DNA from: a virus
Direction: 5' to 3' (one strand)
IMG/VR virus record: IMGVR_UViG_3300046674_000362
Span: 21,482-85,481 of that record
DNA: 64,000 nt
Each line of letters starts with the position of its first letter. Position 1 is the stretch's first letter. The notes beneath the pieces are model-generated. The model saw only the letters and a program-made list of their open reading frames with translations, did no database searches and was not told where the DNA came from. This document shows positions 1-64,000 of the stretch, piece after piece. A program made the position numbers and the translations under genes.

Positions 1-470
1 ATGCCGCTGAAAATCTGCGTGCTGTTCAGCTTCGTGATGCCGGTCTTGCCTTCGATCTTGCGGGATATGTCGGCCGACTGCTTCGCCAGATCGCCGAGCA
101 TATCGGGCATGATCCCGGCGCTGCCGATACCCTGGAGCATGGAGGTCAGCGAGCCGGACTGAAGCATCGCGGACAGTGCTGGGGCTTTCGACTCTGCCCC
201 GGCGTTCTCGAACGGGCTATTCCAGTTCAGGGTCAGCTCGCTTGTGCCGTCCGTCATTGGCGCATGCACCTCGATCCCGTCGTCCGCCACGTACTGATCG
301 GCCACCGTGCCGTCTTTCTTGCGGCCTTGTTCCCAGCCCGAGCCGTCCGCGAGCTTGCGGACAGGGTAGAAGCGCGCCAGCAGGTGCGGCGATAGGCCGG
401 TCCAGTCGGAGCTTAGGACTTTGGTTTTGTTGCCACGGACGACAACGGTAGGGATGTTGGAATCTGCCAT
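1..470 (-). CDS. Baseplate/tail structural protein, 3' end off the window (partial)
   Basis: This open frame starts at the ATG complementary to 468-470 and stays open to base 1, giving at least 156 residues; its C-terminus lies outside the window. The protein begins MADSNIPTVVVRGNKTKV and ends in view with KLNSTQIFSG. I do not recognise a catalytic motif. A terminator (525-551) and a TAGGAAAA element (512-519) lie just upstream, so it opens a new virion-gene unit after the sheath/EF-hand unit. Position among sheath, spike and tube genes makes a baseplate or tail-assembly role the best inference, for example a tail-tube-initiator type protein, but this is not proven. Confidence 0.6.
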   Translation of the reverse strand, partial: MADSNIPTVVVRGNKTKVLSSDWTGLSPHLLARFYPVRKLADGSGWEQGRKKDGTVADQYVADDGIEVHAPMTDGTSELTLNWNSPFENAGAESKAPALSAMLQSGSLTSMLQGIGSAGIMPDMLGDLAKQSADISRKIEGKTGITKLNSTQIFSG

Positions 471-511
471 GCGCAAAGTATGTGCGCGGCCCTTGCGGGC
501 GGTCCCGGCGC

Positions 512-519
512 TTTTCCTA
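512..519 (-). promoter_or_regulatory. TAGGAAAA element, candidate late promoter (copy a)
   Basis: On the minus strand TAGGAAAA is followed by GCGCCGGG. It lies 42 bases upstream of the gene starting at 470 and directly after an intrinsic terminator. It is one of nine intergenic copies, all in minus orientation. Confidence 0.5.
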
Positions 520-524
520 CAGGC

Positions 525-551
525 GAAAAAAAGGCGGGGATTCCCCCGCCC
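525..551 (-). terminator. Intrinsic terminator after the capsid-sheath-EF-hand unit
   Basis: On the minus strand a GGCGGGG...CCCCGCC stem is followed by seven T residues. It lies 25 bases after the stop of the 576-1271 gene. Confidence 0.8.
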
Positions 552-575
552 TTGGCGCTTGGTGCGCGGCCCAGG

Positions 576-1271
576 TTACAGGCCAGCCGCCTTGCGAATG
601 CGATTCGACTTGATGCGGTGCATGGTAGCCGTCGCCGAGTGCGACTTGCGGAGCATCTTGCGGATCGAGATTTTCTGCTTGGCCGACAGGCGAACATGGC
701 CGGACACGCGCTTGTTGATGCGCACCTTACGGCCGCCGCGCACGACAACCTTTTTCTTGTACACGGCATCGAACACTGCGCTGTCCGAGTCGGCGTCGAA
801 AGCGAAGGAGTCCATATCCTCGGCCGATGCTTCCTCGCCTTCCGGCAGGGCAGTCACGATCAGGTCATAGGCGCGATCCGCAGCAGCCGCACCCCAGTTG
901 TTCAGCAGGGCGTCGCAGTCGTCGTCCGAAACGCCCTTCGACAGCAGGTAGTCCCACATATTTTCGAGGACGGTATCGCAAACGGCCTGCTCGTCGTCGG
1001 TGATTTCGCCGTCCTTGTCGGCATCGGCCACGCCGACGACCATCGACATCAGGCGGTCGGCCATCGACTCGCCATCGGCCAGATCGTCGGGCGAGGTTTC
1101 CGCCCACTGCTGGATGACCGCAGCGGCCTTCAGGCGCAGATCGGCGGTGGCATAGGCCGCCGCCCCTTGCGGGGCTCCTGCACCAGTGGCGCTATCCAGC
1201 ACCGTTTTCGACTGCGAGCCCTCGGCCGACAGGCTACGCATAGCCATCGCCAGGGGGGATTGATTCATCAT
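576..1271 (-). CDS. Virion-region protein with a canonical EF-hand calcium loop
   Basis: This 231-residue protein lies directly downstream of the sheath gene with an 11-base gap and is followed by a terminator. AGGAG seven bases before the first of two ATG codons sets the start at 1271. Residues 83-94 read DADKDGEITDDE, which fits the 12-residue EF-hand loop (D1, D3, D5, G6, I8, E12). Residues from about 175 to the end are strongly basic (KVRINKRVSGHVRLSAKQ and onward), like a nucleic-acid-binding or packaging tail, and the middle is acidic. Transcription with the capsid and sheath suggests a virion structural or internal protein. Calcium binding is inferred from the loop alone. Confidence 0.7.
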   Translation of the reverse strand: MMNQSPLAMAMRSLSAEGSQSKTVLDSATGAGAPQGAAAYATADLRLKAAAVIQQWAETSPDDLADGESMADRLMSMVVGVADADKDGEITDDEQAVCDTVLENMWDYLLSKGVSDDDCDALLNNWGAAAADRAYDLIVTALPEGEEASAEDMDSFAFDADSDSAVFDAVYKKKVVVRGGRKVRINKRVSGHVRLSAKQKISIRKMLRKSHSATATMHRIKSNRIRKAAGL

Positions 1272-1282
1272 TCAAGTGCTCC

Positions 1283-2908
1283 TTATCGCGAAAGGGTTTG
1301 GGTAACGGTGATTGCGCGAACCACGCCGTCGTAATGCAGGCTGTAGGTCACGTCCATACGGTCGGCCGGGCGCACCGCGTTGCGCTTTACGTCGAAGGCA
1401 TAGCCGTTGTCGCCGAGTTCCGGCTCATCCGAGGCCACCAGCCAGCCGGACGAGCGCGCAGCGTCGAAAGTCGCCTTCAGGAACTTGCGCATCTTGGCGG
1501 TGGCCGGGTCCATCGGCAGTTGCACGACTTCCTTGCCGTACTTCGCCACCATGTCGTCCAGCGATGCGCTCATTTCGGCGACGGAAATCAGCTTGCGGTA
1601 GGACGTGGAAACCTTCGCGCAGGTGAGCGAGTCGGTGAACACGTAGCGGCCGCCGCCGTTGTAGCGCTCGTAAATGACCGGGTTGATCTTCGCCAGCGCC
1701 AGATCGTTCAGCTCGGGATCGCTCGGGGTATAGAGCTGCTTGACGCCGGTACGCGCCAGCGGCCATTCCTTGCCCGCGACCGGCGTGTTCTTCGGTGCCA
1801 GCCCGTAGGCGTTGGTCTGCGCGTTTCGGGCGCAGCGCAGGCCGACGTTGTAGGCCGAGGTGCCGATGACCGCCTTGCCACCATTTACCGGGTCGTCTGA
1901 CTGCAACGGTGCCCAGTATGCTTGGCAGTAGTGCGAGTCCAGGCCGAGCTGTGCGATGAAGGCTGCGGCAGCGGCCGGGGTCAGGTTGCCCGGAATGTCG
2001 AACACGAATTGGCGATTCGCGCGCACCGCGAGCTGCCCGAGCTTCGACAGCAGCGCAGCCGCTTGAGAGCCGCCGCCCACGATGTAGGCGAAGTCGTTCG
2101 GGCTGTTCTCCAGCAGGCTGATCGCCTTGTCGTAGTTCGCGACGGTGTAGCCGGTGCCGCCTTCGGTGAACAGCACCAGCGGCGACGCGCCACTCGTTGC
2201 GATCTTGGTGGTGCCGTCGGCATTGCGGCCGTAGCAGTCGGCAGTAATCGGGATCGACGCGCCAGCGGCGACGTTGATCGTGATTTCATCGGTTTGCTTC
2301 GCGATGACGGAGCCGATGAAATAGTCCTGCCCGAAGTCGTCCACGGCGGCTGGGTCCAGCGAGCCGGTGAACTCGAACATCAGGTTGCCGTTCGGCTCGC
2401 GCACGCGCAGGGTGATGACTTTGGCCGGGGCCGAGGTCACGCCGTCCGCGCCCAGCACCTTGTCGGCCTGGACTTCGAGCTGGATGCCGTCGTTGAAGCA
2501 GCCGAGGTGCTGGAGATAGAACAGGAACGGGGCAACCGGCACGGTCGGGCTGACCGTAAATGCCGATGCGCTGCCGGTGATGTTGAACACCGCGTAGCTG
2601 TTGACTGCCGCATCGGTGACGAGGCGCGTGAGCACCAGTTCCGATGCGCCGCCGTCGAGCGCTTCGACCGCATGGACATACGCCTCGTTCAGCGCAGAAA
2701 TGCGGATCGACTCGGGCGCACCCAGGACCGACAGCCGGTTGCCGCGATTGACCTTGAACGGCGCGTCGATGCGGCCGCGACGGAAGCGGCCGATGAGGGC
2801 CGCAACCTGATCGCTTGCATCGGCGGCGAAACCATCCGTGTTGTCACGGAGCGGGTTAAGCTGGACGCCGGGTTGCGCGCCAAGTTGGCGCGTATGAGAA
2901 TAGAACAT
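1283..2908 (-). CDS. Contractile tail sheath protein
   Basis: A 541-residue protein with tail-sheath architecture. The variable N-terminal and middle domains end in a conserved C-terminal part (about residues 330-541) containing GLDSHYCQAYWAPLQS, then VIGTSAYNVGLRCARNA, a segment rich in conserved tail-sheath residues, and a terminal beta strand YDGVVRAITVTQTL typical of the strand exchanged between sheath subunits. The sheath polymerises round the tail tube and contracts to drive it through the host envelope. It lies between a small Ala-rich protein and the EF-hand protein in the unit led by the capsid gene. Its presence defines myovirus morphology. Length is within the usual 400-700 range. 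Confidence 0.88.
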   Translation of the reverse strand: MFYSHTRQLGAQPGVQLNPLRDNTDGFAADASDQVAALIGRFRRGRIDAPFKVNRGNRLSVLGAPESIRISALNEAYVHAVEALDGGASELVLTRLVTDAAVNSYAVFNITGSASAFTVSPTVPVAPFLFYLQHLGCFNDGIQLEVQADKVLGADGVTSAPAKVITLRVREPNGNLMFEFTGSLDPAAVDDFGQDYFIGSVIAKQTDEITINVAAGASIPITADCYGRNADGTTKIATSGASPLVLFTEGGTGYTVANYDKAISLLENSPNDFAYIVGGGSQAAALLSKLGQLAVRANRQFVFDIPGNLTPAAAAAFIAQLGLDSHYCQAYWAPLQSDDPVNGGKAVIGTSAYNVGLRCARNAQTNAYGLAPKNTPVAGKEWPLARTGVKQLYTPSDPELNDLALAKINPVIYERYNGGGRYVFTDSLTCAKVSTSYRKLISVAEMSASLDDMVAKYGKEVVQLPMDPATAKMRKFLKATFDAARSSGWLVASDEPELGDNGYAFDVKRNAVRPADRMDVTYSLHYDGVVRAITVTQTLSR

Positions 2909-2926
2909 GGGTTGCGTTCCTTCGCG

Positions 2927-3298
2927 TTATTCGACTTCGGTGACGCGCAGGGCCGGTTCTTCAGCGTCCCGGTGCGTATCGTTCAGCGACATGATCTGCT
3001 GGCAGTCCGATTCCATGCGGGTGATCTCGTCCTGATCGTTGACGGCGACGCTCACGCGCTCATGGCCTGCAACGTACTGGCCCGCGACCACGTAGGGGAT
3101 CGGCGTGTCGTTGATGATCTGGACCAGTCGCGGGAACCACGGAGCGGCCTGCTCGATGATCGTTGCGGTGCCGCCCTGCGTGCCGTCGGCTACGCCCTGC
3201 TTCGCGTCGGCGCTGTTCAGTGCCGGGTCTGCTGCGCCCTTGTCTGCCGGTTCCGTGGAACCGGCAGCAGGCGCGGTGCCTGCTGCCTTCTTTACCAT
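2927..3298 (-). CDS. Small virion-region protein between capsid and sheath genes
   Basis: A 123-residue protein with an Ala/Gly-rich, probably disordered first 45 residues (MVKKAAGTAPAAGS and onward) and a compact remainder (IIEQAAPWFPRLVQIINDTP, then TRMESDCQQIM). No family recognised. It lies 49 bases downstream of the capsid gene and 18 bases before the sheath, in the same unit. Head-completion or head-tail joining proteins often occupy this slot, which is only a positional argument. Confidence 0.55.
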   Translation of the reverse strand: MVKKAAGTAPAAGSTEPADKGAADPALNSADAKQGVADGTQGGTATIIEQAAPWFPRLVQIINDTPIPYVVAGQYVAGHERVSVAVNDQDEITRMESDCQQIMSLNDTHRDAEEPALRVTEVE

Positions 3299-3347
3299 TT
3301 GTTGTTACCGCCTTTCGTATAGTTTCAGGGTGATGTACCAGCCTGGA

Positions 3348-4982
3348 TTACTTCAGGTTCAGAATGGTAATCAGCGCGCAGCCCTTGGACGAGTAGCTGT
3401 GCGGGTTGGTCGCGGTGAAGCTGCGGGCATGGAAGGCGTAGCCCGACTTCATGTTTTCCTGCACGCCCAGCGCCTCGAAGGTCGGGGCCGATGCGTCGCC
3501 GAAGATGATCGGGCAGCGCGCGGTCTGCGAGCTGCGGCCGACGGCGATGATTTCCGAGGCAGTGCCATCGGCCGACTCGTTGACCACTTTCGGGCTGTAG
3601 TACACCTCGTACATGCCGAACAGGCGGCCGACGCGGTAGATGCCAGGACGTGCGGTGATACCCGACGGCTCGAACAGCTCGCGCGGCATGCCGAGGAACT
3701 GGGCGGCCACGAACTTGCCCACGTACAGGTGGGTGATGCCGTGGTCGGCGGTATCTTCGGCCATCTTCTGCGAGGCCGAGCCCAGGACCGCAGCGAAGTC
3801 CTGCCAGATTTGCGAGCGGGTTTTCTGCTGGATTTGCGCCGCGTACTGGAAGTCGTAGGTCACGGCGTTCTGGTACTTGCCGATCATCTTGACCTTGCGC
3901 AGCGCGTCATAGTGGCGCTCCATCGCGAACTGGCCGCGAACTGCCAGCATCGCCTCGGCACCGGCATCGACGCCAACTTCATTGGCGAACTGCGAGCGGG
4001 CTTCCGGGGTGATCGAGTACAGGCCACGGAACGGGTTGGCGAACAGTTGGAACATCGACGCCTGCACGGACATGCGCGGGGTGATCGAGCTGTCGGCTTC
4101 GTAGTCCACAAAGGCTTCGCAGGTGACGACGGTGCCGTTCGGGAAGGCCGGGGTCGGGGTCACGACGATTTCGCCGCTGGCGGGCTTCGCGGTGCCGCTG
4201 ATCGCGTAGTCGGTGCCGCCCAGGTTGACGGTGCCGGTCAGCGGGACGGTCGCGGCGGTGCTCGGGCCATTGACGATTTCGGTTGCGGCGCGCTGGCCGT
4301 TGACGTACACGATGGCGCGGCCGCGCAGCAGGTTCACCGGGGTGCCGGTGCCGTCGGCGCTGCCGGTGAAGGTGAACTTGTAGTTTGCGGTATCGTTCGG
4401 GGCCGACAGCTCTTTCACGCGGGCCGACGACAGGTAGCCGCCGCCAGCGGCAACGCCGTCCATGATGTCGGACAGCTTGTAGTCGCCCCAGGCGCTACCG
4501 GCGAGGTGGTTGACGACGATCAGGCGCGCTTCGTTCGAGCCCTTGTCGGCGGGCAGGTAGCCAGCGAACGGGGTTGCTTCGGCCATCGCGCCCATGATCG
4601 CGACCAGCGGCGCGTTCGGGTTAATGCCGATCTGGTCGTGGTGGCCGTTCGTCACCGAGTCGAACACCGTCGATGCTTGGTGGATCGCCGACAGGATCAG
4701 GTCGCCGGTCGGGCGGAAGCCGTGCTCACGCTCGAAGGTGGCCGCGCCGTCGAAAATCGCCTTGATGGTCTTTTCTTCGTCGGTGGTCTTGCCCAGCAGT
4801 TCGGTCAGGACGAGCGGGGCATTGGAGCCCGATTCGTTCTTGATGGCGTCCATCGCCGAATGTGCCGCTGCTGCCGAATCCAGACGCATGCCCGGCTTCG
4901 ATTCTGCGCTCATCACGTCGCTGACGAACGATTGCAGCTTTACTTCGTCAAGCTTGGTGTACTTGGGGGTAGTTCCGCTCAT
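3348..4982 (-). CDS. Probable major capsid protein
   Basis: I place the start at the ATG at 4982 (MSGTTPKYTKLDEVKLQ), which has GAAGGAAG upstream; the frame stays open to 5066 but that extension has no ribosome site. The product is 544 residues. The C-terminal 120 residues (PGIYRVGRLFGMYEVYYSP, AVGRSSQTARCPIIFGD, MKSGYAFHARSF) look like the end of HK97-fold capsid proteins of large myophages, with an inserted Ig-like or beta-rich domain around residues 215-310 rich in T, G and V. It heads the capsid-sheath unit after a TAGGAAAA element and a GC-rich hairpin. Size, position and late-type control support the call; a structure search would settle it. Confidence 0.7.
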   Translation of the reverse strand: MSGTTPKYTKLDEVKLQSFVSDVMSAESKPGMRLDSAAAAHSAMDAIKNESGSNAPLVLTELLGKTTDEEKTIKAIFDGAATFEREHGFRPTGDLILSAIHQASTVFDSVTNGHHDQIGINPNAPLVAIMGAMAEATPFAGYLPADKGSNEARLIVVNHLAGSAWGDYKLSDIMDGVAAGGGYLSSARVKELSAPNDTANYKFTFTGSADGTGTPVNLLRGRAIVYVNGQRAATEIVNGPSTAATVPLTGTVNLGGTDYAISGTAKPASGEIVVTPTPAFPNGTVVTCEAFVDYEADSSITPRMSVQASMFQLFANPFRGLYSITPEARSQFANEVGVDAGAEAMLAVRGQFAMERHYDALRKVKMIGKYQNAVTYDFQYAAQIQQKTRSQIWQDFAAVLGSASQKMAEDTADHGITHLYVGKFVAAQFLGMPRELFEPSGITARPGIYRVGRLFGMYEVYYSPKVVNESADGTASEIIAVGRSSQTARCPIIFGDASAPTFEALGVQENMKSGYAFHARSFTATNPHSYSSKGCALITILNLK

Positions 4983-5093
4983 GCTTCTTCCTTCATAAAT
5001 GGGATGTAAATTCACTTTCAACAAATGCGCGGAACCCCGCACACGAAACTGAGCCTTCATTGTCAAGGCGGCGGGAGGCGGCCCGCCGCCCAG

Positions 5094-5101
5094 TTTTCCT
5101 A
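5094..5101 (-). promoter_or_regulatory. TAGGAAAA element (copy b), upstream of capsid gene
   Basis: The element shares its TAG with the stop codon of the 5099-5587 gene. It lies 112 bases before the capsid start. A GC-rich inverted repeat (GGCGGCGGG and CCCGCCGCC) sits between it and the gene, at about 5067-5092. Confidence 0.45.
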
Positions 5102-5587
5102 AGCGGCTTGCGCCGTCAGGGATGCCAGCGTTTCCCGCGCCACGCCGATTGCCTCGTCCACGGCCGCGATCCGGTCACGCAATACCTTCTCCATCTTCGG
5201 CGCGGCGGTACGAATCGACTTGGGTAGCGTTACCTTGACCTTCGCGAGCGCCGCCTGGAACTTCGCGCGGCCCTTGTTCATGGCCGCCGCGATTTCGATG
5301 ACAGCCTGTGCATGGTCGTGCTGCTCCTTCAGCGGGAACAGCTTGCCGTTGATCTTGACCTGATACACGTCGCCAGTGCTCTTGATGCCGAAGCTGACCG
5401 TTTGTGAGTCTGCGAAGCCGAATTGCACCTCGCGGTAGGACTGGCCCGCCGTGCGGCGCACCTTGGCGTCCACGTCCACGCTCGTGACGGTGGCCCCGGC
5501 TTGCGCGAAGTAGCGCTTCGCCGCCTTGATGGAGCCGTCCTTGTGCGACAGCTCGAAGAAATCGAAAATGAGTGTGTTGTTTGCCAT
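5099..5587 (-). CDS. DarA N-terminal-domain-like antirestriction protein
   Basis: A 162-residue protein resembling the DarA_N family (N-terminal part of phage P1 DarA, a virion protein involved in protection of incoming DNA from type I restriction). The recognisable stretch is about residues 40-120: VRRTAGQSYREVQFGFADSQ, TGDVYQVKINGKLFPLK and HAQAVIEIAAAMNKGRAKFQ. The C-terminal 40 residues form predicted helices. It lies at the end of the tube-hub-spike unit and just before the capsid gene, as expected for a protein packaged in the head. The DarB-like partner is encoded separately at 14952-21755. I recognised the family from memory of sequence patterns, so a profile search should confirm it. 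Confidence 0.6.
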   Translation of the reverse strand: MANNTLIFDFFELSHKDGSIKAAKRYFAQAGATVTSVDVDAKVRRTAGQSYREVQFGFADSQTVSFGIKSTGDVYQVKINGKLFPLKEQHDHAQAVIEIAAAMNKGRAKFQAALAKVKVTLPKSIRTAAPKMEKVLRDRIAAVDEAIGVARETLASLTAQAA

Positions 5588-5597
5588 GCTCCCGCCT

Positions 5598-6191
5598 TTA
5601 AGTTGGTGTACCAGTAGTGCCCGAGCCCGTCGCGACGCCGCTGTGCTTGTGATCGCTGCCGATGTTCTTGCCGTTGTTCGTGACGGTGCCGCCGATGCTC
5701 GCGCCTCCAGTGCCCGTCATGCCCGCCTTGTAGGTGAAAGCGCCCTGCACCTCGACCTTGCCGGTAAAGGTGGAGTCAGCCGAATCGACCAGCACCTTTG
5801 GCGATGTCACCGTGGCCTGCTTGCTCGCGTTCACAACCGCCTCGGGCGTGTTGATCGTCACTTTTGCGCCCGCGTCGATGATGAATTCACCATCTGCCGT
5901 GAACTGGAAGTTTGCATGCTCGAATCTGCGCCAGTCGATGCCGTTTTCCTCCTGCCTGGGGCGGTAGCCGACGATGACCGGGTAGCGCGGATCGCCGCCG
6001 ACGAAGGCCAGCCAAACCCGGTCGCCGGGCTTGACGCGGATTTCCGTATGCTCGCTCTTGTCGCCGACGGGGTTGCAGAACTGCGCCTCGGGCAAGTCAG
6101 TTGCGCCATCGGTCAGGCCGGGAATCCGCACCTTCGCAATACGCGCCTCCCGGTCGATGGAATCCACTTCAGCAGGCATCAGGCCAATCAC
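5598..6191 (-). CDS. Baseplate central spike protein (gpV/gp5-like)
   Basis: A 197-residue spike protein. Residues 1-85 form an OB-fold-like N-terminal domain (ARIAKVRIPGLTDG, VKPGDRVWLAFVGGDPRYPV). About 95-175 is repetitive beta structure (AGAKVTINTPEAVVNASKQA), fitting a triple-stranded beta-helix. The tip carries SDHKHSGV, an HxH motif like the iron-binding apex of P2 gpV. The trimer would cap the tube and pierce the outer membrane. A GTG start at 6191 is chosen because GGGAGGAC lies just upstream and the GTGA overlaps the stop of the hub gene. Neighbouring hub and tube genes support the call. Confidence 0.85.
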   Translation of the reverse strand: MIGLMPAEVDSIDREARIAKVRIPGLTDGATDLPEAQFCNPVGDKSEHTEIRVKPGDRVWLAFVGGDPRYPVIVGYRPRQEENGIDWRRFEHANFQFTADGEFIIDAGAKVTINTPEAVVNASKQATVTSPKVLVDSADSTFTGKVEVQGAFTYKAGMTGTGGASIGGTVTNNGKNIGSDHKHSGVATGSGTTGTPT

Positions 6192-7066
6192 GACAGTCCT
6201 CCCAGCCAGAGGCGCGAATACTGCTTTGCGCCGCCGCCATCCACGTTGTTTTGCAGGTAGTGCGCCGCCGTCATCACGACCAGCGGCACGTTTTGGACGT
6301 TCAGGACATCCCCGGCCCGGATGCCCAGGCTTGGCATGCAGGTGATGACCTTGCGGCGCACCAGCACGCGCCCCATCAGGCCCAGCTCGCGCGTGTTCTT
6401 GCGCGAGGTGTAGGCCATCGCCTGCCCCTCGGCGCGCTGCTCGCCCATCAGAAACTTGCCGTCCGGGCCGACGGAGAAATAGACCGGGATTTCGTCACTC
6501 TCCAGAAAGCTGCTACGGATGTCCTCGGAGGCAATCGCCGCCACGCTCTGCACCGGCTCTTGTGCCAGCACGTCGCGCAGGCGCATTAAGCCGATCTTCC
6601 CCGCGCGCCAGATCAGCACCGCCGATTCCTCCTGCAACACCTTGGCAAGCTGGAAGGTCGGAACATCGCCCTTGAAGCAAGCGAAGCGCCCGATGTTGAT
6701 GTCGCCGCTGACGGCCATCGTTGCGCCGCAGGAGCGATAGATGGACGCGAAGCTGGCATTGTTCGCGATGACGGCCGCGCGCCGCCTGCGGGCCACGTTG
6801 ACCACGGATTCAGGAAATGCCGTGATCGACACGGCCGACATCGGATAGGAGCCCTGGGTGAGCCCGCCCGCGTTCTTCATCGGCTCGCACTTGATGATGC
6901 GGAAGTCGATTTCGTTCACGCGGATCACGCTGCCGTCTTGGAAGTCGCTCGCGGTTTCCGGCGTCAGGCGTATTTGCGCCTCGAACGTCAGTGGGATCGG
7001 GGCCAAGTCGTAGCGCAGGCAGGCCGACAGGACCATATCGCCGCGCAGGCCGTTCACAGAAATCAT
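6188..7066 (-). CDS. Probable baseplate hub protein (gpD/gp27-like)
   Basis: A 292-residue protein placed directly upstream of the spike gene, with a 4-base overlap. Features include an N-terminal beta-rich section (LAPIPLTFEAQIRLTPE), a central IYRSCGATMAVSGDINIGRF reminiscent of hub modules, and a C-terminal section (LGIRAGDVLNVQNVPLVVM) with an OB-like strand pattern. The hub protein forms the platform that holds the spike and joins it to the tube. Function rests on order (tube, hub, spike) and overall character; sequence identity to a named hub is not established. Confidence 0.6.
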   Translation of the reverse strand: MISVNGLRGDMVLSACLRYDLAPIPLTFEAQIRLTPETASDFQDGSVIRVNEIDFRIIKCEPMKNAGGLTQGSYPMSAVSITAFPESVVNVARRRRAAVIANNASFASIYRSCGATMAVSGDINIGRFACFKGDVPTFQLAKVLQEESAVLIWRAGKIGLMRLRDVLAQEPVQSVAAIASEDIRSSFLESDEIPVYFSVGPDGKFLMGEQRAEGQAMAYTSRKNTRELGLMGRVLVRRKVITCMPSLGIRAGDVLNVQNVPLVVMTAAHYLQNNVDGGGAKQYSRLWLGGLS

Positions 7067-7263
7067 GGGCGTCCCTGCTGGTGCTGGCGGTATGCGTCAT
7101 GCCCGATCACGCCCTTGCAGCGGCGGCAGGCGTAATGCGACGGAGAGCGGCTATTCAGCGCGGCGAAGTCATGCTCGGCGCAGGCAGCGAGCGCGGCCTC
7201 GTTCTCCGCTGCCATTTCGGCGGCAGTGGCCTTGATGTCGGCCATATCCAGATCGACGTGCAT
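7063..7263 (-). CDS. Small putative zinc-binding protein in the tail unit
   Basis: A 66-residue frame that exactly fills the space between two genes, overlapping the stop of one (TGATG) and the start of the next (ATGA), which argues that it is translated. Cys and His residues are grouped (CAEHDF, then HYACRRCKGVIGH), fitting a small zinc ribbon. No family recognised. Confidence 0.6.
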   Translation of the reverse strand: MHVDLDMADIKATAAEMAAENEAALAACAEHDFAALNSRSPSHYACRRCKGVIGHDAYRQHQQGRP

Positions 7264-7643
7264 CAGATCGACTCGGGCACCGCCGAGAAAGCGAGGCGCG
7301 GCAAGTCCACCGTTTCATACTGCCGGATGTCGCCCTCAATCGAATTCACGTCGCGGCCGTACACGTCCACGCCCTGCATGCGCGAGGCTTCGAGGGCGCG
7401 GGCGTTCTCCCGCTCGACGTACAGCATGAACAGGGGCTTGATGACGCCCCATTCGGCCGGGGCAATCGGCAGGCTGTCGTTGATGGCGGCCAGCTCGTCG
7501 GCGCTATCCGGCGCGACGCCCGACAGGTCGCCCCAGGTCGCGAACTGGCGGGCCGCCGCGACGGCCAGCTCCAGCACCTTGTCATCTTCAATGACGAGGC
7601 CGAAAACCCAGTTGACCGATACGGCCAGATCATTGAGCGTCAC
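7263..7643 (-). CDS. Hypothetical tail-unit protein
   Basis: A 126-residue, mostly helical acidic protein (MTLNDLAVSVNWVFGLVIED, GVIKPLFMLYVERENARALE). It lies nine bases after the tube-like gene and before the zinc-ribbon and hub genes. Tail-completion or tube-terminator proteins can sit here, but no motif supports a specific role. Confidence 0.5.
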   Translation of the reverse strand: MTLNDLAVSVNWVFGLVIEDDKVLELAVAAARQFATWGDLSGVAPDSADELAAINDSLPIAPAEWGVIKPLFMLYVERENARALEASRMQGVDVYGRDVNSIEGDIRQYETVDLPRLAFSAVPESI

Positions 7644-7652
7644 GCCGGTTCC

Positions 7653-8141
7653 TTAGATATTGCCGGAGATTTTTTCGCCGAAGTAGTGGAAGAACAGCGT
7701 GCCGGAAATGGTCGTCACCTGCGAACGGTTCTCCCAGTCGCGGTCAGGGTTCTCGAATTGCAGGAAGCAATCCACGATGCGGCAGCCGCGCGAATGGCGC
7801 TCCAGCGTGCCCTCGTACACGGCCGCCTGGAACTTGTTGCCCTGCGCTGCAATCTGCTCGATGAAGGTTTCGAGGTCGCCGCGCACGGTTTCGTAGAACG
7901 AGACTTGGCCTTGCATTGCCGGGTTGAGCTGCTGCTGTTGCCATTGCTTGCTGCCCATCGGGGAAGCGATTTCGATTTCGCCTGCGGTCGAGAGGATCGG
8001 CCAGGGGAATTGCTTGCACAGCAGGCGCAAATGCTCGAAGCCGTCGATGACGAACATCGCGTCCGAGGAAACGGACTTGTCGCCCAGGGCTTTAACGAGC
8101 CCGTAGGATTGCGCCAGGAATGCCGGGGTGGAAACAGTCAT
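7653..8141 (-). CDS. Probable tail tube protein
   Basis: A 162-residue protein heading the hub-spike unit. Its size and beta-rich pattern fit tail tube subunits. The last 45 residues (DCFLQFENPDRDWENRS, TTISGTLFFHYFG) resemble the closing strands of tube proteins. It is preceded by a terminator and a TAGGAAAA element, so it starts a transcription unit, fitting a highly expressed structural gene. The product of 10893-11666 is another tube-fold candidate. Which one forms the main tube cannot be decided by reading alone. Confidence 0.55.
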   Translation of the reverse strand: MTVSTPAFLAQSYGLVKALGDKSVSSDAMFVIDGFEHLRLLCKQFPWPILSTAGEIEIASPMGSKQWQQQQLNPAMQGQVSFYETVRGDLETFIEQIAAQGNKFQAAVYEGTLERHSRGCRIVDCFLQFENPDRDWENRSQVTTISGTLFFHYFGEKISGNI

Positions 8142-8209
8142 GTATCACCTGTAAAAGTGGAGGTTCGATAACCCACTTTACGGCCTGCCAGGGTAGCCCT
8201 CGGCCCGAC

Positions 8210-8217
8210 TTTTCCTA
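8210..8217 (-). promoter_or_regulatory. TAGGAAAA element (copy c), upstream of tube gene
   Basis: GATAGGAAAAG on the minus strand directly follows the terminator at 8220-8244 and lies 69 bases before the tube-gene start. Confidence 0.5.
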
Positions 8218-8219
8218 TC

Positions 8220-8244
8220 AAAAAAAAAGCCCGCCGAAGCGGGC
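8220..8244 (-). terminator. Intrinsic terminator after the portal-lysozyme unit
   Basis: On the minus strand a GCCCGC-TTCG-GCGGGC stem is followed by nine T residues, 19 bases after the stop of the 8263-8700 gene. Confidence 0.9.
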
Positions 8245-8262
8245 CAAATCCATGAGGGCGCG

Positions 8263-8700
8263 TCAGAAACGCCGGGGCATTTCTCCCGATATTTTCGACA
8301 GCCTCGGGGCGAGATACGGCTGGAATTCCTCGGGGCGGGTGACGATCCGCGCGCGCTCCAGCGCATACATCGCCTTCAGCAGCAATTCGCCGTTGGTGAA
8401 GTATTCATTTTGCGGCGCGTTGATCGCGCGGCTCGCCTCCTTGTCGATGACAGCCGAGGACACAACATAGGAAATGCAATACTCCACATCGCGCCCGACG
8501 TGCTTGTTTCGGCGGCTGGTATCGAGCCCGGCATAGCAGTTTTCCGCCTCCTGCACGAGCCCGGTGACGCCGGTTTTCCTGTACGTCGCGAGCGCAGCAT
8601 CCATCGCCCGCTCGATGTTCCTGTTGCTGTCCCACGAGTCGGCCAGCGCGGGGAGGCTGGCCGCCAGCAGCGCGCCAGCCAAGATGAGCTTTTTGAACAT
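8263..8700 (-). CDS. Secreted/periplasmic protein of unknown function
   Basis: A 145-residue protein with a clear Sec signal peptide: MFKKLILAGALLAASLPALA, with probable cleavage after ALA at about residue 20. The mature part is helical and contains two Cys (ENCYAG and EYCISY) able to form a disulfide in the periplasm. AGGAGGAACC stands upstream of the start. It closes the portal-lysozyme unit and is followed by a strong terminator. Phage-coded periplasmic proteins often act in lysis or superinfection exclusion, but I see no family signature. Confidence 0.65.
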   Translation of the reverse strand: MFKKLILAGALLAASLPALADSWDSNRNIERAMDAALATYRKTGVTGLVQEAENCYAGLDTSRRNKHVGRDVEYCISYVVSSAVIDKEASRAINAPQNEYFTNGELLLKAMYALERARIVTRPEEFQPYLAPRLSKISGEMPRRF

Positions 8701-8756
8701 GGTTCCTCCTGAATGGTTTGTTGCTAGTGTGACATAGTTATGTGCCAGCCTGCAAA

Positions 8757-10877
8757 TTACCCGCTGATGCCTCCGGTTGCGATCTGCGCCAGCCTGCGGT
8801 CGCGCACGTCCTGATTCGCCATCTGGTCGTTCGCCAGCGTCACGACCGTAGGGCCATCGCTGTTCAGCTTTACCGGGACTTCCGCGCGGGGCGCAGCCGA
8901 CGGCACCGGCGGGGCGCTGACCGCCGCCGCTGGGATACTGGCCGGGGGAGGCAGGCGCGATAGGCCGGGGGCGGTCGTCGTCACGCTTGGAACGCTTGCG
9001 CCTGGGGCGGCCGTCGCTATCGGCACCGGCCCGCTCGCGGCCGGGGTGGCGGCTGTCTGCGACGACTTGCCGATGATCGGGCTGGCGCGAGCTTCCAGCG
9101 CCGCGCTGTTCTTGTCCATGTACTCCTTGGCCGTCTTGGAGCCCGCACCGTAGTTCTTCGCTACCGCGCCCTGCGTCGCTTCGGAGAGCTGGCTGATCGT
9201 CTTGCCGCTCGCAGCGCCCGCAATCAGCTCCTTGGCCGCATCCGGCCCCAGTTGGTGCATCATGTACAGGTTTTCGGCCGTCGCGGGCAATCGGGCTTTC
9301 CGCAGGATGTCCGCGTTCTGCTTTGCCAGGGCGATGCCGCCAGCGATGTTCTGGTCCTCGTTGAAGCGATCCCGCACGCCGATGCCGGACGCGGTTTTCC
9401 CGGTGAGCTGCATGACGCCGATAGCGCCAGTTGAAGAAACGGCGTTCGGATTGCCACCCGACTCCATCGCCGCGAACTTCAGCATCGTTTCCGGGTTCTC
9501 CCCGGCCGCCTTTGCCTGGGCGATGATCTTGTCCCGCACGCGATCAGACATGCCGCCCCTCGGGTTGGCGCTGGTGTCTGCGCCGCTGGCCTTGAGCTGG
9601 CGGATTCGCTCTGCCTCGGCATCGGTATAGCGCCCATTCTCGGCCAGGGATTCGCCGCCCTTGATGCCGCTGAAGTTGGCCTTGTGCCGGTAGCCGGGCA
9701 TGATTTTTTCGAGCCAAGAGCCGCCCTTTGTCTGGATCGCATCGGATGCGCCACCGATGCCGCCCTTGATGTCCACGCCGGTTGCGCTCTTGATCGCATC
9801 GTTCGCCGCGTTCCCCATGTTGCCGACGATGTTGAGCTTTTCCTTCAGGAAGTTCGCAATCGGCTCCCACAGGCCCATGAACTTTTGGAGAACGTTGTCC
9901 CATGCCTTGCCGATCCGGTCGCTCAGCGCCATCCATCCGGCCGTGAGCGCACCGATAATCGCGATCCCGACTGGGCTGAAAATCAGCTTGATCGCCTGCA
10001 TGATGATCCCGTCGCCGTCGCCGCCACTGCCGCCGCCGTTGCCTTTGATCGCGCGTACCTCGGCCTGACTAAATTCGCGGTCCTCCTTGCGCATCAGGCG
10101 CAGTTGCACGAGCATGCGGCGATACCACGGTACGGCCGAATCGCGCTCCTTCTGGCCTCCGCTGAAGCCCCGGCCGATCACTGCCTTGCCGACCGCACCA
10201 ATGCCCTTCAACGGGCCTGCAACCATGTTGCGCAGCTCGTTCGCCGCCTCAATCGCCGGGTCGATCTTTTCCAGCTCGCCGCTACTGCTCATGCCGCCCT
10301 TGATGACATCCTTCAGCCGCGAAAGCATGCCATCCTTGTCGCCCTTCGTGCTGCCGCCGCCATCGCGGCCTTCGCCATTGCCGCCGCCCGAGCCGAAGCG
10401 CCCGCGCGCATCACGCGGCTGGGCGCTGGCAGCGCTTGGCTCATTGCCCTGGTTGCGCTGGGATTCTTCCGCCCGGCGCGCGCTGGCGGCCTGCTGCGCC
10501 TGCTGGCGCGTAAGCTGGTTCACGGCTCGCTCGACCGTCGCCCCGGCCTCGGCCTGGGGGATGCTTGCCACGAATCGGCCGGTCTGCGGATCGCGCTGGC
10601 GCGTGCTGGCGCTTCCTGCGGCCAGGGGCGGGCTCGATGGGTCGCCACGCTGTCCGCTTGCCGCCGCTCGGGCGCTGCCGCCGCTGCCGCCGCTCGGGCG
10701 CTGGCGGCTGCTGGCGCTGGTCGTGCGCGCCCGCTGGAGCACGCTGGAGCGCGCACGCCCGCTCAGCAATCGAATCAGCGTGCTCGTGTCGCGCTTGATG
10801 CCCTTCAGGAGCGGCGTCGCCGCGTCGGCGCTCAGCCTGCGATCCGCGATGAGAAAGCCATTGTTGTCTGAATCCAC
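8757..10877 (-). CDS. Tail-associated lytic transglycosylase
   Basis: A 706-residue protein with a GTG start (AGGAG ten bases upstream). The first 200 residues are low-complexity, rich in S, R, Q and G. A hydrophobic segment (IKLIFSPVGIAIIGALTAGW, about residues 293-320) could insert in membrane. An SLT-type lysozyme-like domain spans about residues 440-600, with the catalytic Glu in FAAMESGGNPNAVSSTG, then AIGVMQLTG and, further on, LYMMHQLG. The C-terminus is Pro/Ala-rich. It would open the peptidoglycan during DNA entry. It lies between a tube/baseplate-like gene and a secreted protein. The large size fits a virion-carried enzyme rather than a free endolysin. Confidence 0.85.
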   Translation of the reverse strand: MDSDNNGFLIADRRLSADAATPLLKGIKRDTSTLIRLLSGRARSSVLQRARTTSASSRQRPSGGSGGSARAAASGQRGDPSSPPLAAGSASTRQRDPQTGRFVASIPQAEAGATVERAVNQLTRQQAQQAASARRAEESQRNQGNEPSAASAQPRDARGRFGSGGGNGEGRDGGGSTKGDKDGMLSRLKDVIKGGMSSSGELEKIDPAIEAANELRNMVAGPLKGIGAVGKAVIGRGFSGGQKERDSAVPWYRRMLVQLRLMRKEDREFSQAEVRAIKGNGGGSGGDGDGIIMQAIKLIFSPVGIAIIGALTAGWMALSDRIGKAWDNVLQKFMGLWEPIANFLKEKLNIVGNMGNAANDAIKSATGVDIKGGIGGASDAIQTKGGSWLEKIMPGYRHKANFSGIKGGESLAENGRYTDAEAERIRQLKASGADTSANPRGGMSDRVRDKIIAQAKAAGENPETMLKFAAMESGGNPNAVSSTGAIGVMQLTGKTASGIGVRDRFNEDQNIAGGIALAKQNADILRKARLPATAENLYMMHQLGPDAAKELIAGAASGKTISQLSEATQGAVAKNYGAGSKTAKEYMDKNSAALEARASPIIGKSSQTAATPAASGPVPIATAAPGASVPSVTTTAPGLSRLPPPASIPAAAVSAPPVPSAAPRAEVPVKLNSDGPTVVTLANDQMANQDVRDRRLAQIATGGISG

Positions 10878-10892
10878 TTGTTGCCGCTCCTG

Positions 10893-11666
10893 TTACATGA
10901 AGGTGTCGAACTGGGTAAATACTAGTTGGAGCTGCTGGAGCGTGTCATCGCTGCGCGACAGCTCAATATCAATCGAGGATGGGCGCACCACGAAGGTTTC
11001 CTTGTAGCTGCCGAACAGCGAGCCGCCGATTTCGTCAATGGCCGACTGGGTGACGCGCATGGTGATGAGGTAATCGACCGGCAGGCCAATGGTCCCGTCC
11101 TGATGCTCGATCTTGGAACACTTGGCATCGAACCACTTCCTGATCGTGCCCTTCGTATCGTCGTAGGTCGTGATGCGCAGCTCGACCCGCTCGGACCCGG
11201 TTACGATGTCAAACTGCGCCATCCCGACGGCCTTGGCCTCACTGGTGATCGTCCACGGCCCGTAGGCCACGTCGGTGGCGAACAGGTTGAAGGCATGGCT
11301 GATGTCCTTGGAGCCACTCGGGGGCTTCCAGTCCTCGATTTCGAGGAACCACAGATTTTTCTTGGAATACTGCGTCGCCTGGACTTCGGCTGCGATCCGG
11401 CGCGCTTCGTCCAGCGTGATCCCGCCCAGCAGCGGGTTTTTCTTCAGCGCCTTGGCGATCTTGCCGGTGACAAACCCGGTGAGGCCATCGGCCACCGCAC
11501 CCGCGAGGTCGCCGCGCAGGGCGCGCGAGGCGGCCCCTTGCAGGCTTTTCGGCACGAACTTGCCGATCACGGAATTTCCGAGCGACTGGCCGATAGCGCC
11601 CAGCGAGGGAATCCGGCTCGATACGTTGGCCGTTATCTGACTTGCGATGGAGTCGAACAGGCTCAT
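10893..11666 (-). CDS. Tail tube/baseplate-tube junction-like structural protein
   Basis: A 257-residue protein overlapping the end of the portal gene by four bases. The first 90 residues are Gly/Ala-rich helices (LGNSVIGKFVPKSLQGAASR). The remaining part is beta-rich (NLWFLEIEDWKPPSG, AQFDIVTGSERVELRITTYD) and ends QLQLVFTQFDTFM, typical of tube-fold proteins such as T4 gp19 and gp54. It may form the junction of tube and baseplate, or the tube itself. Context between portal and tail lysozyme supports a structural role. Confidence 0.6.
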   Translation of the reverse strand: MSLFDSIASQITANVSSRIPSLGAIGQSLGNSVIGKFVPKSLQGAASRALRGDLAGAVADGLTGFVTGKIAKALKKNPLLGGITLDEARRIAAEVQATQYSKKNLWFLEIEDWKPPSGSKDISHAFNLFATDVAYGPWTITSEAKAVGMAQFDIVTGSERVELRITTYDDTKGTIRKWFDAKCSKIEHQDGTIGLPVDYLITMRVTQSAIDEIGGSLFGSYKETFVVRPSSIDIELSRSDDTLQQLQLVFTQFDTFM

Positions 11667-13243
11667 CCTTCAGCGCCTCCACCGGCACCGCCGAATCCAC
11701 CGCCACCGCCACCGAATCCGCCGCCGCTGCCGTCATCTTCGGCCGGGGGCTTCGCCATGCCCTTGACGATCAGATCGGCCTGATCCTCGTCCAGCAGCAT
11801 GATCTTGGTCAGCACCTCCTTCAGCGCCGCATCATCCAGCCTCAAGTCGCGCAACTGGGCAAGTGTCTGCGCCATGATCGCGCCGGTATTCATTGCCTCG
11901 GACTTGGTTTTCTGGCGCTCAGTTTCGAGCGCGCTGATGGTGCCGTAGAAGTTGACTACCCAGGGGCGCTCATCGGCCGTGAACACATAGCCGTATTTGC
12001 TGTACGTGTGGATGTCGATGACATGGTTGAAGAACTCCGTCATGCCCACGCGCAGCAGGCGCGAGCGCTCTGCGGCCTGCGCCGAGGTGCGGAAGAACCC
12101 GCCGTCACCCAAACCTCCCGACAGCAGCTCGGCAAAGCCCAGCATGGACAGGTCGATCCCCAGCGCAGCGGCCAGCATCTTCGCGTGAAACAGCACGTCC
12201 TCGATACTGATGCTGCCACTCGTGCCGCGCCCACCGCCGCCCGTCAGCGTGCCATTCAGGGCGGTGAGCTGCTTGTCGCCGTAGACCGGCATCAGGTTGT
12301 AGACGCGGGACAGGACCGGCCTGCCCGATGCGATAGCTTCCTCGGCGCGCTTTTTCGATGCGGTCAGGATCGACTTCAGGTTCGTCATGTAGGACTTGCG
12401 CTGCTCCTTCGTCATGCTGTCCATGTTCACGGTCAGCATGGACTCGTCAATCGAGTCGAGCACCCGCTGGCCGACAAGACCGGCGAGGGCCGCCGACAGC
12501 GCATCGTATGGACCTTCGGCGCTGTCGAGGAACGAGCCGCCGATCAGCGACGGCAGCAGCGGCAATTCGTTGATGTCGTCCTCCTTGAGCGCCAGCCGGA
12601 TCGACTTCTCGACGGCGCGCACCTGGGGGATGTAGACCATGCGCGGCATCTTCATGCGCGCCATCTGGTCGAGGCCCAGGCGCTCGGTGAACTTCGGGCC
12701 AGATGCGACGACAAAGCCCACCGTCGTGTTACCCCGTTCGTAGGATGTCACCATCGCCGGATGCACGATTTCGTCCACGTAGACATCGACCACGCCGCGT
12801 TTGCCGTCGGTGTACACGCGGCCGTAGGCGTCGCCATAGGCTGCGCCGTGGAAGCCGACTGTATAGGCGATGCGGTTCAGGAGCGGGGCCAGATCGGCGC
12901 GGATTTCATCGACAATCTTCTGTTTGGCCTTGTCATCCTTGAAAGCGGCCGCAGCCTCCAGAAACACCACGTCACCGGATGTCTCATGCCCTCCCAGGGC
13001 GGCCGTGACGTGCAGGCGCAGGGCCGTGGAAATGATGGGATCGCCCACCATTTCAATCCACTTCTGGTAAATCTGCTGGCGGTTCCGCGCAAGCCGCTTC
13101 GTACTGCCCAGCAGCATCGAAACGGACAGGCCATCGGTCATTGCATCCGATTCCTCGGCCTGCCCGATCTGGTGGCTGGCGACGTGCTTGCGGCCGAAAA
13201 GGCTGGCGATAAACCCTTTGACGCGGCTATCTGATTGGGGCAT
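11663..13243 (-). CDS. Portal vertex protein
   Basis: A 526-residue protein with the features of myophage portals: an N-terminal helical clip region (IYQKWIEMVGDPIISTALRL), a stem/wing section (AYTVGFHGAAYGDAYGRVYT), and the crown-side sequence LGIDLSMLGFAELLSGGLGD followed by FFRTSAQAAERSRLLRVGM. The last 40 residues are Gly-rich (GGGFGGGGGGFGGAGGG). The portal dodecamer is the DNA channel and tail attachment point. It starts a unit after terminator 13319-13343 and TAGGAAAA copy d. Ribosome-site complementarity before the ATG at 13243 is weak. Confidence 0.8.
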   Translation of the reverse strand: MPQSDSRVKGFIASLFGRKHVASHQIGQAEESDAMTDGLSVSMLLGSTKRLARNRQQIYQKWIEMVGDPIISTALRLHVTAALGGHETSGDVVFLEAAAAFKDDKAKQKIVDEIRADLAPLLNRIAYTVGFHGAAYGDAYGRVYTDGKRGVVDVYVDEIVHPAMVTSYERGNTTVGFVVASGPKFTERLGLDQMARMKMPRMVYIPQVRAVEKSIRLALKEDDINELPLLPSLIGGSFLDSAEGPYDALSAALAGLVGQRVLDSIDESMLTVNMDSMTKEQRKSYMTNLKSILTASKKRAEEAIASGRPVLSRVYNLMPVYGDKQLTALNGTLTGGGGRGTSGSISIEDVLFHAKMLAAALGIDLSMLGFAELLSGGLGDGGFFRTSAQAAERSRLLRVGMTEFFNHVIDIHTYSKYGYVFTADERPWVVNFYGTISALETERQKTKSEAMNTGAIMAQTLAQLRDLRLDDAALKEVLTKIMLLDEDQADLIVKGMAKPPAEDDGSGGGFGGGGGGFGGAGGGAEG

Positions 13244-13307
13244 GGCTGCTCATGGTAATGAATCCAACAGCCATTGTTGCGCCTGCCGAGGGGAGGCCCG
13301 GCGCTGA

Positions 13308-13315
13308 TTTTCCTG
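13308..13315 (-). promoter_or_regulatory. CAGGAAAA variant element (copy d), upstream of portal gene
   Basis: GCAGGAAAAT on the minus strand follows the terminator at 13319-13343 and lies 65 bases before the portal start. Confidence 0.45.
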
Positions 13316-13318
13316 CAA

Positions 13319-13343
13319 TGAAAAAAGCCCGCTCGGGGCGGGC
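13319..13343 (-). terminator. Intrinsic terminator after the small early-type unit
   Basis: On the minus strand a GCCCGC...GCGGGC stem is followed by six T residues, 24 bases after the stop of the 13367-13723 gene. Confidence 0.85.
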
Positions 13344-13366
13344 TTCTGGCGGGCTGGTGCTGGGGA

Positions 13367-13723
13367 TCAGGGCATCCACTCGCCCGCTTCGTTGCGCATC
13401 GGGAGGTCGCGGCCGCGCTCCATCGACGCGGTATCCTCTTGGGTCCAGTGCCCACTGTCGAACGCATCGCGGTCGGATTCCGTGCTGTCCCAGCGGTGAG
13501 GCTGGCCGTCGTAGTGCCATTCCGCGCCCAGGGACTCGCCCGAGCAAGTGCGGGGCTTACCATCCGGGTCCGTATAGTGGACGCAGCCGCCAAAATCCGG
13601 CTCCGGGGTTTCCAGCTCGGTCACGGTGGCCGCGAACGGCCCGCCGAGGCCCAGCACGGTGATGGTGCTGCCTACGCCGATCACCTCGCCGCTGTCGGTG
13701 AGGATCAGTTCAAACTTGCTCAT
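13367..13723 (-). CDS. Hypothetical protein of the minus-strand early-type unit
   Basis: A 118-residue acidic protein with an N-terminal beta section (SKFELILTDSGEVIGVGST) that resembles a small barrel, and a hydrophilic C-terminus. It follows the 13754 gene by 30 bases and ends at a terminator. No family recognised. Confidence 0.55.
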   Translation of the reverse strand: MSKFELILTDSGEVIGVGSTITVLGLGGPFAATVTELETPEPDFGGCVHYTDPDGKPRTCSGESLGAEWHYDGQPHRWDSTESDRDAFDSGHWTQEDTASMERGRDLPMRNEAGEWMP

Positions 13724-13753
13724 GGTGAGTACCTTTCGTGTTGGTCGTTCGGG

Positions 13754-14347
13754 TCAGAATGGGATGTCGTCTGGAATTGCAGCAATGCGGGCACGCTCGG
13801 CGTCGCTCATCGGCGGCAGCGGCTTATACAGCTCCGGGCGCAGGGCGCGCATCCGTGCGCCGATCAACTCAGCCTCGGCCAGCAGCTTGCCCTTCTCATC
13901 ATCCGAGCGCTGAGCCCAGCAGGATGGATGCTGCCCCGGCCCGGCGTCGCCGAACATGGCGCACTCGGAACGGTATTGTGTCATGCGCTCGGCGGCGCTT
14001 TCGTCAATCTCGTTGATGATTTCGCCGATTTCGTTGTGCCGCGCTTCGAGGGCGTCATAGTCGTCCGACAGCAGCAGATCAGGGACGGCCGCCACCGGCT
14101 CGGCCTCGGGCTCGCAGTTGCGCAGGAACACCACGACGGTGCCGTAGTCGGACACGGCGCGGACGCTCTTGACCGCGCGCACGGTCGGCAGCTCGTCGGC
14201 CGGGGTGTCATGGAACTGCTCGCGGATCGCGGTTTCCAGGGAGTGCCCAGCCATTTCGGCGAAGCGGGCCATTGCCTTGTCGATGCTCTTGTAGCTGCGG
14301 CGGTCGCTGCCGTCAACGTCGCGGGTGTGTACGGTGTAGTTGCTCAT
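13754..14347 (-). CDS. Hypothetical protein, first gene of the minus-strand early-type unit
   Basis: The start is the ATG at 14347 (MSNYTVHTRDVDG), with GGAGAGGA upstream; a longer frame would run through the promoter and is not credible. The 197-residue protein has a helical middle (AMARFAEMAGHSLETAIREQ) and a C-terminal part with Cys/His (SECAMFGDAGPGQHPSCWAQ). It is transcribed from an early-type promoter at 14398-14427. No family recognised. Confidence 0.6.
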   Translation of the reverse strand: MSNYTVHTRDVDGSDRRSYKSIDKAMARFAEMAGHSLETAIREQFHDTPADELPTVRAVKSVRAVSDYGTVVVFLRNCEPEAEPVAAVPDLLLSDDYDALEARHNEIGEIINEIDESAAERMTQYRSECAMFGDAGPGQHPSCWAQRSDDEKGKLLAEAELIGARMRALRPELYKPLPPMSDAERARIAAIPDDIPF

Positions 14348-14397
14348 GGTCTGGTCCTCTCCGGTCGCTGCGCCGTGGCGCTGTCTCAATGAATCGA

Positions 14398-14427
14398 ATT
14401 GTACGCGCTCACAATTTGAATCGTCAA
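14398..14427 (-). promoter_or_regulatory. Early-type promoter with operator-like dyad (minus copy)
   Basis: On the minus strand TTGACG (14422-14427), an 18-base spacer and TACAAT (14398-14403). The spacer and -10 form AATTGTGAGCGCGTACAATT. It is the only minus-strand member of a seven-copy family. Confidence 0.8.
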
Positions 14428-14452
14428 GCGGTTCTTTTTTGTGACGCAAACG

Positions 14453-14476
14453 AAAAAGCCCGGACGTGCCGGGCTT
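14453..14476 (-). terminator. Intrinsic terminator after the DarB-like unit
   Basis: On the minus strand a GCCCGG...CCGGGC stem is followed by five T residues, just after the stop of the 14498-14905 gene. It separates that unit from the early-type promoter beside it. Confidence 0.8.
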
Positions 14477-14497
14477 CGATGGGAGGGGAGGGAGGCG

Positions 14498-14905
14498 TCA
14501 GGCGCGCGCGGCCTGATCCGGGTCGTACAGCACCAGCGTGCCCGCAGGCAGCTCGTATTCAGAGGTCAGCACGCCCACGCCGCCAATGTTGTCGTCGCCG
14601 AACTCCCAGGCGGCCAGCAAAGTGAGTTCCGGGCTCACCGCGCCGTCCTCGCCCTTGATGGCGTATTCGTCCGCCCAGGTCGGCTCATCATAGGTGCCGA
14701 CGGCCAGCCCGCCCGCGCGCAGGATACGCTTCATGGCCCACCAGTACGGGCCGTAGCGCAGGTACGCCGTCAGGCTTTTCCCGAGCACCTTGCGGGTTTG
14801 CTCGATGAAGATGGGCAGCAGCGGCTTGCCGCCGACTTGCTTGGACAGGTCGGCCAGCTTTCCGCGCAGGTAGTTCGGGTCGATCTTGTAGTCTGGTTCG
14901 CTCAT
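14498..14905 (-). CDS. Hypothetical protein downstream of the DarB-like gene
   Basis: A 135-residue protein, 46 bases after the DarB-like gene and ending at a terminator. The helical N-terminus (NYLRGKLADLSKQVGGKPLL) is followed by LTAYLRYGPYWWAMKRILRA, an amphipathic, aromatic-rich segment. No family recognised. Co-transcription suggests a partner or regulator of the polyvalent proteins. Confidence 0.55.
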   Translation of the reverse strand: MSEPDYKIDPNYLRGKLADLSKQVGGKPLLPIFIEQTRKVLGKSLTAYLRYGPYWWAMKRILRAGGLAVGTYDEPTWADEYAIKGEDGAVSPELTLLAAWEFGDDNIGGVGVLTSEYELPAGTLVLYDPDQAARA

Positions 14906-14951
14906 ATCGTTCTATCGTTGGTGCCGCCCCGGAGTGGGGCGGCAGGTTATG

Positions 14952-17900
14952 TTACACGAGGTAGTCTTTGATGTTCAGCCCCAGGTGCGCAAACAGCGAT
15001 GCCACCGAAGCCACGTCCTTGCCATCGCTGAACTTCTCGCCGTCCTTGATGGTCAGGCGGAATGCCTTGCTCACGTTGTCGAACGTGCGGCCTTGCAATC
15101 CGGCTGCGCCTGCGGTGGCGATCTTTTCATGGGTCGGCGAACCGCGAGTCGTTTTAAGCAGAATGTATTCGTTGGCCTTGTAGAAGTAGCTCGCGGAATA
15201 GCGGTCTGCCGTTTTCATGTCGTCCAGGGTGCCCAGCTCGGCCGAGTTGACGCCCGGCACGCGGCGCAGCGCCTTGAGCATCCCGTCGAGGTCCACGCCT
15301 GCGGCATCAAGCGACTGCTTGGCGTTGTAGCCCTTGGCGTAGCTCCGCAGGCTCGACCAGATCGCGCCCACGTATTCCTGGGTGAGCTTTGCCGCCGTCG
15401 CCCAGTCCTTGACGTACATGCGCGCCGAGGCCGGGAGTTCTTGGCTGCTGCGGGCATTGTCCGCGCCCGCCACCAGCTCGACATACTCGCCGGTTTCCTT
15501 GAACAGCAGCTCGGCGAGCGCGCGGCCGTTCTTCTCGTAGAAAGCAAAGTCCGGTGAATAGCTGGGCGCGGCCATGATTTCGCTCGCCAGCGTCCCATCC
15601 TGCACGGCCTTGGAAATCGCAGCATACGCTGGGGAGGTGATGACGTACTTGCTCGACTCAGGGAACAGATGCCAGCGCTCCACACCATCATCAATCTTGT
15701 TGCGGGTCTTGGTGTAGGTGGAGTACAGGTAGCCCAGTGCGTCCTCCAGCGAGTCGATTTCCGCGACTTGCTGCTCGGTGCGGAACCAGTTCAGCGCCCA
15801 GGTGTCCAGCTCGTCCGGCGACTTCACGCTTGCCACGCCGCCCGGCAGCGCCAGCTTGAACGCCTCGTCAATGTCCAGCGCGGCGAGCGCCTTGCCGATG
15901 GTCAGGCCCGGCGTGATGGCGTCCAGATCGGCCTTCGTGACACGCAGCTTGTGCGCCACGACGTACACGGCCAGCTCCTTGAACTTGGCTTCGGGCGTCG
16001 CATAGCCGCCGTCACCGACGTTGCGCAGGTCGGTCAGGATGATCTGGCGATAGCCCTTGCCGTAGGACTGGATCAACGGCGCTTGCTCGGCCCTGATCTT
16101 GTCCGTCAGCTCGCCGCCCTTGGCATCCTGATCCAGCACGAACGGGAAGTAGGGCGCTTTGAAGCGGAAGCTGTCTGCGGTCATGGCGGCCGACGGAATC
16201 GGAACGTCCAGCGCCTCGCGCACGTCGGCCACCAGGGACGAATACAGCGACAGGTCGCTGGCCGTGAACGCGCCAACGGTTGCGATGGTCGCCTTGTCAG
16301 CCGCGACGGCGCGCGCTACCGTGGCCGCCCATTCCTCGGAGCCGCGTGCGATGAAGGTTGCGCCAGTCATGCGCAGCAGCTCGGTATCGGTCAGGTCGGC
16401 CGGGTTGAAGCCCACCAGACTGGTGCCGCGTCCGCGCGTCGGCTTGCGCACGACCAGCAGCTTGTTTTCAAAGTCCACGAAGCTGCCCACCACGGCCAGC
16501 GAGCCGGTCACGATTTCCGCCTCGCCCGCGTTGAAGGCGTCCAGATCGTCCTTGCTGTAGCCGTCGCCCGCGCGCATGTTGAAGCTCACGGCCGCCTCGT
16601 CCCTCATGCGGGTGGCGATGCCCAGGTCTTTCTGCCAGTTCGCATAGGCTGCCGTTTCCTTCATGGCGTCGGTAAGCCCGCCGAATTCGGACGGCGCAAC
16701 CGGCGTGCCGCGCGAATCGAGAGACAGGCCGCCCAGCAGCGAGAGCTGGTCCTTACGCTTGGATTCCAGTTCGGTGATCTGCCGGGACAGGCGAGCGGCC
16801 AGAATCGGGCCTTCGGTTTCGGACAGGCGCTCTTGCAACTTGTCGATGGCGCTGCGGGTCTGGTTCGCAGCCGCGAGCTTGGCCTTGACCCATTCCACGA
16901 AGCCGGTCAGCGGGCGATGCGCCGAGCCCTCGCCGTACTTGGCGAGCCACTTGGTCTGCGCGTCGATGATGCGCAGGCTTTGGAGCTGGGCCACGCGCAC
17001 GGCCGCGCGCTTCTGGCGCTTCTGGCGCTGCTCAATTTCCTCGCTGATGCGGTTCATCGCGCCAGCGTCGCCGACGGCGTTCGCCAGCAGCTCGTAGTCC
17101 TCCTTACTCATATCGCCCTCAATCTTGATCGAGGTCGAATCGCCATTCATCAGCGAGCCGATCCAATCGGCCTTGATGCCCACGAGCTTGCGCTTGTAGC
17201 CGTCGAACGTGCCGTCGGCGTCGTAGTGGTACACGCTCACTTTCGATACCGGGTTGCCCTGACGGACGCCGCGACCGTTGCGCTGATGGATCGAGTCAGG
17301 CGTCCAGCCGATAGTCATGTGGTGGATCGCTTGGCAGCCTTTTTGCAGGTTGATGCCCACCTCGGCCTTTTTGTTCGCAATAACGACGGTGTATTTATTG
17401 TCCTCGCCATCGGCGTTGAAACCGTCCTGCACGTCCTGCATACCGGCCGTGTCCACGGAAACCGCGTTGACGATCTTGATTTTCGATGCCGGGACGCCCA
17501 CCGCCTGCGTCAGCGCCAGCTTGATCTTGTGGTGCAAGCTCAGCTCATCGCAGAAAATGATCTGCTTGGCCTGCCCCATCCAGCGCGGCGTCGCGGCTTC
17601 GTTGCGGAAGTTCTCGATCATCGCGGCCAGCTTCGGGCTGATGCTTACCGACGGCTCGATGTCTTGCGCCGCCAGCAGCTTCAGCAGCACGTCCTGCGTC
17701 TCGAAGTCGGTAGACAGCAGCTCAACAGCCCGGCCATCGGCGGCCGCGCGGGTGCGCACGGTGATGAGGAACTTGGTGACGGACTCGCCGGTTTCCACGT
17801 CCTTGACCACGCGGGTTTTGATGTCGGCCGGGTCAGCGTTCGGGTCGCTGTAGTCGCGTTCTTCGACAACGTTTTTCTTGTTGAATGCCGCGATGGCCTT

Positions 17901-20900
17901 GGCCGCACCTTCAGCCTGGGCCGCCGTGTGCTTGAACTTGAAAATGCCGCCGTCCAGCTCGCGGTCGTTGATTACCCGAGTCATTTTGCGGATCAGGTTG
18001 AACGGGCTTGCGGCCAGCTTTTCCTCGGCCGTCGCACCGCCAGCCTTGACTGCCTCGACCGCATCCATGTACTCGTCCTTGTAGCCCAGGATGGTGCTCA
18101 TCGCGTCCGAGCCGATGTCCACCGAGACAGCCACCTCATCGGCATCCGGCACCGAGATATTCAGGCCGTCGGCCTTCACATCCTCGGCGGTCTTGATGAC
18201 GGCAGAGGTTTGCAGCAGGCGGCGCAGAAGGCCCGCATTGGACAGGCCGCCGAACACGCGCACCGGGCGCATGATGCCGACAATGTTTTCTTCCTCGCGC
18301 TCGTCAATGTCGCAGGCGGCCGCCATGAAGGAATCCGCGCCGGTCACGCCGTACATGGAGTTGACTTCACGCTCGCCCAGCGCCAGCGTCAGCATCGCAT
18401 AGACTTCCAGCGGGGAGTTCGTCACCGGGGTCGCGGTCAGCGACAGCACGCCATCGTTGCGCGGCGACAGGCCACGGATGAACCATGCTTTCGCCTGCAT
18501 GTCCATGCCGCGCTGTGACTTGGACGGGTCAGCCAGATACTTCGCGCCCTTGAACTGGGAGCTGGTCATCTTGCTGTTTTTGTAGTTGTGCGCCTCGTCC
18601 AGCACCAGCGAGTCCACGCCCATATCCTCGAAGTAGGGCAGCGCGCCGGACTTCTCGCCGGTATCCTTCACGGCCTTGGATTTGCTGTCGGCGGCGATGT
18701 TGGCCTTCTTCTTATTCGCATCTTCCTCGGCCAGCAGGTAGGCATCATCGTTCTCCGTCAGGTATTGGATGTACGCCTGCATGGTTTCGTCGCGCAGCGG
18801 GATCATCTTGAACGCCTCCAGCGTCATGAAGATTTTGCTGTGACGGTTCTCGCGGATCGCGTTCAGGTCGGCTTTCACCTGGGCGGCGTCGATCTTGTCC
18901 TTGCCGTTCTTGCCCTTGACCAGTCCCACGTACAGGCAATCGGACGTGTCCAGATACGCCTTGCCGCTTTCCTTCTTCCAGTTGGTCAGGGTGGCGTTCG
19001 GCACCACGAAGATGGTCTTGCGCTTGACGCCGATGCTCTGGCAATACTGGGCTGCCGCGAGCGCGGTCAGGGTCTTGCCGAGGCCCACGTCGAAGCCCAG
19101 GACGCCGCCGAAGTTGCGCGAGAACCGGCGCACGGCCGCATACTGGTAGGCGTGCGGGCGGAAGTCCAGCGAATTGAGGTTCGGGATTTCCAGCGGCGAG
19201 CCGTCCGGCTCCTGTACGAAGCGCAGCGCCTCGGGCGAGTTCAGGCGCGCATGGAGGCCCGCTTGCACTTCCTCGTTGGCGCGCGCCCAGGCGTCGAACT
19301 GGGCTTTCGCGCGGTCGGCGATTTCCTTGATGCGGCGGACCAATGCGGCTTCCTTGTCCGGGTCCGCCTCCACATCCACCTGCTTGTTCTGCGTCGTGAT
19401 GTTCTGGTTCTTGAGATAGCCCTTGACGAAGCGCTGCATGGCCTTGTGCGCGGCGGCTTCCTCCTCGGATGCCCACTTGCTCAGCGACGGCTGCTTAATG
19501 TCGAACACGTCGCGGCCCAGTGCGTCCTGGGTCATGAAAATGTCCGGGCTCACGTAGGCGCGCAGGAATTCCAGCTTTTGCAGCATCGTGACGTGCGGCG
19601 TGAACAGGCTGAACGTCATTTGCGACACATCGACCGGGTTCAAGCGGGCCTTGGCCGTCTCGTGCTGGCGCACCAGCTTGGTGCGGATCGCCGGATCGTC
19701 GCACGCTTCCAGCTCGGCGGCGGCCGCCTTCAGGAAGTCGGCATAGATGCCGGTGTAGTAGTCGTTGGCATGGATCACGGCCTTACCGTCGGCCGACACG
19801 CACCATTCCTCGTCGGTGAGCGGGTCGAAGCCCGAGAATGCCGCCTGCATCTTCTCGACCGGCACATAGCCCGATTCGTCCTCGGCTTCGTACTTGACCT
19901 TTTCGTATACCTGGGACGGGGTGAGGGCGATGGTCTGGAGGTCCGGGGCGATCTGGCCCAGCCAGAACGGGGTGAATTCGCCCTTGGTGCGGGCGGTGCG
20001 GATCGACAGCAAGCCATCCTTCACGACCTTGGCGGCGCGGCCGAGGGTCTTGTTGCCGTAGGACTGGACGCGCGCGAGCTGCGCCGACAGGACCGGGTAG
20101 CCGTCCTTGTAGTTGTACGGCTCAACGCTGCTGGCATCCTGCGACAGCCCCATGACGGCCAAGCCCGCGCTGATCGCTTCCCACCAGCTCTGGCGCTCGT
20201 TGTCGGCGAGCTGGTCGAGCGAATTGCGCACGGCCAGCAGCCAGTTCGGGGTGCTCATGTGGCGGCCCTTCAGGTTCTCGTAGGCGATCCAGCGCCCCAC
20301 CTGATCCCACTTGATGCCGTTGTTGACGCAATCCAGCGGGGTCTGCACCTTCTGCCCGATGGCCTGCATTTCCTTGTCCTCGCCCACGTTTGCGTCGAGC
20401 GCGACCCATGCGCCATCCTTCCATTCGAGGGTTTGGCCGTTCGAGTGGATCACGTCGCCGTCGGCGTACACGATAGGGGCGGTTTCGGTCGTGTTCAACA
20501 GCTCCCAGTCGATGTGCGACGCCGGGAAGCGCTTGATGAGCTTCGCGATGTTGCTGATGGTGTCGTTGTTGATGACGGCGGCGACTTCGCCATAGCGGCC
20601 GGTGGTCGTGCCTTCCTCGCCGAGAATGTACTTGCGGCCAGCGCCAACGAAGTATTTGCCGGACAAGAATTCATCCCACAGCACGCGCGCTTCGCCCAGG
20701 ATGGCCGGGTTCTGCTCTTGCAGCTCGGCGATCTTGGTCGCGGCTTCGCGGGAGAACTTGCGGAACACGATCAGGTCGGTGGTCACGTCGGCGGCGGCCG
20801 TCGTGAAAATCGAGTTGGGCAGGCGGTACGCGCCCAGGAATTCGGCCATGAGGCTGGCGCTGGTGCGCAGCTTCGATTCCTTGCTCGACAGGCCGGACAC

Positions 20901-21755
20901 GATGGACTTGGGCACGATGAACGCGGCCAGCCCGTTCGGCTTCAGCTTTTGCAGCGAGCGCAGGATGAAATACTCTTGCAGGTTCGACTTCTGGAACCGC
21001 TTGTCCTTGAGCGGATTGTCGCCGCGCATCGCCAGATCGCCGAACGGCACGTTGGTGACGACGGCATCGTAGATTTCGTCCGGCGTCGCGGCGGCGACTG
21101 CCTCGAACGGGGCCACGGTGGTGCTGACGGTCGGGCCGTCGTTGATCGCGCCATTGATCGCGCCCGAGGTCGCATCCAGCTCTACCTGCGTCATCACGGC
21201 GCTGGCTGGGCGGGTGGCGGTGAACACGCCGGAACCGGCCGACGGATCAAGCACGGTGCCGCCATTGAAGCCCAGCTCTCCCAGCAGGGACCACATGGCC
21301 GAGGCGATGGGCTTCGGGGTGTAATACTCGTAGGGCGAGCCGGTCAGGCCGTTTGCGTCCGTCAGGCCGCCACCGTTGCCGCTGTACTTCGCCAGGATGG
21401 CGCGCTCGTCATCCGTTACCGCGACTTCCCCAGTCTTGATCTTGGCGAGCAAGGCGATGGCGGCATTGTTGTCCTTCTGGCGCTGGCCCAGGGTGCGCTT
21501 TCCTTCCTCGGGGTAGAACCGCTGCGTATCGCTCGCGGGCGTGCCCTTGGTCGGTGCCGGGGTTTGGACGGAGGCCGGGCGCTTGCCCATCGCCTGCATG
21601 ATTTCACGGACGCGGACGCCGATCTTCAGCAGCCGCAGGCGCGACTTGGTATCGTCGCCGAGGGAATCGCGCTCTTTCTTGAGCTTGGCAAACTCGGCCG
21701 CGAGCTTGAAATTGGCAAGTGGATTGCCGGGGGATGTATCGTCAAAGATTCTCAT
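14952..21755 (-). CDS. DarB-like polyvalent protein: N6-adenine methyltransferase plus SNF2-type helicase
   Basis: This 2267-residue protein is the largest gene in view. A methyltransferase region lies near residues 150-260, with the SAM motif LDPSAGSGVF (about 169) and the catalytic-type motif NVPFGD (about 232), an NPPF variant. A superfamily-2/SNF2-like helicase follows: Walker A FDVGLGKT (about 885), DEAH in LVLDEAHNYKN (about 1052), SLTATPVTNSP (about 1110) and arginine-finger motif QRNGRGVRQG (about 1493). The remaining 700 residues are unassigned. The family includes phage P1 DarB and the polyvalent proteins of Iyer and colleagues, thought to be injected with DNA to block type I restriction. 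The NVPF instead of NPP[YF] is worth testing for activity. Confidence 0.85.
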   Translation of the reverse strand: MRIFDDTSPGNPLANFKLAAEFAKLKKERDSLGDDTKSRLRLLKIGVRVREIMQAMGKRPASVQTPAPTKGTPASDTQRFYPEEGKRTLGQRQKDNNAAIALLAKIKTGEVAVTDDERAILAKYSGNGGGLTDANGLTGSPYEYYTPKPIASAMWSLLGELGFNGGTVLDPSAGSGVFTATRPASAVMTQVELDATSGAINGAINDGPTVSTTVAPFEAVAAATPDEIYDAVVTNVPFGDLAMRGDNPLKDKRFQKSNLQEYFILRSLQKLKPNGLAAFIVPKSIVSGLSSKESKLRTSASLMAEFLGAYRLPNSIFTTAAADVTTDLIVFRKFSREAATKIAELQEQNPAILGEARVLWDEFLSGKYFVGAGRKYILGEEGTTTGRYGEVAAVINNDTISNIAKLIKRFPASHIDWELLNTTETAPIVYADGDVIHSNGQTLEWKDGAWVALDANVGEDKEMQAIGQKVQTPLDCVNNGIKWDQVGRWIAYENLKGRHMSTPNWLLAVRNSLDQLADNERQSWWEAISAGLAVMGLSQDASSVEPYNYKDGYPVLSAQLARVQSYGNKTLGRAAKVVKDGLLSIRTARTKGEFTPFWLGQIAPDLQTIALTPSQVYEKVKYEAEDESGYVPVEKMQAAFSGFDPLTDEEWCVSADGKAVIHANDYYTGIYADFLKAAAAELEACDDPAIRTKLVRQHETAKARLNPVDVSQMTFSLFTPHVTMLQKLEFLRAYVSPDIFMTQDALGRDVFDIKQPSLSKWASEEEAAAHKAMQRFVKGYLKNQNITTQNKQVDVEADPDKEAALVRRIKEIADRAKAQFDAWARANEEVQAGLHARLNSPEALRFVQEPDGSPLEIPNLNSLDFRPHAYQYAAVRRFSRNFGGVLGFDVGLGKTLTALAAAQYCQSIGVKRKTIFVVPNATLTNWKKESGKAYLDTSDCLYVGLVKGKNGKDKIDAAQVKADLNAIRENRHSKIFMTLEAFKMIPLRDETMQAYIQYLTENDDAYLLAEEDANKKKANIAADSKSKAVKDTGEKSGALPYFEDMGVDSLVLDEAHNYKNSKMTSSQFKGAKYLADPSKSQRGMDMQAKAWFIRGLSPRNDGVLSLTATPVTNSPLEVYAMLTLALGEREVNSMYGVTGADSFMAAACDIDEREEENIVGIMRPVRVFGGLSNAGLLRRLLQTSAVIKTAEDVKADGLNISVPDADEVAVSVDIGSDAMSTILGYKDEYMDAVEAVKAGGATAEEKLAASPFNLIRKMTRVINDRELDGGIFKFKHTAAQAEGAAKAIAAFNKKNVVEERDYSDPNADPADIKTRVVKDVETGESVTKFLITVRTRAAADGRAVELLSTDFETQDVLLKLLAAQDIEPSVSISPKLAAMIENFRNEAATPRWMGQAKQIIFCDELSLHHKIKLALTQAVGVPASKIKIVNAVSVDTAGMQDVQDGFNADGEDNKYTVVIANKKAEVGINLQKGCQAIHHMTIGWTPDSIHQRNGRGVRQGNPVSKVSVYHYDADGTFDGYKRKLVGIKADWIGSLMNGDSTSIKIEGDMSKEDYELLANAVGDAGAMNRISEEIEQRQKRQKRAAVRVAQLQSLRIIDAQTKWLAKYGEGSAHRPLTGFVEWVKAKLAAANQTRSAIDKLQERLSETEGPILAARLSRQITELESKRKDQLSLLGGLSLDSRGTPVAPSEFGGLTDAMKETAAYANWQKDLGIATRMRDEAAVSFNMRAGDGYSKDDLDAFNAGEAEIVTGSLAVVGSFVDFENKLLVVRKPTRGRGTSLVGFNPADLTDTELLRMTGATFIARGSEEWAATVARAVAADKATIATVGAFTASDLSLYSSLVADVREALDVPIPSAAMTADSFRFKAPYFPFVLDQDAKGGELTDKIRAEQAPLIQSYGKGYRQIILTDLRNVGDGGYATPEAKFKELAVYVVAHKLRVTKADLDAITPGLTIGKALAALDIDEAFKLALPGGVASVKSPDELDTWALNWFRTEQQVAEIDSLEDALGYLYSTYTKTRNKIDDGVERWHLFPESSKYVITSPAYAAISKAVQDGTLASEIMAAPSYSPDFAFYEKNGRALAELLFKETGEYVELVAGADNARSSQELPASARMYVKDWATAAKLTQEYVGAIWSSLRSYAKGYNAKQSLDAAGVDLDGMLKALRRVPGVNSAELGTLDDMKTADRYSASYFYKANEYILLKTTRGSPTHEKIATAGAAGLQGRTFDNVSKAFRLTIKDGEKFSDGKDVASVASLFAHLGLNIKDYLV

Positions 21756-21776
21756 TGAGGGTCCGGTTTAGGGGAT

Positions 21777-21814
21777 AAAAAAACGGGCAGCGCACTCGAA
21801 AGTATGCCGCCCGT
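21777..21814 (-). terminator. Intrinsic terminator between the 720-residue and DarB-like genes
   Basis: On the minus strand ACGGGC and GCCCGT pair across about 26 bases and are followed by seven T residues. It lies between element copy e and the DarB-like start. Confidence 0.7.
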
Positions 21815-21835
21815 CAACCACACCAAAACCGGGGC

Positions 21836-21843
21836 TTTTCCTT
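21836..21843 (-). promoter_or_regulatory. AAGGAAAA variant element (copy e)
   Basis: CGCAAGGAAAAGCCCCGG on the minus strand lies 81 bases before the DarB-like start, but upstream of the terminator-like hairpin. If it is a promoter, the leader contains an attenuator. Confidence 0.4.
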
Positions 21844-21857
21844 GCGGATTTACCCTA

Positions 21858-24020
21858 TCAGCCCATCGCCTTGACCATGTAATCGGTGTACGCCTGAATC
21901 GCTTGGCCCCACAGCGCCAGCACCTCGGCGTCGCCATCGTAGGCCGTGCCCATCGCCTCGATCTTGTCCGCCAGATCATCGGCCCACATATCGGCGTTGC
22001 CGGAAATGACGCTGTTCAGGAACGCCATATCGTTGGCGCGCTGCGGGTTATTGACCGGCTCGGGATCGACGGCGGCAGGCGCGGGCTGGAATGCCTCGGC
22101 CTCAGCCCGCGCAGCAGCGATCGCCTCGGCGGCGGTGCCGTAGGTGCCCACCTCTTGCGAGGGTGAGCCGCTGATGCCGCCAGCAAACGACGCCGACTTT
22201 TTCAGCTTGAACTGCGCTGGGGTGCCAAACACGCGAATGTTGAGGTTGAGCTTACCGCTCTCGCCCTGCACACCCTTAGCCCATTCGTTGCCGCTCACGT
22301 TCTTGAATCCGGCCGCCGTCAGCTCGGCCGATCCAGCATCAGCCACGACAGGCTCAGGCTCGACGGCCGCAGGTATCTTCCAGTCCAGCTCGGGCCATTC
22401 CTCGGCCATCACGTCCGTGACTTCGCGCGCCAGATCGGGGCGGCCGGTGGCTATGTAGGTCGCCAGCTCGGCGCGCTGCTCGCCTGCGGAGTTGAGCACG
22501 CGGTACACGTCGATGCGGCGCAGTTGCGCCAGGGTGTCGGCAGCGATCTTGATGAGGGTGTCCATGCTGGGCTTCTCCTGCTGGGTTGGTTCCGGCACCG
22601 GGGCCGCCGCATTGGCGGCATGCCATGCCTTGCTATAGGCGTCGTATGCGGCTTTCCATGTGTCGCCGCCGATGGTCAGGTTGCGCACCAAGTTCATAAA
22701 TACCGGGTTTTGGCTCGGGGTCGAGGTCATGCCGATGGCGAATCCGGCAGCGCCCAGCTCGGCCGCCGACTTGATGATTTCGTCGGAGGTGATTTGCGCG
22801 GTCAGCTCCGCATCGCGGTTGGTCGCATATTCGATCTTCGCGGCGAGCTGGCGTGAGCGCGCGGACAGGGCAGGGGTCAGATAGCCCGCCTTGCGCTGCT
22901 CGGCCAGCAGCGTAAGCGCCTCCTGATGCCACAAGCCATTGCCGGTGCGAGCGGCGCGCATCGCCAGCACCTCGGCATGATGGTTGGCCGCTGTCAGGGC
23001 GTCGATGATGGCGCTGTAGTCCGCCTCAGTCATACCCTGAATCAGCGCCGTGGGCAGGGTCCATGCCTCATGCGTGAACGGGTCTTGCACGGCCTGCGCA
23101 ATCGCGGCGGCCACCGGGTCCACGGTTGGCTCGGGCAGTGTGGCCATTGCGTCGATTTCGGCGGCCAGCTCGTCCGGGGTCTTGGTCAGATCATCCCTGA
23201 TGCCGTTGATGGTCATGCCGACAACGTTCTTGCCTGCGCCCACCTGCCAGAAATCGAAGCGGGCGATGATGCCATTCTTCGACAGCACGCCGCGCTGCTG
23301 GCCGTCCCAGCCCAGGGCGCGCAGGGCATTGCGCACGTCCACGATGCGGCCGCCAAAGAAAGAGTCAAGGCGGTCTTGCCACTCGATTGCCAGCGCCTCG
23401 CTTTTCAGTACCTTGGCGTAGCCAGTCGGCGAGGTCGGGTCGAACTCGGGCACCGCCTCACCCTTGATCTTGCGGGTGAGCACGAGGACATCGCGCGCGA
23501 CGCCCAGGATGTACAGCGGGTCAGCGCCGATCCTGATGGCGCTTTCGAGCGATTCCTTGCGCTCGCCAAGCTCGCCCTGCAACTGGAAGCCCAGCAGCGG
23601 GTTTGCCGAGTCCATCACCGGCACCGGGGCGGGCACCACTTCAGCTACCGGCAGCAGCTTGGCCGCATCCTCGGTCAGCACCGCGTCATACACGCTTTCA
23701 TCCTCGGGCAGCTCGGCCAGGACGATGCTCGATTCGATGTTATCGACCACGGCGTACATGGTGACGCCCTCGCGCGGCTGCGGCGCGACCGGGAAGGCGA
23801 CGGAGTAGCGCACGGCGCTGGCCGTAAAGCTGACGCCCACCACGATACCGGCGACATACAGGGCGTCGCCCTCGGCGTCGTTCAGGGCTACCCACACGCG
23901 GCCAGCAAGCGAGTTTGCGGACGGCAGGACGGACGCGCTCATAGCGTCGGCGGCCGCCTGATTGATGAGCTTGAAGCCGAGCCAGGAGGTCGGCAGGGTG
24001 GTTTGATTCGTGTCGGTCAT
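21858..24020 (-). CDS. Polyvalent-cassette protein, 720 residues, unknown function
   Basis: The start is taken at the ATG at 24020 (MTDTNQTTLPTSWLGFKL), with AAGGAG at the end of the upstream gene serving as ribosome site. No catalytic motif is recognised. Visible features are a beta-rich N-terminal 110 residues, a section VRNALRALGWDGQQRGVLS near residue 245, a long helical middle, and an Ala/Glu-rich linker. The C-terminal 55 residues (AFLNSVISGNADMWADDLAD and onward) resemble the ends of the 24022-25122 and 27002-29773 products. It is the last gene of the unit, followed by a terminator. A packaging or ejection role of the shared C-terminus is inference. Confidence 0.65.
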   Translation of the reverse strand: MTDTNQTTLPTSWLGFKLINQAAADAMSASVLPSANSLAGRVWVALNDAEGDALYVAGIVVGVSFTASAVRYSVAFPVAPQPREGVTMYAVVDNIESSIVLAELPEDESVYDAVLTEDAAKLLPVAEVVPAPVPVMDSANPLLGFQLQGELGERKESLESAIRIGADPLYILGVARDVLVLTRKIKGEAVPEFDPTSPTGYAKVLKSEALAIEWQDRLDSFFGGRIVDVRNALRALGWDGQQRGVLSKNGIIARFDFWQVGAGKNVVGMTINGIRDDLTKTPDELAAEIDAMATLPEPTVDPVAAAIAQAVQDPFTHEAWTLPTALIQGMTEADYSAIIDALTAANHHAEVLAMRAARTGNGLWHQEALTLLAEQRKAGYLTPALSARSRQLAAKIEYATNRDAELTAQITSDEIIKSAAELGAAGFAIGMTSTPSQNPVFMNLVRNLTIGGDTWKAAYDAYSKAWHAANAAAPVPEPTQQEKPSMDTLIKIAADTLAQLRRIDVYRVLNSAGEQRAELATYIATGRPDLAREVTDVMAEEWPELDWKIPAAVEPEPVVADAGSAELTAAGFKNVSGNEWAKGVQGESGKLNLNIRVFGTPAQFKLKKSASFAGGISGSPSQEVGTYGTAAEAIAAARAEAEAFQPAPAAVDPEPVNNPQRANDMAFLNSVISGNADMWADDLADKIEAMGTAYDGDAEVLALWGQAIQAYTDYMVKAMG

Positions 24021-24021
24021 G

Positions 24022-25122
24022 TTACTCCTTGAGCGCCGCGTCGGCCTGGGCAATGGCATAGGCCGCATACGCCTCTACGGCGGATTTGAACAGCGCGAGC
24101 ATATCGGCATTGTCGGCGCTGGCCGCATGGATTTTCCCAAGCTCATCGGCCACGGCCAGATCGGACAGGTCCAGGGTGCCGCCGATCACGGCATTCAGGT
24201 AGGTGCGCGCCTCGGCGTGCTGGTCGGCGACCGGCTCAACCTTGACTTTCTTGGCGATGCCGTAGCCCTTGGACATTTCCGCGAATTGCTTGAGCTTTTC
24301 GGCGACCATGTGCGGGTGCGCCGCCAGCTCGCCGCCCGGCGTGAAGAAATCAAACAGCTTCGCCGCCCACGGCCCGCGAATCTTGTCCATGATCCCGTCT
24401 TTCGCGCCAATGTCGTGCTTCATGTTATTGATGGCGCTGCGCAGGTTCGTGTACTCGTTCGCATACTTGTTGCTGGCCGGGTCAAGGCGCAGCTCGCTCA
24501 TGCGGTCACTGGTGATCGACGCGACCATCTGGCGCAGGGACATTTGCTGACTATCGAACGTCCGGCCCATGCCTGCATACACCATCGCAGCGCGGCCAGT
24601 GTCGCCCATCGCCTCATAGTCCTTCTCGAAGTCCTCGGTAGTCTCGTAAGCGCCCCATTCCAGCTTGCGCTTTTCCGGCTCAGGGGCGTCGTCGCCCAGC
24701 TCGGTCACGATATGGCGCAGGCGGTCCAGATCGCCAAAAAACGTGTCGGCGTTCTCATCCAAGCGGCCGAGAATCTGCGCGCCCTCGCCGATCAGCTCGA
24801 AGGCTTCGGCCGGGCTTACTGCGTCGAGCACCGTTGTCGTCATGTCGTTGTTTTCCAGTTCGTCCATTAAATCGTCCTCGGTCGGGAGAACGGTAATTCC
24901 GTATTTCTCGGACTGGCAAAATCCGTAAAGGTCAGCCGGTTCCAGGCTATCGAATTCGATCAGCGCGCCGCCGCGCCCGGAAATAGAATTCAGCCCGAGA
25001 AAAGCCTTGAAATACTCGATTGCATCGGCGCTGCCGGTATATTCGACGCGGCTTTCCTCGTCATCGCCCCATGTGGCCTGAAACGCCCCGTAGGGCGTGA
25101 CTGCTTTGTAAATCGTGGTCAT
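24022..25122 (-). CDS. Polyvalent-cassette protein, 366 residues, modular
   Basis: The start at 25122 (MTTIYKAVTPYGAFQATWGD) overlaps the stop of the upstream gene (ATGA) and has GGAGAACC before it. Residues about 103-150 (AFELIGEGAQILGRLDENAD, TFFGDLDRLRHIVTELG) match the N-terminus of the 627-residue neighbour (FFAIVGEGAALLKNLDEESS, GFFDDLNRLREILAMLG). The C-terminal 60 residues (YLNAVIGGTLDLSDLAVADE) match the ends of the 720- and 923-residue proteins. It is thus a chimera of modules present in its neighbours. No enzymatic motif is seen. Confidence 0.7.
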   Translation of the reverse strand: MTTIYKAVTPYGAFQATWGDDEESRVEYTGSADAIEYFKAFLGLNSISGRGGALIEFDSLEPADLYGFCQSEKYGITVLPTEDDLMDELENNDMTTTVLDAVSPAEAFELIGEGAQILGRLDENADTFFGDLDRLRHIVTELGDDAPEPEKRKLEWGAYETTEDFEKDYEAMGDTGRAAMVYAGMGRTFDSQQMSLRQMVASITSDRMSELRLDPASNKYANEYTNLRSAINNMKHDIGAKDGIMDKIRGPWAAKLFDFFTPGGELAAHPHMVAEKLKQFAEMSKGYGIAKKVKVEPVADQHAEARTYLNAVIGGTLDLSDLAVADELGKIHAASADNADMLALFKSAVEAYAAYAIAQADAALKE

Positions 25123-27002
25123 TGTAGGTTCTCCACTCCAACTGTCTCGATCAGCTTTTTCTTGGGATCGCCAGAAAAGCCGTCGATGAAATAGCGCCAT
25201 GCGTTTGTGAGGCCCGCGTTGTCGCGGTGTGCGATGGCAAGCAGGGCTCGCACCATGTCGAGGTCGCCGTGGAAGCTGATCGAATCGGGAATCGTCCGCG
25301 CGCCGGTTTCGCTGCGCGTCCCGCCCGTCGAGGCATCCACAAGCAGGAATCCTTTGGCGTTGCGGTTGGTGTCGTACTTACGCAGGACGCCCGAGAACAC
25401 CTTGTACTCGCCGCTGCTGCCGACGTACTGCGCTTTGCCGGTGCGGACCTTCCGAAGCGGGTAGGCGTACAGCATTTCCGCAAACAGCGAATCCTGGTCG
25501 AGCGTGTCGAACCAGTCATCTTTCGTCAGCGGTGCCTTGCCCGCGAGGTAGTCGATGGCACGCCGGTACAGCTCGCCCTCGGTGCGCGCCTGCTCCTGCT
25601 TTTCGCCAATCGCGCCCTTGTGCATGTTCAGCTTCGCATGCATCGCGGGAGTCAGCGGCATGGTGAGATAGCCGGTAATCAGCGCGAACATTTCCGGGTC
25701 TTTCGCCGCGAAAATGGCGGCATCCTTCGGGTTCGCGAGGTACTGGACGCCCATCGACCACACTTCGGTGATGCCATCGCGGTACACCTTGCCGACATAG
25801 GCATCCATGAAGTGATCCTTGTAGGCCACTTCGCGGGTGTCATAGCCCTTGTTGCCGGTCAGGTCGCGCAGGCGGTAGGCTCCCTCGCCCTCGCGGCGCT
25901 TCAGCAGGAAGCCGTTCGAGGCGGCCTTCGCAATCGGATCGTTCTCAAGATGGTGCGCCAGCTCGTGAAACAGCACGGTCTTGTTGAAGCGCGAGCCCAG
26001 GTTAATGACCTTCTCGCCCAGGCGCTCGGTGATGCCGACGGCATTGGCGCGCTTGCCGCCGTCGATGCCGATGCGGATAGCCGATGCCTTGCCGCCTGTC
26101 AGGCGGTAGAACTCGGCCATATCGCGCACCACGTCATCGGGCTTGTAGCCCAGGCGCTTGAGCTTGGCCTTGGCGTTGTCGTCAATGACTTGCTCGCGCG
26201 CCCAGGCGTCCGCCTGCTCGGCCGTGATCGGCGATGCCTCGGCGATCTTGGTGAGGATCGCGCCCCCGGTTTCGTTGAAAATCGCGGCGTGCTTGGCCGC
26301 CCGGTCGGCGTAGAACTTCTGGTGCAGATCGTTCATGCGGGTCCACGCAGCCGTCTGCTCGTCGTCGTACTTCTGCCAGATCGCATCGCGCTGGCGCACC
26401 AACTCGTCAATGTTGGCGCTGTCCGATTCCATCAGCGCCTTGAGCGCAGCTAGGGCGTCCTTGCGCTGGGCGATGACACGCGCGTAGTCGTCGCGCGCCT
26501 TGGCGTATTCCGGGTCGTCTGCCGGGTGCTTCGTCAGCAGCTCATCGGCATCTGCCACCGTCTTGTTCAGTGCCTCCTGCGTGATGCCGTGCTTGACGCC
26601 ACGCCCTGCCAGGGTCGTGAACGCAGCGAGCTTCGCCTCGGGGTCGGCCGGTTTGCGGTTGAGCACGTTCTGGTAGTCCCAAATCTGCTCGGGCAGCATG
26701 GTGCCGCCGCTGCCGATGAGCTGGCCCAGGTCGCTTACCGTCACCAGCTCGAACAGCGCCAGCTCGTCCGGCAGCGCCTTGATGCCAGTTTCGAGGTAGC
26801 TTTTCAGCGCCTTGATCGACGCATCCTTATCCGCCAGGGAGAATTGCAGCGGCTTCACGGCCGACTCATACCCCAGCATGGCGAGGATTTCGCGCAGCCG
26901 GTTGAGGTCGTCAAAGAACCCGGACGATTCCTCGTCCAGATTCTTCAGCAGGGCCGCGCCTTCGCCGACGATGGCGAAGAATTCTTCGTGCCCTGCATCC
27001 AT
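25119..27002 (-). CDS. Polyvalent-cassette protein with a zinc-metalloprotease motif
   Basis: A 627-residue protein whose start overlaps the upstream stop (TAATG). The N-terminal 45 residues form the module shared with the 366-residue neighbour. A coiled-coil-like helical section spans about residues 140-250. A zincin domain carries the HExxH motif in TVLFHELAHHLEND (about residues 346-351), preceded by a beta strand as in gluzincin/metzincin folds. The third zinc ligand is not clear; candidates lie in the following 100 residues (DNAG-type and KGYDTREVAYKDHFMDAY). The target is unknown; host restriction or envelope proteins are possible. Zincin domains are known in phage polyvalent proteins. 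Confidence 0.75.
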   Translation of the reverse strand: MDAGHEEFFAIVGEGAALLKNLDEESSGFFDDLNRLREILAMLGYESAVKPLQFSLADKDASIKALKSYLETGIKALPDELALFELVTVSDLGQLIGSGGTMLPEQIWDYQNVLNRKPADPEAKLAAFTTLAGRGVKHGITQEALNKTVADADELLTKHPADDPEYAKARDDYARVIAQRKDALAALKALMESDSANIDELVRQRDAIWQKYDDEQTAAWTRMNDLHQKFYADRAAKHAAIFNETGGAILTKIAEASPITAEQADAWAREQVIDDNAKAKLKRLGYKPDDVVRDMAEFYRLTGGKASAIRIGIDGGKRANAVGITERLGEKVINLGSRFNKTVLFHELAHHLENDPIAKAASNGFLLKRREGEGAYRLRDLTGNKGYDTREVAYKDHFMDAYVGKVYRDGITEVWSMGVQYLANPKDAAIFAAKDPEMFALITGYLTMPLTPAMHAKLNMHKGAIGEKQEQARTEGELYRRAIDYLAGKAPLTKDDWFDTLDQDSLFAEMLYAYPLRKVRTGKAQYVGSSGEYKVFSGVLRKYDTNRNAKGFLLVDASTGGTRSETGARTIPDSISFHGDLDMVRALLAIAHRDNAGLTNAWRYFIDGFSGDPKKKLIETVGVENLQ

Positions 27003-29773
27003 TACGCCACCTTCTTCTTGAATTCAGCCACGAAGAAATTCTTGGCGGCCGTTTTCGCCTGCATGACCAGATCGAGGAAAGCGCCGCTCGGGTCGGTGTA
27101 GGTACGCGCCAGAGCCGCGAGGCGATCCGTCACGCCCTTGTCGTAGAAATCCACGTTACCGGCTGCTGCGGCGGCCAGGAAGTCGCCATCGGCCGATTCC
27201 TGGGCTTCCTGCGCCTCTTTCGCGGCCTTCGCTGCGGCCTCGGCGGTGGCGGCCTCCTGGGCGGCCTTCTCGGCTGCCGGGTCCACGGTCGTGATCGGGA
27301 CTGCGCCCTCGATCATGGCGTAAGCCTCGGCCGGGGTCGCGGCCCAGGCGCTACCCGCGCTGCGGCCATCAGCGTACAGCGCCTTGATCGCGCGGAATGG
27401 CTTTTCCTTGCTCGGGTTGATCTGGAACGCATAGCCATAGCCCACCAACTTCACCAGCTCGCCCAGCTCATTCGCAACGTAGCTGCCCACTTCCGGCAGG
27501 TAGTCGTCGGGCAAATCATCGGTGCGGCCGACGATGCCATACCAGCCGGGCTTGCCATCGTAGAACGCCTTGGCATCGCTGTAGAGCTTGTCCTTGTGCT
27601 CGGTTTTCGGCGGCGCACTGTTGGCGGTGTCCCAGCCATCGAGCCATTGCGCTTGCTGCCACGGAGCCATATCGGCCGGGGCGATGCGGTCCTGATCGTC
27701 AAAGAATGCGCTGCGGCCTGCCGCGAATGCCGCTTCTTCCATCCTTGCGCGGTCGGCCAGCTCGCCCGCGTTCGGATCGGGGAATTCGCCGGTTGCGAAA
27801 TACACGCTGGCGGCGTTCTCGGCGTCGCCTTCGCTCAGGTAGGCCGGGCTGATCGGGTTATCATTCTTGACGCTGGCGACGCGCCACGTACCTTGCGCCT
27901 CGTTTTTCTGCACATAGAACTTGTCGCGCCACGTCGGCTCAGGCTCTTGCTCTTGCTCTTGCTCTTGCTCCGCAACGAATTTGCCCTTGAACGCCTTGAG
28001 CTTGTTCGCGTTGCCCGGCCCCAAGTCCGGCCGGAATGCTTCGACAATGGCCTTGCCTTCCGGCGTGATGGCGCTGCGCTTGAGGTACTTGCTCGCCGCA
28101 TTCAGGCCCGCCGCCGCTTCGGTGTACTCTGCCTCTCCGATCCCGGCGTCGCTCATGGCGTTTTGCAGACGGGCGAACGACTTGAACGAAGCCGTTGCGA
28201 TCAGTACGACCATTTCCGCATCGGTCAACGCGGCCGCTTTCGGACGGTCCTCGCGCTCCAGAACTGCCACCACGTCAGCGATGTTTTCGAGTGAGTACCG
28301 TACCGCCGTCTGCATCCTTTCTTCCGGCCTCGGGACGCTGCCCGCATCCTCCGTCTTGCTGCCATCGCTGACGTTCGCATACAGGCGCGTGAAGTCCGCG
28401 CCCTCATGCGGCTTCCTGATTTCGAGCGTAGCGGTATAGCCGCCGTCAATGGCAATCATTGCGCTCGTATCGTCGCCCGAGGTCAGCGCATAGCCTTCCG
28501 GTAGTTGGCGCTCAATTTCAGCGCGCAGGGACAGGGCAGGGTCCGGCTGCGGCAGCGGGTCCGAGTCGGTCAGTCCTGCGGCGTCGCGCGAAGCCTGGGC
28601 GGCGGCCACCTGCTGCTCCAGATCGGCCAGCGTCGCCTCCTTCGTTTCCAGCTCGGTTTTCAGGCTGGCGATGGTTTCCATGCGCTCGGCGCGCTTGCCG
28701 TTGGCGGCGATGAAGCGGGCGCTGTTCTTCTCGGCCAGCATCATCAGGCGCGCGGCCACGGTGCGCACGTTCAGGTCGCGGCCCTTTTCCGGCGCGACGG
28801 CCACGGTGATGTCTTTCTTGTTGAGCATCCACTTCCACGAAATGACATCATCGCCGGGCGCGATCTTCCGGGGCGTCACGTCCGGGTTGTGGAAGAACAC
28901 CGACACGGTTTGGCCGTCGGTCAGCTCGTAGATCACGGCGACGTTGGTCGAGCCGCGCTGGGTGAACGGCTCGCTGACCTGCATCGAGGCCACCTTTACG
29001 GCGTCGCCCGCGCGGTCCAGCACCTTCTGCAACAGCGTCATGCGCTGCTCCAGGCGCGCGAGCGGGATCACCAGCGCATCCAGCGCCAGCACGCCGTCGG
29101 CATCGCCGAGGATGTCCGCCATGCTTACGGCGTCGAACAGCAGCCCGTCGTCGCCGTCATGTGCGCGCAGGCGGTAAAGCACCTGCTCCAGTGTCGAGTG
29201 CAGCGGCAAGTTAGCGCTGTCCCAAAGTACCTTTTCCATTTCGTCCGTTCCTTCGTTGGGGAGTTGATCTTGGGTGAGGGGGCGCGTCTTGTTGCCGTGC
29301 GCGATCCACCATTTGAGTTGCGTGATCGAGCACGCGGCGCAGCTTCCCAGGCCGGTCCAGCCGGGATCGTAGTTGCTCAGGTATCCAGCGACGGCGGTGC
29401 GCTTGTCGGGGAACCCCAGCATGATTTTGTGCTCATCGAACTTGCCGCCGATGAACTGGTTCACCACGTAGACGCGCGGCGACTCGGGCATCGGCCCGAT
29501 GCTGCAATCCAGCTCGTCACCATCGTTGCCCAGGGTGCCCATGATGTAGCCATAGTGGAACTTCATCAGGTTGCTGCCGCTGGTGCCGTCGGCCGCCTTC
29601 CAGTGGCGCAGCGTGCCGCGCGGCGATTCGATGGCGATGCGCAGGCCATGCAGGGACTCCCGCCCCTTGGCGTAGTTGCCCGCTTCGTTCTGTGCAGCCG
29701 TCGAGGCGCGCTTGTGGTTGTGTCCGTTCGCACCAGAGTGCGCGGCAATGTCGAGGTTGGCGAATTTATCCAT
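27002..29773 (-). CDS. Polyvalent-cassette protein with N-terminal inorganic pyrophosphatase-like domain
   Basis: A 923-residue protein. Start at 29773 (MDKFANLDIAAHSGANGHNH); the frame extends upstream through the candidate late element, so the longer start is rejected. Residues 45-160 form an InPase-like domain: SPRGTLRHW, KFHYGYIMGT and DGDELDCSIGP. D84-G85-D86-E87-L88-D89-C90 fits the family-I pyrophosphatase signature. A long coiled coil lies near residues 370-410. A Glu-Gln repeat (QEQEQEQEPEP) is encoded by hexamer repeats near 27944-27972. An Ala/Glu-rich linker precedes the shared C-terminal module (DFLAAAAAGNVDFYDKG). It heads the unit after element copy f. Confidence 0.78.
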   Translation of the reverse strand: MDKFANLDIAAHSGANGHNHKRASTAAQNEAGNYAKGRESLHGLRIAIESPRGTLRHWKAADGTSGSNLMKFHYGYIMGTLGNDGDELDCSIGPMPESPRVYVVNQFIGGKFDEHKIMLGFPDKRTAVAGYLSNYDPGWTGLGSCAACSITQLKWWIAHGNKTRPLTQDQLPNEGTDEMEKVLWDSANLPLHSTLEQVLYRLRAHDGDDGLLFDAVSMADILGDADGVLALDALVIPLARLEQRMTLLQKVLDRAGDAVKVASMQVSEPFTQRGSTNVAVIYELTDGQTVSVFFHNPDVTPRKIAPGDDVISWKWMLNKKDITVAVAPEKGRDLNVRTVAARLMMLAEKNSARFIAANGKRAERMETIASLKTELETKEATLADLEQQVAAAQASRDAAGLTDSDPLPQPDPALSLRAEIERQLPEGYALTSGDDTSAMIAIDGGYTATLEIRKPHEGADFTRLYANVSDGSKTEDAGSVPRPEERMQTAVRYSLENIADVVAVLEREDRPKAAALTDAEMVVLIATASFKSFARLQNAMSDAGIGEAEYTEAAAGLNAASKYLKRSAITPEGKAIVEAFRPDLGPGNANKLKAFKGKFVAEQEQEQEQEPEPTWRDKFYVQKNEAQGTWRVASVKNDNPISPAYLSEGDAENAASVYFATGEFPDPNAGELADRARMEEAAFAAGRSAFFDDQDRIAPADMAPWQQAQWLDGWDTANSAPPKTEHKDKLYSDAKAFYDGKPGWYGIVGRTDDLPDDYLPEVGSYVANELGELVKLVGYGYAFQINPSKEKPFRAIKALYADGRSAGSAWAATPAEAYAMIEGAVPITTVDPAAEKAAQEAATAEAAAKAAKEAQEAQESADGDFLAAAAAGNVDFYDKGVTDRLAALARTYTDPSGAFLDLVMQAKTAAKNFFVAEFKKKVA

Positions 29774-29814
29774 CCCCCCATTGTCAGGGCCGGGGTGAGG
29801 CCGGGTGCGGCGGG

Positions 29815-29822
29815 TTTTCCTG
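29815..29822 (-). promoter_or_regulatory. CAGGAAAA variant element (copy f)
   Basis: ATCAGGAAAACCCG on the minus strand, 42 bases before the pyrophosphatase-domain gene, in a divergent region whose other side holds an early-type promoter. Confidence 0.5.
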
Positions 29823-29837
29823 ATGATACGAAACCGC

Positions 29838-29867
29838 TTGACGGCTCTTATTGTGAGCGCATACAAT
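29838..29867 (+). promoter_or_regulatory. Early-type promoter with dyad (copy 1, plus)
   Basis: TTGACG at 29838-29843, an 18-base spacer and TACAAT at 29862-29867. The spacer ends TTATTGTGAGCGCA. It drives the gene at 29897. Confidence 0.85.
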
Positions 29868-29896
29868 GTGAATCATACGAACACACGGAGGGTTTC

Positions 29897-30823
29897 ATGG
29901 CTGCTGAATTCTTTGGAAATTGCCAGATTTGCGGGCGCGAACAGAAAGCCCACCCGCACAAGATCGCCAAGCATGGCTACACCGTGCAATACGGCTGGCA
30001 GTCAGGCGAGTGCTACGGATCGAACGGTGCGCCGATCCAAACGAGCTGCGACCTGATCGCTCGCGCTGTCGAGAGGGCGAAAGAGTACATCAAGCGCTCG
30101 CAGGAGGAAATCACTCGCCTGAACAGTGCAAACCCGCTGGGCGATAACGGCACCATCCTCGTCGTGATGAAGGTCCAGGGCATTGGTGGCAGCACGTATA
30201 ACGACTGGTGCCCGGCAACCGTTGTCCAGAATGATGCAGGCGATTACGAGGTACGCAACCACAACAGTAAGACCGTCGCTACTCTCCGCAGCTACAACTA
30301 CGACACCCTGAGCGATGCAATCAAGATGCTGGCCGGTCGCCGCGCCCGCTATCTGGTCGAAACAATCGGAGTGGCCGAGCAAAGCATCAAGGAAATGACG
30401 GCCCGCCTAACGAACTGGAAGCCTACCGAGCTGCGCCCAGTGACGGCCACCGACCGCGCCGCGACCGCGATCAAGGTTCACATGGTCGCCACCAAGTTCG
30501 GCCGCAAGACCGGCGTGTGCGTCGCCTCGGCATCTGGCGCGCAGGCTTACAAGCAGACCACCGACGACCGCTCGAAAGTCACTTGCGCGGCCTGCCTGAA
30601 GGAGCTGGCCCGTCTGGACGATCTGCCGCGCCTGAGGGCCGAGAAAGCCGAGAAAGAACGCCTTGCTGACATCAAGCGAGCCGAGCGCGAAATCAAGGAC
30701 TACACCAAGTACCTGAAGAACGCGACGACCGAGGCCGACAAGCTGTACTACGCTCGCGAACTGACCGAGGCCACCAACCGCCTGAACGAACTCAAGGCCG
30801 CCGCCCCAGCCGCCGCCCAGTAA
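29897..30823 (+). CDS. Early-type protein with N-terminal zinc-finger-like motif and coiled coil
   Basis: A 308-residue protein starting at the ATG at 29897 behind GGAGGG. The N-terminus holds CQICGREQKAHPHKIAKHGY, a C-x2-C plus His cluster that could bind zinc. A second Cys cluster (VTCAACLKELARL) lies near residue 235. The last 70 residues are a charged coiled coil (RAEKAEKERLADIKRAEREI). Such small zinc-and-coil proteins are common in phage early regions. A DNA- or host-protein-binding role is inference. Confidence 0.65.
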   Translation: MAAEFFGNCQICGREQKAHPHKIAKHGYTVQYGWQSGECYGSNGAPIQTSCDLIARAVERAKEYIKRSQEEITRLNSANPLGDNGTILVVMKVQGIGGSTYNDWCPATVVQNDAGDYEVRNHNSKTVATLRSYNYDTLSDAIKMLAGRRARYLVETIGVAEQSIKEMTARLTNWKPTELRPVTATDRAATAIKVHMVATKFGRKTGVCVASASGAQAYKQTTDDRSKVTCAACLKELARLDDLPRLRAEKAEKERLADIKRAEREIKDYTKYLKNATTEADKLYYARELTEATNRLNELKAAAPAAAQ

Positions 30824-30857
30824 TGCAACACGGCCGGGAATCCCCGGCCAAAACTGC

Positions 30858-30887
30858 TTGACGCTCGCATATGTGAGCGCGTACAAT
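30858..30887 (+). promoter_or_regulatory. Early-type promoter with dyad (copy 2, plus)
   Basis: TTGACG at 30858-30863 and TACAAT at 30882-30887 with ATGTGAGCGCG between. A GGCCGGG-AATC-CCCGGCC hairpin without T run lies just before it, at about 30832-30850. Confidence 0.85.
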
Positions 30888-30916
30888 CCGATTCATCAAC
30901 AACAGGGAGGGTCGCC

Positions 30917-31483
30917 ATGCTGGAAATCAAGTCGAACGCACCGGAAATCAAATGGATCATCGGCAACGCCGGAACCAATGACTTCGCCCGCTCGCTGGAC
31001 CAGCAATTGCAGCGCAGCGGCAACCTCACCGAAAACCAAGTCGCGGCCGTCACCCGCATCCTCGCGCGCCAGTCGGCCGCCCCGGTTGCTACTGCCGCTG
31101 TCGCCGCCGTCGGCGCTGGCGTCGAGGCGATGCAAACCGCATTCGCCACGGCCACCGGCAACGGCTTGAAGCGCCCGAAAATGCGCCTTGGTGACTTCGT
31201 GCTCAAGCTGGCCCCGGCCACCGGCCGCAACGCTGGCGCGATCTACGTCACCGCCGCCGACGAATACCTGGGCAAGATCGCCGACGGCCAATTCACCGCC
31301 TCGCGCGACTGCGACGCCACCAAGCAGGCCGAAATCATCGCCCTGTGCGCCAACCCGGTCGAGTCGGCCATTGCCTACGGCAAGCGTACCGGCATCTGCG
31401 CCTGCTGCGGCCGCGAGCTGACCGACCCGGAATCCATCGAGCGCGGCATCGGCCCGATCTGCGCTGCGAAATACGGCTTCTAA
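30917..31483 (+). CDS. DUF6011-type zinc-binding protein
   Basis: A 188-residue protein behind GGGAGGGTCGCC. The C-terminal CACCGRELTDPESIERGIGP followed by ICAAKYGF is the DUF6011 signature, a C-x2-C...C zinc site found in many phage proteins. The middle is Ala-rich and helical. It is the first gene of a seven- to eight-gene unit that continues to 34309. The function of the family is unknown. Confidence 0.75.
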   Translation: MLEIKSNAPEIKWIIGNAGTNDFARSLDQQLQRSGNLTENQVAAVTRILARQSAAPVATAAVAAVGAGVEAMQTAFATATGNGLKRPKMRLGDFVLKLAPATGRNAGAIYVTAADEYLGKIADGQFTASRDCDATKQAEIIALCANPVESAIAYGKRTGICACCGRELTDPESIERGIGPICAAKYGF

Positions 31484-31504
31484 CCACAAACTCATAGGGA
31501 AAAC

Positions 31505-31738
31505 ATGGCATCCATGACTTTTAGACCGCGCTTCACTGTTGAACTCGATAGCCCCGAAATGCGCCTCGTCATCCTCGCCCTTACCGGCCGGATCGACTTC
31601 AAGCACGAAAATGGGAAGGATCAGGCCGCCGCAATCGAGCTGGGCAACCAGTTGTTCGCTGCACGCGCCCAGCAGACCAGCGACTACGGCAAGGCCCACC
31701 AGCCGAAGCCGGATCAGCCCGCCCAGGAGGGTGCATGA
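31505..31738 (+). CDS. Hypothetical early-type protein
   Basis: A 77-residue protein (MASMTFRPRFTVELDSPEMR) with a hydrophobic helix VILALTGRIDF and a polar tail. AGGGAAAAC precedes the start and its stop overlaps the next start (ATGA). Unrecognised. Confidence 0.55.
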   Translation: MASMTFRPRFTVELDSPEMRLVILALTGRIDFKHENGKDQAAAIELGNQLFAARAQQTSDYGKAHQPKPDQPAQEGA

Positions 31739-32040
31739 GCTACATCGAAACCCCAGGCGTCACGGCCACCATTCCGCGCGAGCTGGCCCCCGTCATCGAA
31801 TACCTGCAATACGTGCCTCACGGTACGCCGACGACGGCCTACAACGAAACCCGCCGCGTGATGATCGCCTATACGATCATGCTGGCCGTGGCCCACGCCC
31901 GCGAGCGCATCGTGCTCGACTCCGACCTGAAAACGCTGGTGCCGAAGCACCTGCGCGATGAGGCGATGGTGCGCGCTGTAGAGCATGGCCTGTTGCGGCG
32001 CACGGAATGGCGCGGCAAGCCCGCTTGGCAATCCGTCTGA
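31735..32040 (+). CDS. Hypothetical early-type protein
   Basis: A 101-residue helical protein, coupled to the previous gene by an ATGA overlap. The C-terminal half (LKTLVPKHLRDEAMVRAVEH, GLLRRTEWRGKPAW) suggests a compact winged-helix-like domain, but no family is recognised. Confidence 0.55.
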   Translation: MSYIETPGVTATIPRELAPVIEYLQYVPHGTPTTAYNETRRVMIAYTIMLAVAHARERIVLDSDLKTLVPKHLRDEAMVRAVEHGLLRRTEWRGKPAWQSV

Positions 32041-32059
32041 ATCTCACAAGGAAACCAAC

Positions 32060-32560
32060 GTGCAAAAACCTCCCAATCTGGACGGCCTGCCGCACCTCTC
32101 GGCCGCGATGAGCTACCGCAGCACCACCGGGCAAAATACCTGCGTCCAGCGCGCGGCGGCCCTGATGCTGGACCTGACCGGCGCGGTGCTGGTATTCGGC
32201 GTAGTGCGCGCGGCCACGCCCGAGGAACGGGCCAAGATCGGCCCGACAGCCTCGCCGGTCCCGTTCATCCACGCCTGGGTAGAATACCGGGACGAGGTGT
32301 ACGCCCCGACGCTGATCGAGAGATTCGGCGATCTGCGCCCGCTGCCGCTGGACTTGTACTATTCGGAGAACGGCGTTGAGCGGACGTGGCGACTCGAACA
32401 CAAGGCATTCATGCTGGTTGCGCGCCGCTACCGCCTGTCGTCCGCCTTCCGGCATAACAGCGACCGCGCAGGCCACGCCGACGTTGCCGACGCCCTGCTG
32501 CGCGCGGCAGGCGTCAAGTACGTGCTGAGCGAGCGCCGCACGCTCCTTCCTGCATCATAA
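32060..32560 (+). CDS. Hypothetical early-type protein with GTG start
   Basis: The start is the GTG at 32060 (AAGGAAACCAAC upstream), giving 166 residues beginning MQKPPNLDGLPHLSAAMSY. Visible features are RAAALMLDLTGAVLVFGVVR and FIHAWVEYRDEVYAPTLIER, which resemble protein families with a protease-inhibitor-like or transglutaminase-like strand-helix pattern. No motif is decisive. Confidence 0.55.
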   Translation: MQKPPNLDGLPHLSAAMSYRSTTGQNTCVQRAAALMLDLTGAVLVFGVVRAATPEERAKIGPTASPVPFIHAWVEYRDEVYAPTLIERFGDLRPLPLDLYYSENGVERTWRLEHKAFMLVARRYRLSSAFRHNSDRAGHADVADALLRAAGVKYVLSERRTLLPAS

Positions 32561-32579
32561 TCACCACCGGAGAACCGCA

Positions 32580-32858
32580 ATGGCGAAATACGACCGCTAC
32601 ACCTATGAGAAGAAGCGCCCCATGAGCGCCAACCCGATCTGTGTCTATGGCTGGGGCACCTACCCGGCAAGCTCCGTCCTGGCCGGGCAGGCGATGAAGT
32701 GCTTCATCGACAGCTTCCCCGATGTCGAGGCGGCACTCAAGGAATACCCGACTGCCACCGCCAGCAGCAAATACACCGAGCCGCAAGTGAGCCTCAACCA
32801 CCTGCCGGGCGAGGATGACCCGGTGCCGGGCGGCATGTACCCGGATGACATCGACTGA
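32580..32858 (+). CDS. Hypothetical early-type protein
   Basis: A 92-residue protein behind GGAGAACC. It contains VYGWGTYPASSVLAGQAMKC and is Pro- and Tyr-rich. Unrecognised. Confidence 0.5.
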   Translation: MAKYDRYTYEKKRPMSANPICVYGWGTYPASSVLAGQAMKCFIDSFPDVEAALKEYPTATASSKYTEPQVSLNHLPGEDDPVPGGMYPDDID

Positions 32859-32874
32859 CCAAGGAGAACCACCC

Positions 32875-33069
32875 ATGCTTGTACGACTCACCAATGGCGC
32901 GAACAGCTACGCGCATATCTCGAAGAACGGCAAGGAGCTGGACGTGCTGCTGACGCCGGGCCGGACCCCGGCCGAATCGCTGCGCGCCAGTGCCCAGGAA
33001 ATGCGCGATCAGGCCGCGCGCCTCACTGAGCGCGCCGAGCTGGTCGAGCTGGCCGCCGAGCGAATCTGA
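32875..33069 (+). CDS. Small hypothetical early-type protein
   Basis: A 64-residue protein starting at the ATG at 32875 behind AAGGAG. A beta-rich half (MLVRLTNGANSYAHISKNGK) precedes a helical tail (AQEMRDQAARLTERAELVEL). Its stop overlaps the next start by one base (TGATG). Confidence 0.55.
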   Translation: MLVRLTNGANSYAHISKNGKELDVLLTPGRTPAESLRASAQEMRDQAARLTERAELVELAAERI

Positions 33070-33446
33070 TGAGCACACCCGATTTCGAGGCCATCAAGGC
33101 GATACTGGACGCGGCGTGCTACCGCCCGGACCAGTCGCCGGATGAGTACCTGACCCTGCTCGGCCGCGTCCTGGCGGAAACTCGCGACCGCGAGCGCGCC
33201 GCGCGGCTGGCAAAATTCGGCGCACAGTTCAAGCCCGCAGGCCAGCCGGTCGAGGAATCGGCCGCACAGCACCAGTTTCAGCCCTGCCAGCAGGTTTTTA
33301 CCGCCGAGGGGTATCTCGGCTACATCGCCGGGCACGATGCGAGCGGGAAGGCCATCGTCAACGTCGTATGGGAGGCGGCCGAGTACGATGAATCGAAGCT
33401 GACCGCGATCCCCGGCCCGGCCGTGCTGGACACGATGCGGACGTAA
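33069..33446 (+). CDS. Hypothetical early-type protein
   Basis: A 125-residue protein with helical N-terminus (FEAIKAILDAACYRPDQSPD) and a C-terminal half (GYLGYIAGHDASGKAIVNVV) like a small beta barrel. Unrecognised. Confidence 0.5.
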   Translation: MSTPDFEAIKAILDAACYRPDQSPDEYLTLLGRVLAETRDRERAARLAKFGAQFKPAGQPVEESAAQHQFQPCQQVFTAEGYLGYIAGHDASGKAIVNVVWEAAEYDESKLTAIPGPAVLDTMRT

Positions 33447-33470
33447 CACCAGATTTTGAAAGAATAGAAG

Positions 33471-33998
33471 ATGCGAAACATGGAAATGAAGGTATTCAAT
33501 GGCTGGACGATGAAGAACGGCAAGCAGGTGGCCGTCATCGTGGCGGCGTCATCGCAGCGCAAGGCTTCCGCCGCCCTGGCGGAATTCGGCATCGACGCGA
33601 GCGTGCGGGCCATCCAATCGTACTGGGCCATCACCGGCAACAAGAAACACTGCGAGGTGGCGCTGGCCGTGCCTGGGCAGGCATTCGCCGCCAGCTCGCT
33701 CGACAGCGATGACTACAAGCCGCTGCCGCGCAAGCCGCTGGCGAAGGTGCCGCAATTGCCGAAAACCCCGACGGACCCGGAGGGCAAGCGCCTGTATGAC
33801 AAAAACCGCCGCGAGGCATCGGACAAGAACAAGCGCGAGCGCGGCGAGAGGCGCATTAGCTCGTGGCTTCCGCCCGAGGCCGCCGCAGCGCTCGACCGGC
33901 TGACGGGCGGGGATGAGTCGCGCGGCGCGGTGCGCGCGGCGCTGGTGCTGGCGCTGACCACCTGCGCGGCCACCCAGGAAGCACAGAAGGCCGCATAG
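33471..33998 (+). CDS. Protein with C-terminal ribbon-helix-helix-like segment
   Basis: A 175-residue protein; start at 33471, with alternative in-frame ATG codons 9 and 15 bases later. The N-terminal domain (KNGKQVAVIVAASSQRKASA) is followed by a Lys/Arg-rich linker and a C-terminal stretch RRISSWLPPEAAAALDRLTG then RGAVRAALVLALTT. That resembles a ribbon-helix-helix DNA-binding fold in which the strand RISSWLP precedes two helices. It could be a regulator of the early-type promoters, but this is speculative. Confidence 0.55.
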   Translation: MRNMEMKVFNGWTMKNGKQVAVIVAASSQRKASAALAEFGIDASVRAIQSYWAITGNKKHCEVALAVPGQAFAASSLDSDDYKPLPRKPLAKVPQLPKTPTDPEGKRLYDKNRREASDKNKRERGERRISSWLPPEAAAALDRLTGGDESRGAVRAALVLALTTCAATQEAQKAA

Positions 33999-34000
33999 CC

Positions 34001-34309
34001 ATGAGCCGCGATCTGTTCCAGGGCACCACGACAGCGGCGGCAGGGACCGTCGCGCCCCAGCAGCTCGATCTGATCGGGCTCGCAGAGGCGATTGAGGCCG
34101 TGAACCGGCAATGTGAGCGGCAGGCGAGGGCGCTGCGCGAACTGTTCGCCGAGCACGGCTATGACCTTGCGAACGGGGATGTGCTGTACCACGCGCCGGA
34201 CGTGGCGCTCGACGTGCCGCCGCGCTACCGCGCCCAGGTCCAGCCGAGCCCGCTGGTGCCATCCGGGCAGATCGTCTTTACCAAAAACCCCCGTTTTTCG
34301 CTGTTCTAG
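34001..34309 (+). CDS. Hypothetical early-type protein, last gene of its unit
   Basis: A 102-residue protein; its TAG stop shares the CTAG at 34306-34309 with the stop of the converging minus gene. The middle (LAEAIEAVNRQCERQARALR) is helical. The C-terminus IVFTKNPRFSLF resembles the PCNA/clamp-binding-like endings of some phage proteins, but that is weak. Confidence 0.5.
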   Translation: MSRDLFQGTTTAAAGTVAPQQLDLIGLAEAIEAVNRQCERQARALRELFAEHGYDLANGDVLYHAPDVALDVPPRYRAQVQPSPLVPSGQIVFTKNPRFSLF

Positions 34310-34824
34310 TCGGGCGTCCACGGCGCGAGGTCGTGCAGCTCGTCGCGCGGCGCGATCACGAACTTGGTCGTGTAGGGGTAGATCGCGACGCTGCCGGTGA
34401 CGCCGACGATTTCAAACCCGATCAGCACCCCGCCGCCCGGCATCACGCCCACCAGATCACCCTTCTGCGGGTCCGGGCCGGGCTGCTTCACCCCATCCAC
34501 CTCCACGTCCAGGCACACGATCTGCGCCTCCTGCATCGGCTCGCTGGGCACGATGGCGTCGCCCCGGTCGGTCATATCCGCGCCGCCATCGTAGCGGCTG
34601 GTGATGAGGATGCGACCCATCCCGAGCTGGGTGTACTCGAACTCGGGCTCGTCCTCGTTCTTCAGCACGCCCAGGCCGCCGAGGGTCGGCAGGCCGCCCA
34701 TAGTCTCGTCGGCCGTGCGCTTGAGCACCTTCCGGTACACCACGCAATCCATTGAGTTCGGGTGCTTCAGCGTCACTGTGCGCGCCGCCTGCATGATCCT
34801 GATAGGTACTTGGGTGATCGTCAT
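34306..34824 (-). CDS. Hypothetical virion-region protein
   Basis: A 172-residue beta-rich protein at the downstream end of the tail-fibre unit (MTITQVPIRIMQAARTVTLK, GDLVGVMPGGGVLIGFEIVG). The last part has an OB-like strand pattern. Start overlaps the upstream stop (ATGA). Its location after tail and baseplate genes suggests a structural role. Unrecognised. Confidence 0.5.
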   Translation of the reverse strand: MTITQVPIRIMQAARTVTLKHPNSMDCVVYRKVLKRTADETMGGLPTLGGLGVLKNEDEPEFEYTQLGMGRILITSRYDGGADMTDRGDAIVPSEPMQEAQIVCLDVEVDGVKQPGPDPQKGDLVGVMPGGGVLIGFEIVGVTGSVAIYPYTTKFVIAPRDELHDLAPWTPD

Positions 34825-35855
34825 TTCTTGCTCGCTGCCTTTACGATTTGGTCAAACTGCGCCTGTGTGATCGCGCCCAGCTCCAGCAGGGAACGCGCAT
34901 GCCGCTCCACCTGCCGCATTGCCGCCGTGGGCTTTGCCGCGTCCGTAGCGGCCTTCTTCATATCACGCTTGGCCTTGGCGCGCGCCGCGATTTCCTTCTT
35001 CTCGGCGCTGCTTTTCAGGTTGGTGCTGGAGGTCCGCTTGCTCGACTGCGCCTCGGCCATCTGGCGCAGCTCCGCGACCTTCGTTTTCTCGGCCTTGATC
35101 TGCGAGCGGTCCAGCGTGTCGCGCGCCTTCAGCACCGCCTGGGCGATCTTGAGCTGCACCGCCGAGTCTTTCAGGACGACGTGCATGGTGCGCAGGACGT
35201 GCTTGCACGCGACGCCTACCAGATTCGGGTTCCTGATCTTCGGGAAGCCGGTTTCGTTGCGCCCGGCGTTGTACTTGCCGATGGTCGCCATGTAGCGATA
35301 CCAGAACGTGTGGCGGCCGCAGTCGCAGTCGAACGCCAGCCGCCCGCCCGCCACCAGCTTGCCCAGCTTCTTCGGATCGTTCGGCGATGCGCCCACGGCC
35401 GCGTCGAAGTCCAGAAACAAGACTTGGACGTGGTGCCGCGCCACGTCCGAATGCGGCCCGGCGTTGGTGATGAAGTGGACCTTGCCGCCCCGGATCGACG
35501 CGGGCACCGCCATGCGGATTTCGCTGTTCGCGCGCTGACGGTCGGACGGTAGCGACAGGTCAATCACGCCCTGGGCCGTGATCCCGCCCTTGAACTTGGT
35601 CTTGAGGCGCGTGACGTTCTGCTGGAATGCCCGGATGTCGTCAATGGTGATGGCGCGCAGCTCGCCGCGTAGCGACGTGCTCAGCAGCCGCCCGGCGTCA
35701 TACTCGCCCGATACCTCGTTCGGGTTGAGGATCGTGGTGGCGGCCTGCCGCCGCGCCAGATCGAACGCTGCCGCTTCCGCCGCCTCGCGCTTGGTCGAGC
35801 CCAGGCGCGCGGTAGCCGCGCCGATGGTGGCCTTAATTGAGGGCTTCAAAGGCAC
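34821..35855 (-). CDS. Virion-region protein with a SWIM-like zinc motif
   Basis: A 344-residue protein with a GTG start (GAGGA upstream). Residues 177-219 contain C-x-C (FDCDCGRHTFW) and C-x-H (GVACKHVLR) separated by 37 residues, which fits the CxC...CxH pattern of SWIM zinc fingers. The N-terminal part includes ARHHVQVLFLDFDAAVGASP. The last 90 residues are Lys/Ala-rich coiled coil. It overlaps the next upstream gene by 23 bases. A structural or DNA-binding role is possible; the SWIM match is a pattern seen by eye. Confidence 0.55.
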   Translation of the reverse strand: MPLKPSIKATIGAATARLGSTKREAAEAAAFDLARRQAATTILNPNEVSGEYDAGRLLSTSLRGELRAITIDDIRAFQQNVTRLKTKFKGGITAQGVIDLSLPSDRQRANSEIRMAVPASIRGGKVHFITNAGPHSDVARHHVQVLFLDFDAAVGASPNDPKKLGKLVAGGRLAFDCDCGRHTFWYRYMATIGKYNAGRNETGFPKIRNPNLVGVACKHVLRTMHVVLKDSAVQLKIAQAVLKARDTLDRSQIKAEKTKVAELRQMAEAQSSKRTSSTNLKSSAEKKEIAARAKAKRDMKKAATDAAKPTAAMRQVERHARSLLELGAITQAQFDQIVKAASKK

Positions 35856-36153
35856 GTCGTTCCTCGTCCGTCAGATAGCCGGTTTGGCGCTTGATGAGCA
35901 TGAGCTGGCCGGACGTGGGCAGCACGAGCTGCTGTTCAGGAATGACCTGTTCCAGCGTGTCGAGCCCGGCCGCCGCGAAGATCGCCATGTACTCGCTGCG
36001 GCTGCCGTAGACCCGCTCCGCGATCAGGGTGATGTCCGTCCGCTCGTCCGGCTTCGTGTAGTAGCGCAGCGCCTCAGCCCAGCCGGGCGTCCTCAACGAG
36101 AACGCCCGCACGGCCTTGACGAATTCTGCCGTAGCAGTAGGGCTATAAGGCAT
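35833..36153 (-). CDS. LysM-like/tail protein X-like protein
   Basis: A 106-residue protein. Residues 40-90 (TDITLIAERVYGSRSEYMAI, then VLPTSGQLMLI) follow the LysM-type pattern seen in small tail proteins such as P2 gpX, which bind peptidoglycan or join tube parts. The 36160 amidase-like gene is adjacent. The match is to a pattern, not a database hit. Confidence 0.45.
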   Translation of the reverse strand: MPYSPTATAEFVKAVRAFSLRTPGWAEALRYYTKPDERTDITLIAERVYGSRSEYMAIFAAAGLDTLEQVIPEQQLVLPTSGQLMLIKRQTGYLTDEERRAFEALN

Positions 36154-36159
36154 TCCAGC

Positions 36160-36591
36160 TTACCCGTAGGTTCGGATGTACAGGTCGCGCGGCATGATGC
36201 GCCATGCCTCGACACGGAACAGCGGGAATTCAGCCTCGCTGAAAGCCGCCGCAATCAGCTTCGAGCAGAAGTCATAGAATGGCCGCTGCATTTCGATGCG
36301 CAGAATGAACGCAACGAGGCCGAGCCAGTCATACTCCCTGCCGATGTGCTTGCGCGCTGCCGCAAGGACTGCATCGGGGTCCGGGCAGGGCACGTCGATG
36401 ATTTCCCACTTGCTCGCTGCACCCTTGAACTCCGCGAGCGTCCGCTTGCCGACCTTTTTGAACATCAGCGCCTCGATCACCTCGTCGCCGTCGATGATGC
36501 CGCAGTGGGACCACGGCGACCACATCCACGTCCGCAGCAGGACGCTGCCAGGATTGTGTCGGCGGCTGAAAATCAGTTGTACCTTCTTCAT
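36160..36591 (-). CDS. Permuted papain-like (YiiX/NlpC-P60 type) amidase-like protein
   Basis: A 143-residue protein behind GGAGAGTG. His29 lies in MWSPWSHCGIIDGDEVIEAL and Cys109 in PFYDFCSKLIAAAF. The order His then Cys is that of the permuted NlpC/P60 group (YiiX/DUF830-like). Members cleave peptide or amide bonds in cell walls or membrane-linked substrates. It sits between a tail-fibre-associated gene and a LysM-like gene, so a virion-carried wall enzyme is plausible. Active-site assignment is by eye. Confidence 0.55.
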   Translation of the reverse strand: MKKVQLIFSRRHNPGSVLLRTWMWSPWSHCGIIDGDEVIEALMFKKVGKRTLAEFKGAASKWEIIDVPCPDPDAVLAAARKHIGREYDWLGLVAFILRIEMQRPFYDFCSKLIAAAFSEAEFPLFRVEAWRIMPRDLYIRTYG

Positions 36592-36608
36592 TCACTCTCC
36601 ACGATGGA

Positions 36609-37106
36609 TTAAGCAGTAGCAGCAGGATCGCCCGCGCCTTCAGGGGCCGGTGCCGCAGGCTGCGGCAAGCCCTTGATGTGGCGCTCGTATTCCTCGGTCT
36701 GGAGGACAAGCGCTGCGTCGTACTCGGCCGCAGTGATGAGTGCCTTCGCCACCAGCAGCCCCATCATCCTGGGAAGATCGGGGCGCTTGAGGTCCACGTA
36801 CTTGCGCGGCAGGAGCAACGTCACGAGCCCCTTTACTTCCGGGTCTTCCGAGCTGGTGATGACCAGCGCCTTCTCCCCGAAGCGGTCGAAGAACGGGCCA
36901 ACATCGACCCAAAAATACTCTGCTGGCGCGTCATCCCATGTCGCGGGCGGCCCCGATGGGGCAGTGGACCATGCACCATCCACGAAGCGCAGCGGCAGCG
37001 CAGCGTTTTCAGGCGGCGGCACTTGCGTGCTTCCGACTGGCTGCCCCGGACCATCGAACATTCCGGTGACGAACCCGGCTGCGTCAAGAATCCATGCTGG
37101 CATCAT
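36609..37106 (-). CDS. Tail-fibre-associated protein, possible assembly factor
   Basis: A 165-residue protein whose ATG overlaps the stop of the fibre gene. It is Pro/Ala-rich at both ends and helical in the middle (RMMGLLVAKALITAAEYDAA). Proteins in this slot after fibre genes often help fibre folding, which is the main reason for the call. Confidence 0.5.
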   Translation of the reverse strand: MMPAWILDAAGFVTGMFDGPGQPVGSTQVPPPENAALPLRFVDGAWSTAPSGPPATWDDAPAEYFWVDVGPFFDRFGEKALVITSSEDPEVKGLVTLLLPRKYVDLKRPDLPRMMGLLVAKALITAAEYDAALVLQTEEYERHIKGLPQPAAPAPEGAGDPAATA

Positions 37107-38239
37107 TTCACCCTTACAAATTGGCCAGCCGATCCGGGCAGATACATATAGTCGCTTGGCGTCGGGCTGTTGTCGTAGTTTTCAACTGAAGCTGCCACCG
37201 AATTGCTAGCGCCCAAGGTGACAAACAGCCCGGCCCCATATGTGGTTCCGTACCCCGAGATCATATTAAGCCCCCCGTTTTTTCTCATTTTGAAAGTGAC
37301 GCCATCATTGGAAACGATCGAATATCCCGAGTATGTACTGTCATTTATGAAAATGATAAGGGTGCCGTCGCCATATATGCAGCCGTTGAACCCGCCAGTG
37401 CTTCCGCCGACGTTCTTACCTGCCCAGTTGATTCCGTCCGGCGATGTGTAAAACGTAAAGTTTGTAGTGCTCTTGGCACCGACGATGAACTGGCCGAAGG
37501 CATATCCAACGAGATTGTTGGCGGTCATCGTTGCGCCGGGCAACACGCGGGCGGTCCAATTGATGCCGTCGGGCGAAGTTGCTGCACTGGTGCTATCCGA
37601 GGCAACGGCAACCCATGTGCCACCACCATATGCCAAGCCGTTCCAGCTCCCCGTTGCTGGCAGGGTGCGCGGGGTCCAGTTGATGCCGTCCGGCGACGAG
37701 TAGCACTGGTTTGTCGTTGCGGCGTTATTAAAAGCGATGAATTTGCCCCCGCCAAAAGCCAGTGCGCTGGCCGTGGCGACGCCGATGGTTCCGCGCGACA
37801 CCCAATTAAGGCCATCTGTGGAAGTGGCAACACCGCCAACACTATTCAAGGCAACGAATACACCATTGCCCCATTTGACGCCGACCCATGTTCCCGAGGC
37901 TGGCAGGGCCGCTACATCCCAGTTCTTGCCGTCGGTGGAGATGAGCGCCTTGCCTTGCCCGCTGGAAGATGACCCGCCTACCACGACAAACATGCCGTTG
38001 CCATACTCTGCGGAATTCCAACCGCCGGTCGCAGAAACTGCGGTGGTGATGGAAAGGCTGACGGCGTTCATGCTGCCGTTGCGCGGGAATGCGGCCGACA
38101 GGTCCGGGTAGTCGGAACGCCTCACGAGTTCGCCAGCGGCTTTGTAAGCATCCCCGGATCGAAAAACCGAGGCCACGGCACCAATTGGCACCTGATTGAC
38201 CACCACCGAAGCCTGTGTCTGGCTAAGCGTCCGGCCCAT
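37103..38239 (-). CDS. Tail fibre/adhesin with repeated SxDGxNW motifs
   Basis: The start at 38239 (MGRTLSQTQASVVVNQVPIG) overlaps the upstream stop (TAATG). In 378 residues there are about six copies of a 40-45-residue repeat holding ST/SPDGxNW followed by a G-x-W/F-V strand: STDGKNWDVAALPASG, STDGLNWVSRGT, SPDGINWTPRTLPATG, SPDGINWTARVLPG and SPDGINWAGKN. The pattern suggests a beta-propeller with Asp-box-like corners. It is the likely receptor-binding part of the tail. The last residues (YLPGSAGQFVRVK) resemble a fibre C-terminus. Confidence 0.65.
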   Translation of the reverse strand: MGRTLSQTQASVVVNQVPIGAVASVFRSGDAYKAAGELVRRSDYPDLSAAFPRNGSMNAVSLSITTAVSATGGWNSAEYGNGMFVVVGGSSSSGQGKALISTDGKNWDVAALPASGTWVGVKWGNGVFVALNSVGGVATSTDGLNWVSRGTIGVATASALAFGGGKFIAFNNAATTNQCYSSPDGINWTPRTLPATGSWNGLAYGGGTWVAVASDSTSAATSPDGINWTARVLPGATMTANNLVGYAFGQFIVGAKSTTNFTFYTSPDGINWAGKNVGGSTGGFNGCIYGDGTLIIFINDSTYSGYSIVSNDGVTFKMRKNGGLNMISGYGTTYGAGLFVTLGASNSVAASVENYDNSPTPSDYMYLPGSAGQFVRVK

Positions 38240-38565
38240 TATGCGGCCTCCTCGAAGCCATGAGCGCGAACGGACACATTGCCCGTACTGCTGCGCACGA
38301 TGATCTTCTCGCCCGGCGAGCAAACTACGCCGGTACGCTCCAGCACACCACCAGCTTGCAGCGTAGCGTCATATTCGATGTAGTCATCGACTATCGGCGC
38401 GGCCCCGACAGAGACAGCCAGCCGCACCAAGGCATCGCCGGGACCGCGATTACAAAAGCTAATGGTTGCAGTTGCGACCGTTGCGACCGGGGCGGCCGGG
38501 GCGGTATAGATCGCGGTATCTTGACTGGCCGCGAGCGCGGCCTTTCCGAGTCTGCCTGATGGCAT
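38239..38565 (-). CDS. Small fibre-region protein
   Basis: A 108-residue protein behind AAGGAGAGCC. Beta-rich (TISFCNRGPGDALVRLAVSV), with the look of a small virion or fibre accessory protein. It sits between the tail-collar-type fibre and the repeat adhesin. Confidence 0.5.
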   Translation of the reverse strand: MPSGRLGKAALAASQDTAIYTAPAAPVATVATATISFCNRGPGDALVRLAVSVGAAPIVDDYIEYDATLQAGGVLERTGVVCSPGEKIIVRSSTGNVSVRAHGFEEAA

Positions 38566-38576
38566 AGTGGCTCTCC

Positions 38577-39206
38577 TTAAAGGCTAGTATGGAAAAAGCG
38601 CTTGGCGCGGCGGCCCATGATTAGGGCGTCTACCTCGGCTTGCGTCATGTATTGGGGGTGAGGGTCGTTCCTCGCCTCATGATCCGTAACCGCAGCGCCG
38701 AGTTCGTCGGCGGTAACGTACTGCGGGTGAGGGTCTAGATCGGCCTCGTGGGCGAAGATCATGGACTGCATGGCCGCGTCGCCCAGCTCCACCTGCACCG
38801 TTACCGAGTCAGCGGGAAGGGCCGACACGTCGAGCGTGTACGCGATAGGCACGTCATATTCCGCCGACTTGTAGAACAGGTACTTATCGCTGCGGCTCCA
38901 GATCGCAACGAGCGTCGCCCCGGCGTAGAAGCCGATTTCGCCTATCCACTGGTCATTGAGGGGGCGTCCGTCCGGGTCTTGATCCTTGAGGGTGATGCCG
39001 ACGCGGATCGAGGTCGGGGACGCCTTGCCCCCAGCGACAACCGGGAAGCGCGCCAGCTCGTTCGCAAGCGCCGTTTCGTCGCCGGTCGGATCGTACTTTC
39101 CCGAGCCGATGGCGATGTCCGTCAGCGTGAGCTGAAAACCCGGCGTCGGAGACTGCGGGAACAGCGCTAGGCCAGCATGGGTGAACGTTGGGTTAATGGG
39201 GACCAT
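38577..39206 (-). CDS. Tail-collar-type tail fibre protein
   Basis: Start at the ATG at 39206 (AGGG upstream); a GTG-started extension exists but is less likely. The protein is 209 residues. Residues 1-130 fit the phage tail-collar fibre N-terminal domain (LTDIAIGSGKYDPTGDETAL, DQWIGEIGFYAGATLVAIWS). Two DPHPQY repeats (DLDPHPQYVTADE, DPHPQYMTQAEVD) near the end are typical fibre trimerisation segments. It heads the fibre unit after element copy g. Confidence 0.75.
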   Translation of the reverse strand: MVPINPTFTHAGLALFPQSPTPGFQLTLTDIAIGSGKYDPTGDETALANELARFPVVAGGKASPTSIRVGITLKDQDPDGRPLNDQWIGEIGFYAGATLVAIWSRSDKYLFYKSAEYDVPIAYTLDVSALPADSVTVQVELGDAAMQSMIFAHEADLDPHPQYVTADELGAAVTDHEARNDPHPQYMTQAEVDALIMGRRAKRFFHTSL

Positions 39207-39268
39207 GTTTTGCCCTGAATGACTTGGTAGGTCATTCTGCGGCACCGCCCCCGCCGCGCCCGCGCTGG

Positions 39269-39276
39269 TTTTCCTA
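39269..39276 (-). promoter_or_regulatory. TAGGAAAA element (copy g), upstream of fibre unit
   Basis: The TAG is also the stop codon of the 39274-39735 gene, as in copy b. It lies 63 bases before the tail-collar fibre start. Confidence 0.5.
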
Positions 39277-39735
39277 GATGGTCAGGAAGAACTCGGCCAG
39301 CTCGTCCGAAAAGTCAGTTGCCGCCTGCGCCTTATACGCGCGGTCGGCAGCGTCCACCAGCGCCAGCACCGCCATGTTGCCGTTCGAGACATCGGGCGAC
39401 AGGCGATACTTCGAGCCGTTCTCGTCCAGGCCATTCGCCTCGATCTTGTGTGACGGGTCGAACTTGGTCACGCTGGGCAGCATTTCGATCATGGCGGTCG
39501 CCTTCGCGCGGAAGAACAGCCGGATCGCGCCCTGCAACTTGTCCTCATCGAACAGGCTGTCGCGCTGCTCCGAGCGCGGGTCGTTGGACACGGCAATCGC
39601 GCCCTCGACACGCTCGCCGTAGGCCAGCTCCTTCGCCACGATGAACAGGCCGCTGCCCATATCGAGCGCGCCGAGCACATTTGCGGAGCTGCCGCCGTAG
39701 CCGGTTATCTCAGCCTGAATGCGCACGGTAATCAT
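39274..39735 (-). CDS. Hypothetical structural protein
   Basis: Start at 39735 (MITVRIQAEITGYGGSSANV), overlapping the upstream stop (ATGA). 153 residues, beta-rich N-terminus and helical C-terminus. Last gene of the baseplate unit. Unrecognised. Confidence 0.5.
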   Translation of the reverse strand: MITVRIQAEITGYGGSSANVLGALDMGSGLFIVAKELAYGERVEGAIAVSNDPRSEQRDSLFDEDKLQGAIRLFFRAKATAMIEMLPSVTKFDPSHKIEANGLDENGSKYRLSPDVSNGNMAVLALVDAADRAYKAQAATDFSDELAEFFLTI

Positions 39736-40484
39736 GTGACGGTCCACTCCGCTCCATCGGCATTCAAGCCGTCCACCTGCACCACCACCGGATAGCCTGC
39801 TGGCGCTGGGTTGCCGTCGTTCGCCTCGTCCGCCTTGGGCGACATAAACATGGGGATGGATGCCCGGATGCTCATGTCCACCAGCAGGATCGTGAGGTTC
39901 TTCTGATCGGCCTTGCCGTCCACCGCGCCCAGGTCGATTTCCTCCAGCACGGCCGGGAAGTCGTGGCGCTGCCCGGCATACTCATGCCAGTGCTTGAATC
40001 GGCGGCCGCCCGGCCCGTTCGCCCACAGGTGGAACTGCATCGCGAGGCTGTGCGCCGTGTGCGCCTCGGGCGCGATGATGACCACCTGCGCGCGGTATTC
40101 ATTAACGGACAGACGCACCTTGAACGTGCGGCCGTAGGGGTCGTCCGGGCTCGCCACGTCGATGGGCGTACCGATGGCCGCGCCGAAGTCGATCATGGCC
40201 GGGCTGAAGTCCTTCGCCATCCCCACCAGCATCACCGGCAGGAACGAGGACAGGCCCGCCCCGCCGCCTGGGGTGCCGTTCGCCTTCTCGTTGTCATTCT
40301 TGCGCCACTCGTCCAGCATCGCCTGCACGTCGTCCACCATGCGACCGGGAACCCACACGATTGACTTGGCGAGTCCGCGCTTGACGAATTCCTCCATCGC
40401 GGGCGTGTCGGCCGCCAACTGGGCGTAGAACTCGCCCAGGTAGGTGCCGAGGGCGATTTCCAGCGGCGTGCGCATGCTGCTCAT
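39732..40484 (-). CDS. Hypothetical tail/baseplate-region protein
   Basis: Start at 40484 (MSSMRTPLEIALGTYLGEFY) overlaps the upstream stop. 250 residues. Contains FLPVMLVGMAKDFSPAMIDF and RAQVVIIAPEAHTAHSLAMQ. The mixed helical/beta pattern does not match a family I can name. Neighbours point to a structural role. Confidence 0.5.
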   Translation of the reverse strand: MSSMRTPLEIALGTYLGEFYAQLAADTPAMEEFVKRGLAKSIVWVPGRMVDDVQAMLDEWRKNDNEKANGTPGGGAGLSSFLPVMLVGMAKDFSPAMIDFGAAIGTPIDVASPDDPYGRTFKVRLSVNEYRAQVVIIAPEAHTAHSLAMQFHLWANGPGGRRFKHWHEYAGQRHDFPAVLEEIDLGAVDGKADQKNLTILLVDMSIRASIPMFMSPKADEANDGNPAPAGYPVVVQVDGLNADGAEWTVT

Positions 40485-41326
40485 CGCGGAATTCCCCACT
40501 GCTGCATGGCGCGATCCAGCATCGTGTCGCTGCTGCCCTCATCCGGCAGTGCGCCGAAGCGCGCCAGCGATGCGCCCCTGAACCCGGACGCCGTGGCTGC
40601 AAATGCCTGCGTCGCCTGCTTCGACAGCAGGGCAGGGCGCTGGCCGCCGACGCCATCGAGCACGGTATTGCCGCCGCGCGCGAGCGCCGACATCAGTTCC
40701 TCGTTTTCCTCCATGAGCTTTTGCATGGTCGCCAGCGCCAGCGCGTGATCCGCTTGCAGGCTGTCGTACAGGGTCAGCATCGCCTCATTCCCCTGGGTGA
40801 AGTCGTGCATCACGAAATCGAAGATCGCGCCGTCCTCGCCGCTCTCGCCCGCCACACTGTCGAAGGTATAGCCGCGATTCGTCGTGAAATTCGGCTCCAG
40901 CACGTAATCGAAGCCTGCGAACACGGTAGGGACATCGAGCCCGCCGCGCGGTGCCGCATGAATGGCGCTGGAGAACCCGCCCGCCTTGCTGCGGTGCAGA
41001 CGCGCGGCAACCTTGCCCGCCGCAGTGTCGAGGAATTCGGTCTGGTGCTCGATGGTGCCGTCCGGCTCGGCATGCAGGTAGGTCGTGACAATCGCGGGCT
41101 CGATCTTGACCACCTTGCCGCCCACGATGGCCGTTTCGGGCGGGATCAGGCCGAACTTCATGCGCAGCCAGTGCCCGTAGTAGCCGAGCATATCGCGGTT
41201 CTTCACGCGCTCCTGAGTCTCGGGCGAGTTCACGAGTGCCGCCAGGGCGCGCGTGTCGAAATTGCGATCCTTGCCGCGATGCGTGCGCCCGCGCTGGCCG
41301 ACGTTAAAACGAATAGTTTCCGGCAT
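40481..41326 (-). CDS. Possible prohead protease/scaffold protein
   Basis: Start at 41326 (MPETIRFNVGQRGRTHRGKD) behind AGGAAAG. 281 residues. The middle contains DMLGYYGHWLRMKFGLIPPE, then AAGKVAARLHRSKAGGFSSA, which resemble head-maturation protease segments of large phages. The C-terminal half is helical (ALALATMQKLMEENEELMSA) and could serve as scaffold. No Ser-His-Asp set could be fixed by eye. The baseplate neighbours are slightly unusual for a head protease, so the call is tentative. Confidence 0.4.
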   Translation of the reverse strand: MPETIRFNVGQRGRTHRGKDRNFDTRALAALVNSPETQERVKNRDMLGYYGHWLRMKFGLIPPETAIVGGKVVKIEPAIVTTYLHAEPDGTIEHQTEFLDTAAGKVAARLHRSKAGGFSSAIHAAPRGGLDVPTVFAGFDYVLEPNFTTNRGYTFDSVAGESGEDGAIFDFVMHDFTQGNEAMLTLYDSLQADHALALATMQKLMEENEELMSALARGGNTVLDGVGGQRPALLSKQATQAFAATASGFRGASLARFGALPDEGSSDTMLDRAMQQWGIPR

Positions 41327-41361
41327 ATCTTTCCTAGTTCGGTTATTGGTCAAAAACCTTG

Positions 41362-42003
41362 TTATGCGCCTGCTGGCATGCGCATTGTTCCCCTCAAATA
41401 CATCGGCATGACTGCACCGGCACCGCCCGCCAAGCGCAGACCGTTCGCCATTTCCACGTACAGCACCATTTCCAGCACGAGCCTCGCAGCGAGCGCCGAG
41501 CGCAGCGCCTTTTGCATCGCTACCAGCCCGGTCCCGTCGTCCACTGCGACCGTGACACCAGCCCGGATTCGGCTTGTCAGGAAGTGCGTCGCAGGGTCGC
41601 CGTCGGCCGTCTTGTCGTTCGGGTAGTTGAGCATTGTGGCAATCGGGTGCCAGAGCTGGTCTACGCGCCATTCATTCGGCCATACGGTCTGTAGATACTT
41701 CCGCAGGAACAGCATGCCCCGCTCCGGGTTCCGCGCGCGCCACGCCTTCAGCAGAAAGCGCATTTGCACCGCGTCGCGCCGGATCAGGGCGAGGCCATCG
41801 TTCAACAGGCTTCGCTGGACCAGCTCATCGCCGCCCAGGTGCGCCATGCCGTACAGATTCAGCGCGCGCTCGCGCTCGCGCACGAGATTGCCGAACACGT
41901 TGATGAAAACCTGCTTCAACTCGCTTTCAAGCTGGTTTTCCTCGAAGCTCGCGACCAATGGCGCGAGGCTTGGAGGATCGACCGGGATCAGGTTGTTCGA
42001 CAT
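41362..42003 (-). CDS. Baseplate-associated protein downstream of J-like wedge
   Basis: A 213-residue protein directly after the J-like gene (3-base gap), the slot of P2 gpI. It contains LLKAWRARNPERGMLFLRKY and THFLTSRIRAGVTVAV. Likely part of the baseplate or fibre-attachment layer. Confidence 0.55.
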   Translation of the reverse strand: MSNNLIPVDPPSLAPLVASFEENQLESELKQVFINVFGNLVRERERALNLYGMAHLGGDELVQRSLLNDGLALIRRDAVQMRFLLKAWRARNPERGMLFLRKYLQTVWPNEWRVDQLWHPIATMLNYPNDKTADGDPATHFLTSRIRAGVTVAVDDGTGLVAMQKALRSALAARLVLEMVLYVEMANGLRLAGGAGAVMPMYLRGTMRMPAGA

Positions 42004-42006
42004 CGC

Positions 42007-43437
42007 TTAGTGACTCCACAGGCCGTCGTTGTAGGTCGCTTGCGTGACGTTCACGGTGATGGAAGCGGCCGAGACATAGCGGTATTCTTCCGGCATCGGG
42101 GCCGCCTGCGCACCAAGAACCACTTCCAAGTCACTGCCGTCATCCTGAAGCGCAGGCACCAGCCGCTTGATTTCCTCGTAGATGCGCTTGCGGTTCAGCG
42201 ACAGCATGCCGCGCGCTGCTGCCACCGAATCCGCGCCGTACAGGCCCAGCAGCGCCCCGGTGATCTTGTTCTTCGTGTCGGCGATGTCATGCACCACCGA
42301 CACCTGCGCATTGATGGTGACGGGCAGCTCGACCGGGACCGGCGCGACGAACTCGATTCTGTAGGAGTCGTCGGCCGCCGCGATGTACTTGGTAATCTCG
42401 GACTGAAGCCAGTCCGTCGTCACGTTGTCCATCAGCGCCGCGACGAACAGCTTGTTGTTGTGGGTGATGGACGGGCCGCGCACCTTTTCCTCGATCTGCT
42501 CATTCCAGACCGAGAGGAAGCGCAGCGAGCCCAGGTTACTGCGCACGAGGAAATCGAAGTTCCCCAGGTAGACGGCGGACCTGTCATAGATGCTCGGGTA
42601 GCGGGTCAGCTCGCGCAGCATCGCCACGTCCACCGGGTTCGCGCCGGGGAACGAGACAGCGGCAAGGATGATCTTGGCGGACTGGTCTGCCGTGCTCGTG
42701 TTTGTCTCGAACACGAAAGGGGCGTTTGCGGACAGCTCCGCGAGGCCGCCCGTTTCCTCGATCACGAAATCAATCACGGTGCCGTTCGAGGGCTGCACGC
42801 CGAAGGTGCCCGCCCAGCCGAATTTCGCATACAGGGCGCGGTATTCGTCAGTCTCCAGCGCGAAGCCCGGCTCATCCGGCCCGAGGTTGGAGAATTCCGG
42901 GGTGTATGGGAATGCCACGCCCGCGACCGATACGGACACGCCGCTGATGTACAGGTCCGGGTCGCTCGACGGCGGCACCTGCACCGAGTAGAACGGCGTC
43001 GAGTTCGCGACCGTGTGCGAGTAGGCGCGCGTCGTGAGCTGCTTGGCGCTGATCGTACTGGTTCCCCCAGGCGCGACGACGGCGGCAGTATCCGCGACGT
43101 AGACGCGGCTCTGCGGGCCGATCAGGCGGCGGCCAATGTTGATGGACAGTGGCGTATCGGCCCCATTCGTGACGGTCATGGTGACACGCGCCGGGCGCGC
43201 AAACGGCAGAATCCCCTTCAGGGTTGCGTCGGCAAGCACGGTCGTGTCTCGCGCCTTGGTGAAGGGCTCCATGCTCTCCACGTCGATCTGCGACGAAATC
43301 ATTGCGAGCATCGTCGCCATCGCATTCATGTGCGCGATCACGCGCGGATCACCGGCTTGATACAACTGCGCCACGAGCGGCTGATTGGAGACTTCAGCGG
43401 TTATCGCCGCCAGAAAGTCGTCGCGCGTAAAGGCCAT
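42007..43437 (-). CDS. Baseplate wedge protein, J-like
   Basis: A 476-residue baseplate J-like protein. It has an N-terminal helical region (QIDVESMEPFTKARDTTVLA), a beta-rich middle (PFYSVQVPPSSDPDLYISGV) and a C-terminal section (YIAAADDSYRIEFVAPVPVE, then VTINAQVSVVHD) as in gpJ/gp6 proteins. With the gp25-like protein upstream it forms the usual wedge pair. Gap of two bases to that gene. Confidence 0.8.
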   Translation of the reverse strand: MAFTRDDFLAAITAEVSNQPLVAQLYQAGDPRVIAHMNAMATMLAMISSQIDVESMEPFTKARDTTVLADATLKGILPFARPARVTMTVTNGADTPLSINIGRRLIGPQSRVYVADTAAVVAPGGTSTISAKQLTTRAYSHTVANSTPFYSVQVPPSSDPDLYISGVSVSVAGVAFPYTPEFSNLGPDEPGFALETDEYRALYAKFGWAGTFGVQPSNGTVIDFVIEETGGLAELSANAPFVFETNTSTADQSAKIILAAVSFPGANPVDVAMLRELTRYPSIYDRSAVYLGNFDFLVRSNLGSLRFLSVWNEQIEEKVRGPSITHNNKLFVAALMDNVTTDWLQSEITKYIAAADDSYRIEFVAPVPVELPVTINAQVSVVHDIADTKNKITGALLGLYGADSVAAARGMLSLNRKRIYEEIKRLVPALQDDGSDLEVVLGAQAAPMPEEYRYVSAASITVNVTQATYNDGLWSH

Positions 43438-43439
43438 TA

Positions 43440-43730
43440 TTAGGAACTCCCGAGCGGGATCATTTCACCCGCCACGTCAATGTAAATCGTGCGTTTGTCC
43501 GGGCCATCGTCCACCGCGTAAATGTTCAGCGAGGACGAGGGGAGGGCGGCCACCAGGGGAATGTCTACGCGCATTTTCGCCAGCAGCGAATCGGCGATCC
43601 CAGTGGTCATAGGGCTCTGCAAGAGCGCCTTGAGGTCGGCACCGTAGCCGCTGCCGAGGTAGCCGTTAGGCGGCGTCGCCAGCCAGTGCTGGATCATGCC
43701 TACAAGGTCGTTTTTGCTGATCGTATCCAT
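43440..43730 (-). CDS. gp25-like baseplate wedge protein
   Basis: A 96-residue protein immediately upstream of the J-like gene. PPNGYLGSGYGADLKALLQS matches the pattern of gp25/gpW proteins, and length is near the family norm. It heads the baseplate unit after element copy h. Confidence 0.7.
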   Translation of the reverse strand: MDTISKNDLVGMIQHWLATPPNGYLGSGYGADLKALLQSPMTTGIADSLLAKMRVDIPLVAALPSSSLNIYAVDDGPDKRTIYIDVAGEMIPLGSS

Positions 43731-43770
43731 GCCTCATGGTAAGGGTTGGCGAAAAACTGACTTCCGGGCC

Positions 43771-43778
43771 TTTTCCTA
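43771..43778 (-). promoter_or_regulatory. TAGGAAAA element (copy h), upstream of baseplate unit
   Basis: GGTAGGAAAAGGCCCGG on the minus strand, 41 bases before the gp25-like gene, in the divergent region at 43731-43865. Confidence 0.5.
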
Positions 43779-43830
43779 CCGTTGAATATAGGCATAACTA
43801 TTGCCACCCCCACCCGATTGCATTAGCATA

Positions 43831-43856
43831 CCTATTTTTCTAACAAGAAATATAGG
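43831..43856. promoter_or_regulatory. Operator-like inverted repeat in the divergent region
   Basis: Arms CCTATTTTTCT (43831-43841) and AGAAATATAGG (43846-43856) match at 10 of 11 positions across a 4-base centre. The repeat lies 9 bases before the plus gene at 43866, in a locally AT-rich stretch of the divergent spacer. Confidence 0.45.
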
Positions 43857-43865
43857 GATCGCAAT

Positions 43866-44060
43866 ATGGACTATCTGGCCGAGCACTACACCATCAAGGC
43901 GCGGACGGCCCCGCTGCCTGACGTTGAGCCCGAACCGCCTCACGACGAACCCGCAGCACCGGCCGCCCCGGTGCTGACGCTGTACGACTACCAGCTTGCG
44001 GCGAACGCGCGCGTCGCTGAAGTCGCCCGCGAACTGACCTTGATGGGATGGGCGGTATGA
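43866..44060 (+). CDS. Small hypothetical protein opening the plus early-type region
   Basis: A 64-residue protein (MDYLAEHYTIKARTAPLPDV) with a Pro/Glu-rich middle and a C-terminal helix. Its stop overlaps the next start (ATGA). Unrecognised. Confidence 0.5.
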   Translation: MDYLAEHYTIKARTAPLPDVEPEPPHDEPAAPAAPVLTLYDYQLAANARVAEVARELTLMGWAV

Positions 44061-44563
44061 CTTGGGTAGTGGGTATGAGCCGCCCCGATCCGGTCGCGGA
44101 CACGATAGATGCGGCGCAGCTCACCGCGCTCGATGACCAGCACCAGGGCCGCGCCACGACCGCGCCCGCGCCGAACGTCCGCGACATGGCGCTGCTGATC
44201 GCGCGCCTGTCCTACGCCCTCAAGTGCGCCGCGCCGAATCACGAACTCCCGGCCAAGGCGACCGCGTTCCTGAAGAAGCATGACCTGATCGGAAGCCCGC
44301 TGCGCGCGACGGTAGAGGAACAGGCCACGGTGGCGCAGCAACAGCGTTGGATGGCGCTGGGCGAGGCCGTCGAGCGCGGCGCACGCGATCTGCCGAAGGG
44401 GCACGAGTTGCACGTCGAAGTCGAGCGCGACGCGGGCACGGTGGCGCTGTATGACGGCGACTGCGACCGGCTCACGGAATTCGAGGGCGACACGCTCGCG
44501 GACCAGATCAACAAGGCCATCGACTACGCCGTGGCGCTCACCGGCCAGGACGCAGCAGCATGA
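44057..44563 (+). CDS. Hypothetical early-type protein
   Basis: 168 residues starting at 44057, chosen for the ATGA overlap. The middle resembles a helical domain of phage early proteins (MALLIARLSYALKCAAPNHE). Unrecognised. Confidence 0.5.
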   Translation: MTWVVGMSRPDPVADTIDAAQLTALDDQHQGRATTAPAPNVRDMALLIARLSYALKCAAPNHELPAKATAFLKKHDLIGSPLRATVEEQATVAQQQRWMALGEAVERGARDLPKGHELHVEVERDAGTVALYDGDCDRLTEFEGDTLADQINKAIDYAVALTGQDAAA

Positions 44564-44943
44564 ACGCGCACCAGCGACGCATCCACCGCCGTGCGCTGCC
44601 GCCTGTAACCGGCTGCGGCCGACAGGGCCACAGTGGCACCACCATCTACCCCGACCTGATGTGTACCGATGGCTACATGAGCGATATGGACGCCGACGGC
44701 GACGACCCGAGCGCCGCGCGCCCGCCGTGCCAGCACTGCAACCCGGTCGAGCACGCCGAATGGGCGCGCGAGCAGCAGGATGAGGATGACGAACTTCCCT
44801 ATGGCCTGCGGCCTGACTCCAAAGGTCGTCTCATGTACGAATGCCGCCACTGCGGCGGCGACCGGGAATGGTGCGGCGAACCGCACGAATTTTGCAACGA
44901 CACTCACATGAACTGCGGCGGCTCGCCGTACTGCTTACCGTAA
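44560..44943 (+). CDS. Cys-rich putative zinc protein
   Basis: A 127-residue protein coupled to the previous gene by ATGA. It carries several C-x2-C pairs: RPPCQHCNPVEHAEW, MYECRHCGGDREWCGEPHEF and CNDTHMNCGGSPYC. A multi-site zinc-ribbon fold is likely. Role unknown. Confidence 0.6.
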   Translation: MNAHQRRIHRRALPPVTGCGRQGHSGTTIYPDLMCTDGYMSDMDADGDDPSAARPPCQHCNPVEHAEWAREQQDEDDELPYGLRPDSKGRLMYECRHCGGDREWCGEPHEFCNDTHMNCGGSPYCLP

Positions 44944-44954
44944 AGGACGCATCA

Positions 44955-46262
44955 ATGAAACGCCATGAATTGAAAACCGACCCGGACGCCTTTAACGCGG
45001 TCCTGCTGGGGACAAAGACCCATGAAATCCGCAAGAATGATCGCGGCTTTGCCGTAGGCGACGAGCTGCTGCTGCACGAAACCGAGTTGGCCGAAGCTGA
45101 CCGCCCGACGGACCACGCGCACACTTACACCGGCCGCGAACTGCTGCGCCGCGTGACGCATATTCAGGAGGGCTACGGGCTCGCGCCGGGCTGGGCCATC
45201 CTGTCCATCGAGCGAGTGCCGCAAGAGGGCGACTGGATCGTGCGCGAGCGCCGCGACCCGGATGGGGCTCTGATGAGCTGCTTTGTTCAAGCGCCGCGCG
45301 AGGGCGACATGGCCTATGGCCTCGAAGTCCTCGGCGACGACTACGAGGGCTACGGCGACGTGGAACGCAAGCTAGAGCACTGCAAGATGATCGTGGCGCT
45401 GGTGAATGCCGCGCGCGGGCAGGTATCGCCTGCGGACTACGAGGAAGTGCTGGCCGACCATCGCCGCTTGGCGCGCGAGCTGGACGTGCTGCTGAACGGC
45501 GAGGAAGGCGCAGCCAAGCAAGCGAGCCTCGCCGACATCGTGGCCCAGGTGCGCCGCGAGCGCCAGCAGCCGCGCGATGAAACCTACCTGTTCGAGCACT
45601 GGGCGAAAGACCCGATCCGCGCCGCGAAAATCCCGCTGGCGAAGCACCCGAACGGCGCGTATACGGACACCCGCAGCTACCTCATCAACTACGGTTGGAA
45701 GTCGCGCGCAAAGCAGTTCGACGGCCTGTTCGCGAAGCCCGAGAACATCGACCCGTTCACCGACACTGGCGAGGGCCACAAGGACGCATCCTACGAACGC
45801 CTGCGCCTCGCCTGCGCCATCCAGCAGCCCGCTCCGATCCCCGATCAGATGGCGCTGGTATGGCGCGCGGACATTATGCGCATGCGCCATGACCTGACCC
45901 ACAAGCAGGCATTTTTCGACTACTACCGCCCGCTGTCACAGGCCATGCGCGACGTGATCGCCGAGCGCAAGGATCAGGTGACGCGCGAGGGCTACACCAC
46001 CGAGGACGACGATGCGCATGTGCAGGGCGAGCTGGGCGCGTATGCCGCCTACTACGCCATGCCGCCCGGTGCACGCGAATGGCCCGCGACGGAAACCGGC
46101 TACGGCGCTACCTGGGGCGAGGCAATCATTCCGGCCGACTGGACGCCGCCGAAGCCGGGCGACCGCCGCCGCGAGCTGGTGAAAGCTGGCGCACTGATAC
46201 TGGCCGACATCGAGCGTATCGACCGCGCTGACGCCCCCGCCACCACTGGAGAACAAGTATGA
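44955..46262 (+). CDS. DUF3850 (ASCH/PUA-like) fusion protein
   Basis: Start at the ATG at 44955 (AAGGA upstream), 435 residues. Residues 1-80 match DUF3850: KRHELKTDPDAFNAVLLGTK, TKTHEIRKNDRGFAVGDELL and PGWAILSIERV; this is a PUA/ASCH-like RNA-associated fold common in phages. The central part is helical. The C-terminal 110 residues (AMRDVIAERKDQVTREGYTT, then ELVKAGALILADIERIDR) form a separate domain widespread in phage proteins of unknown role. It is followed by a tiny membrane protein with ATGA overlap. Confidence 0.75.
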   Translation: MKRHELKTDPDAFNAVLLGTKTHEIRKNDRGFAVGDELLLHETELAEADRPTDHAHTYTGRELLRRVTHIQEGYGLAPGWAILSIERVPQEGDWIVRERRDPDGALMSCFVQAPREGDMAYGLEVLGDDYEGYGDVERKLEHCKMIVALVNAARGQVSPADYEEVLADHRRLARELDVLLNGEEGAAKQASLADIVAQVRRERQQPRDETYLFEHWAKDPIRAAKIPLAKHPNGAYTDTRSYLINYGWKSRAKQFDGLFAKPENIDPFTDTGEGHKDASYERLRLACAIQQPAPIPDQMALVWRADIMRMRHDLTHKQAFFDYYRPLSQAMRDVIAERKDQVTREGYTTEDDDAHVQGELGAYAAYYAMPPGAREWPATETGYGATWGEAIIPADWTPPKPGDRRRELVKAGALILADIERIDRADAPATTGEQV

Positions 46263-46342
46263 CGGGCGCTGAAATCATCGAGCTGGCGAAGGTCATCGCC
46301 CCGTTCGTGGTCCTCATCGTGATCTTCTGGCGCGAGCGGTAA
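46259..46342 (+). CDS. 27-residue membrane peptide
   Basis: A short frame beginning at an ATGA overlap with the preceding gene and ending immediately before the next start (TAAATG). The product MTGAEIIELAKVIAPFVVLI then VIFWRER has one hydrophobic span with a basic end. Tight packing between two genes supports translation. Confidence 0.55.
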   Translation: MTGAEIIELAKVIAPFVVLIVIFWRER

Positions 46343-46753
46343 ATGTCGCAGTTCTACCCGTCGATGACGACCGGCGAGCGCATCCTTAAGCTGGTGCCTG
46401 CCACGTCGGCCGAGCTTCTGGCGCAGCTCGACATCACCTCGACCGCGACGCTGCACAAATGGATCACGCGGCTGCGCAAGGACGGGAAAATCCATACCGG
46501 CCGGTGGCGGCGCGGCGAGAACAATTTCGTCGCCGTGCATGTGCTGGGCAAGGGAAAGGATGCGAAGCGCCCGAAGCCCTGGACCCCAGCCCAGCTACAG
46601 GCCCGGTATCGGAAGTCCCTGAAGGAATCCGGGCGTTACGTGGACTTCCTGATCGCCGCACGCAAGCGCGGCTATCGCTACCGCCAGCGGCGAGGACAGA
46701 AGCTCAAGATCAAGCCGGACCCGCTGCTGCAAATGTTTTACCGGCAGATATAA
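46343..46753 (+). CDS. Winged-helix DNA-binding protein
   Basis: A 136-residue basic protein. Residues 10-55 (GERILKLVPATSAELLAQLD, ITSTATLHKWITRLRKDGKI) fit a winged helix-turn-helix with recognition helix about STATLHKWITRLRK. The C-terminus is highly basic (KRGYRYRQRRGQKLKIKPD). A candidate early-region transcription regulator. Confidence 0.65.
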   Translation: MSQFYPSMTTGERILKLVPATSAELLAQLDITSTATLHKWITRLRKDGKIHTGRWRRGENNFVAVHVLGKGKDAKRPKPWTPAQLQARYRKSLKESGRYVDFLIAARKRGYRYRQRRGQKLKIKPDPLLQMFYRQI

Positions 46754-46861
46754 GAAAACTGTATCAACCGCAACACTGGCCGGAATCGAACGATTGTGGA
46801 CAGGTAGAAACAACGGGAAGCCGCGCCCCGATCCGCGCGGCATTCACATAAGGGCAACACC

Positions 46862-47449
46862 ATGATTTTTCTCATCCTCCTGCTGAACCTCGCGATTAGC
46901 TGGGCGAACTGCTGGGCCGTCGGGCGCATCTGGAACGATACGCGCGCGCTGGGCGGCTGGCCGCGACTGCTGGCATGGTCCGGCGCGATCCAGGCGGCCA
47001 TCGGCTTTTCCAGCGTGATCGGCTTCGCCGTCGGCTACATCGCCTATGCGACCGGCCACCTGCCGCCGCACGCCGCCAAGGCCGCACTGTCGCTCTGGTA
47101 TCTGCTCATCATCGTGCCCGCGCTCGGGACCGGGCTGATTATCACGATCCAATCGTGGATCGCCGCGCTCCGCGAGCGCAGCCTGTTGAACATGGGCGTT
47201 GCCGCCTACAACACGTATGCCCAGGCGAGCAACATGATCGGGGCCATCGGCGGCATTGGCGATGCATGGAAGGCCGTCGGCGACCTGTTCGACTCCAGGG
47301 ACAACGAGGGCGCGGCCCCGGCTATGATCCTAACCGTGCTGGCGCTCGTCGCCCTGGCGCTGCTGGGCGGTATCGTGCTCACCTATGCGCTGATCCGCAA
47401 GTACGCGGCCACGTCGGCACTGCCCGAGCCTGATTTCGCCAAGGCGTAA
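46862..47449 (+). CDS. Multi-span inner-membrane protein
   Basis: A 195-residue protein with four probable membrane helices: IFLILLLNLAISWANCW, IGFSSVIGFAVGYIAY, LWYLLIIVPALGTGLIITI and ILTVLALVALALLGGIVLTY. The loop between helices 3 and 4 is Gly/Ala-rich. It could act as a superinfection-exclusion or holin-like protein. No family recognised. A 108-base spacer precedes it without a clear promoter. Confidence 0.6.
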   Translation: MIFLILLLNLAISWANCWAVGRIWNDTRALGGWPRLLAWSGAIQAAIGFSSVIGFAVGYIAYATGHLPPHAAKAALSLWYLLIIVPALGTGLIITIQSWIAALRERSLLNMGVAAYNTYAQASNMIGAIGGIGDAWKAVGDLFDSRDNEGAAPAMILTVLALVALALLGGIVLTYALIRKYAATSALPEPDFAKA

Positions 47450-47456
47450 CTTCCTG

Positions 47457-47486
47457 TTGACGGATCGAATTGTGAGCGCGTACAAT
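47457..47486 (+). promoter_or_regulatory. Early-type promoter with near-perfect dyad (copy 3, plus)
   Basis: TTGACG at 47457-47462 and TACAAT at 47481-47486. Two 16-base arms, TGACGGATCGAATTGT (47458-47473) and ACAATTCGATCCGTCA (47482-47497), are perfect inverted repeats around GAGCGCGT. Confidence 0.88.
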
Positions 47487-47534
47487 TCGATCCGTCAGCA
47501 GCGCATAGGGCGCGGCGGCCACAAGGAGAATGTG

Positions 47535-47702
47535 ATGCAAGAAATGATTATCAAGCCCGAGGGCTCCACGCCCGTTGCCGTGTACTACCGCATCGTGCGC
47601 AAGGATGAAATCGGCGAATACGTCCTCCTGAATGGCCGCCGCGCCTACATCGTCCGCAAGGACGGCCGCGCCTACGTCGATTACTACATGGACAAGAAAT
47701 AA
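47535..47702 (+). CDS. Small early-type protein
   Basis: A 55-residue protein starting at 47535 (MQEMIIKPEGSTPVAVYYRI) behind AAGGAGAATGTG. Likely a small beta-barrel. First gene after promoter copy 3. Confidence 0.55.
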   Translation: MQEMIIKPEGSTPVAVYYRIVRKDEIGEYVLLNGRRAYIVRKDGRAYVDYYMDKK

Positions 47703-47704
47703 AC

Positions 47705-48043
47705 ATGGCAACCCACAAAATCACAAGCGAAATCGAAATCAAGCCCGGCCAATGGGTTTGCAGACTCCCGTTCTCCATGTTCTCCAGCCATCTGTGCGAT
47801 CGACCGCAACTGGTCATGGGAGCATCCGGGCAGCGTATCTATCTGGCCGAGACTAGCGGTGCGAACCAGGGCAACTACATTTCGCGCAGCACCGCCGCAT
47901 ACCTGTGCGACACCGAAGCGGAAGCGCTCGCCGTGTACGCGGTCAGCGAATCGCAGGCGCGCGCGCTCCAAGCGAGCCGGGATGCGATCAAGGCTGAACA
48001 CGAGGCCAAGATCGCTGCCCTGATCGCCGGGAGCGCAGCATGA
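47705..48043 (+). CDS. Hypothetical early-type protein
   Basis: 112 residues; a beta-rich N-terminal 65 residues with KPGQWVCRLPFSMF and a helical C-terminus. ATGA overlap with the next gene. Unrecognised. Confidence 0.5.
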   Translation: MATHKITSEIEIKPGQWVCRLPFSMFSSHLCDRPQLVMGASGQRIYLAETSGANQGNYISRSTAAYLCDTEAEALAVYAVSESQARALQASRDAIKAEHEAKIAALIAGSAA

Positions 48044-48600
48044 GCCAGCGCCCATTCGAGGTAGCGGCCCACAAGGCACCATCCCGCGAAGCGCTGCAAG
48101 CCCAGTGCGACGCCTTCAATTTCGAGTGCGCCGTCGGCGGCCCGGTCGCGGTTAAGCTCGACGGCCGCGACAAGCCCCTCATCACCACCACGCGCAGCGA
48201 GGCGCAAGTCCTGTCCGGGCACTCGGCCGTCGTGTGGCTGGACGGCGTGAGCGGGTGCTACCTGCTGGAGCGTGTCGCGCCGATCCCGCGCCCCGCGCCG
48301 CAGCATCTTGCCCCGGTTATCACTGAGGCCGGTGCCCGGATGCTTCGCCAGCACCTCGAAAGTGCCCTTGCGAACTCCCCCGGCTACCACATGGCACTGG
48401 TTCCGGGCGACGATGTACTTGCGCTGCTGGACAACATGCGCGCCGTGCCCCGCCTGCCCACGCCGAAGCAGCTCCGCGCAGCACTGCGCCACACCAGCGA
48501 TGCCGAGCTGGCGAAGTCGATCTATCTGGCGATGACCAGCGCCGAGGCGATCACACCCGAGGGACCGACCACCCGCATCCAGAAAGGACCGGCCCAATGA
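48040..48600 (+). CDS. Hypothetical early-type protein
   Basis: 186 residues in a tightly coupled string. An N-terminal basic section (RPFEVAAHKAPSREALQAQC) is followed by mixed helices. Unrecognised. Confidence 0.5.
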   Translation: MSQRPFEVAAHKAPSREALQAQCDAFNFECAVGGPVAVKLDGRDKPLITTTRSEAQVLSGHSAVVWLDGVSGCYLLERVAPIPRPAPQHLAPVITEAGARMLRQHLESALANSPGYHMALVPGDDVLALLDNMRAVPRLPTPKQLRAALRHTSDAELAKSIYLAMTSAEAITPEGPTTRIQKGPAQ

Positions 48601-48860
48601 GCATCCACACCGCCACGCGCCCGGTGCGCGTCTACCACCGCCCGTCGCGCCCGAAAGAGGGCGGCGGCATCCATTACCCGCTCGAAGTGCAGCACGCGCG
48701 CGGCCTGTTCCACCAGTTCAGCATCCAGAGCGAGGAACTGGACACTGGCGCGGCGCATTGCCCCGTCGCCGTGGTCGAGCTGGCCGACGGCTCTGTTATC
48801 ACCCCGGCCGCGCACATGATCCAGTTCCTCGACATCGCGCAGGAGCCTAGCCATGCGTAA
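48597..48860 (+). CDS. Hypothetical early-type protein
   Basis: 87 residues with a beta-rich pattern (HYPLEVQHARGLFHQFSIQS). Start overlaps the previous stop (ATGA) and the end overlaps the next gene by eight bases. Unrecognised. Confidence 0.5.
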   Translation: MSIHTATRPVRVYHRPSRPKEGGGIHYPLEVQHARGLFHQFSIQSEELDTGAAHCPVAVVELADGSVITPAAHMIQFLDIAQEPSHA

Positions 48861-49272
48861 GCCGACCACCATCACCGCCGTGCGCCCGGTGGACGAGGAT
48901 CACCAAGTCGTCACCGTCGAAGGCGGGGGAGGGCAGTACCGCCGCGAGCCGTGCGGCGGCTGTCCGTGGCGCGTAGACCAGACCGGCCAGTTTCCGGCCG
49001 GGGCGTTCCTTGTGTCGGCGAGCACGGCCTACGACATGGCGCGGAACAAATTTTCATGCCACGAATCGGGCTCGAAGAAACCCGCGACGTGCGCCGGGTT
49101 CCTGATGCGCGGCGCGGATCATAACCTTGCCGTGCGCCGCGCCTACAGCAGCGGCATGTACGATTTCAACGCGATCAGCGACGGCGGCCACGAGCTGCAC
49201 GCCAGCTACCGCGCGATGGCCGAGGCGAACGGCTGCGACCCGGACGCCCCTGAACTCGCCCCATGCCGATAA
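48853..49272 (+). CDS. DUF6283-type zinc-binding protein
   Basis: 139 residues. REPCGGCPWRVDQTGQFPAG followed by FSCHESGSKKPATCAGFLMR is the DUF6283 Cys/His pattern. The family is widespread in phages with unknown function. Confidence 0.75.
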   Translation: MRKPTTITAVRPVDEDHQVVTVEGGGGQYRREPCGGCPWRVDQTGQFPAGAFLVSASTAYDMARNKFSCHESGSKKPATCAGFLMRGADHNLAVRRAYSSGMYDFNAISDGGHELHASYRAMAEANGCDPDAPELAPCR

Positions 49273-49280
49273 GGACCACC

Positions 49281-49478
49281 ATGACCACACTCTACGCGAT
49301 ACGCAGCGCCCTGCCGCGCCGCCTGTGCGACGCTGCGAGCCCGATGCCGATGGCCGACAAGGACCGCTTTCAATGGAGCCACCCGGACGCAGAATTCATC
49401 GAGCCGTTCTTCAACCTCGGCCTGTACAAGTGCCCGCACTGCAAGCTGACCTTTCACGCACCGAGGCGGACGCAATGA
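49281..49478 (+). CDS. Small zinc-ribbon-like protein
   Basis: 65 residues, start at 49281 behind AAGGACC. YKCPHCKLTFHAP near the end is a half zinc site. ATGA overlap with the next gene. Unrecognised. Confidence 0.5.
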   Translation: MTTLYAIRSALPRRLCDAASPMPMADKDRFQWSHPDAEFIEPFFNLGLYKCPHCKLTFHAPRRTQ

Positions 49479-49912
49479 AGCTGCTGCTGATCGCCTGTTC
49501 CGAGCGCAAGCTGGGCGGCACGCACCGCGCGCTGGACCTGTACCGAGGAACCATGTACAACGTGCTGCGCAAATGGATGCCAGCAGCACCGCCCGACATT
49601 TGCATCCTGTCGGCGAAGCATGGCCTGCTGCACGCGGACACCATGACCGAGAACTACGAACAGCCGATGACGCCCGCGCGCTCGCGCGAGCTGCTGGCGC
49701 AACCGCTGGCGCTGGCCGGGTTCGAGGGCAAGCGCTACAGCGCGGTATTCATCGCCGCGCCGTCCGCCTATCGCGAGCTGGGCCGCGCCTACGTTGACCA
49801 GCTCCGCGCGACCGGGATCATCGCCCAGGACGCGCCGGTAAGCGGGACCGAGGGAGGTATCGGCACGCAGCGCGGCCAGCTCGGCGCATACCTGCGGGGA
49901 CTCGGCCAATGA
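49475..49912 (+). CDS. DUF6884-type protein
   Basis: 145 residues, start at 49475 (MKLLLIACSERKLGGTHRAL). The N-terminal Rossmann-like strand LLLIACSERK and ICILSAKHGLL at about residue 45 match DUF6884-type proteins found in phages and plasmids. A nucleotide- or base-handling role is suggested by fold only. Confidence 0.7.
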   Translation: MKLLLIACSERKLGGTHRALDLYRGTMYNVLRKWMPAAPPDICILSAKHGLLHADTMTENYEQPMTPARSRELLAQPLALAGFEGKRYSAVFIAAPSAYRELGRAYVDQLRATGIIAQDAPVSGTEGGIGTQRGQLGAYLRGLGQ

Positions 49913-50289
49913 TGCCAAGCTTCACCCCGGCCGAAATCATCCGGCAGCGCCGCCAGCAAATGCTGATCCACTCGCACCTGTACTACCGCATGGACGCGCC
50001 GATCATCAGCGACGACCAGTGGCAGCGCTGGGCCGACGAGCTGGCGCAGCTCCAGCGCCAGCACCCTGAGCCGATCAATTTCTACGACCGCGAATTCGCA
50101 GACTGGGACGGCTCGACCGGCATGCACTTGCCGAATGATGGCTGGGTCATCGAGAAGGCCGATCTGGTGCGCCGCCTGCACGCGGGCGACCACCAGCGCC
50201 CGGATGCCGAGAAAACGCCGCCAGCGCCCGCTATGCAAGCGCCAGCAACGCCGCCGCCCATGCCGCCCGCGCAGTTCTCGCTGCTCTAG
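49909..50289 (+). CDS. LigA N-terminal (Ia domain)-like protein
   Basis: 126 residues. Residues 15-55 (QQMLIHSHLYYRMDAPIISD, then QWQRWADELAQLQRQHPEPI) resemble the NMN-binding Ia domain of NAD-dependent DNA ligase, with a Tyr-Tyr pair and SD motif in equivalent places. The adenylation domain is absent and the C-terminus is Pro-rich. It may bind NAD or NMN without being a ligase. Confidence 0.55.
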   Translation: MMPSFTPAEIIRQRRQQMLIHSHLYYRMDAPIISDDQWQRWADELAQLQRQHPEPINFYDREFADWDGSTGMHLPNDGWVIEKADLVRRLHAGDHQRPDAEKTPPAPAMQAPATPPPMPPAQFSLL

Positions 50290-50304
50290 CGCAATGAGCG
50301 CGCA

Positions 50305-50310
50305 TACATT
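50305..50310 (+). promoter_or_regulatory. Degenerate early-type promoter/dyad
   Basis: GCGCAATGAGCGCGCATACATTGCGC-like sequence with TACATT at 50305-50310 keeps the core geometry, but no TTGACG-like -35 is present. It may be a decayed copy. Confidence 0.3.
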
Positions 50311-50379
50311 GCGCGCCTGCATAGCGGGCTCGGCCGTGGAGGGCACACTGTAGGAACCGCCACCACCGGAGAGCCGCCG

Positions 50380-50532
50380 ATGTACCTCGACCTTCAGCGC
50401 CCACCGGGCCAGCCGTGCCCGGCCTGCTACGTCCCGCGCAACAAGCCCTGCAAGCCCAATTGCTCAAGCATCTACCGACCGCCGCGCATCAGCTTCCTTG
50501 ATCGCCTGCTGTCCCGCCTGCCGATCCCGTAA
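50380..50532 (+). CDS. 50-residue Cys/Pro-rich protein
   Basis: Starts MYLDLQRPPGQPCPACYVPR behind GGAGAGCC and ends at a terminator. Four Cys in CPACYVPRNKPCKPNC could bind one zinc. It is too short for most gene finders; its start site and the terminator after it argue for a real gene. Confidence 0.55.
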   Translation: MYLDLQRPPGQPCPACYVPRNKPCKPNCSSIYRPPRISFLDRLLSRLPIP

Positions 50533-50538
50533 CGAAAA

Positions 50539-50569
50539 AGCCCCGGACGTGTGCCGGGGCTTTTCTTTT
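50539..50569. terminator. Bidirectional intrinsic terminator
   Basis: A GCCCCGG...CCGGGGC stem has TTTTCTTTT on the plus side and AAAAA on the minus side, so it can end both the plus transcript and the converging minus transcript. Confidence 0.88.
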
Positions 50570-50602
50570 GGCGAGCACCGCAGTGCCCAGGCCGGGAAGG
50601 GA

Positions 50603-51034
50603 TCAGGCGCGCAGCAGCACGGCGCTATGGCCCTCGGCCTCCTGTTCCGCATGGGTGCCGATCAGGGAATGGGTCGAGGTCTTGGCGGTGCTGATGGGCG
50701 AGCAACACAATCGCTCATGCGCGCTGGCGCTGGGCGTGTGCAGCGCCGCCACCACGGCCACGCCTGCCGATACCGCGAGCGGCCCCACCAGCGCCATTTC
50801 CAGGCCGGGGCGATCTTGCGCGCGGGCGTCCAGGCTGGCCGGGCTCGCGACGAGCTGGGCGCGCTCGACGGCGACAGCCGGGGCGGCGATGGCGACGACA
50901 TCCTTGGTGGCGCGGGTTTGCTCGACGCGCTGCACGCCGGGGTCCGGCTGATGCGGCATGGCCTGCGCACTCACGCTGAAGGCCAGCGCGCACACCGCCA
51001 TCATCGCAAGGGTTCGCATTCGGGATTTGGACAT
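50603..51034 (-). CDS. Secreted protein with signal peptide, minus-strand island
   Basis: 143 residues, start at 51034 behind AAGGAGCTTT. The signal peptide MSKSRMRTLAMMAVCALAFS then VSAQA is followed by a polar part, a second hydrophobic span (LEMALVGPLAVSAGVAVVAA) and a C-terminal part with a Cys pair (LCCSP). It is opposite to all neighbours and shares their bidirectional terminator. With the small membrane protein just upstream it may form a lysis or exclusion pair, controlled by element copy i. Confidence 0.6.
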   Translation of the reverse strand: MSKSRMRTLAMMAVCALAFSVSAQAMPHQPDPGVQRVEQTRATKDVVAIAAPAVAVERAQLVASPASLDARAQDRPGLEMALVGPLAVSAGVAVVAALHTPSASAHERLCCSPISTAKTSTHSLIGTHAEQEAEGHSAVLLRA

Positions 51035-51092
51035 AAAGCTCCTTCTATGGTTGAGGTTGAACTACGGGGAAATGCTTATTCTTCGCGGCCAG

Positions 51093-51242
51093 TCACGGCC
51101 ACAGCAGGCAGGCGCAGATCACCCGCGCCAGCTCGGCGGCACATGCCCCGAGCGCCATGAACGCCACCGCGAAGCAACACGCGCCGAGCGGGCTTACGTC
51201 CGGTTCTCCCTGGCGGTGAATCCTTTTCTTTGCGGCTGGCAT
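51093..51242 (-). CDS. 49-residue membrane protein candidate
   Basis: MPAAKKRIHRQGEPDVSPLG then ACCFAVAFMALGACAAELAR and VICACLLWP. The basic head and hydrophobic Cys-rich tail suggest one or two membrane spans. It lies 58 bases upstream of the secreted protein on the same strand. The ribosome site is weak (GGGA at 11 bases). Confidence 0.4.
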   Translation of the reverse strand: MPAAKKRIHRQGEPDVSPLGACCFAVAFMALGACAAELARVICACLLWP

Positions 51243-51500
51243 GACTGTTAAATCCCGATGATTACGATTTTACATAATGCTAATTATGCGCGGTAAGCCT
51301 TTGATTATTAAGGCTTTTTACTCGGCATTACTTATTCTATTGTCGAGTTCGGTTGTAGCGCGAATCCGGCCCGGAAACGTCCCGACAAACGGCCCCGGCG
51401 TACCGGGCGATGAGCTGCCCGGCTTCGCGCCCGGTGGCAACGGAGTACCGCCCCCGTTGAGGACCAATGTACGGCGCGGCCGGTGGCGGCCTGGGCGTAG

Positions 51501-51508
51501 TTTTCCTA
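51501..51508 (-). promoter_or_regulatory. TAGGAAAA element (copy i)
   Basis: GTTAGGAAAACTACGCC on the minus strand, 259 bases before the 49-residue membrane protein and the only copy inside the plus early-type region. It suggests that the minus pair at 50603-51242 is late-controlled. Confidence 0.4.
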
Positions 51509-51544
51509 ACCGTGCGAAATGTATGCTTACGAACACATTTCCTA

Positions 51545-51574
51545 TTGACGCATCGAATTGTGAGCGCGTACAAT
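51545..51574 (+). promoter_or_regulatory. Early-type promoter with dyad (copy 4, plus)
   Basis: TTGACG at 51545-51550, TACAAT at 51569-51574, with the core AATTGTGAGCGCGTACAATT. It drives the gene at 51608. Confidence 0.86.
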
Positions 51575-51607
51575 TCGTTTCATCGACAACGAACCGAGTA
51601 CCCCGCC

Positions 51608-52417
51608 ATGAACAAAGCCGCCTGCATCGCCTACGCTTCCCGCTGCCGCCTCGCTTTCGCCGAGTCCAGCGAGCGCGCCGCAAAGTACGCCGTCGCATTC
51701 GGCTCCGAGTCCGACGCATTCATCGCCGAGACACGCGAAATGGCGCGCGCCAACGACGCCGCCCAAGAGTGGGACAAGCTGGCCGCCATGCACCCGCAGA
51801 CCCGCTCCAAGCTGTTCCGTGACCAGTCGCTGCCGTCGGAAATCTTCGGCTTCGGCGCGGCACCAGTCGCCAAGGAGCAGGAGCTGGCCGCCGCCACGAG
51901 CGCAGCCTGGGCCGCCGAGGCGAAGGCGCAACGTGCGTTCGAGCGCGCCGACAACACCTACGCGGTGGACGATCCCCGCCTTGCCAAAGCCCGCGCGAAG
52001 CTGGACGCCGCACGCGCCGCTTCGCGCGCAGCAATCAAGGCCGAGTCCGACCATCTGCGCCAGCGCGAGGCGCGCGCCATCCTGGCCGACGAAGGCCCGC
52101 GACTGGTTTCGCGCCTGATGGAATGCCTGATGGGCGAGGACGCCCCGGCCGAGGGCACCGACATTTACGCCGACGACTTCCCGCTCGAAACGAATGACCC
52201 CTGGCTGCTGCGCGCCATCGCGATCCTCAAGAGCAAAGTCCCGCTTGACCCGGCCGAGGTGCCGAAGCTGTGCGAATTCCTGATCGGCATGTGCAACGGC
52301 GCGACGCCCGAGCCGCGCGACGCCGACATTTACGCCCGGACCACGCTCGACGGCGACGCCTACGTGCTGCGCGCCGCCCAGGTGCTCACCGAGGCCGCCG
52401 CCGCCCTGACCAAATGA
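51608..52417 (+). CDS. Helical early-type protein, 269 residues
   Basis: Start at 51608 (MNKAACIAYASRCRLAFAES); it is the first gene after promoter copy 4. Ala/Glu/Arg-rich helices dominate (RAFERADNTYAVDDPRLAKA, RAKLDAARAASRAAIKAESD), with two similar PRDADIYA/TDIYADDF segments in the C-terminal half that suggest an internal duplication (about residues 180-215 and 235-265). Unrecognised. Confidence 0.55.
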   Translation: MNKAACIAYASRCRLAFAESSERAAKYAVAFGSESDAFIAETREMARANDAAQEWDKLAAMHPQTRSKLFRDQSLPSEIFGFGAAPVAKEQELAAATSAAWAAEAKAQRAFERADNTYAVDDPRLAKARAKLDAARAASRAAIKAESDHLRQREARAILADEGPRLVSRLMECLMGEDAPAEGTDIYADDFPLETNDPWLLRAIAILKSKVPLDPAEVPKLCEFLIGMCNGATPEPRDADIYARTTLDGDAYVLRAAQVLTEAAAALTK

Positions 52418-52424
52418 CCACCCA

Positions 52425-52438
52425 CCCGGTACGCCGGG
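52425..52438 (+). repeat. Intercistronic hairpin, copy 1
   Basis: CCCGG-tacg-CCGGG stem in the leader of the 52459 gene, without a T run. A near-identical hairpin precedes the 52834 gene. Confidence 0.4.
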
Positions 52439-52458
52439 CACCATTGGAGAATCACCCC

Positions 52459-52596
52459 ATGAGCATGACCGCCCTGATCCTGTCCCTGAGCATGGAGCGC
52501 CACACTGAGCTGACGGCCAAGTACGGCCGCCGCGCCGCCGACCGCGCCCTGTTCGCCACCGCCGCTCGCCTGATCGCGGGCGAGTACCGGAACTGA
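52459..52596 (+). CDS. 45-residue early-type protein
   Basis: MSMTALILSLSMERHTELTA behind GGAGA at 52459; amphipathic helices with a basic end. Too short to assign. Confidence 0.45.
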   Translation: MSMTALILSLSMERHTELTAKYGRRAADRALFATAARLIAGEYRN

Positions 52597-52601
52597 TCCC
52601 A

Positions 52602-52790
52602 ATGCCGGGAGCAGAACTGAACGGCACCGAGGCCGCAAACCGAGCCGTTATCGAGTCGAACGCGAAGGGCGCAGGCATCATCTTCCTGACCCGGAGCGAG
52701 TATCAGGACTTGTGCTACCGCGCAAACCTGTCCGAGCTGTCCCGCTACAAGGGCAAGACCATCTTCATCGTAAGCGACCCTATCGAATGA
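52602..52790 (+). CDS. 62-residue early-type protein
   Basis: Begins MPGAELNGTEAANRAVIESN; contains GIIFLTRSEYQDLCYRANLS and TIFIVSDPIE, a compact alpha/beta pattern. Unrecognised. Confidence 0.45.
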   Translation: MPGAELNGTEAANRAVIESNAKGAGIIFLTRSEYQDLCYRANLSELSRYKGKTIFIVSDPIE

Positions 52791-52796
52791 CAACCC

Positions 52797-52812
52797 GCCC
52801 GGTGCGCCGGGC
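52797..52812 (+). repeat. Intercistronic hairpin, copy 2
   Basis: GCCCGG-tgcg-CCGGGC precedes the gene at 52834 in the same place as copy 1 before 52459. Confidence 0.4.
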
Positions 52813-52833
52813 ATCAACTTGGAGAACTGTCCC

Positions 52834-53148
52834 ATGAGCACCACCATCACCCTGAAGATCAGCAAGAAAATGGCCGCGCTGCTGACCGGCATCATCCCCG
52901 AGGGCGGCACTGTCGCCGCAATCGCCGCCGAGGTCGCAGCCGGGCGCGTTGCCGCCGACGGGTCCGTGACGGTCGAAACCGAGCGCGAGAACGGCATGGC
53001 GCTACTCGGCATCGCCAAGGGCCGCATGAGCATGCTGGACGCGGCGCTGCTGTCGGCCGAAGGCCCGGACAAGCACAAGCTGCTGGGCGAGCACAGCGCA
53101 TGGCGCGCGCTGGCCAAGCAGCTCCCCGAGTTCACGCCTGCCGCGTAA
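52834..53148 (+). CDS. Hypothetical early-type protein
   Basis: 104 residues, start at 52834 behind GGAGAACTGTCCC. N-terminal beta/helix pattern STTITLKISKKMAALLTGII; the rest is helical. Unrecognised. Confidence 0.5.
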   Translation: MSTTITLKISKKMAALLTGIIPEGGTVAAIAAEVAAGRVAADGSVTVETERENGMALLGIAKGRMSMLDAALLSAEGPDKHKLLGEHSAWRALAKQLPEFTPAA

Positions 53149-53149
53149 C

Positions 53150-53338
53150 ATGGCCGCCACCAGCTCCCCGCCCCGCCCCGACATCCACCCGTACAAGGTC
53201 GAGCAGCAGCCGGGCGGGCAATGGGCGGTCGTCAGCCCGAACCTCGGCCCGCTCCCCGAATACACCCGCGCGACCGAGGGCGAGGCCATCACCGCAGCGC
53301 TGTACTGCCGCCGCGTAGACAACCACGAAATCGACTAG
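53150..53338 (+). CDS. 62-residue early-type protein
   Basis: Begins MAATSSPPRPDIHPYKVEQQ, one base after the previous stop. Beta-rich C-terminal part. Unrecognised. Confidence 0.45.
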   Translation: MAATSSPPRPDIHPYKVEQQPGGQWAVVSPNLGPLPEYTRATEGEAITAALYCRRVDNHEID

Positions 53339-53368
53339 CCTGCATCCGGCCAACACGAGGAACCACCC

Positions 53369-53740
53369 ATGAACAAACCCGACGACTTCATGACCCGCCT
53401 GACCGAATGGATGGGCCGCGATCTGACCGAGGCCGAACAGCAGCGCGCGCAGGCTATGCGCGACGACGGGCGGCCGCTCACCATCATCGGCCGCGCGCTG
53501 AAGGCCGCCGCTGTCGCTGCCGCTGCGATCACCACGCCCGAGCACATCATGCGCAAGCTGCGCCAGCGTCACGAGCTGGACGCGGACGACACCTCGCGCG
53601 ACGCCGAGCTGAACGCCCTTCTGCCGCTGCAAAAGCTGCGCCACATCGCCGCCTGGGAGATTGGCAGCCCGGACTGGGCCGACCACTTCATAACCTGGGC
53701 GAAGCAATGCGGCATCACCATCGTGGACCCGCGCGACTGA
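53369..53740 (+). CDS. Helical early-type protein
   Basis: 123 residues (MNKPDDFMTRLTEWMGRDLT), Ala/Arg-rich helices including LKAAAVAAAAITTPEHIMRK. It ends shortly before an intrinsic terminator. Unrecognised. Confidence 0.5.
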   Translation: MNKPDDFMTRLTEWMGRDLTEAEQQRAQAMRDDGRPLTIIGRALKAAAVAAAAITTPEHIMRKLRQRHELDADDTSRDAELNALLPLQKLRHIAAWEIGSPDWADHFITWAKQCGITIVDPRD

Positions 53741-53762
53741 CCCGCACCACCCCAGCCACAAG

Positions 53763-53787
53763 GCCCGCCGCGAGCGGGCTTTTTTTT
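53763..53787 (+). terminator. Intrinsic terminator
   Basis: GCCCGC-cgcga-GCGGGC followed by eight T residues, directly upstream of early-type promoter copy 5. Confidence 0.9.
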
Positions 53788-53791
53788 CCTC

Positions 53792-53821
53792 TTGACGAAT
53801 CAAATTGTGAGCGCGTACAAT
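53792..53821 (+). promoter_or_regulatory. Early-type promoter with dyad (copy 5, plus)
   Basis: TTGACG at 53792-53797, TACAAT at 53816-53821, core AAATTGTGAGCGCGTACAAT. Confidence 0.86.
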
Positions 53822-53871
53822 CCGATTCATCAGCGGCGCACGGTGCGCAGCGCATAACCCGGAGAATGACT

Positions 53872-54147
53872 ATGAAGCTCGAAACCTACCTCGCCAAACA
53901 GGGCTACATCACCTACGTCAGCGAAGGCGACGACGTGTTCGAGGGCGAGGACGGCCAGCGCAACATCGAAATCTACGAGAGCCGCGATGACATCGAGCCT
54001 ATCGGCTGGTTCGTGTCGCTGCCGGGGCGCGCTGAGCTGGAGTGGCGCAACATTTTCGGCAAGGTCACCACCGGCACCATGTTCACCGAGGCCGAGGCCA
54101 AAGCCGCCGCCAAGGCCCACAAGTTCTACCCGATCACCTCGAAGTAA
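53872..54147 (+). CDS. Small early-type protein
   Basis: 91 residues, start at 53872 (GGAG at seven bases; an in-frame ATG six bases earlier is too close). The N-terminus MKLETYLAKQGYITYVSEGD is followed by a beta-rich section. First gene after promoter copy 5. Confidence 0.5.
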   Translation: MKLETYLAKQGYITYVSEGDDVFEGEDGQRNIEIYESRDDIEPIGWFVSLPGRAELEWRNIFGKVTTGTMFTEAEAKAAAKAHKFYPITSK

Positions 54148-54149
54148 CC

Positions 54150-54362
54150 ATGCGCGCCACTCCGCACCGCTTCACGCCTGGGGCGTACAGCGCCACCGAC
54201 CCGGCGAACGGCCGCATGTACACCGTACAGGGCGACAGGATTGAGCGGCACCACTACCGGCACGGCCGCGTCACGCTGGTGCTGGTTGACCCGGCCGCAA
54301 GCCCGGAGCTGGCCGCCCGTATCATGGCGGCCATCGAAACCACCACCACGAAAGAAGCATGA
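54150..54362 (+). CDS. 70-residue early-type protein
   Basis: Starts MRATPHRFTPGAYSATDPAN; beta-rich middle with a helical end. ATGA-type overlap with the next gene. Unrecognised. Confidence 0.45.
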   Translation: MRATPHRFTPGAYSATDPANGRMYTVQGDRIERHHYRHGRVTLVLVDPAASPELAARIMAAIETTTTKEA

Positions 54363-54559
54363 TCATGAGCAGAGGCATCAATCGCAAGTATTCCGCAGGC
54401 GTGAAATGCAACGCTTCGGGCTCTGACTTCTATAGCTACGCAGCGGGCTCGCCTGATGCCGACGGCCGAGCGGCCTGCCCGATGTGCGGCAAGCGCGTGA
54501 AGCTGCGCGAGGTGCGGACATACATCAAGAGCTGGCTCATACCGGCGCATAACACCTAA
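54359..54559 (+). CDS. Zinc-ribbon-like small protein
   Basis: 66 residues. KCNASGSDFYSYA and AACPMCGKRVKLREVRTYIK give one C-x2-C pair plus other Cys, the pattern of a single zinc ribbon. Unrecognised otherwise. Confidence 0.5.
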   Translation: MIMSRGINRKYSAGVKCNASGSDFYSYAAGSPDADGRAACPMCGKRVKLREVRTYIKSWLIPAHNT

Positions 54560-54663
54560 AACGACCGCTTTTGTACACGGCTTGCAACACCGAACAGAAC
54601 CTAGCCTATTTCTTTCTGGACACCCGCTATAATTCGCACACCCATTTAGGACACAAGGACCAA

Positions 54664-55056
54664 ATGAACACCGCCACCCACCAACAAGAGGCCACCGAAA
54701 CGCGCCTCGACAATGCCCTCTGGCTGCTGATGCAGTTCCCAATCCATCGCTACCTGATGAGCTGCGCGCACGGCCGCTGGGATGGCGCGGAAAAGGCTAC
54801 CCGCCACATCGAGCTGTGCAGCATCGTGGTAGCGGTCGAGCACGGCTGCATCAACCTTGACGAAGCCCGCCTCGAACACTTGGACGACTACCGCGCCGTG
54901 CATGAGAGCACCCAAAGGCTGACCGACAACATGGACGAGGTAATCGGGTTCCCGCTCGAATCGGACCCGGATTACGACGTGCTCGCCCCGATGTTCTTCG
55001 ACTGGTTCATGCGCTATGCGCGCGAGGCCATCGCCGCTACTGGGAGCGCAGCATGA
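54664..55056 (+). CDS. Helical early-type protein
   Basis: 130 residues, start at 54664 (MNTATHQQEATETRLDNALW), AAGGACCAA upstream. A TATAAT box (54628-54633) with no good -35 lies 31 bases upstream. Helices include LLMQFPIHRYLMSCAHGRWD. Unrecognised. Confidence 0.5.
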   Translation: MNTATHQQEATETRLDNALWLLMQFPIHRYLMSCAHGRWDGAEKATRHIELCSIVVAVEHGCINLDEARLEHLDDYRAVHESTQRLTDNMDEVIGFPLESDPDYDVLAPMFFDWFMRYAREAIAATGSAA

Positions 55057-55601
55057 GCGCCGTCAGCGAAGCGCTGATGCGCCGCATTGGCAAGATCAAG
55101 GAGCTGGCCGAGCGCGGCGTCGATGGCGAGAAGGCCGCCGCCCAGTCGATGCTGGAAAAAATTCTGGTGAAGCACGGCCTGACGCTGGCCGATATTGAGG
55201 GCAAGCCCAAGCGCGAGTGGGTCGAGCTGACATTCTCTGGCGAGTATGAAAAGCTGCTGCTGACCCAAATTGTCCGCAAGGCGGCAGGGGTGAGCGGCGA
55301 TCTGGTGTACCGCTGGAAGAAGGGCACCCGGACGCGCATCAAGTTCGAGCTGTCCCCGGTCGAGCACGTCGAGGTCGAATTTATGTTCGAGCTGATGAAA
55401 AAGGCGCTGGCCGATGAATTCAGCAAGGTGCTGTCCGCCTTCATCCACACGAATAGGCTGTTTGGCCCGAGCGTCGAGGATGACGAGGACGACAAGGACG
55501 AGCCCGAGAAAACCCCTGAGGAGCGCGCCCGCCTGCGCCAGATTGCGGCGATGATGAGCGTGATGAGCCCGGTCAAGGTGCATAAGGCCATCGAGCAATG
55601 A
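55053..55601 (+). CDS. DUF2786-type protein
   Basis: 182 residues. Residues 10-50 (RIGKIKELAERGVDGEKAAA, then QSMLEKILVKHGLTLADIEG) fit the DUF2786 pattern, and the next 100 residues are mixed. The tail is acidic then helical (DDEDDKDEPEKTPEERARLR). The family is widespread in phages without a known function. Confidence 0.65.
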   Translation: MSAVSEALMRRIGKIKELAERGVDGEKAAAQSMLEKILVKHGLTLADIEGKPKREWVELTFSGEYEKLLLTQIVRKAAGVSGDLVYRWKKGTRTRIKFELSPVEHVEVEFMFELMKKALADEFSKVLSAFIHTNRLFGPSVEDDEDDKDEPEKTPEERARLRQIAAMMSVMSPVKVHKAIEQ

Positions 55602-55813
55602 GACTTTGCGCGATCCTGCACGGCGAAGGCATGGGCAGCCCGCCTGACGAAAACGGCTGCCATCTGCCAGCCAACCACGGCGGCCAGCCGCATGAGTACG
55701 TCGCCACCGATGGCCGCACCTATCAATGGGAAACCGACCTCGCCTGCGACTGCGACCACTGTATGCGTTGCGAGGGCGACTACTGCACTACCTACTGGGA
55801 AAAGGAACTATGA
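55598..55813 (+). CDS. Cys-rich small protein
   Basis: 71 residues, coupled by ATGA. LACDCDHCMRCEGDYCTTYW gives four to five Cys in a short space, as in zinc-binding small proteins. Confidence 0.5.
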   Translation: MRLCAILHGEGMGSPPDENGCHLPANHGGQPHEYVATDGRTYQWETDLACDCDHCMRCEGDYCTTYWEKEL

Positions 55814-56553
55814 GCGACAACACAAATTGCAAGGGCGCTTTCCGCGCATTCTATGATGGCGAAATCGAAATCCCTACGCGCCCCGCCCGCGTATGCGTCA
55901 GCCCCTTGGCTACCCGCCCGGTCCTGTACACGGACACCGTGGGCGGCGTGCAAACCTGCCGCGATGACCTGTGGGCCATCACCACCGACGAGCTGAACGC
56001 GCTGGCCGCCCCGGACGCGCTGGCCGCCGTCGAGCACCACACCTACGGCAGCATCGCCGAGCGCATGACTGGCAAGCACCGCGATGACAGCGGCACCGTG
56101 TACGTCACCCTGGCCGATGCCGAGGCGGCCGTGCGCGCCGTGGCGAGCACCAGCACGGCATGGCGGCAGACCGCCGAAACCAAGGACCGGCAGGCCGCCG
56201 AGGTGCGCGCGCACCTCCAGCAGACCCGCATGGCGCTGCGCTGGGCGCTGGAATGGATTGACGCCGTGCCGGGCGATACCCCGCTGCCGACCATGCCCGG
56301 CTTCGACCGCGACTACGTGAACGTCCTGCTTGATACCCCGACCACCTCCGCACGCCCGGCCATCGGCACCGAAGAACAGGCCGATGCAATGCTGGCGGAC
56401 CTGACCCGCGAGTACCACCAGCGCGCTGCCCCGATCCTCAAGATTCTGACGACCTTTGCAGCGTTGCGTCCGCCCCCACCCATGCTCATATCGCGCGAGC
56501 ATGCCGAGCGCTTGGGCTTCACGCCGTCCAACCTGCCGGGAGAGCCAGAGTGA
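55810..56553 (+). CDS. Hypothetical early-type protein
   Basis: 247 residues, start at 55810 with ATGA overlap. Contains [20 protein letters not shown] (coiled-coil-like) and a section near [20 protein letters not shown]. Unrecognised. Confidence 0.5.
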
Positions 56554-57164
56554 GCCGCGTATTCGCCTACTGCCGGGTATCGACCGGCGACCAGACCACC
56601 GAGAACCAGATTGCCGAGATTGCGGGGGCAGGGTTCGCCATCGACGCCAAGCGCGCCATTGCCGAGACTATCAGCGGCTCCGTGGCCGCGACCGAGCGCC
56701 CCGGCTTCACGAAACTGCTGGACCGCCTGGAGCCCGGCGACGTGCTCGTGGTAACGAAGCTGGACCGCCTGGGCCGCAACGCGATGGACTTGCGCGCCAC
56801 CGTGTCCAACCTTGAGCGCGCGGGAATTCGCGTGCATTGCCTCGCGCTGGGCGGCATGGACCTCACCAGCCCGGCCGGGAAGATGACGATGGGCGTTATC
56901 GCGGCCGTTGCCGAGTTCGAGCGGGACTTGCTCATCGAGCGCACGAACGCGGGCCTTGCGCGGGCCAAGAAAGACGGCAAGCGCTTCGGCCGCCCGCCTG
57001 CACTGGACGAGGATGCACGCGGCATGGCGCGGGCTATGCTGGCCGCTGGCGTGCCTGTCTCCGAAGTCGCCCGCGACCTGAACACCTCCCGCGCCACCAT
57101 CATCCGGGCGCGCGATTCCGTACCGCTGCCGCCCGCTCCCGAGCCCGGCCAGCTCGCCGCCTGA
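56550..57164 (+). CDS. Serine recombinase (resolvase/invertase family)
   Basis: 204 residues. The catalytic domain begins [19 protein letters not shown] with nucleophile Ser11; catalytic Arg residues lie in [16 protein letters not shown] (Arg73, Arg76). The long helix ([18 protein letters not shown]) is followed by a C-terminal helix-turn-helix ([20 protein letters not shown]). The small serine-recombinase length fits resolvases and DNA invertases. Phages use such enzymes for tail-fibre inversion or genome-dimer resolution. I found no invertible segment nearby. It ends at a terminator. Confidence 0.88.
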
Positions 57165-57169
57165 CCACC

Positions 57170-57193
57170 GCCCGGCACGTCCGGGCTTTTTTT
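57170..57193 (+). terminator. Intrinsic terminator after the recombinase gene
   Basis: GCCCGG-cacgt-CCGGGC followed by seven T residues. Confidence 0.88.
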
Positions 57194-57219
57194 CGTGTCG
57201 CGTCACGATTAAATCACGC

Positions 57220-57249
57220 TTGACGAATCGAATTGTGAGCGCGTACACT
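57220..57249 (+). promoter_or_regulatory. Early-type promoter with dyad (copy 6, plus)
   Basis: TTGACG at 57220-57225, TACACT at 57244-57249, with AATTGTGAGCGCG between. The -10 is one base off the TACAAT of the others. Confidence 0.82.
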
Positions 57250-57297
57250 GCGAAGCATCAGCGGCGCACTGGGCGCGGCGACACCGGACGAAAGATC

Positions 57298-57438
57298 ATG
57301 AGCGCATCGAGCATCAAGGAAATGATGGACAACTGGGCCAAGACCGAGGCGGACGCCCGCGCTGCCAACCCTGACGCCAGCGACGAACAGATTTACCAGA
57401 TGACCGCCGACGCGATGAGCAAATCGCTGGGCCTGTAA
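57298..57438 (+). CDS. 46-residue early-type protein
   Basis: Starts MSASSIKEMMDNWAKTEADA at 57298; helical. Candidate for a small regulator. Unrecognised. Confidence 0.5.
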   Translation: MSASSIKEMMDNWAKTEADARAANPDASDEQIYQMTADAMSKSLGL

Positions 57439-57460
57439 CGACAACAACGGAGAAATGACC

Positions 57461-58159
57461 ATGCTGAAAAATGAAATCCTGAACGTAGATGGCACGAACT
57501 GGCTGATCCGCGAGGCCACCAATTACGACGAGGTTCACAACGCTATCGCAGCGGCGCGAGTCACCGGCAGCATCGGCGGCAGGCATGCCGAGCGACTCGG
57601 CGACGGCCCGGTAACGGTGCTTGCCGACGTGGTGCGCCTGAACGACGATGGCACCGAATGCCTGCCCTACGGCGAGAAGGGCGGCACCGACCATAGCGCC
57701 CTCGTCGCCCTCGCCAAGCTCCGCGCCGACTACGACCAGCTCGGCCGCGCCCTGAATCAAGCGAACCTGCGCAACCGCGTGTATGCCGGTGCGCTCGCGC
57801 AGATCGACGCATGGGTTACGGCCGCCGATCCGTGCTACCACGAAGCCGAATTCCTGCGCACCATCATCACCAAGGAAATCACCGAGGCGCACGCCACCAT
57901 CGCCGAGGCGCGAGCCGCCGCGAAGCAAGGGCAGCAGCTCGCGCCTACCGATCTGCTGGTGCTCGCCCCCGAGGCGCGCGGCCTGGACCTGAACGATTCC
58001 GCCGACCGCGAGCACTTCCGCGTCCGTGTCGCCCTCCGACTGCAAGGCTATGCCATCGAAGTGATCCGCCGCTGGGTGAGTAACCCGGCGCGCGACCGCG
58101 ACACCATCGTGCGCGCCATCGCTGACGCCTATATCGCGCACGCCTGCGCCGCCAAATAA
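57461..58159 (+). CDS. Helical early-type protein
   Basis: 232 residues, start at 57461 (GGAG at eight bases; an earlier ATG has a bad spacing). Contains coiled-coil-like stretches and an Ala-rich region (ITEAHATIAEARAAAKQGQQ). Unrecognised. Confidence 0.5.
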   Translation: MLKNEILNVDGTNWLIREATNYDEVHNAIAAARVTGSIGGRHAERLGDGPVTVLADVVRLNDDGTECLPYGEKGGTDHSALVALAKLRADYDQLGRALNQANLRNRVYAGALAQIDAWVTAADPCYHEAEFLRTIITKEITEAHATIAEARAAAKQGQQLAPTDLLVLAPEARGLDLNDSADREHFRVRVALRLQGYAIEVIRRWVSNPARDRDTIVRAIADAYIAHACAAK

Positions 58160-58186
58160 CCGCCATACCCACTACGGAGAACTACC

Positions 58187-58486
58187 ATGAGCCAATCTTG
58201 CCCCCGCTGCTACAAGATCGTAGCCCGCGCCTGCCAGTCCGAAACCGAATCGGCCGAGTGCCGCGAGCTACGCAATCAGCGCCCCCTGGAAAAGTCCAAT
58301 GAGTACAGCGTCACCATCGGCGAACGCCTGTTCACTGCGAAACGCAGCGGCCCGGACGCCGCATGGCAGGTGGACTATCCCGAGGGCGGTTTCCAGCGCC
58401 ACGGCACCAAGAGCGAAGTCGCCAACCTGATCCGCGCCAAAGCGCGCGAGCTGGCCGCCGCTGACGCCGAGGCCGACGCCTCCTGA
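58187..58486 (+). CDS. Small zinc-site-containing protein
   Basis: 99 residues; SCPRCYKIVARACQSETES starts the protein with a C-x2-C, followed by a mixed domain. Unrecognised. Confidence 0.5.
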   Translation: MSQSCPRCYKIVARACQSETESAECRELRNQRPLEKSNEYSVTIGERLFTAKRSGPDAAWQVDYPEGGFQRHGTKSEVANLIRAKARELAAADAEADAS

Positions 58487-58498
58487 CCAGGGGAACTC

Positions 58499-58711
58499 AT
58501 GAAAACAGAAGATACCTACATCGTCCACCAGTCGCCTAAACAGAGCTGCCGCGCGGCGCTGGCCCACATCATCGTGATTGTTGACGCCAGCTCAAAGAAG
58601 GAGGCCATCGAAAAGGCCAGCACCCCGGAAGGAGGTATCAACGCCTCCGACAAGGACTACAAGAAACCCATAGCTGACAAGGTGCATAAGGGCGGCGTCT
58701 ACCACCTGTAG
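58499..58711 (+). CDS. 70-residue early-type protein
   Basis: Starts MKTEDTYIVHQSPKQSCRAA; strand-helix pattern HIIVIVDASSKKEAIEKAST. Ends 24 bases before a terminator. Unrecognised. Confidence 0.5.
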   Translation: MKTEDTYIVHQSPKQSCRAALAHIIVIVDASSKKEAIEKASTPEGGINASDKDYKKPIADKVHKGGVYHL

Positions 58712-58735
58712 ACCAGCCCGCCCCGCGTCACCCAT

Positions 58736-58757
58736 GCCCGCCCCGAGCGGGCTTTTC
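58736..58757 (+). terminator. Intrinsic terminator
   Basis: GCCCGC-cccga-GCGGGC followed by TTTT. Confidence 0.75.
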
Positions 58758-58807
58758 CCGTAGAAGGCGGCGCACTTAGGCGCGGCCACCACTCAAGGAA
58801 ATGACCG

Positions 58808-59599
58808 ATGGCTGAATTCATCAATCAACACGTCGAGCCGCCGCTGGATGGCTTCAACGCAATGGGGAAGCCGATCCCGGCCGATCAGCGCCAGCACGGC
58901 TATGACACTTGCAAGGAAATGGGCCTCGACTCGGCGCGCGCCTGGGAGTGCGTCAATGCGACTGCCGAACAGCTCGAACGCGACAAGCCGCACGAGGCCC
59001 AGGGCGCGGCCATGAAGTTCCTCGACCTGACCGGCGCGTATCGCCTCATGGCGGTGCTGCTGACCAAGGCAGGTGAACAGATCAAGCCTGTCGGCCGCAA
59101 TGCCGATCTGCGCGACGGTACGACCATTCGCGACGGCGAGGGCAAGCAGTACCGCGTGCATTACATGCGCAACAGCCTGATCGTCGCGCATCCTATTGTG
59201 GACGGCAAGGCGCAGGTAAGCCGCGATACCACGGTTCGGTTCTGGACCGACCCCGATATGCCGACAGCGGGAGAGAACGACCGCACCGATCCAGTGTACG
59301 TCGTCAGCCCGCCCACTGCCCCGGCGACGAAGCCCCGCCGCGAGGCTACCGCGCGCATGCTCCGCGACTACCCGAAGGTGCAAACTGTCTGGCTGGTCGA
59401 AGTTCCGCACACGAACGGCCGCACCAAGCAATACAAGGCCACCACCTACCCGGATAGCGAGCTGATCTTCCTCGAATCGTCGCCGCGCGGCCGGGCCATC
59501 GCCGCAGGCAACACGAAGAACCTGCTGCCCGCCGTCCGCGAGGCCATCGCCAAGGCGCGCACCGCCACCACCCAGGAACCCACCGGAGAACCGCAATGA
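58808..59599 (+). CDS. Hypothetical early-type protein, 263 residues
   Basis: MAEFINQHVEPPLDGFNAMG; the N-terminal part has several Cys and is helical (LTGAYRLMAVLLTKAGEQIK), the middle is beta-rich. Preceded by a GGCGGCGCAC leader like those after early-type promoters. Unrecognised. Confidence 0.55.
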   Translation: MAEFINQHVEPPLDGFNAMGKPIPADQRQHGYDTCKEMGLDSARAWECVNATAEQLERDKPHEAQGAAMKFLDLTGAYRLMAVLLTKAGEQIKPVGRNADLRDGTTIRDGEGKQYRVHYMRNSLIVAHPIVDGKAQVSRDTTVRFWTDPDMPTAGENDRTDPVYVVSPPTAPATKPRREATARMLRDYPKVQTVWLVEVPHTNGRTKQYKATTYPDSELIFLESSPRGRAIAAGNTKNLLPAVREAIAKARTATTQEPTGEPQ

Positions 59600-60204
59600 C
59601 CACCGACCGAGAGCGCGACGACCAGCACACCGCCCTTGTGCTGGCTGCTGAGACAGCCCTGACCAGCGCCGAGCGCGCAACATTCCTTTCCCGCTTCGAC
59701 CGCTCGCAAGCAGGCGCGAGCGTCGCCGATGTTCTCGACACGCTGCACAGCAATGATTCCAACATCGAACTGGTGGAGCAGCTTGCCGAGCGCCACGGCA
59801 ACCAAGTGCCCGAGCCGGGCCTACTCGCCGTCGCTATCCAGATCGCGAACCAACTGGACTATCAAGGCTTGTTCATGCGGCCGTGGGAAACCCTAGAACC
59901 GCTCATCGAGCGCATCCGGCCGCTGCTGGGCCTGCCCTCCTGGGAGCTGCGCATTGAAAGGGAAAAGCGCGACAAGCTGGAGCTGCTGGCCCCGCTGGGC
60001 TTCGAGGACTATGACGACGGCGAGCAACCCGGTGCGATCTGGCACCCGCTGATCGGCAACATCAACTACGGCAGCGTCCGACTGGACAACGTGATCGACC
60101 TCGCGTTCAAGGCCGGGCAGCAGCAGGGCATGAGCGAGCTGCGCGCCAAGTTCCGCGCCCTGCTCGATGTCGCCCCGGCACCGCGCCCCGAGGACGGCCA
60201 ATGA
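59596..60204 (+). CDS. Hypothetical early-type protein
   Basis: 202 residues, coupled to the previous gene. Helical, with acidic N-terminus and the segment QIANQLDYQGLFMRPWETLE. Unrecognised. Confidence 0.5.
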   Translation: MTTDRERDDQHTALVLAAETALTSAERATFLSRFDRSQAGASVADVLDTLHSNDSNIELVEQLAERHGNQVPEPGLLAVAIQIANQLDYQGLFMRPWETLEPLIERIRPLLGLPSWELRIEREKRDKLELLAPLGFEDYDDGEQPGAIWHPLIGNINYGSVRLDNVIDLAFKAGQQQGMSELRAKFRALLDVAPAPRPEDGQ

Positions 60205-60449
60205 GGATCGACGCGCGATTCAACAAGCGGACGGCCGATCAGGTCGAAGTCGCCACGCCAGCGGTGCAGGCCGGGCCGCAGTACGAGCTGGGCATGCGCG
60301 TGATGTTCTTCGCGACGAACGGCAGCGACAAGGGCCAGCTCGCCGCGAACATGAGCCCGATGGAGGCGCTGGCGTTCGCCGCCGAGCTGGTGACGACTGC
60401 CACCCGGCAACTGAAATACGAACAGGAGCGGGCCGCAAAAGCGAAATAG
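60201..60449 (+). CDS. Small early-type protein, last gene of the region
   Basis: 82 residues (MRIDARFNKRTADQVEVATP), beta then helix. It ends at the bidirectional terminator. Unrecognised. Confidence 0.5.
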   Translation: MRIDARFNKRTADQVEVATPAVQAGPQYELGMRVMFFATNGSDKGQLAANMSPMEALAFAAELVTTATRQLKYEQERAAKAK

Positions 60450-60466
60450 CCCCGCAGACCCCGCCA

Positions 60467-60490
60467 GCCCGCGCCCAGCGGGCTTTTTTT
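60467..60490. terminator. Bidirectional terminator between early-type and Hcp-Tae4 units
   Basis: GCCCGC-gccca-GCGGGC followed by seven T residues on plus. The minus side has no T run but its stem can still form. It ends the plus early-type region and probably the tae4 transcript. Confidence 0.82.
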
Positions 60491-60555
60491 CGTCCGTCCG
60501 ATACTTTCCTCGTCCAGACCGGCGCGCGGCTTATAGAGCCTCTAATCGCGCCGCC

Positions 60556-61044
60556 CTACTCCAGCGGCCAGAACCACGCCTCTTTGCTGGTCCAGTAGCA
60601 GTCATTCCCGCAGGCCAGCTCCCCAGCCCCGCCGAGCTGCGGCGAAATTATGTCGATGTGGCCGCCCTCATAGAGCCCCGGAATCAGGTGGAAGAACGAC
60701 ACGATGCCGCTGCGCCGCCCTATCAGCTCCGCAATTGCCGGGCCACTCCCGGCCTTCTCAGGATTGCCGAGCATTAAGGGGCGCGCAAGGATATGGGACA
60801 GCTTGATCTGCCCAGGCTCGATCATCTTGCCCTTGTGCGTCCCGGCCCTCACCTGTAGCCGTCCGTCAGGAATGTGGACGCCGGAACGCAGCAGTGCGAG
60901 GCTGGCTCGGATCGCGCAGGTATCGTGATAGGCCGGGTTTGGAATCAGGTCATCCCATCCGAGCTGGTGGAACAGCACCTCTCGGCTAATGTCGCGCCTG
61001 CGCGGGTACGCCTGCATCAGAACGGGGAACGGAATGGATCGCAT
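60556..61044 (-). CDS. Tae4-like peptidoglycan amidase
   Basis: Start at 61044 behind GGAGG; 162 residues, the usual Tae4 length. Active-site features align by eye: Cys43 in AYHDTCAIRASLALLRSGVH, His129 in GLYEGGHIDI, and CGNDC at 145-149, which matches the disulfide-plus-Asp segment of characterised Tae4 enzymes (CSDQC). These NlpC/P60-type enzymes cleave the D-Glu to mDAP bond of the peptide stem. No signal peptide is seen, as expected for a protein carried by Hcp or released by a holin. It is the last gene of the hcp-tai-tae4 operon. It could serve as endolysin, tail-borne amidase or secreted effector. Confidence 0.8.
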   Translation of the reverse strand: MRSIPFPVLMQAYPRRRDISREVLFHQLGWDDLIPNPAYHDTCAIRASLALLRSGVHIPDGRLQVRAGTHKGKMIEPGQIKLSHILARPLMLGNPEKAGSGPAIAELIGRRSGIVSFFHLIPGLYEGGHIDIISPQLGGAGELACGNDCYWTSKEAWFWPLE

Positions 61045-61046
61045 CG

Positions 61047-61454
61047 CTACCTCCGCGCAGGACAGGGGAATCGGGCGATATAGAGGCGCACCAGCTCGGC
61101 GGCGGCGCTTCTCGGCATGGTGCCCGCCCGCTGACGCAGCTCGTCCCAAATCCGGTCATCTACCTCGCCGGGCTTCATTCCAGGCGGCGCGCACCAGAGC
61201 CGCCCTTGCGTCGCATCGACCACGCCCGCCTGATAGCCTTCGGCGTAGCGCTGCGCATAGGCTGCGTCCGGGCGCTGATGCCACTTGTCCACGCCCGGCT
61301 GACCAGATACCTGCGCCACGAAATCATTACCGGAGAGGTGCCAGGGGAATACAACCAGCGGGCTCGCGGCAGCGTAGGCGGCAGCCACAACGATGCTCAG
61401 CACCACGACACCCCGCACGGACCTCCTGCGGCGCAATGTGCCGGGCCGCATCAT
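61047..61454 (-). CDS. Rap1a/Tai-family immunity-like protein
   Basis: Start at 61454 overlapping the hcp stop; 135 residues. An N-terminal membrane anchor or signal (RGVVVLSIVVAAAYAAASPL) leads to a mature region with YAQRYAEGYQAGVVDATQGR, then LWCAPPGM and a final ARFPC: the two Cys (88 and 131) and motif order fit Rap1a/Tai4 immunity proteins, which act in the periplasm and inhibit Tae4-type amidases. Two bases separate it from tae4. An inhibitor would protect the host wall until needed. The family call is by pattern; a profile search should test it. Confidence 0.68.
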   Translation of the reverse strand: MMRPGTLRRRRSVRGVVVLSIVVAAAYAAASPLVVFPWHLSGNDFVAQVSGQPGVDKWHQRPDAAYAQRYAEGYQAGVVDATQGRLWCAPPGMKPGEVDDRIWDELRQRAGTMPRSAAAELVRLYIARFPCPARR

Positions 61455-61942
61455 GCCACCCTGTTCGCTGACAAGTCCCAGCCGCCCGCCGTATTGCCGC
61501 CCGCGCCGCCCGTAATCTTCTGCATGCAATACTTCCACTTGACCTTGCCGAACTTGAGGCCGATATGCTCCTGCATCACGTCGCCACCGTTGACGCCCTG
61601 CGCCACCGATGCGATCAGCACGTTCTCCAGCTCGACCTCGTAGTATTTGACCCGCGTTCCGCTGCCGTCCGCGCGCATGAATTCGAGCTTGGCCTTCGGG
61701 ATCGTCTTGCCCATCGCGCAATGCTGGGCCAGTATCGGCGATGCGAGGTCCGCCGCCTTGTTGATGCTTACCTCTGTGAATTCGACTCGCTCGGCCGTGT
61801 GGCCGCCCGCCGTCGAGCTGGTCGCGCTCTTGGGCTGGGATAGCGCCCAGTTCACCGAACTACACTCGATCCAGCCCTTATGCGCATCGTCGCTCGACTC
61901 GCCCTTGATGCCCTCGACCTGCAAATACACGTCTATCGCCAT
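61451..61942 (-). CDS. Hcp-family (type VI secretion tube) protein
   Basis: Start at 61942 behind AGGAGG; an upstream in-frame ATG at 61960 has no ribosome site. 163 residues, as usual for Hcp. The opening MAIDVYLQVEGIKGESSDDA, KGWIECSSVNWALSQPKSAT, the middle ILAQHCAMGKTIPKAKLEF and the end TGGAGGNTAGGWDLSANRVA follow P. aeruginosa Hcp1 (MAVDMFIKIGDVKGESKD and ending YGWNIRQNVQA). Hcp hexamers stack as a tube and hold small effectors such as Tae4 in their lumen. Separate tube candidates exist at 7653 and 10893, so this is unlikely to be the main tail tube. It is the first gene of the operon. Confidence 0.85.
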   Translation of the reverse strand: MAIDVYLQVEGIKGESSDDAHKGWIECSSVNWALSQPKSATSSTAGGHTAERVEFTEVSINKAADLASPILAQHCAMGKTIPKAKLEFMRADGSGTRVKYYEVELENVLIASVAQGVNGGDVMQEHIGLKFGKVKWKYCMQKITGGAGGNTAGGWDLSANRVA

Positions 61943-62037
61943 GATTTTCCTCCTAGCCATGCAAGGAAGTCATCATGAGTTATGTGCGCACAGCCCGCAT
62001 TGCGCCCCAGCATGGATTCCGGGCTACCAAAAGCAAA

Positions 62038-62065
62038 GGCCCGACTGTCTCTCAACAATCGGGCC
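62038..62065 (-). terminator. Attenuator-like hairpin in the hcp leader
   Basis: GGCCCGA and TCGGGCC pair across 14 bases, followed on the minus strand by TTTGCTTTT. It lies between the promoter and hcp. Confidence 0.5.
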
Positions 62066-62112
62066 TCGGCCCGGCCGCCACCCGACGACCTCATGGGCTA
62101 TGCCCGAGGCGG

Positions 62113-62141
62113 ATCATACCGCCTTATCGCCGGGCAGGCAA
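62113..62141 (-). promoter_or_regulatory. Sigma70-type promoter for the hcp-tai-tae4 operon
   Basis: TTGCCT (62136-62141), a 17-base spacer and TATGAT (62113-62118) on the minus strand. The -10 sits inside the inverted repeat GGCGG-tatgat-CCGCC, a possible operator. It is unlike the early-type and TAGGAAAA elements. Confidence 0.55.
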
Positions 62142-62255
62142 AGCGACTTTTTCGCCATCGCCCGCCCGGAATCCATGTCCGTATGTCCCGCCCTGTCCAC
62201 AATTCGTTTGCCTAGCTTTTGGGCAGTCTTAAACCGGGTGCCCGGAAGCGCTCGA

Positions 62256-62498
62256 TTACGGCGCGGGCGCGGCCTCGTGGGTCACCGGCACGACTTCGGA
62301 CTGAGTCTCGATCCAGACCCTCGCGCCGCAGGAAAGCGGCTTTTCCGGGCTATGCACTACCTTGCTCGGGCCGTTGATGATGGCCTCATGGGCATACGTG
62401 TTGCTCTTGTGCGTCTTGATGGTCAGCGCCGGATCGTTCGCCCCGTTCTTGAGGTTCGCCCGGATTACGTGTTGGTTCACATGGATGATGGTTTTCAT
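62256..62498 (-). CDS. Conserved small phage protein
   Basis: 80 residues, start at 62498 (MKTIIHVNQHVIRANLKNGA). The segments EAIINGPSKVVHSPEKPLSC and GARVWIETQSEVVPVTHEAA match a small conserved family of tailed phages without known function. An upstream extension has no ribosome site. Confidence 0.65.
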   Translation of the reverse strand: MKTIIHVNQHVIRANLKNGANDPALTIKTHKSNTYAHEAIINGPSKVVHSPEKPLSCGARVWIETQSEVVPVTHEAAPAP

Positions 62499-62526
62499 GC
62501 TGCTTTCGGTTGAGTGTTGCGGGATG

Positions 62527-62811
62527 TCACTTGTTTCGTTTCGTCCGCTGCTCGCGGTGGCGCTTGCCGGTGCGGGGTGGCGGCAGGATCGGCCCGGCCC
62601 AGCGCTTCGGGGCGGCCTTGACCGGGTAAGGCTGCGGCGGCAGCTCGGGCAGCAGGTGCGCATCGCGCAGCAGGGCCGCGCCCAGGTCGGACGCCTCGAC
62701 CGCCTGGGGAACGTGACGCGACGCCACCAGCACCGCGCCAGAACCGCGTAGGGCCGCTTCCAGCGCCGCGCCGAGGGATGGGCCTGCCCCGATCACCAGA
62801 ACCGTGCTCAA
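62527..62811 (-). CDS. Small hypothetical protein with TTG start
   Basis: 94 residues, TTG start at 62811 behind GGAGG, TTGA overlap with the previous gene. It begins MSTVLVIGAGPSLGAALEAA, a Rossmann-like glycine loop, and ends in a basic tail. An NAD- or nucleotide-binding strand is possible. Confidence 0.5.
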   Translation of the reverse strand: MSTVLVIGAGPSLGAALEAALRGSGAVLVASRHVPQAVEASDLGAALLRDAHLLPELPPQPYPVKAAPKRWAGPILPPPRTGKRHREQRTKRNK

Positions 62812-63197
62812 GCGGCCTCCAGCGGTAGCGGGAGCTGGTCGCCGGGCTGCTGCCGGGCTTCGATGGCCGCCAGGAAGTGCGCGGAGTCGGCCCGCCTGTA
62901 TTCCCACAAGCGCGCGTGCTGCGGGTAGCGCACGGCGAACGCGCGCGCCAGATCGGGAGCCATGTGGTCATTGATCTTGAAGCTGCACGCCCCGGCCTCG
63001 CGCAACCGGGTGTAGTGCCTGATTTCCTCCACGATGGTGCGGGCTGAGAAATGCGTCCACCCGGCCGCGATGAGGTCGAGCGTTTGGCGCTCGAACTGCT
63101 GCCAGATCGGGTCATTGATGCCCAGCCAGTCCAGAAATTCGGGACGGAAGTAGGCCGCGAACGGCAGCAGATCATCATTGCGGTTCGGGTCCGTCAT
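62808..63197 (-). CDS. Phage protein adjacent to terminase
   Basis: 129 residues, start at 63197 with ATGA overlap. Helices include LGINDPIWQQFERQTLDLIA and WTHFSARTIVEEIRHYTRLR, then FKINDHMAPDLARAF. A conserved family near terminase genes with unknown role; a VRR- or small-terminase-like job is possible but not shown. Confidence 0.55.
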   Translation of the reverse strand: MTDPNRNDDLLPFAAYFRPEFLDWLGINDPIWQQFERQTLDLIAAGWTHFSARTIVEEIRHYTRLREAGACSFKINDHMAPDLARAFAVRYPQHARLWEYRRADSAHFLAAIEARQQPGDQLPLPLEAA

Positions 63198-64000
63198 GCG
63201 GCCTCCTGATCGAGCGGGGTGCCGTCCGGCTTCATCCCCATAGATGCCATGAGCTTTGCGCGGGCCTCGTCCTTGGCGCTGCCGTCGTTGGCCGCTTCCT
63301 CGCCCGCGAGGTTGTAGTAGGCGTCCTCCAGATAGGCGAACGACAGCGAATCCCATATGTCCGGCGACGGGATGCCCTCTTTGCGCATATCCTCTTTCTT
63401 GGCGATGTAGCGGCGGGCCTTCTCGTCGTAGTGGTACGGGATGCGCGAGCCTTCGCGCACGATCTGCTTGACGATGGCCGGGTCAATCCCCTCATCAATG
63501 CCGAATCGGCCCTCCTGCACGGCGCGGGACAGGCCGCAGATCGCTTGCGCGCGCTGGTTCGCATAGCGGTCCTTGTATTCCTTCTTGAAGTTCGGGATGC
63601 CCCAGTTCACTTTCTTGAAGTTGTGGAAGTCGGCCTTTTCGAGCTGCTTGCAAACGCCCAGGCCGATACCGCCCGCGTCCACCAGCGCCATGCTGTTGTT
63701 GAGCTGGCCCGCCTCGGTGATGATCCGGCCTGGGAGGTCGGACACATCCTGATCGTTCGAGCACACCGGCACCTTGACGAGCTGGACGCGGCGCGCGTTG
63801 TCGCCATACTCGCCGTCACCCGTCACCTTCAGCGCCAGCACCACGCTCTTGTCGCGGTAGCCGCCACCGCCCACGTCCACCGGCAGCAGCCACCCGAACG
63901 GCTCATCCGGGCGCACGGCGATGAGGCCGACGCATGCCTGAATGGCCTTTGGACCCAGCAGGTACTTGCTCGACTGCTCACTGAAGCGGCCCAGCACCTT
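63194..64000 (-). CDS. Terminase large subunit, C-terminal part (partial)
   Basis: Open to the right edge, at least 268 residues in view. The visible part is the RNase-H-like nuclease domain: VDVGGGGYRDKSVVLAL, MALVDAGGIGLGVCKQ and PSPDIWDSLSFAYLE hold the expected Asp residues. The ATPase part is outside the window. It cuts concatemeric DNA at the portal during packaging. Confidence 0.8.
   Translation of the reverse strand, partial: KVLGRFSEQSSKYLLGPKAIQACVGLIAVRPDEPFGWLLPVDVGGGGYRDKSVVLALKVTGDGEYGDNARRVQLVKVPVCSNDQDVSDLPGRIITEAGQLNNSMALVDAGGIGLGVCKQLEKADFHNFKKVNWGIPNFKKEYKDRYANQRAQAICGLSRAVQEGRFGIDEGIDPAIVKQIVREGSRIPYHYDEKARRYIAKKEDMRKEGIPSPDIWDSLSFAYLEDAYYNLAGEEAANDGSAKDEARAKLMASMGMKPDGTPLDQEAA

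What the first reader, a model, noticed from the sequence alone, without database searches (positions are those of the whole stretch)
14952..29773. Polyvalent protein cassette of DarB-like, pyrophosphatase, zincin and modular proteins
Five consecutive minus genes encode 2267-, 720-, 366-, 627- and 923-residue proteins with methyltransferase-helicase, metalloprotease and inorganic-pyrophosphatase motifs. Iyer and colleagues described such injected polyvalent proteins. The combination here with shared modules suggests a set co-ejected against host defences.
Basis: partly seen in the sequence, partly recalled or inferred. Interest (0 to 1): 0.8.

Follow-up and report, generated by a model that had tools for sequence, protein, structure and literature searches.

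The report
Phage anti-restriction cassette with shared tags
This phage carries an enlarged relative of phage P1's Dar system, a set of proteins packed in the virus head and sent into the bacterium with the DNA to block its defences, and all five large proteins here carry one of a few small shared end-modules that look like packing tags.

Summary
In detail: five consecutive minus-strand genes of 2267, 720, 366, 627 and 923 codons, with the claimed methyltransferase-helicase, zincin and pyrophosphatase motifs. Homology identifies the set as a P1-type Dar antirestriction system in an 85-kb P1-like phage record that also carries ParA/ParB and a CI-like repressor.

The new part is what the "shared modules" are. 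(1) modC is a 60-residue three-helix domain (AlphaFold pLDDT 97) at the extreme C-terminus of g51, g52 and DarA. In related loci it lies at the C-terminus in 83 of 84 cases, and P1 DarA's unresolved C-terminus is a divergent copy. (2) A helical hairpin at DarB's N-terminus is homologous to P1-family DdrA and recurs on zincins and other cargo; a weaker look-alike, modH, fills the same positions on g52 and g53. Between close relatives the docking domain and modC stay alike while the middle is replaced.

Best reading: interchangeable cargo behind conserved virion-loading tags. Homology is shown; the tag function is inferred (about 0.6). P1 DarB's own targeting sequence is not homologous to the hairpin.

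The parts
27002..29773 (-). g54, DarA homologue, 923 aa: InPase + DarA_N capsid-docking domain + variable middle + C-terminal modC
   Evidence: Pfam DarA_N 1e-42 and InPase 5e-42; residues 301-483 of P0005 match P1 DarA 124-304 of PDB 9ukm, E 1e-22
29303..29695 (-). InPase domain of g54, with DGDELD metal-site motif
   Evidence: PF18823; motif
28721..29086 (-). DarA_N domain of g54
   Evidence: PF18788
27023..27205 (-). modC of g54 (C-terminal three-helix module)
   Evidence: profile search, alignment A3
25119..27002 (-). g53, zincin metallopeptidase, 627 aa, counterpart of the P1 DdrB C-terminal region
   Evidence: BLAST to P1 DdrB 6e-10, to Rb1 zincin 2e-50; HELAH motif
26859..27002 (-). modH at the N-terminus of g53
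   Evidence: shared with g52, E 4e-7; profile
25953..25967 (-). HExxH motif of g53
24022..25122 (-). g52, 366 aa: N52 module + modH + variable middle + modC
   Evidence: middle replaced in relative L006 (1% identity) while the ends are kept
24682..24828 (-). modH of g52
24043..24225 (-). modC of g52
21858..24020 (-). g51, 720 aa cargo-type protein; middle domain found inside DarA of other phages; C-terminal modC
   Evidence: 45% identity to Rb1 DarA 418-548, E 4e-27
23061..23498 (-). g51 middle domain (residues 175-320), elsewhere part of DarA
21864..22046 (-). modC of g51 (structure modelled)
   Evidence: AlphaFold pLDDT 96.6, pTM 0.82, three helices
14952..21755 (-). g50, DarB homologue, 2267 aa: N-terminal DdrA-like hairpin + N6 adenine methyltransferase + SNF2 helicase
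21513..21746 (-). DdrA-like helical hairpin and Pro-rich linker at the N-terminus of DarB
   Evidence: profile of 46 sequences; model with two helices, pLDDT >90; homologous to P1/D6 DdrA, P 3e-10
14498..14905 (-). g49, Ulx homologue
   Evidence: PHROG 1629 Ulx-like 1e-18
5099..5587 (-). g37, Hdf homologue, encoded away from the cassette
   Evidence: PHROG 1620 Hdf-like 8e-39
11663..13243 (-). portal protein (late-gene context)
   Evidence: PHROG 1497 5e-164

Best explanation
The cassette is an enlarged, modular P1-type Dar system. Step 1 (homology shown; location inferred from P1): DarA (g54) and Hdf line the inner face of the head. Step 2 (inferred): the other proteins are recruited during head assembly through small terminal docking modules on proline-rich flexible linkers: a C-terminal three-helix domain (modC, on g51, g52 and DarA) and an N-terminal helical hairpin (on DarB; the related-looking modH on g52 and the zincin g53). 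In P1 the hairpin exists as the separate protein DdrA, reported to be loaded after DarA and Hdf. In this lineage it is fused to the cargo itself. Step 3 (homology only): on infection the set is ejected with the DNA, the zincin may cut the multidomain proteins into units, and DarB with Ulx protects the entering DNA from type I restriction. Because loading depends on the ends, the middles can be exchanged freely, and relatives are seen with different middles behind conserved ends.
For: Dar identity: DarA_N, InPase and DarB families, Ulx and Hdf, P1 DarA structure match 1e-22, DdrB zincin region 6e-10. modC: 84 profile hits in 74 loci, 83 of them within 20 residues of the C-terminus; 23 of 23 C-terminal in loci from bacterial genomes; none in reversed or shuffled ORFs, and neither modC nor hairpin in 41 InPase loci that lack DarA and DarB; well-folded model. 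P1-family DarA C-termini match modC, P 2.7e-7, against 0.1 or more for four control C-termini. Hairpin: on DarB (59 ORFs), zincins (5), other cargo (7, plus 2 with modC) and small stand-alone ORFs (5); on D6 DdrA and fused to InPase in L180; P1-family DdrA against the hairpin P 3e-10. PHROG 1855 (DdrA) independently hits cargo proteins of L031 and L079, and the C-terminus of DarA-type phrog_8883 matches the DdrA-like L061 protein, 6e-12. Constant ends, variable middle: DarA_N 72%, middle 20%, modC 86% against L006; pairs with DarA_N 80-97% have median middle 45% and modC 77%. Cargo in modC-tagged proteins includes ART-PolyVal, ddrB-ParB and LPD3. P1 precedent: a short N-terminal sequence of DarB targets a reporter to the head (PMC9024508); loss of DarA or Hdf excludes all other Dar proteins, and DdrA is listed first after them (PMC12810830).
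Against: P1 DarB's proven targeting sequence lies at the same end but is not homologous to the hairpin (P 0.19), so the tag function is inferred by position and by DdrA, not by a tested sequence. modH is only weakly linked to the hairpin by sequence (P 6e-4, probability 29%); the link rests on shared architectural slots. Close to half of the sampled DarB proteins lack a detectable hairpin. modC could be an oligomerisation or ejection domain. No virion data exist for this phage.
Confidence: 0.6

Rival explanations
1. The shared ends are subunit-interaction domains that hold the Dar proteins together as one DNA-bound complex in the infected cell, and have nothing to do with loading the head.
For: modC and hairpin usually occur in the same cassette (54 of 81 distinct cassettes carry both); the hairpin is fused to DarB in some lineages and separate as DdrA in others, the classic sign of interacting partners.
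Against: In P1 entry to the head depends in order on DarA and Hdf, and a DarB N-terminal sequence alone is enough for head localisation (PMC9024508, PMC12810830), so a loading role for terminal sequences has precedent. The two ideas overlap: binding to DarA would also load the cargo.
Confidence: 0.2
2. The shared modules are only traces of gene duplication and fusion: g51 and g52 are split or duplicated pieces of an ancestral DarA, and the common ends have no separate function.
For: g51's middle domain lies inside DarA in Rb1 and other phages; single large DarA proteins of 1200-2000 aa in many relatives contain what is split here.
Against: The duplication is not recent: g51's modC is 65-67% identical to that of counterparts in other phages but only 27-31% to g52's and g54's. 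modC stays conserved while the neighbouring middle is lost or replaced, and small ORFs of hardly more than hairpin plus modC exist (L040).
Confidence: 0.12
3. The proteins are ordinary intracellular late or early proteins, not packaged; homology to Dar is incidental.
For: No proteomics exists for this phage, so absence from the virion cannot be excluded; no tool result supports this reading directly.
Against: The capsid-binding part of DarA is conserved; Hdf, Ulx and portal lie in the same late module; P1 counterparts are virion proteins (PMC9024508).
Confidence: 0.05

Closest known systems
Phage P1 Dar antirestriction system (DarA, DarB, DdrA, DdrB, Hdf, Ulx)
   Same: DarA_N, DarB methyltransferase-helicase, Hdf, Ulx and a DdrB-type zincin are homologous; DarB and Ulx lie near the portal gene, as in P1.
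   Different: InPase fused to DarA; no stand-alone DdrA found here, its hairpin being fused to DarB; no ParB domain detected in the zincin protein; two extra modC-tagged proteins; darA and darB in one cluster rather than two.
Xanthomonas phage Rb1 (PQ569993) Dar region
   Same: Closest annotated relative: DarA 54% over 41% of the query, DarB 39% over 81%; order DarA, zincin, DarB, Ulx-like.
   Different: One 1221-aa DarA instead of DarA + g52 + g51; DarB begins with an N52 module instead of the hairpin.
Polyvalent proteins of Iyer et al. 2017 (PMC5512222)
   Same: Multidomain, phage late-gene context, MPTase, InPase, DarA-N, SNF2 and LPD domains.
   Different: modC and the hairpin match no Pfam family, and the paper's main text does not mention DdrA.
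DarB capsid targeting sequence of P1 (PMC9024508) and T4 IPIII CTS
   Same: Short N-terminal stretch of a head-packaged protein.
   Different: No detectable homology between the P1 DarB N-terminus and the hairpin; the T4 sequence was not compared.

Membership tests
P1-type Dar system | DarA with DarA_N capsid-docking domain | tested here: met
   PF18788 1e-42; PDB 9ukm 1e-22
P1-type Dar system | DarB: N6 methyltransferase + SNF2 helicase | tested here: met
P1-type Dar system | Hdf | tested here: met
   PHROG 1620 8e-39 at 5099-5587
P1-type Dar system | Ulx | tested here: met
   PHROG 1629 1e-18 at 14498-14905
P1-type Dar system | DdrB: ParB domain plus zincin | tested here: inconclusive
   zincin region homologous with HELAH; no ParB domain found in g53
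P1-type Dar system | separate DdrA protein | tested here: not met
   no stand-alone DdrA-like ORF hit in the window by the hairpin profile; the hairpin is fused to DarB. DdrA was not treated as a required part, since it is fused or absent in many related cassettes
P1-type Dar system | incorporation into the virion and ejection with DNA | not testable with these tools
   needs virion proteomics
P1-type Dar system | protection against type I restriction | not testable with these tools
   needs plating assays
Phage polyvalent proteins (Iyer et al.) | several known conflict domains in one polypeptide, in late-gene context | tested here: met
   g50 and g54; portal, sheath and tail genes around
P1-like phage-plasmid | P1-like contractile-tail structural genes | tested here: met
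   portal, sheath, baseplate PHROGs
P1-like phage-plasmid | plasmid partition and lysogeny genes | tested here: met
   ParA, ParB, HTH-S24 repressor, resolvase; extrachromosomal maintenance itself not tested

The most novel reading that the evidence does not exclude
modC and the DdrA-type hairpin are the cargo-loading code of Dar phages: DarA's C-terminal three-helix domain, hanging into the head on a flexible linker, and the hairpin are the docking pair or pairs that bring any protein carrying them into the virion. The cassette is then a natural protein-delivery platform with swappable payloads such as ADP-ribosyltransferase, ParB-type and pyrophosphatase domains.
Probability: 0.42. Interest if true: 0.85.

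Novelty: new variant of a known kind. Interest (0 to 1): 0.68.

Why it matters
The P1 Dar system is the model for phages that carry anti-restriction proteins inside the head. Its proteins are loaded in order after DarA and Hdf, but how the later ones are recognised is unknown, and the P1 authors looked for a common signal and found none by BLAST (PMC9024508). The wider family shows two conserved terminal modules shared across co-encoded Dar proteins, one of them homologous to DdrA and the other to the part of P1 DarA that cryo-EM could not resolve. That gives concrete, removable candidates for the loading signals in P1 itself, and a way to recognise new injected effectors by their tags.

Tried and rejected
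Tested homology of P1-family DarB N-termini (the proven targeting sequence) to the hairpin: rejected, P 0.19. Tested P1 DdrA's C-terminal half against modC: no match. Divergent 'EKR-type' DarB N-termini against the hairpin: suggestive only, P 1e-3. Foldseek of modC against PDB and BFVD: nothing below E 2. No PDB match for DarB and none meaningful for the zincin. The zincin matches to 'minor head protein' PHROGs were taken as the same peptidase module in other phage proteins, not as evidence that g53 is a head protein. The idea that the shared ends come from recent duplication was rejected on identities.

Full report
What is there. The window is positions 21482-85481 of an 85,481-base virus record. 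Pfam finds N6_Mtase and SNF2 domains in the 2267-aa protein g50, and InPase plus DarA_N (about 1e-42 each) in the 923-aa protein g54. PHROGs calls g50 DarB-like. Nearby are an Ulx-like gene (14498-14905), portal, sheath, tail and baseplate genes, and, further off, an Hdf-like gene (5099-5587). ParA, ParB, a HTH-S24 repressor and a resolvase are also present. So this is a P1-like phage, probably one that can live as a plasmid, and the cassette is its Dar system.

Match to P1. g54 residues that align with P1 DarA 124-304 (PDB 9ukm, E 1e-22) cover much of the region that PMC12810830 describes as binding the inside of the head. g53 matches the zincin part of P1 DdrB (6e-10) and the Rb1 zincin (2e-50), and g50 matches P1 DarB over 1700 residues. 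Motifs for each enzyme are intact. The nearest annotated relative is Xanthomonas phage Rb1. In P1 all six Dar proteins are in the virion (PMC9024508, Table 1), and PMC12810830 reports that they are co-ejected, that loss of DarA or Hdf excludes all others, and that DdrA, DdrB, DarB and Ulx follow.

The shared modules. Comparing the five proteins with each other gave two recurring pieces: modH (g52, g53) and a C-terminal piece, modC (g51, g52, g54). I fetched 155 related loci from viral contigs and 60 from bacterial genomes, mostly Beta- and Gammaproteobacteria; some genome loci are the same elements as viral contigs, so the second set is only partly independent. Iterated profiles gave 84 modC hits in 74 loci (some loci overlap the same contig), 83 of them within 20 residues of the C-terminus, and 23 of 23 in the genome loci. 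A profile of DarB's N-terminal 84 residues hit not only DarB but also zincin N-termini, cargo proteins in the g52 position and stand-alone ORFs of 103-136 aa in the place of P1 DdrA. Reversed and shuffled ORFs gave no hits, and 41 loci with an InPase protein but no DarA or DarB had neither module. All five window proteins carry at least one module: hairpin on g50, modC on g51, modH and modC on g52, modH on g53, modC on g54.

What the modules are. modC is predicted as a compact three-helix domain with mean pLDDT 96.6 and has no structural match in PDB or BFVD. The DarB N-terminal module is a two-helix hairpin whose two halves look alike by eye. P1, D6 and JK004 DdrA match it at P 3e-10, and C-termini of P1-family DarA match modC at P 2.7e-7, where four unrelated C-terminus sets give about 0.1 or more. 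PHROG 1855, built by others for DdrA, also hits the cargo proteins of L031 and L079, and the C-terminal 60 residues of the DarA-type phrog_8883 match the second half of a DdrA-like protein from L061 at 6e-12. Neither module matches a Pfam family. The link between modH and the hairpin is weak by sequence (P 6e-4), but modH takes the hairpin's place in three settings: before the zincin, after the N52 module, and at the N-terminus of DarB in L020 and L210.

Constant ends, changing middles. Against L006, whose DarB is 82% identical, g54 has InPase 77%, DarA_N 72%, middle 20% and modC 86%; g52 has modH 84%, middle 1%, modC 61%. Over pairs of DarA proteins with 80-97% identical DarA_N (98 non-independent pairs), the middle is 45% and modC 77% identical at the median. 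The modC-tagged protein beside DarB carries ddrB-ParB plus an ADP-ribosyltransferase in L009, ddrB-ParB in L011, LPD3 in L008 and a DUF2958 match in L031. InPase, N52 and the g51 middle domain also move between carriers. Proline-rich linkers border both modules.

Mechanism. The simplest account is that the ends are docking tags used during head assembly and the middles are payload. P1 gives precedent for a terminal loading signal (DarB's first 30 residues, PMC9024508), and DdrA, the free-standing hairpin, is listed directly after DarA and Hdf in the reported loading order. But the P1 DarB signal is not homologous to the hairpin, many DarB proteins have no detectable hairpin, and no loading experiment has been done with either module. 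I hold the Dar identity at about 0.97, the existence of the shared modules at about 0.95, and their loading role at about 0.6. Gene calls in the relatives used the longest ORF, so a few N-terminal extensions there (for instance in L008) may be artefacts; this does not affect C-terminal placement.

Verdict. The finding is real and correctly read in outline; it is a new variant of a known system, with a testable candidate answer to how Dar proteins are selected for the head. The literature check covered only the open-access library at hand, so an earlier description of these modules in a subscription journal cannot be excluded; Piya et al. 2017 could not be read.

Noticed in passing
L001:14300-15547 (record positions 14300-15547, upstream of the window): RdgC fused to an FtsK gamma domain, a DNA-motif-reading domain of chromosome translocases; looks like an unusual pairing.
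   Followed up: no
window 44955-46262: 435-aa protein matching many short phage families in pieces, apparently a mosaic of mobile modules.
   Followed up: no
P0002 (g51 with extended start) residues 501-564: Matches the last 64 residues of phrog_20105 (8e-16), another possible module that is C-terminal elsewhere but internal here.
   Followed up: partly
L180, 433-aa ORF: Acinetobacter locus with the hairpin fused directly to an InPase domain.
   Followed up: no
L063 and L066: Similar P1-like elements; DarA is one 502-aa ORF in L066 but two ORFs (270 and 201 aa) in L063. Their DarB carries two InPase-like stretches at its N-terminus.
   Followed up: no
L172: A Dar cassette with modC and hairpin on a contig labelled Alistipes (a Bacteroidota bin), possibly mis-binned since relatives are proteobacterial.
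   Followed up: no
PDB 9b41, matched by window 27002-29866: A solved phage portal protein carries the same InPase module at its C-terminus (E 3e-29).
   Followed up: no
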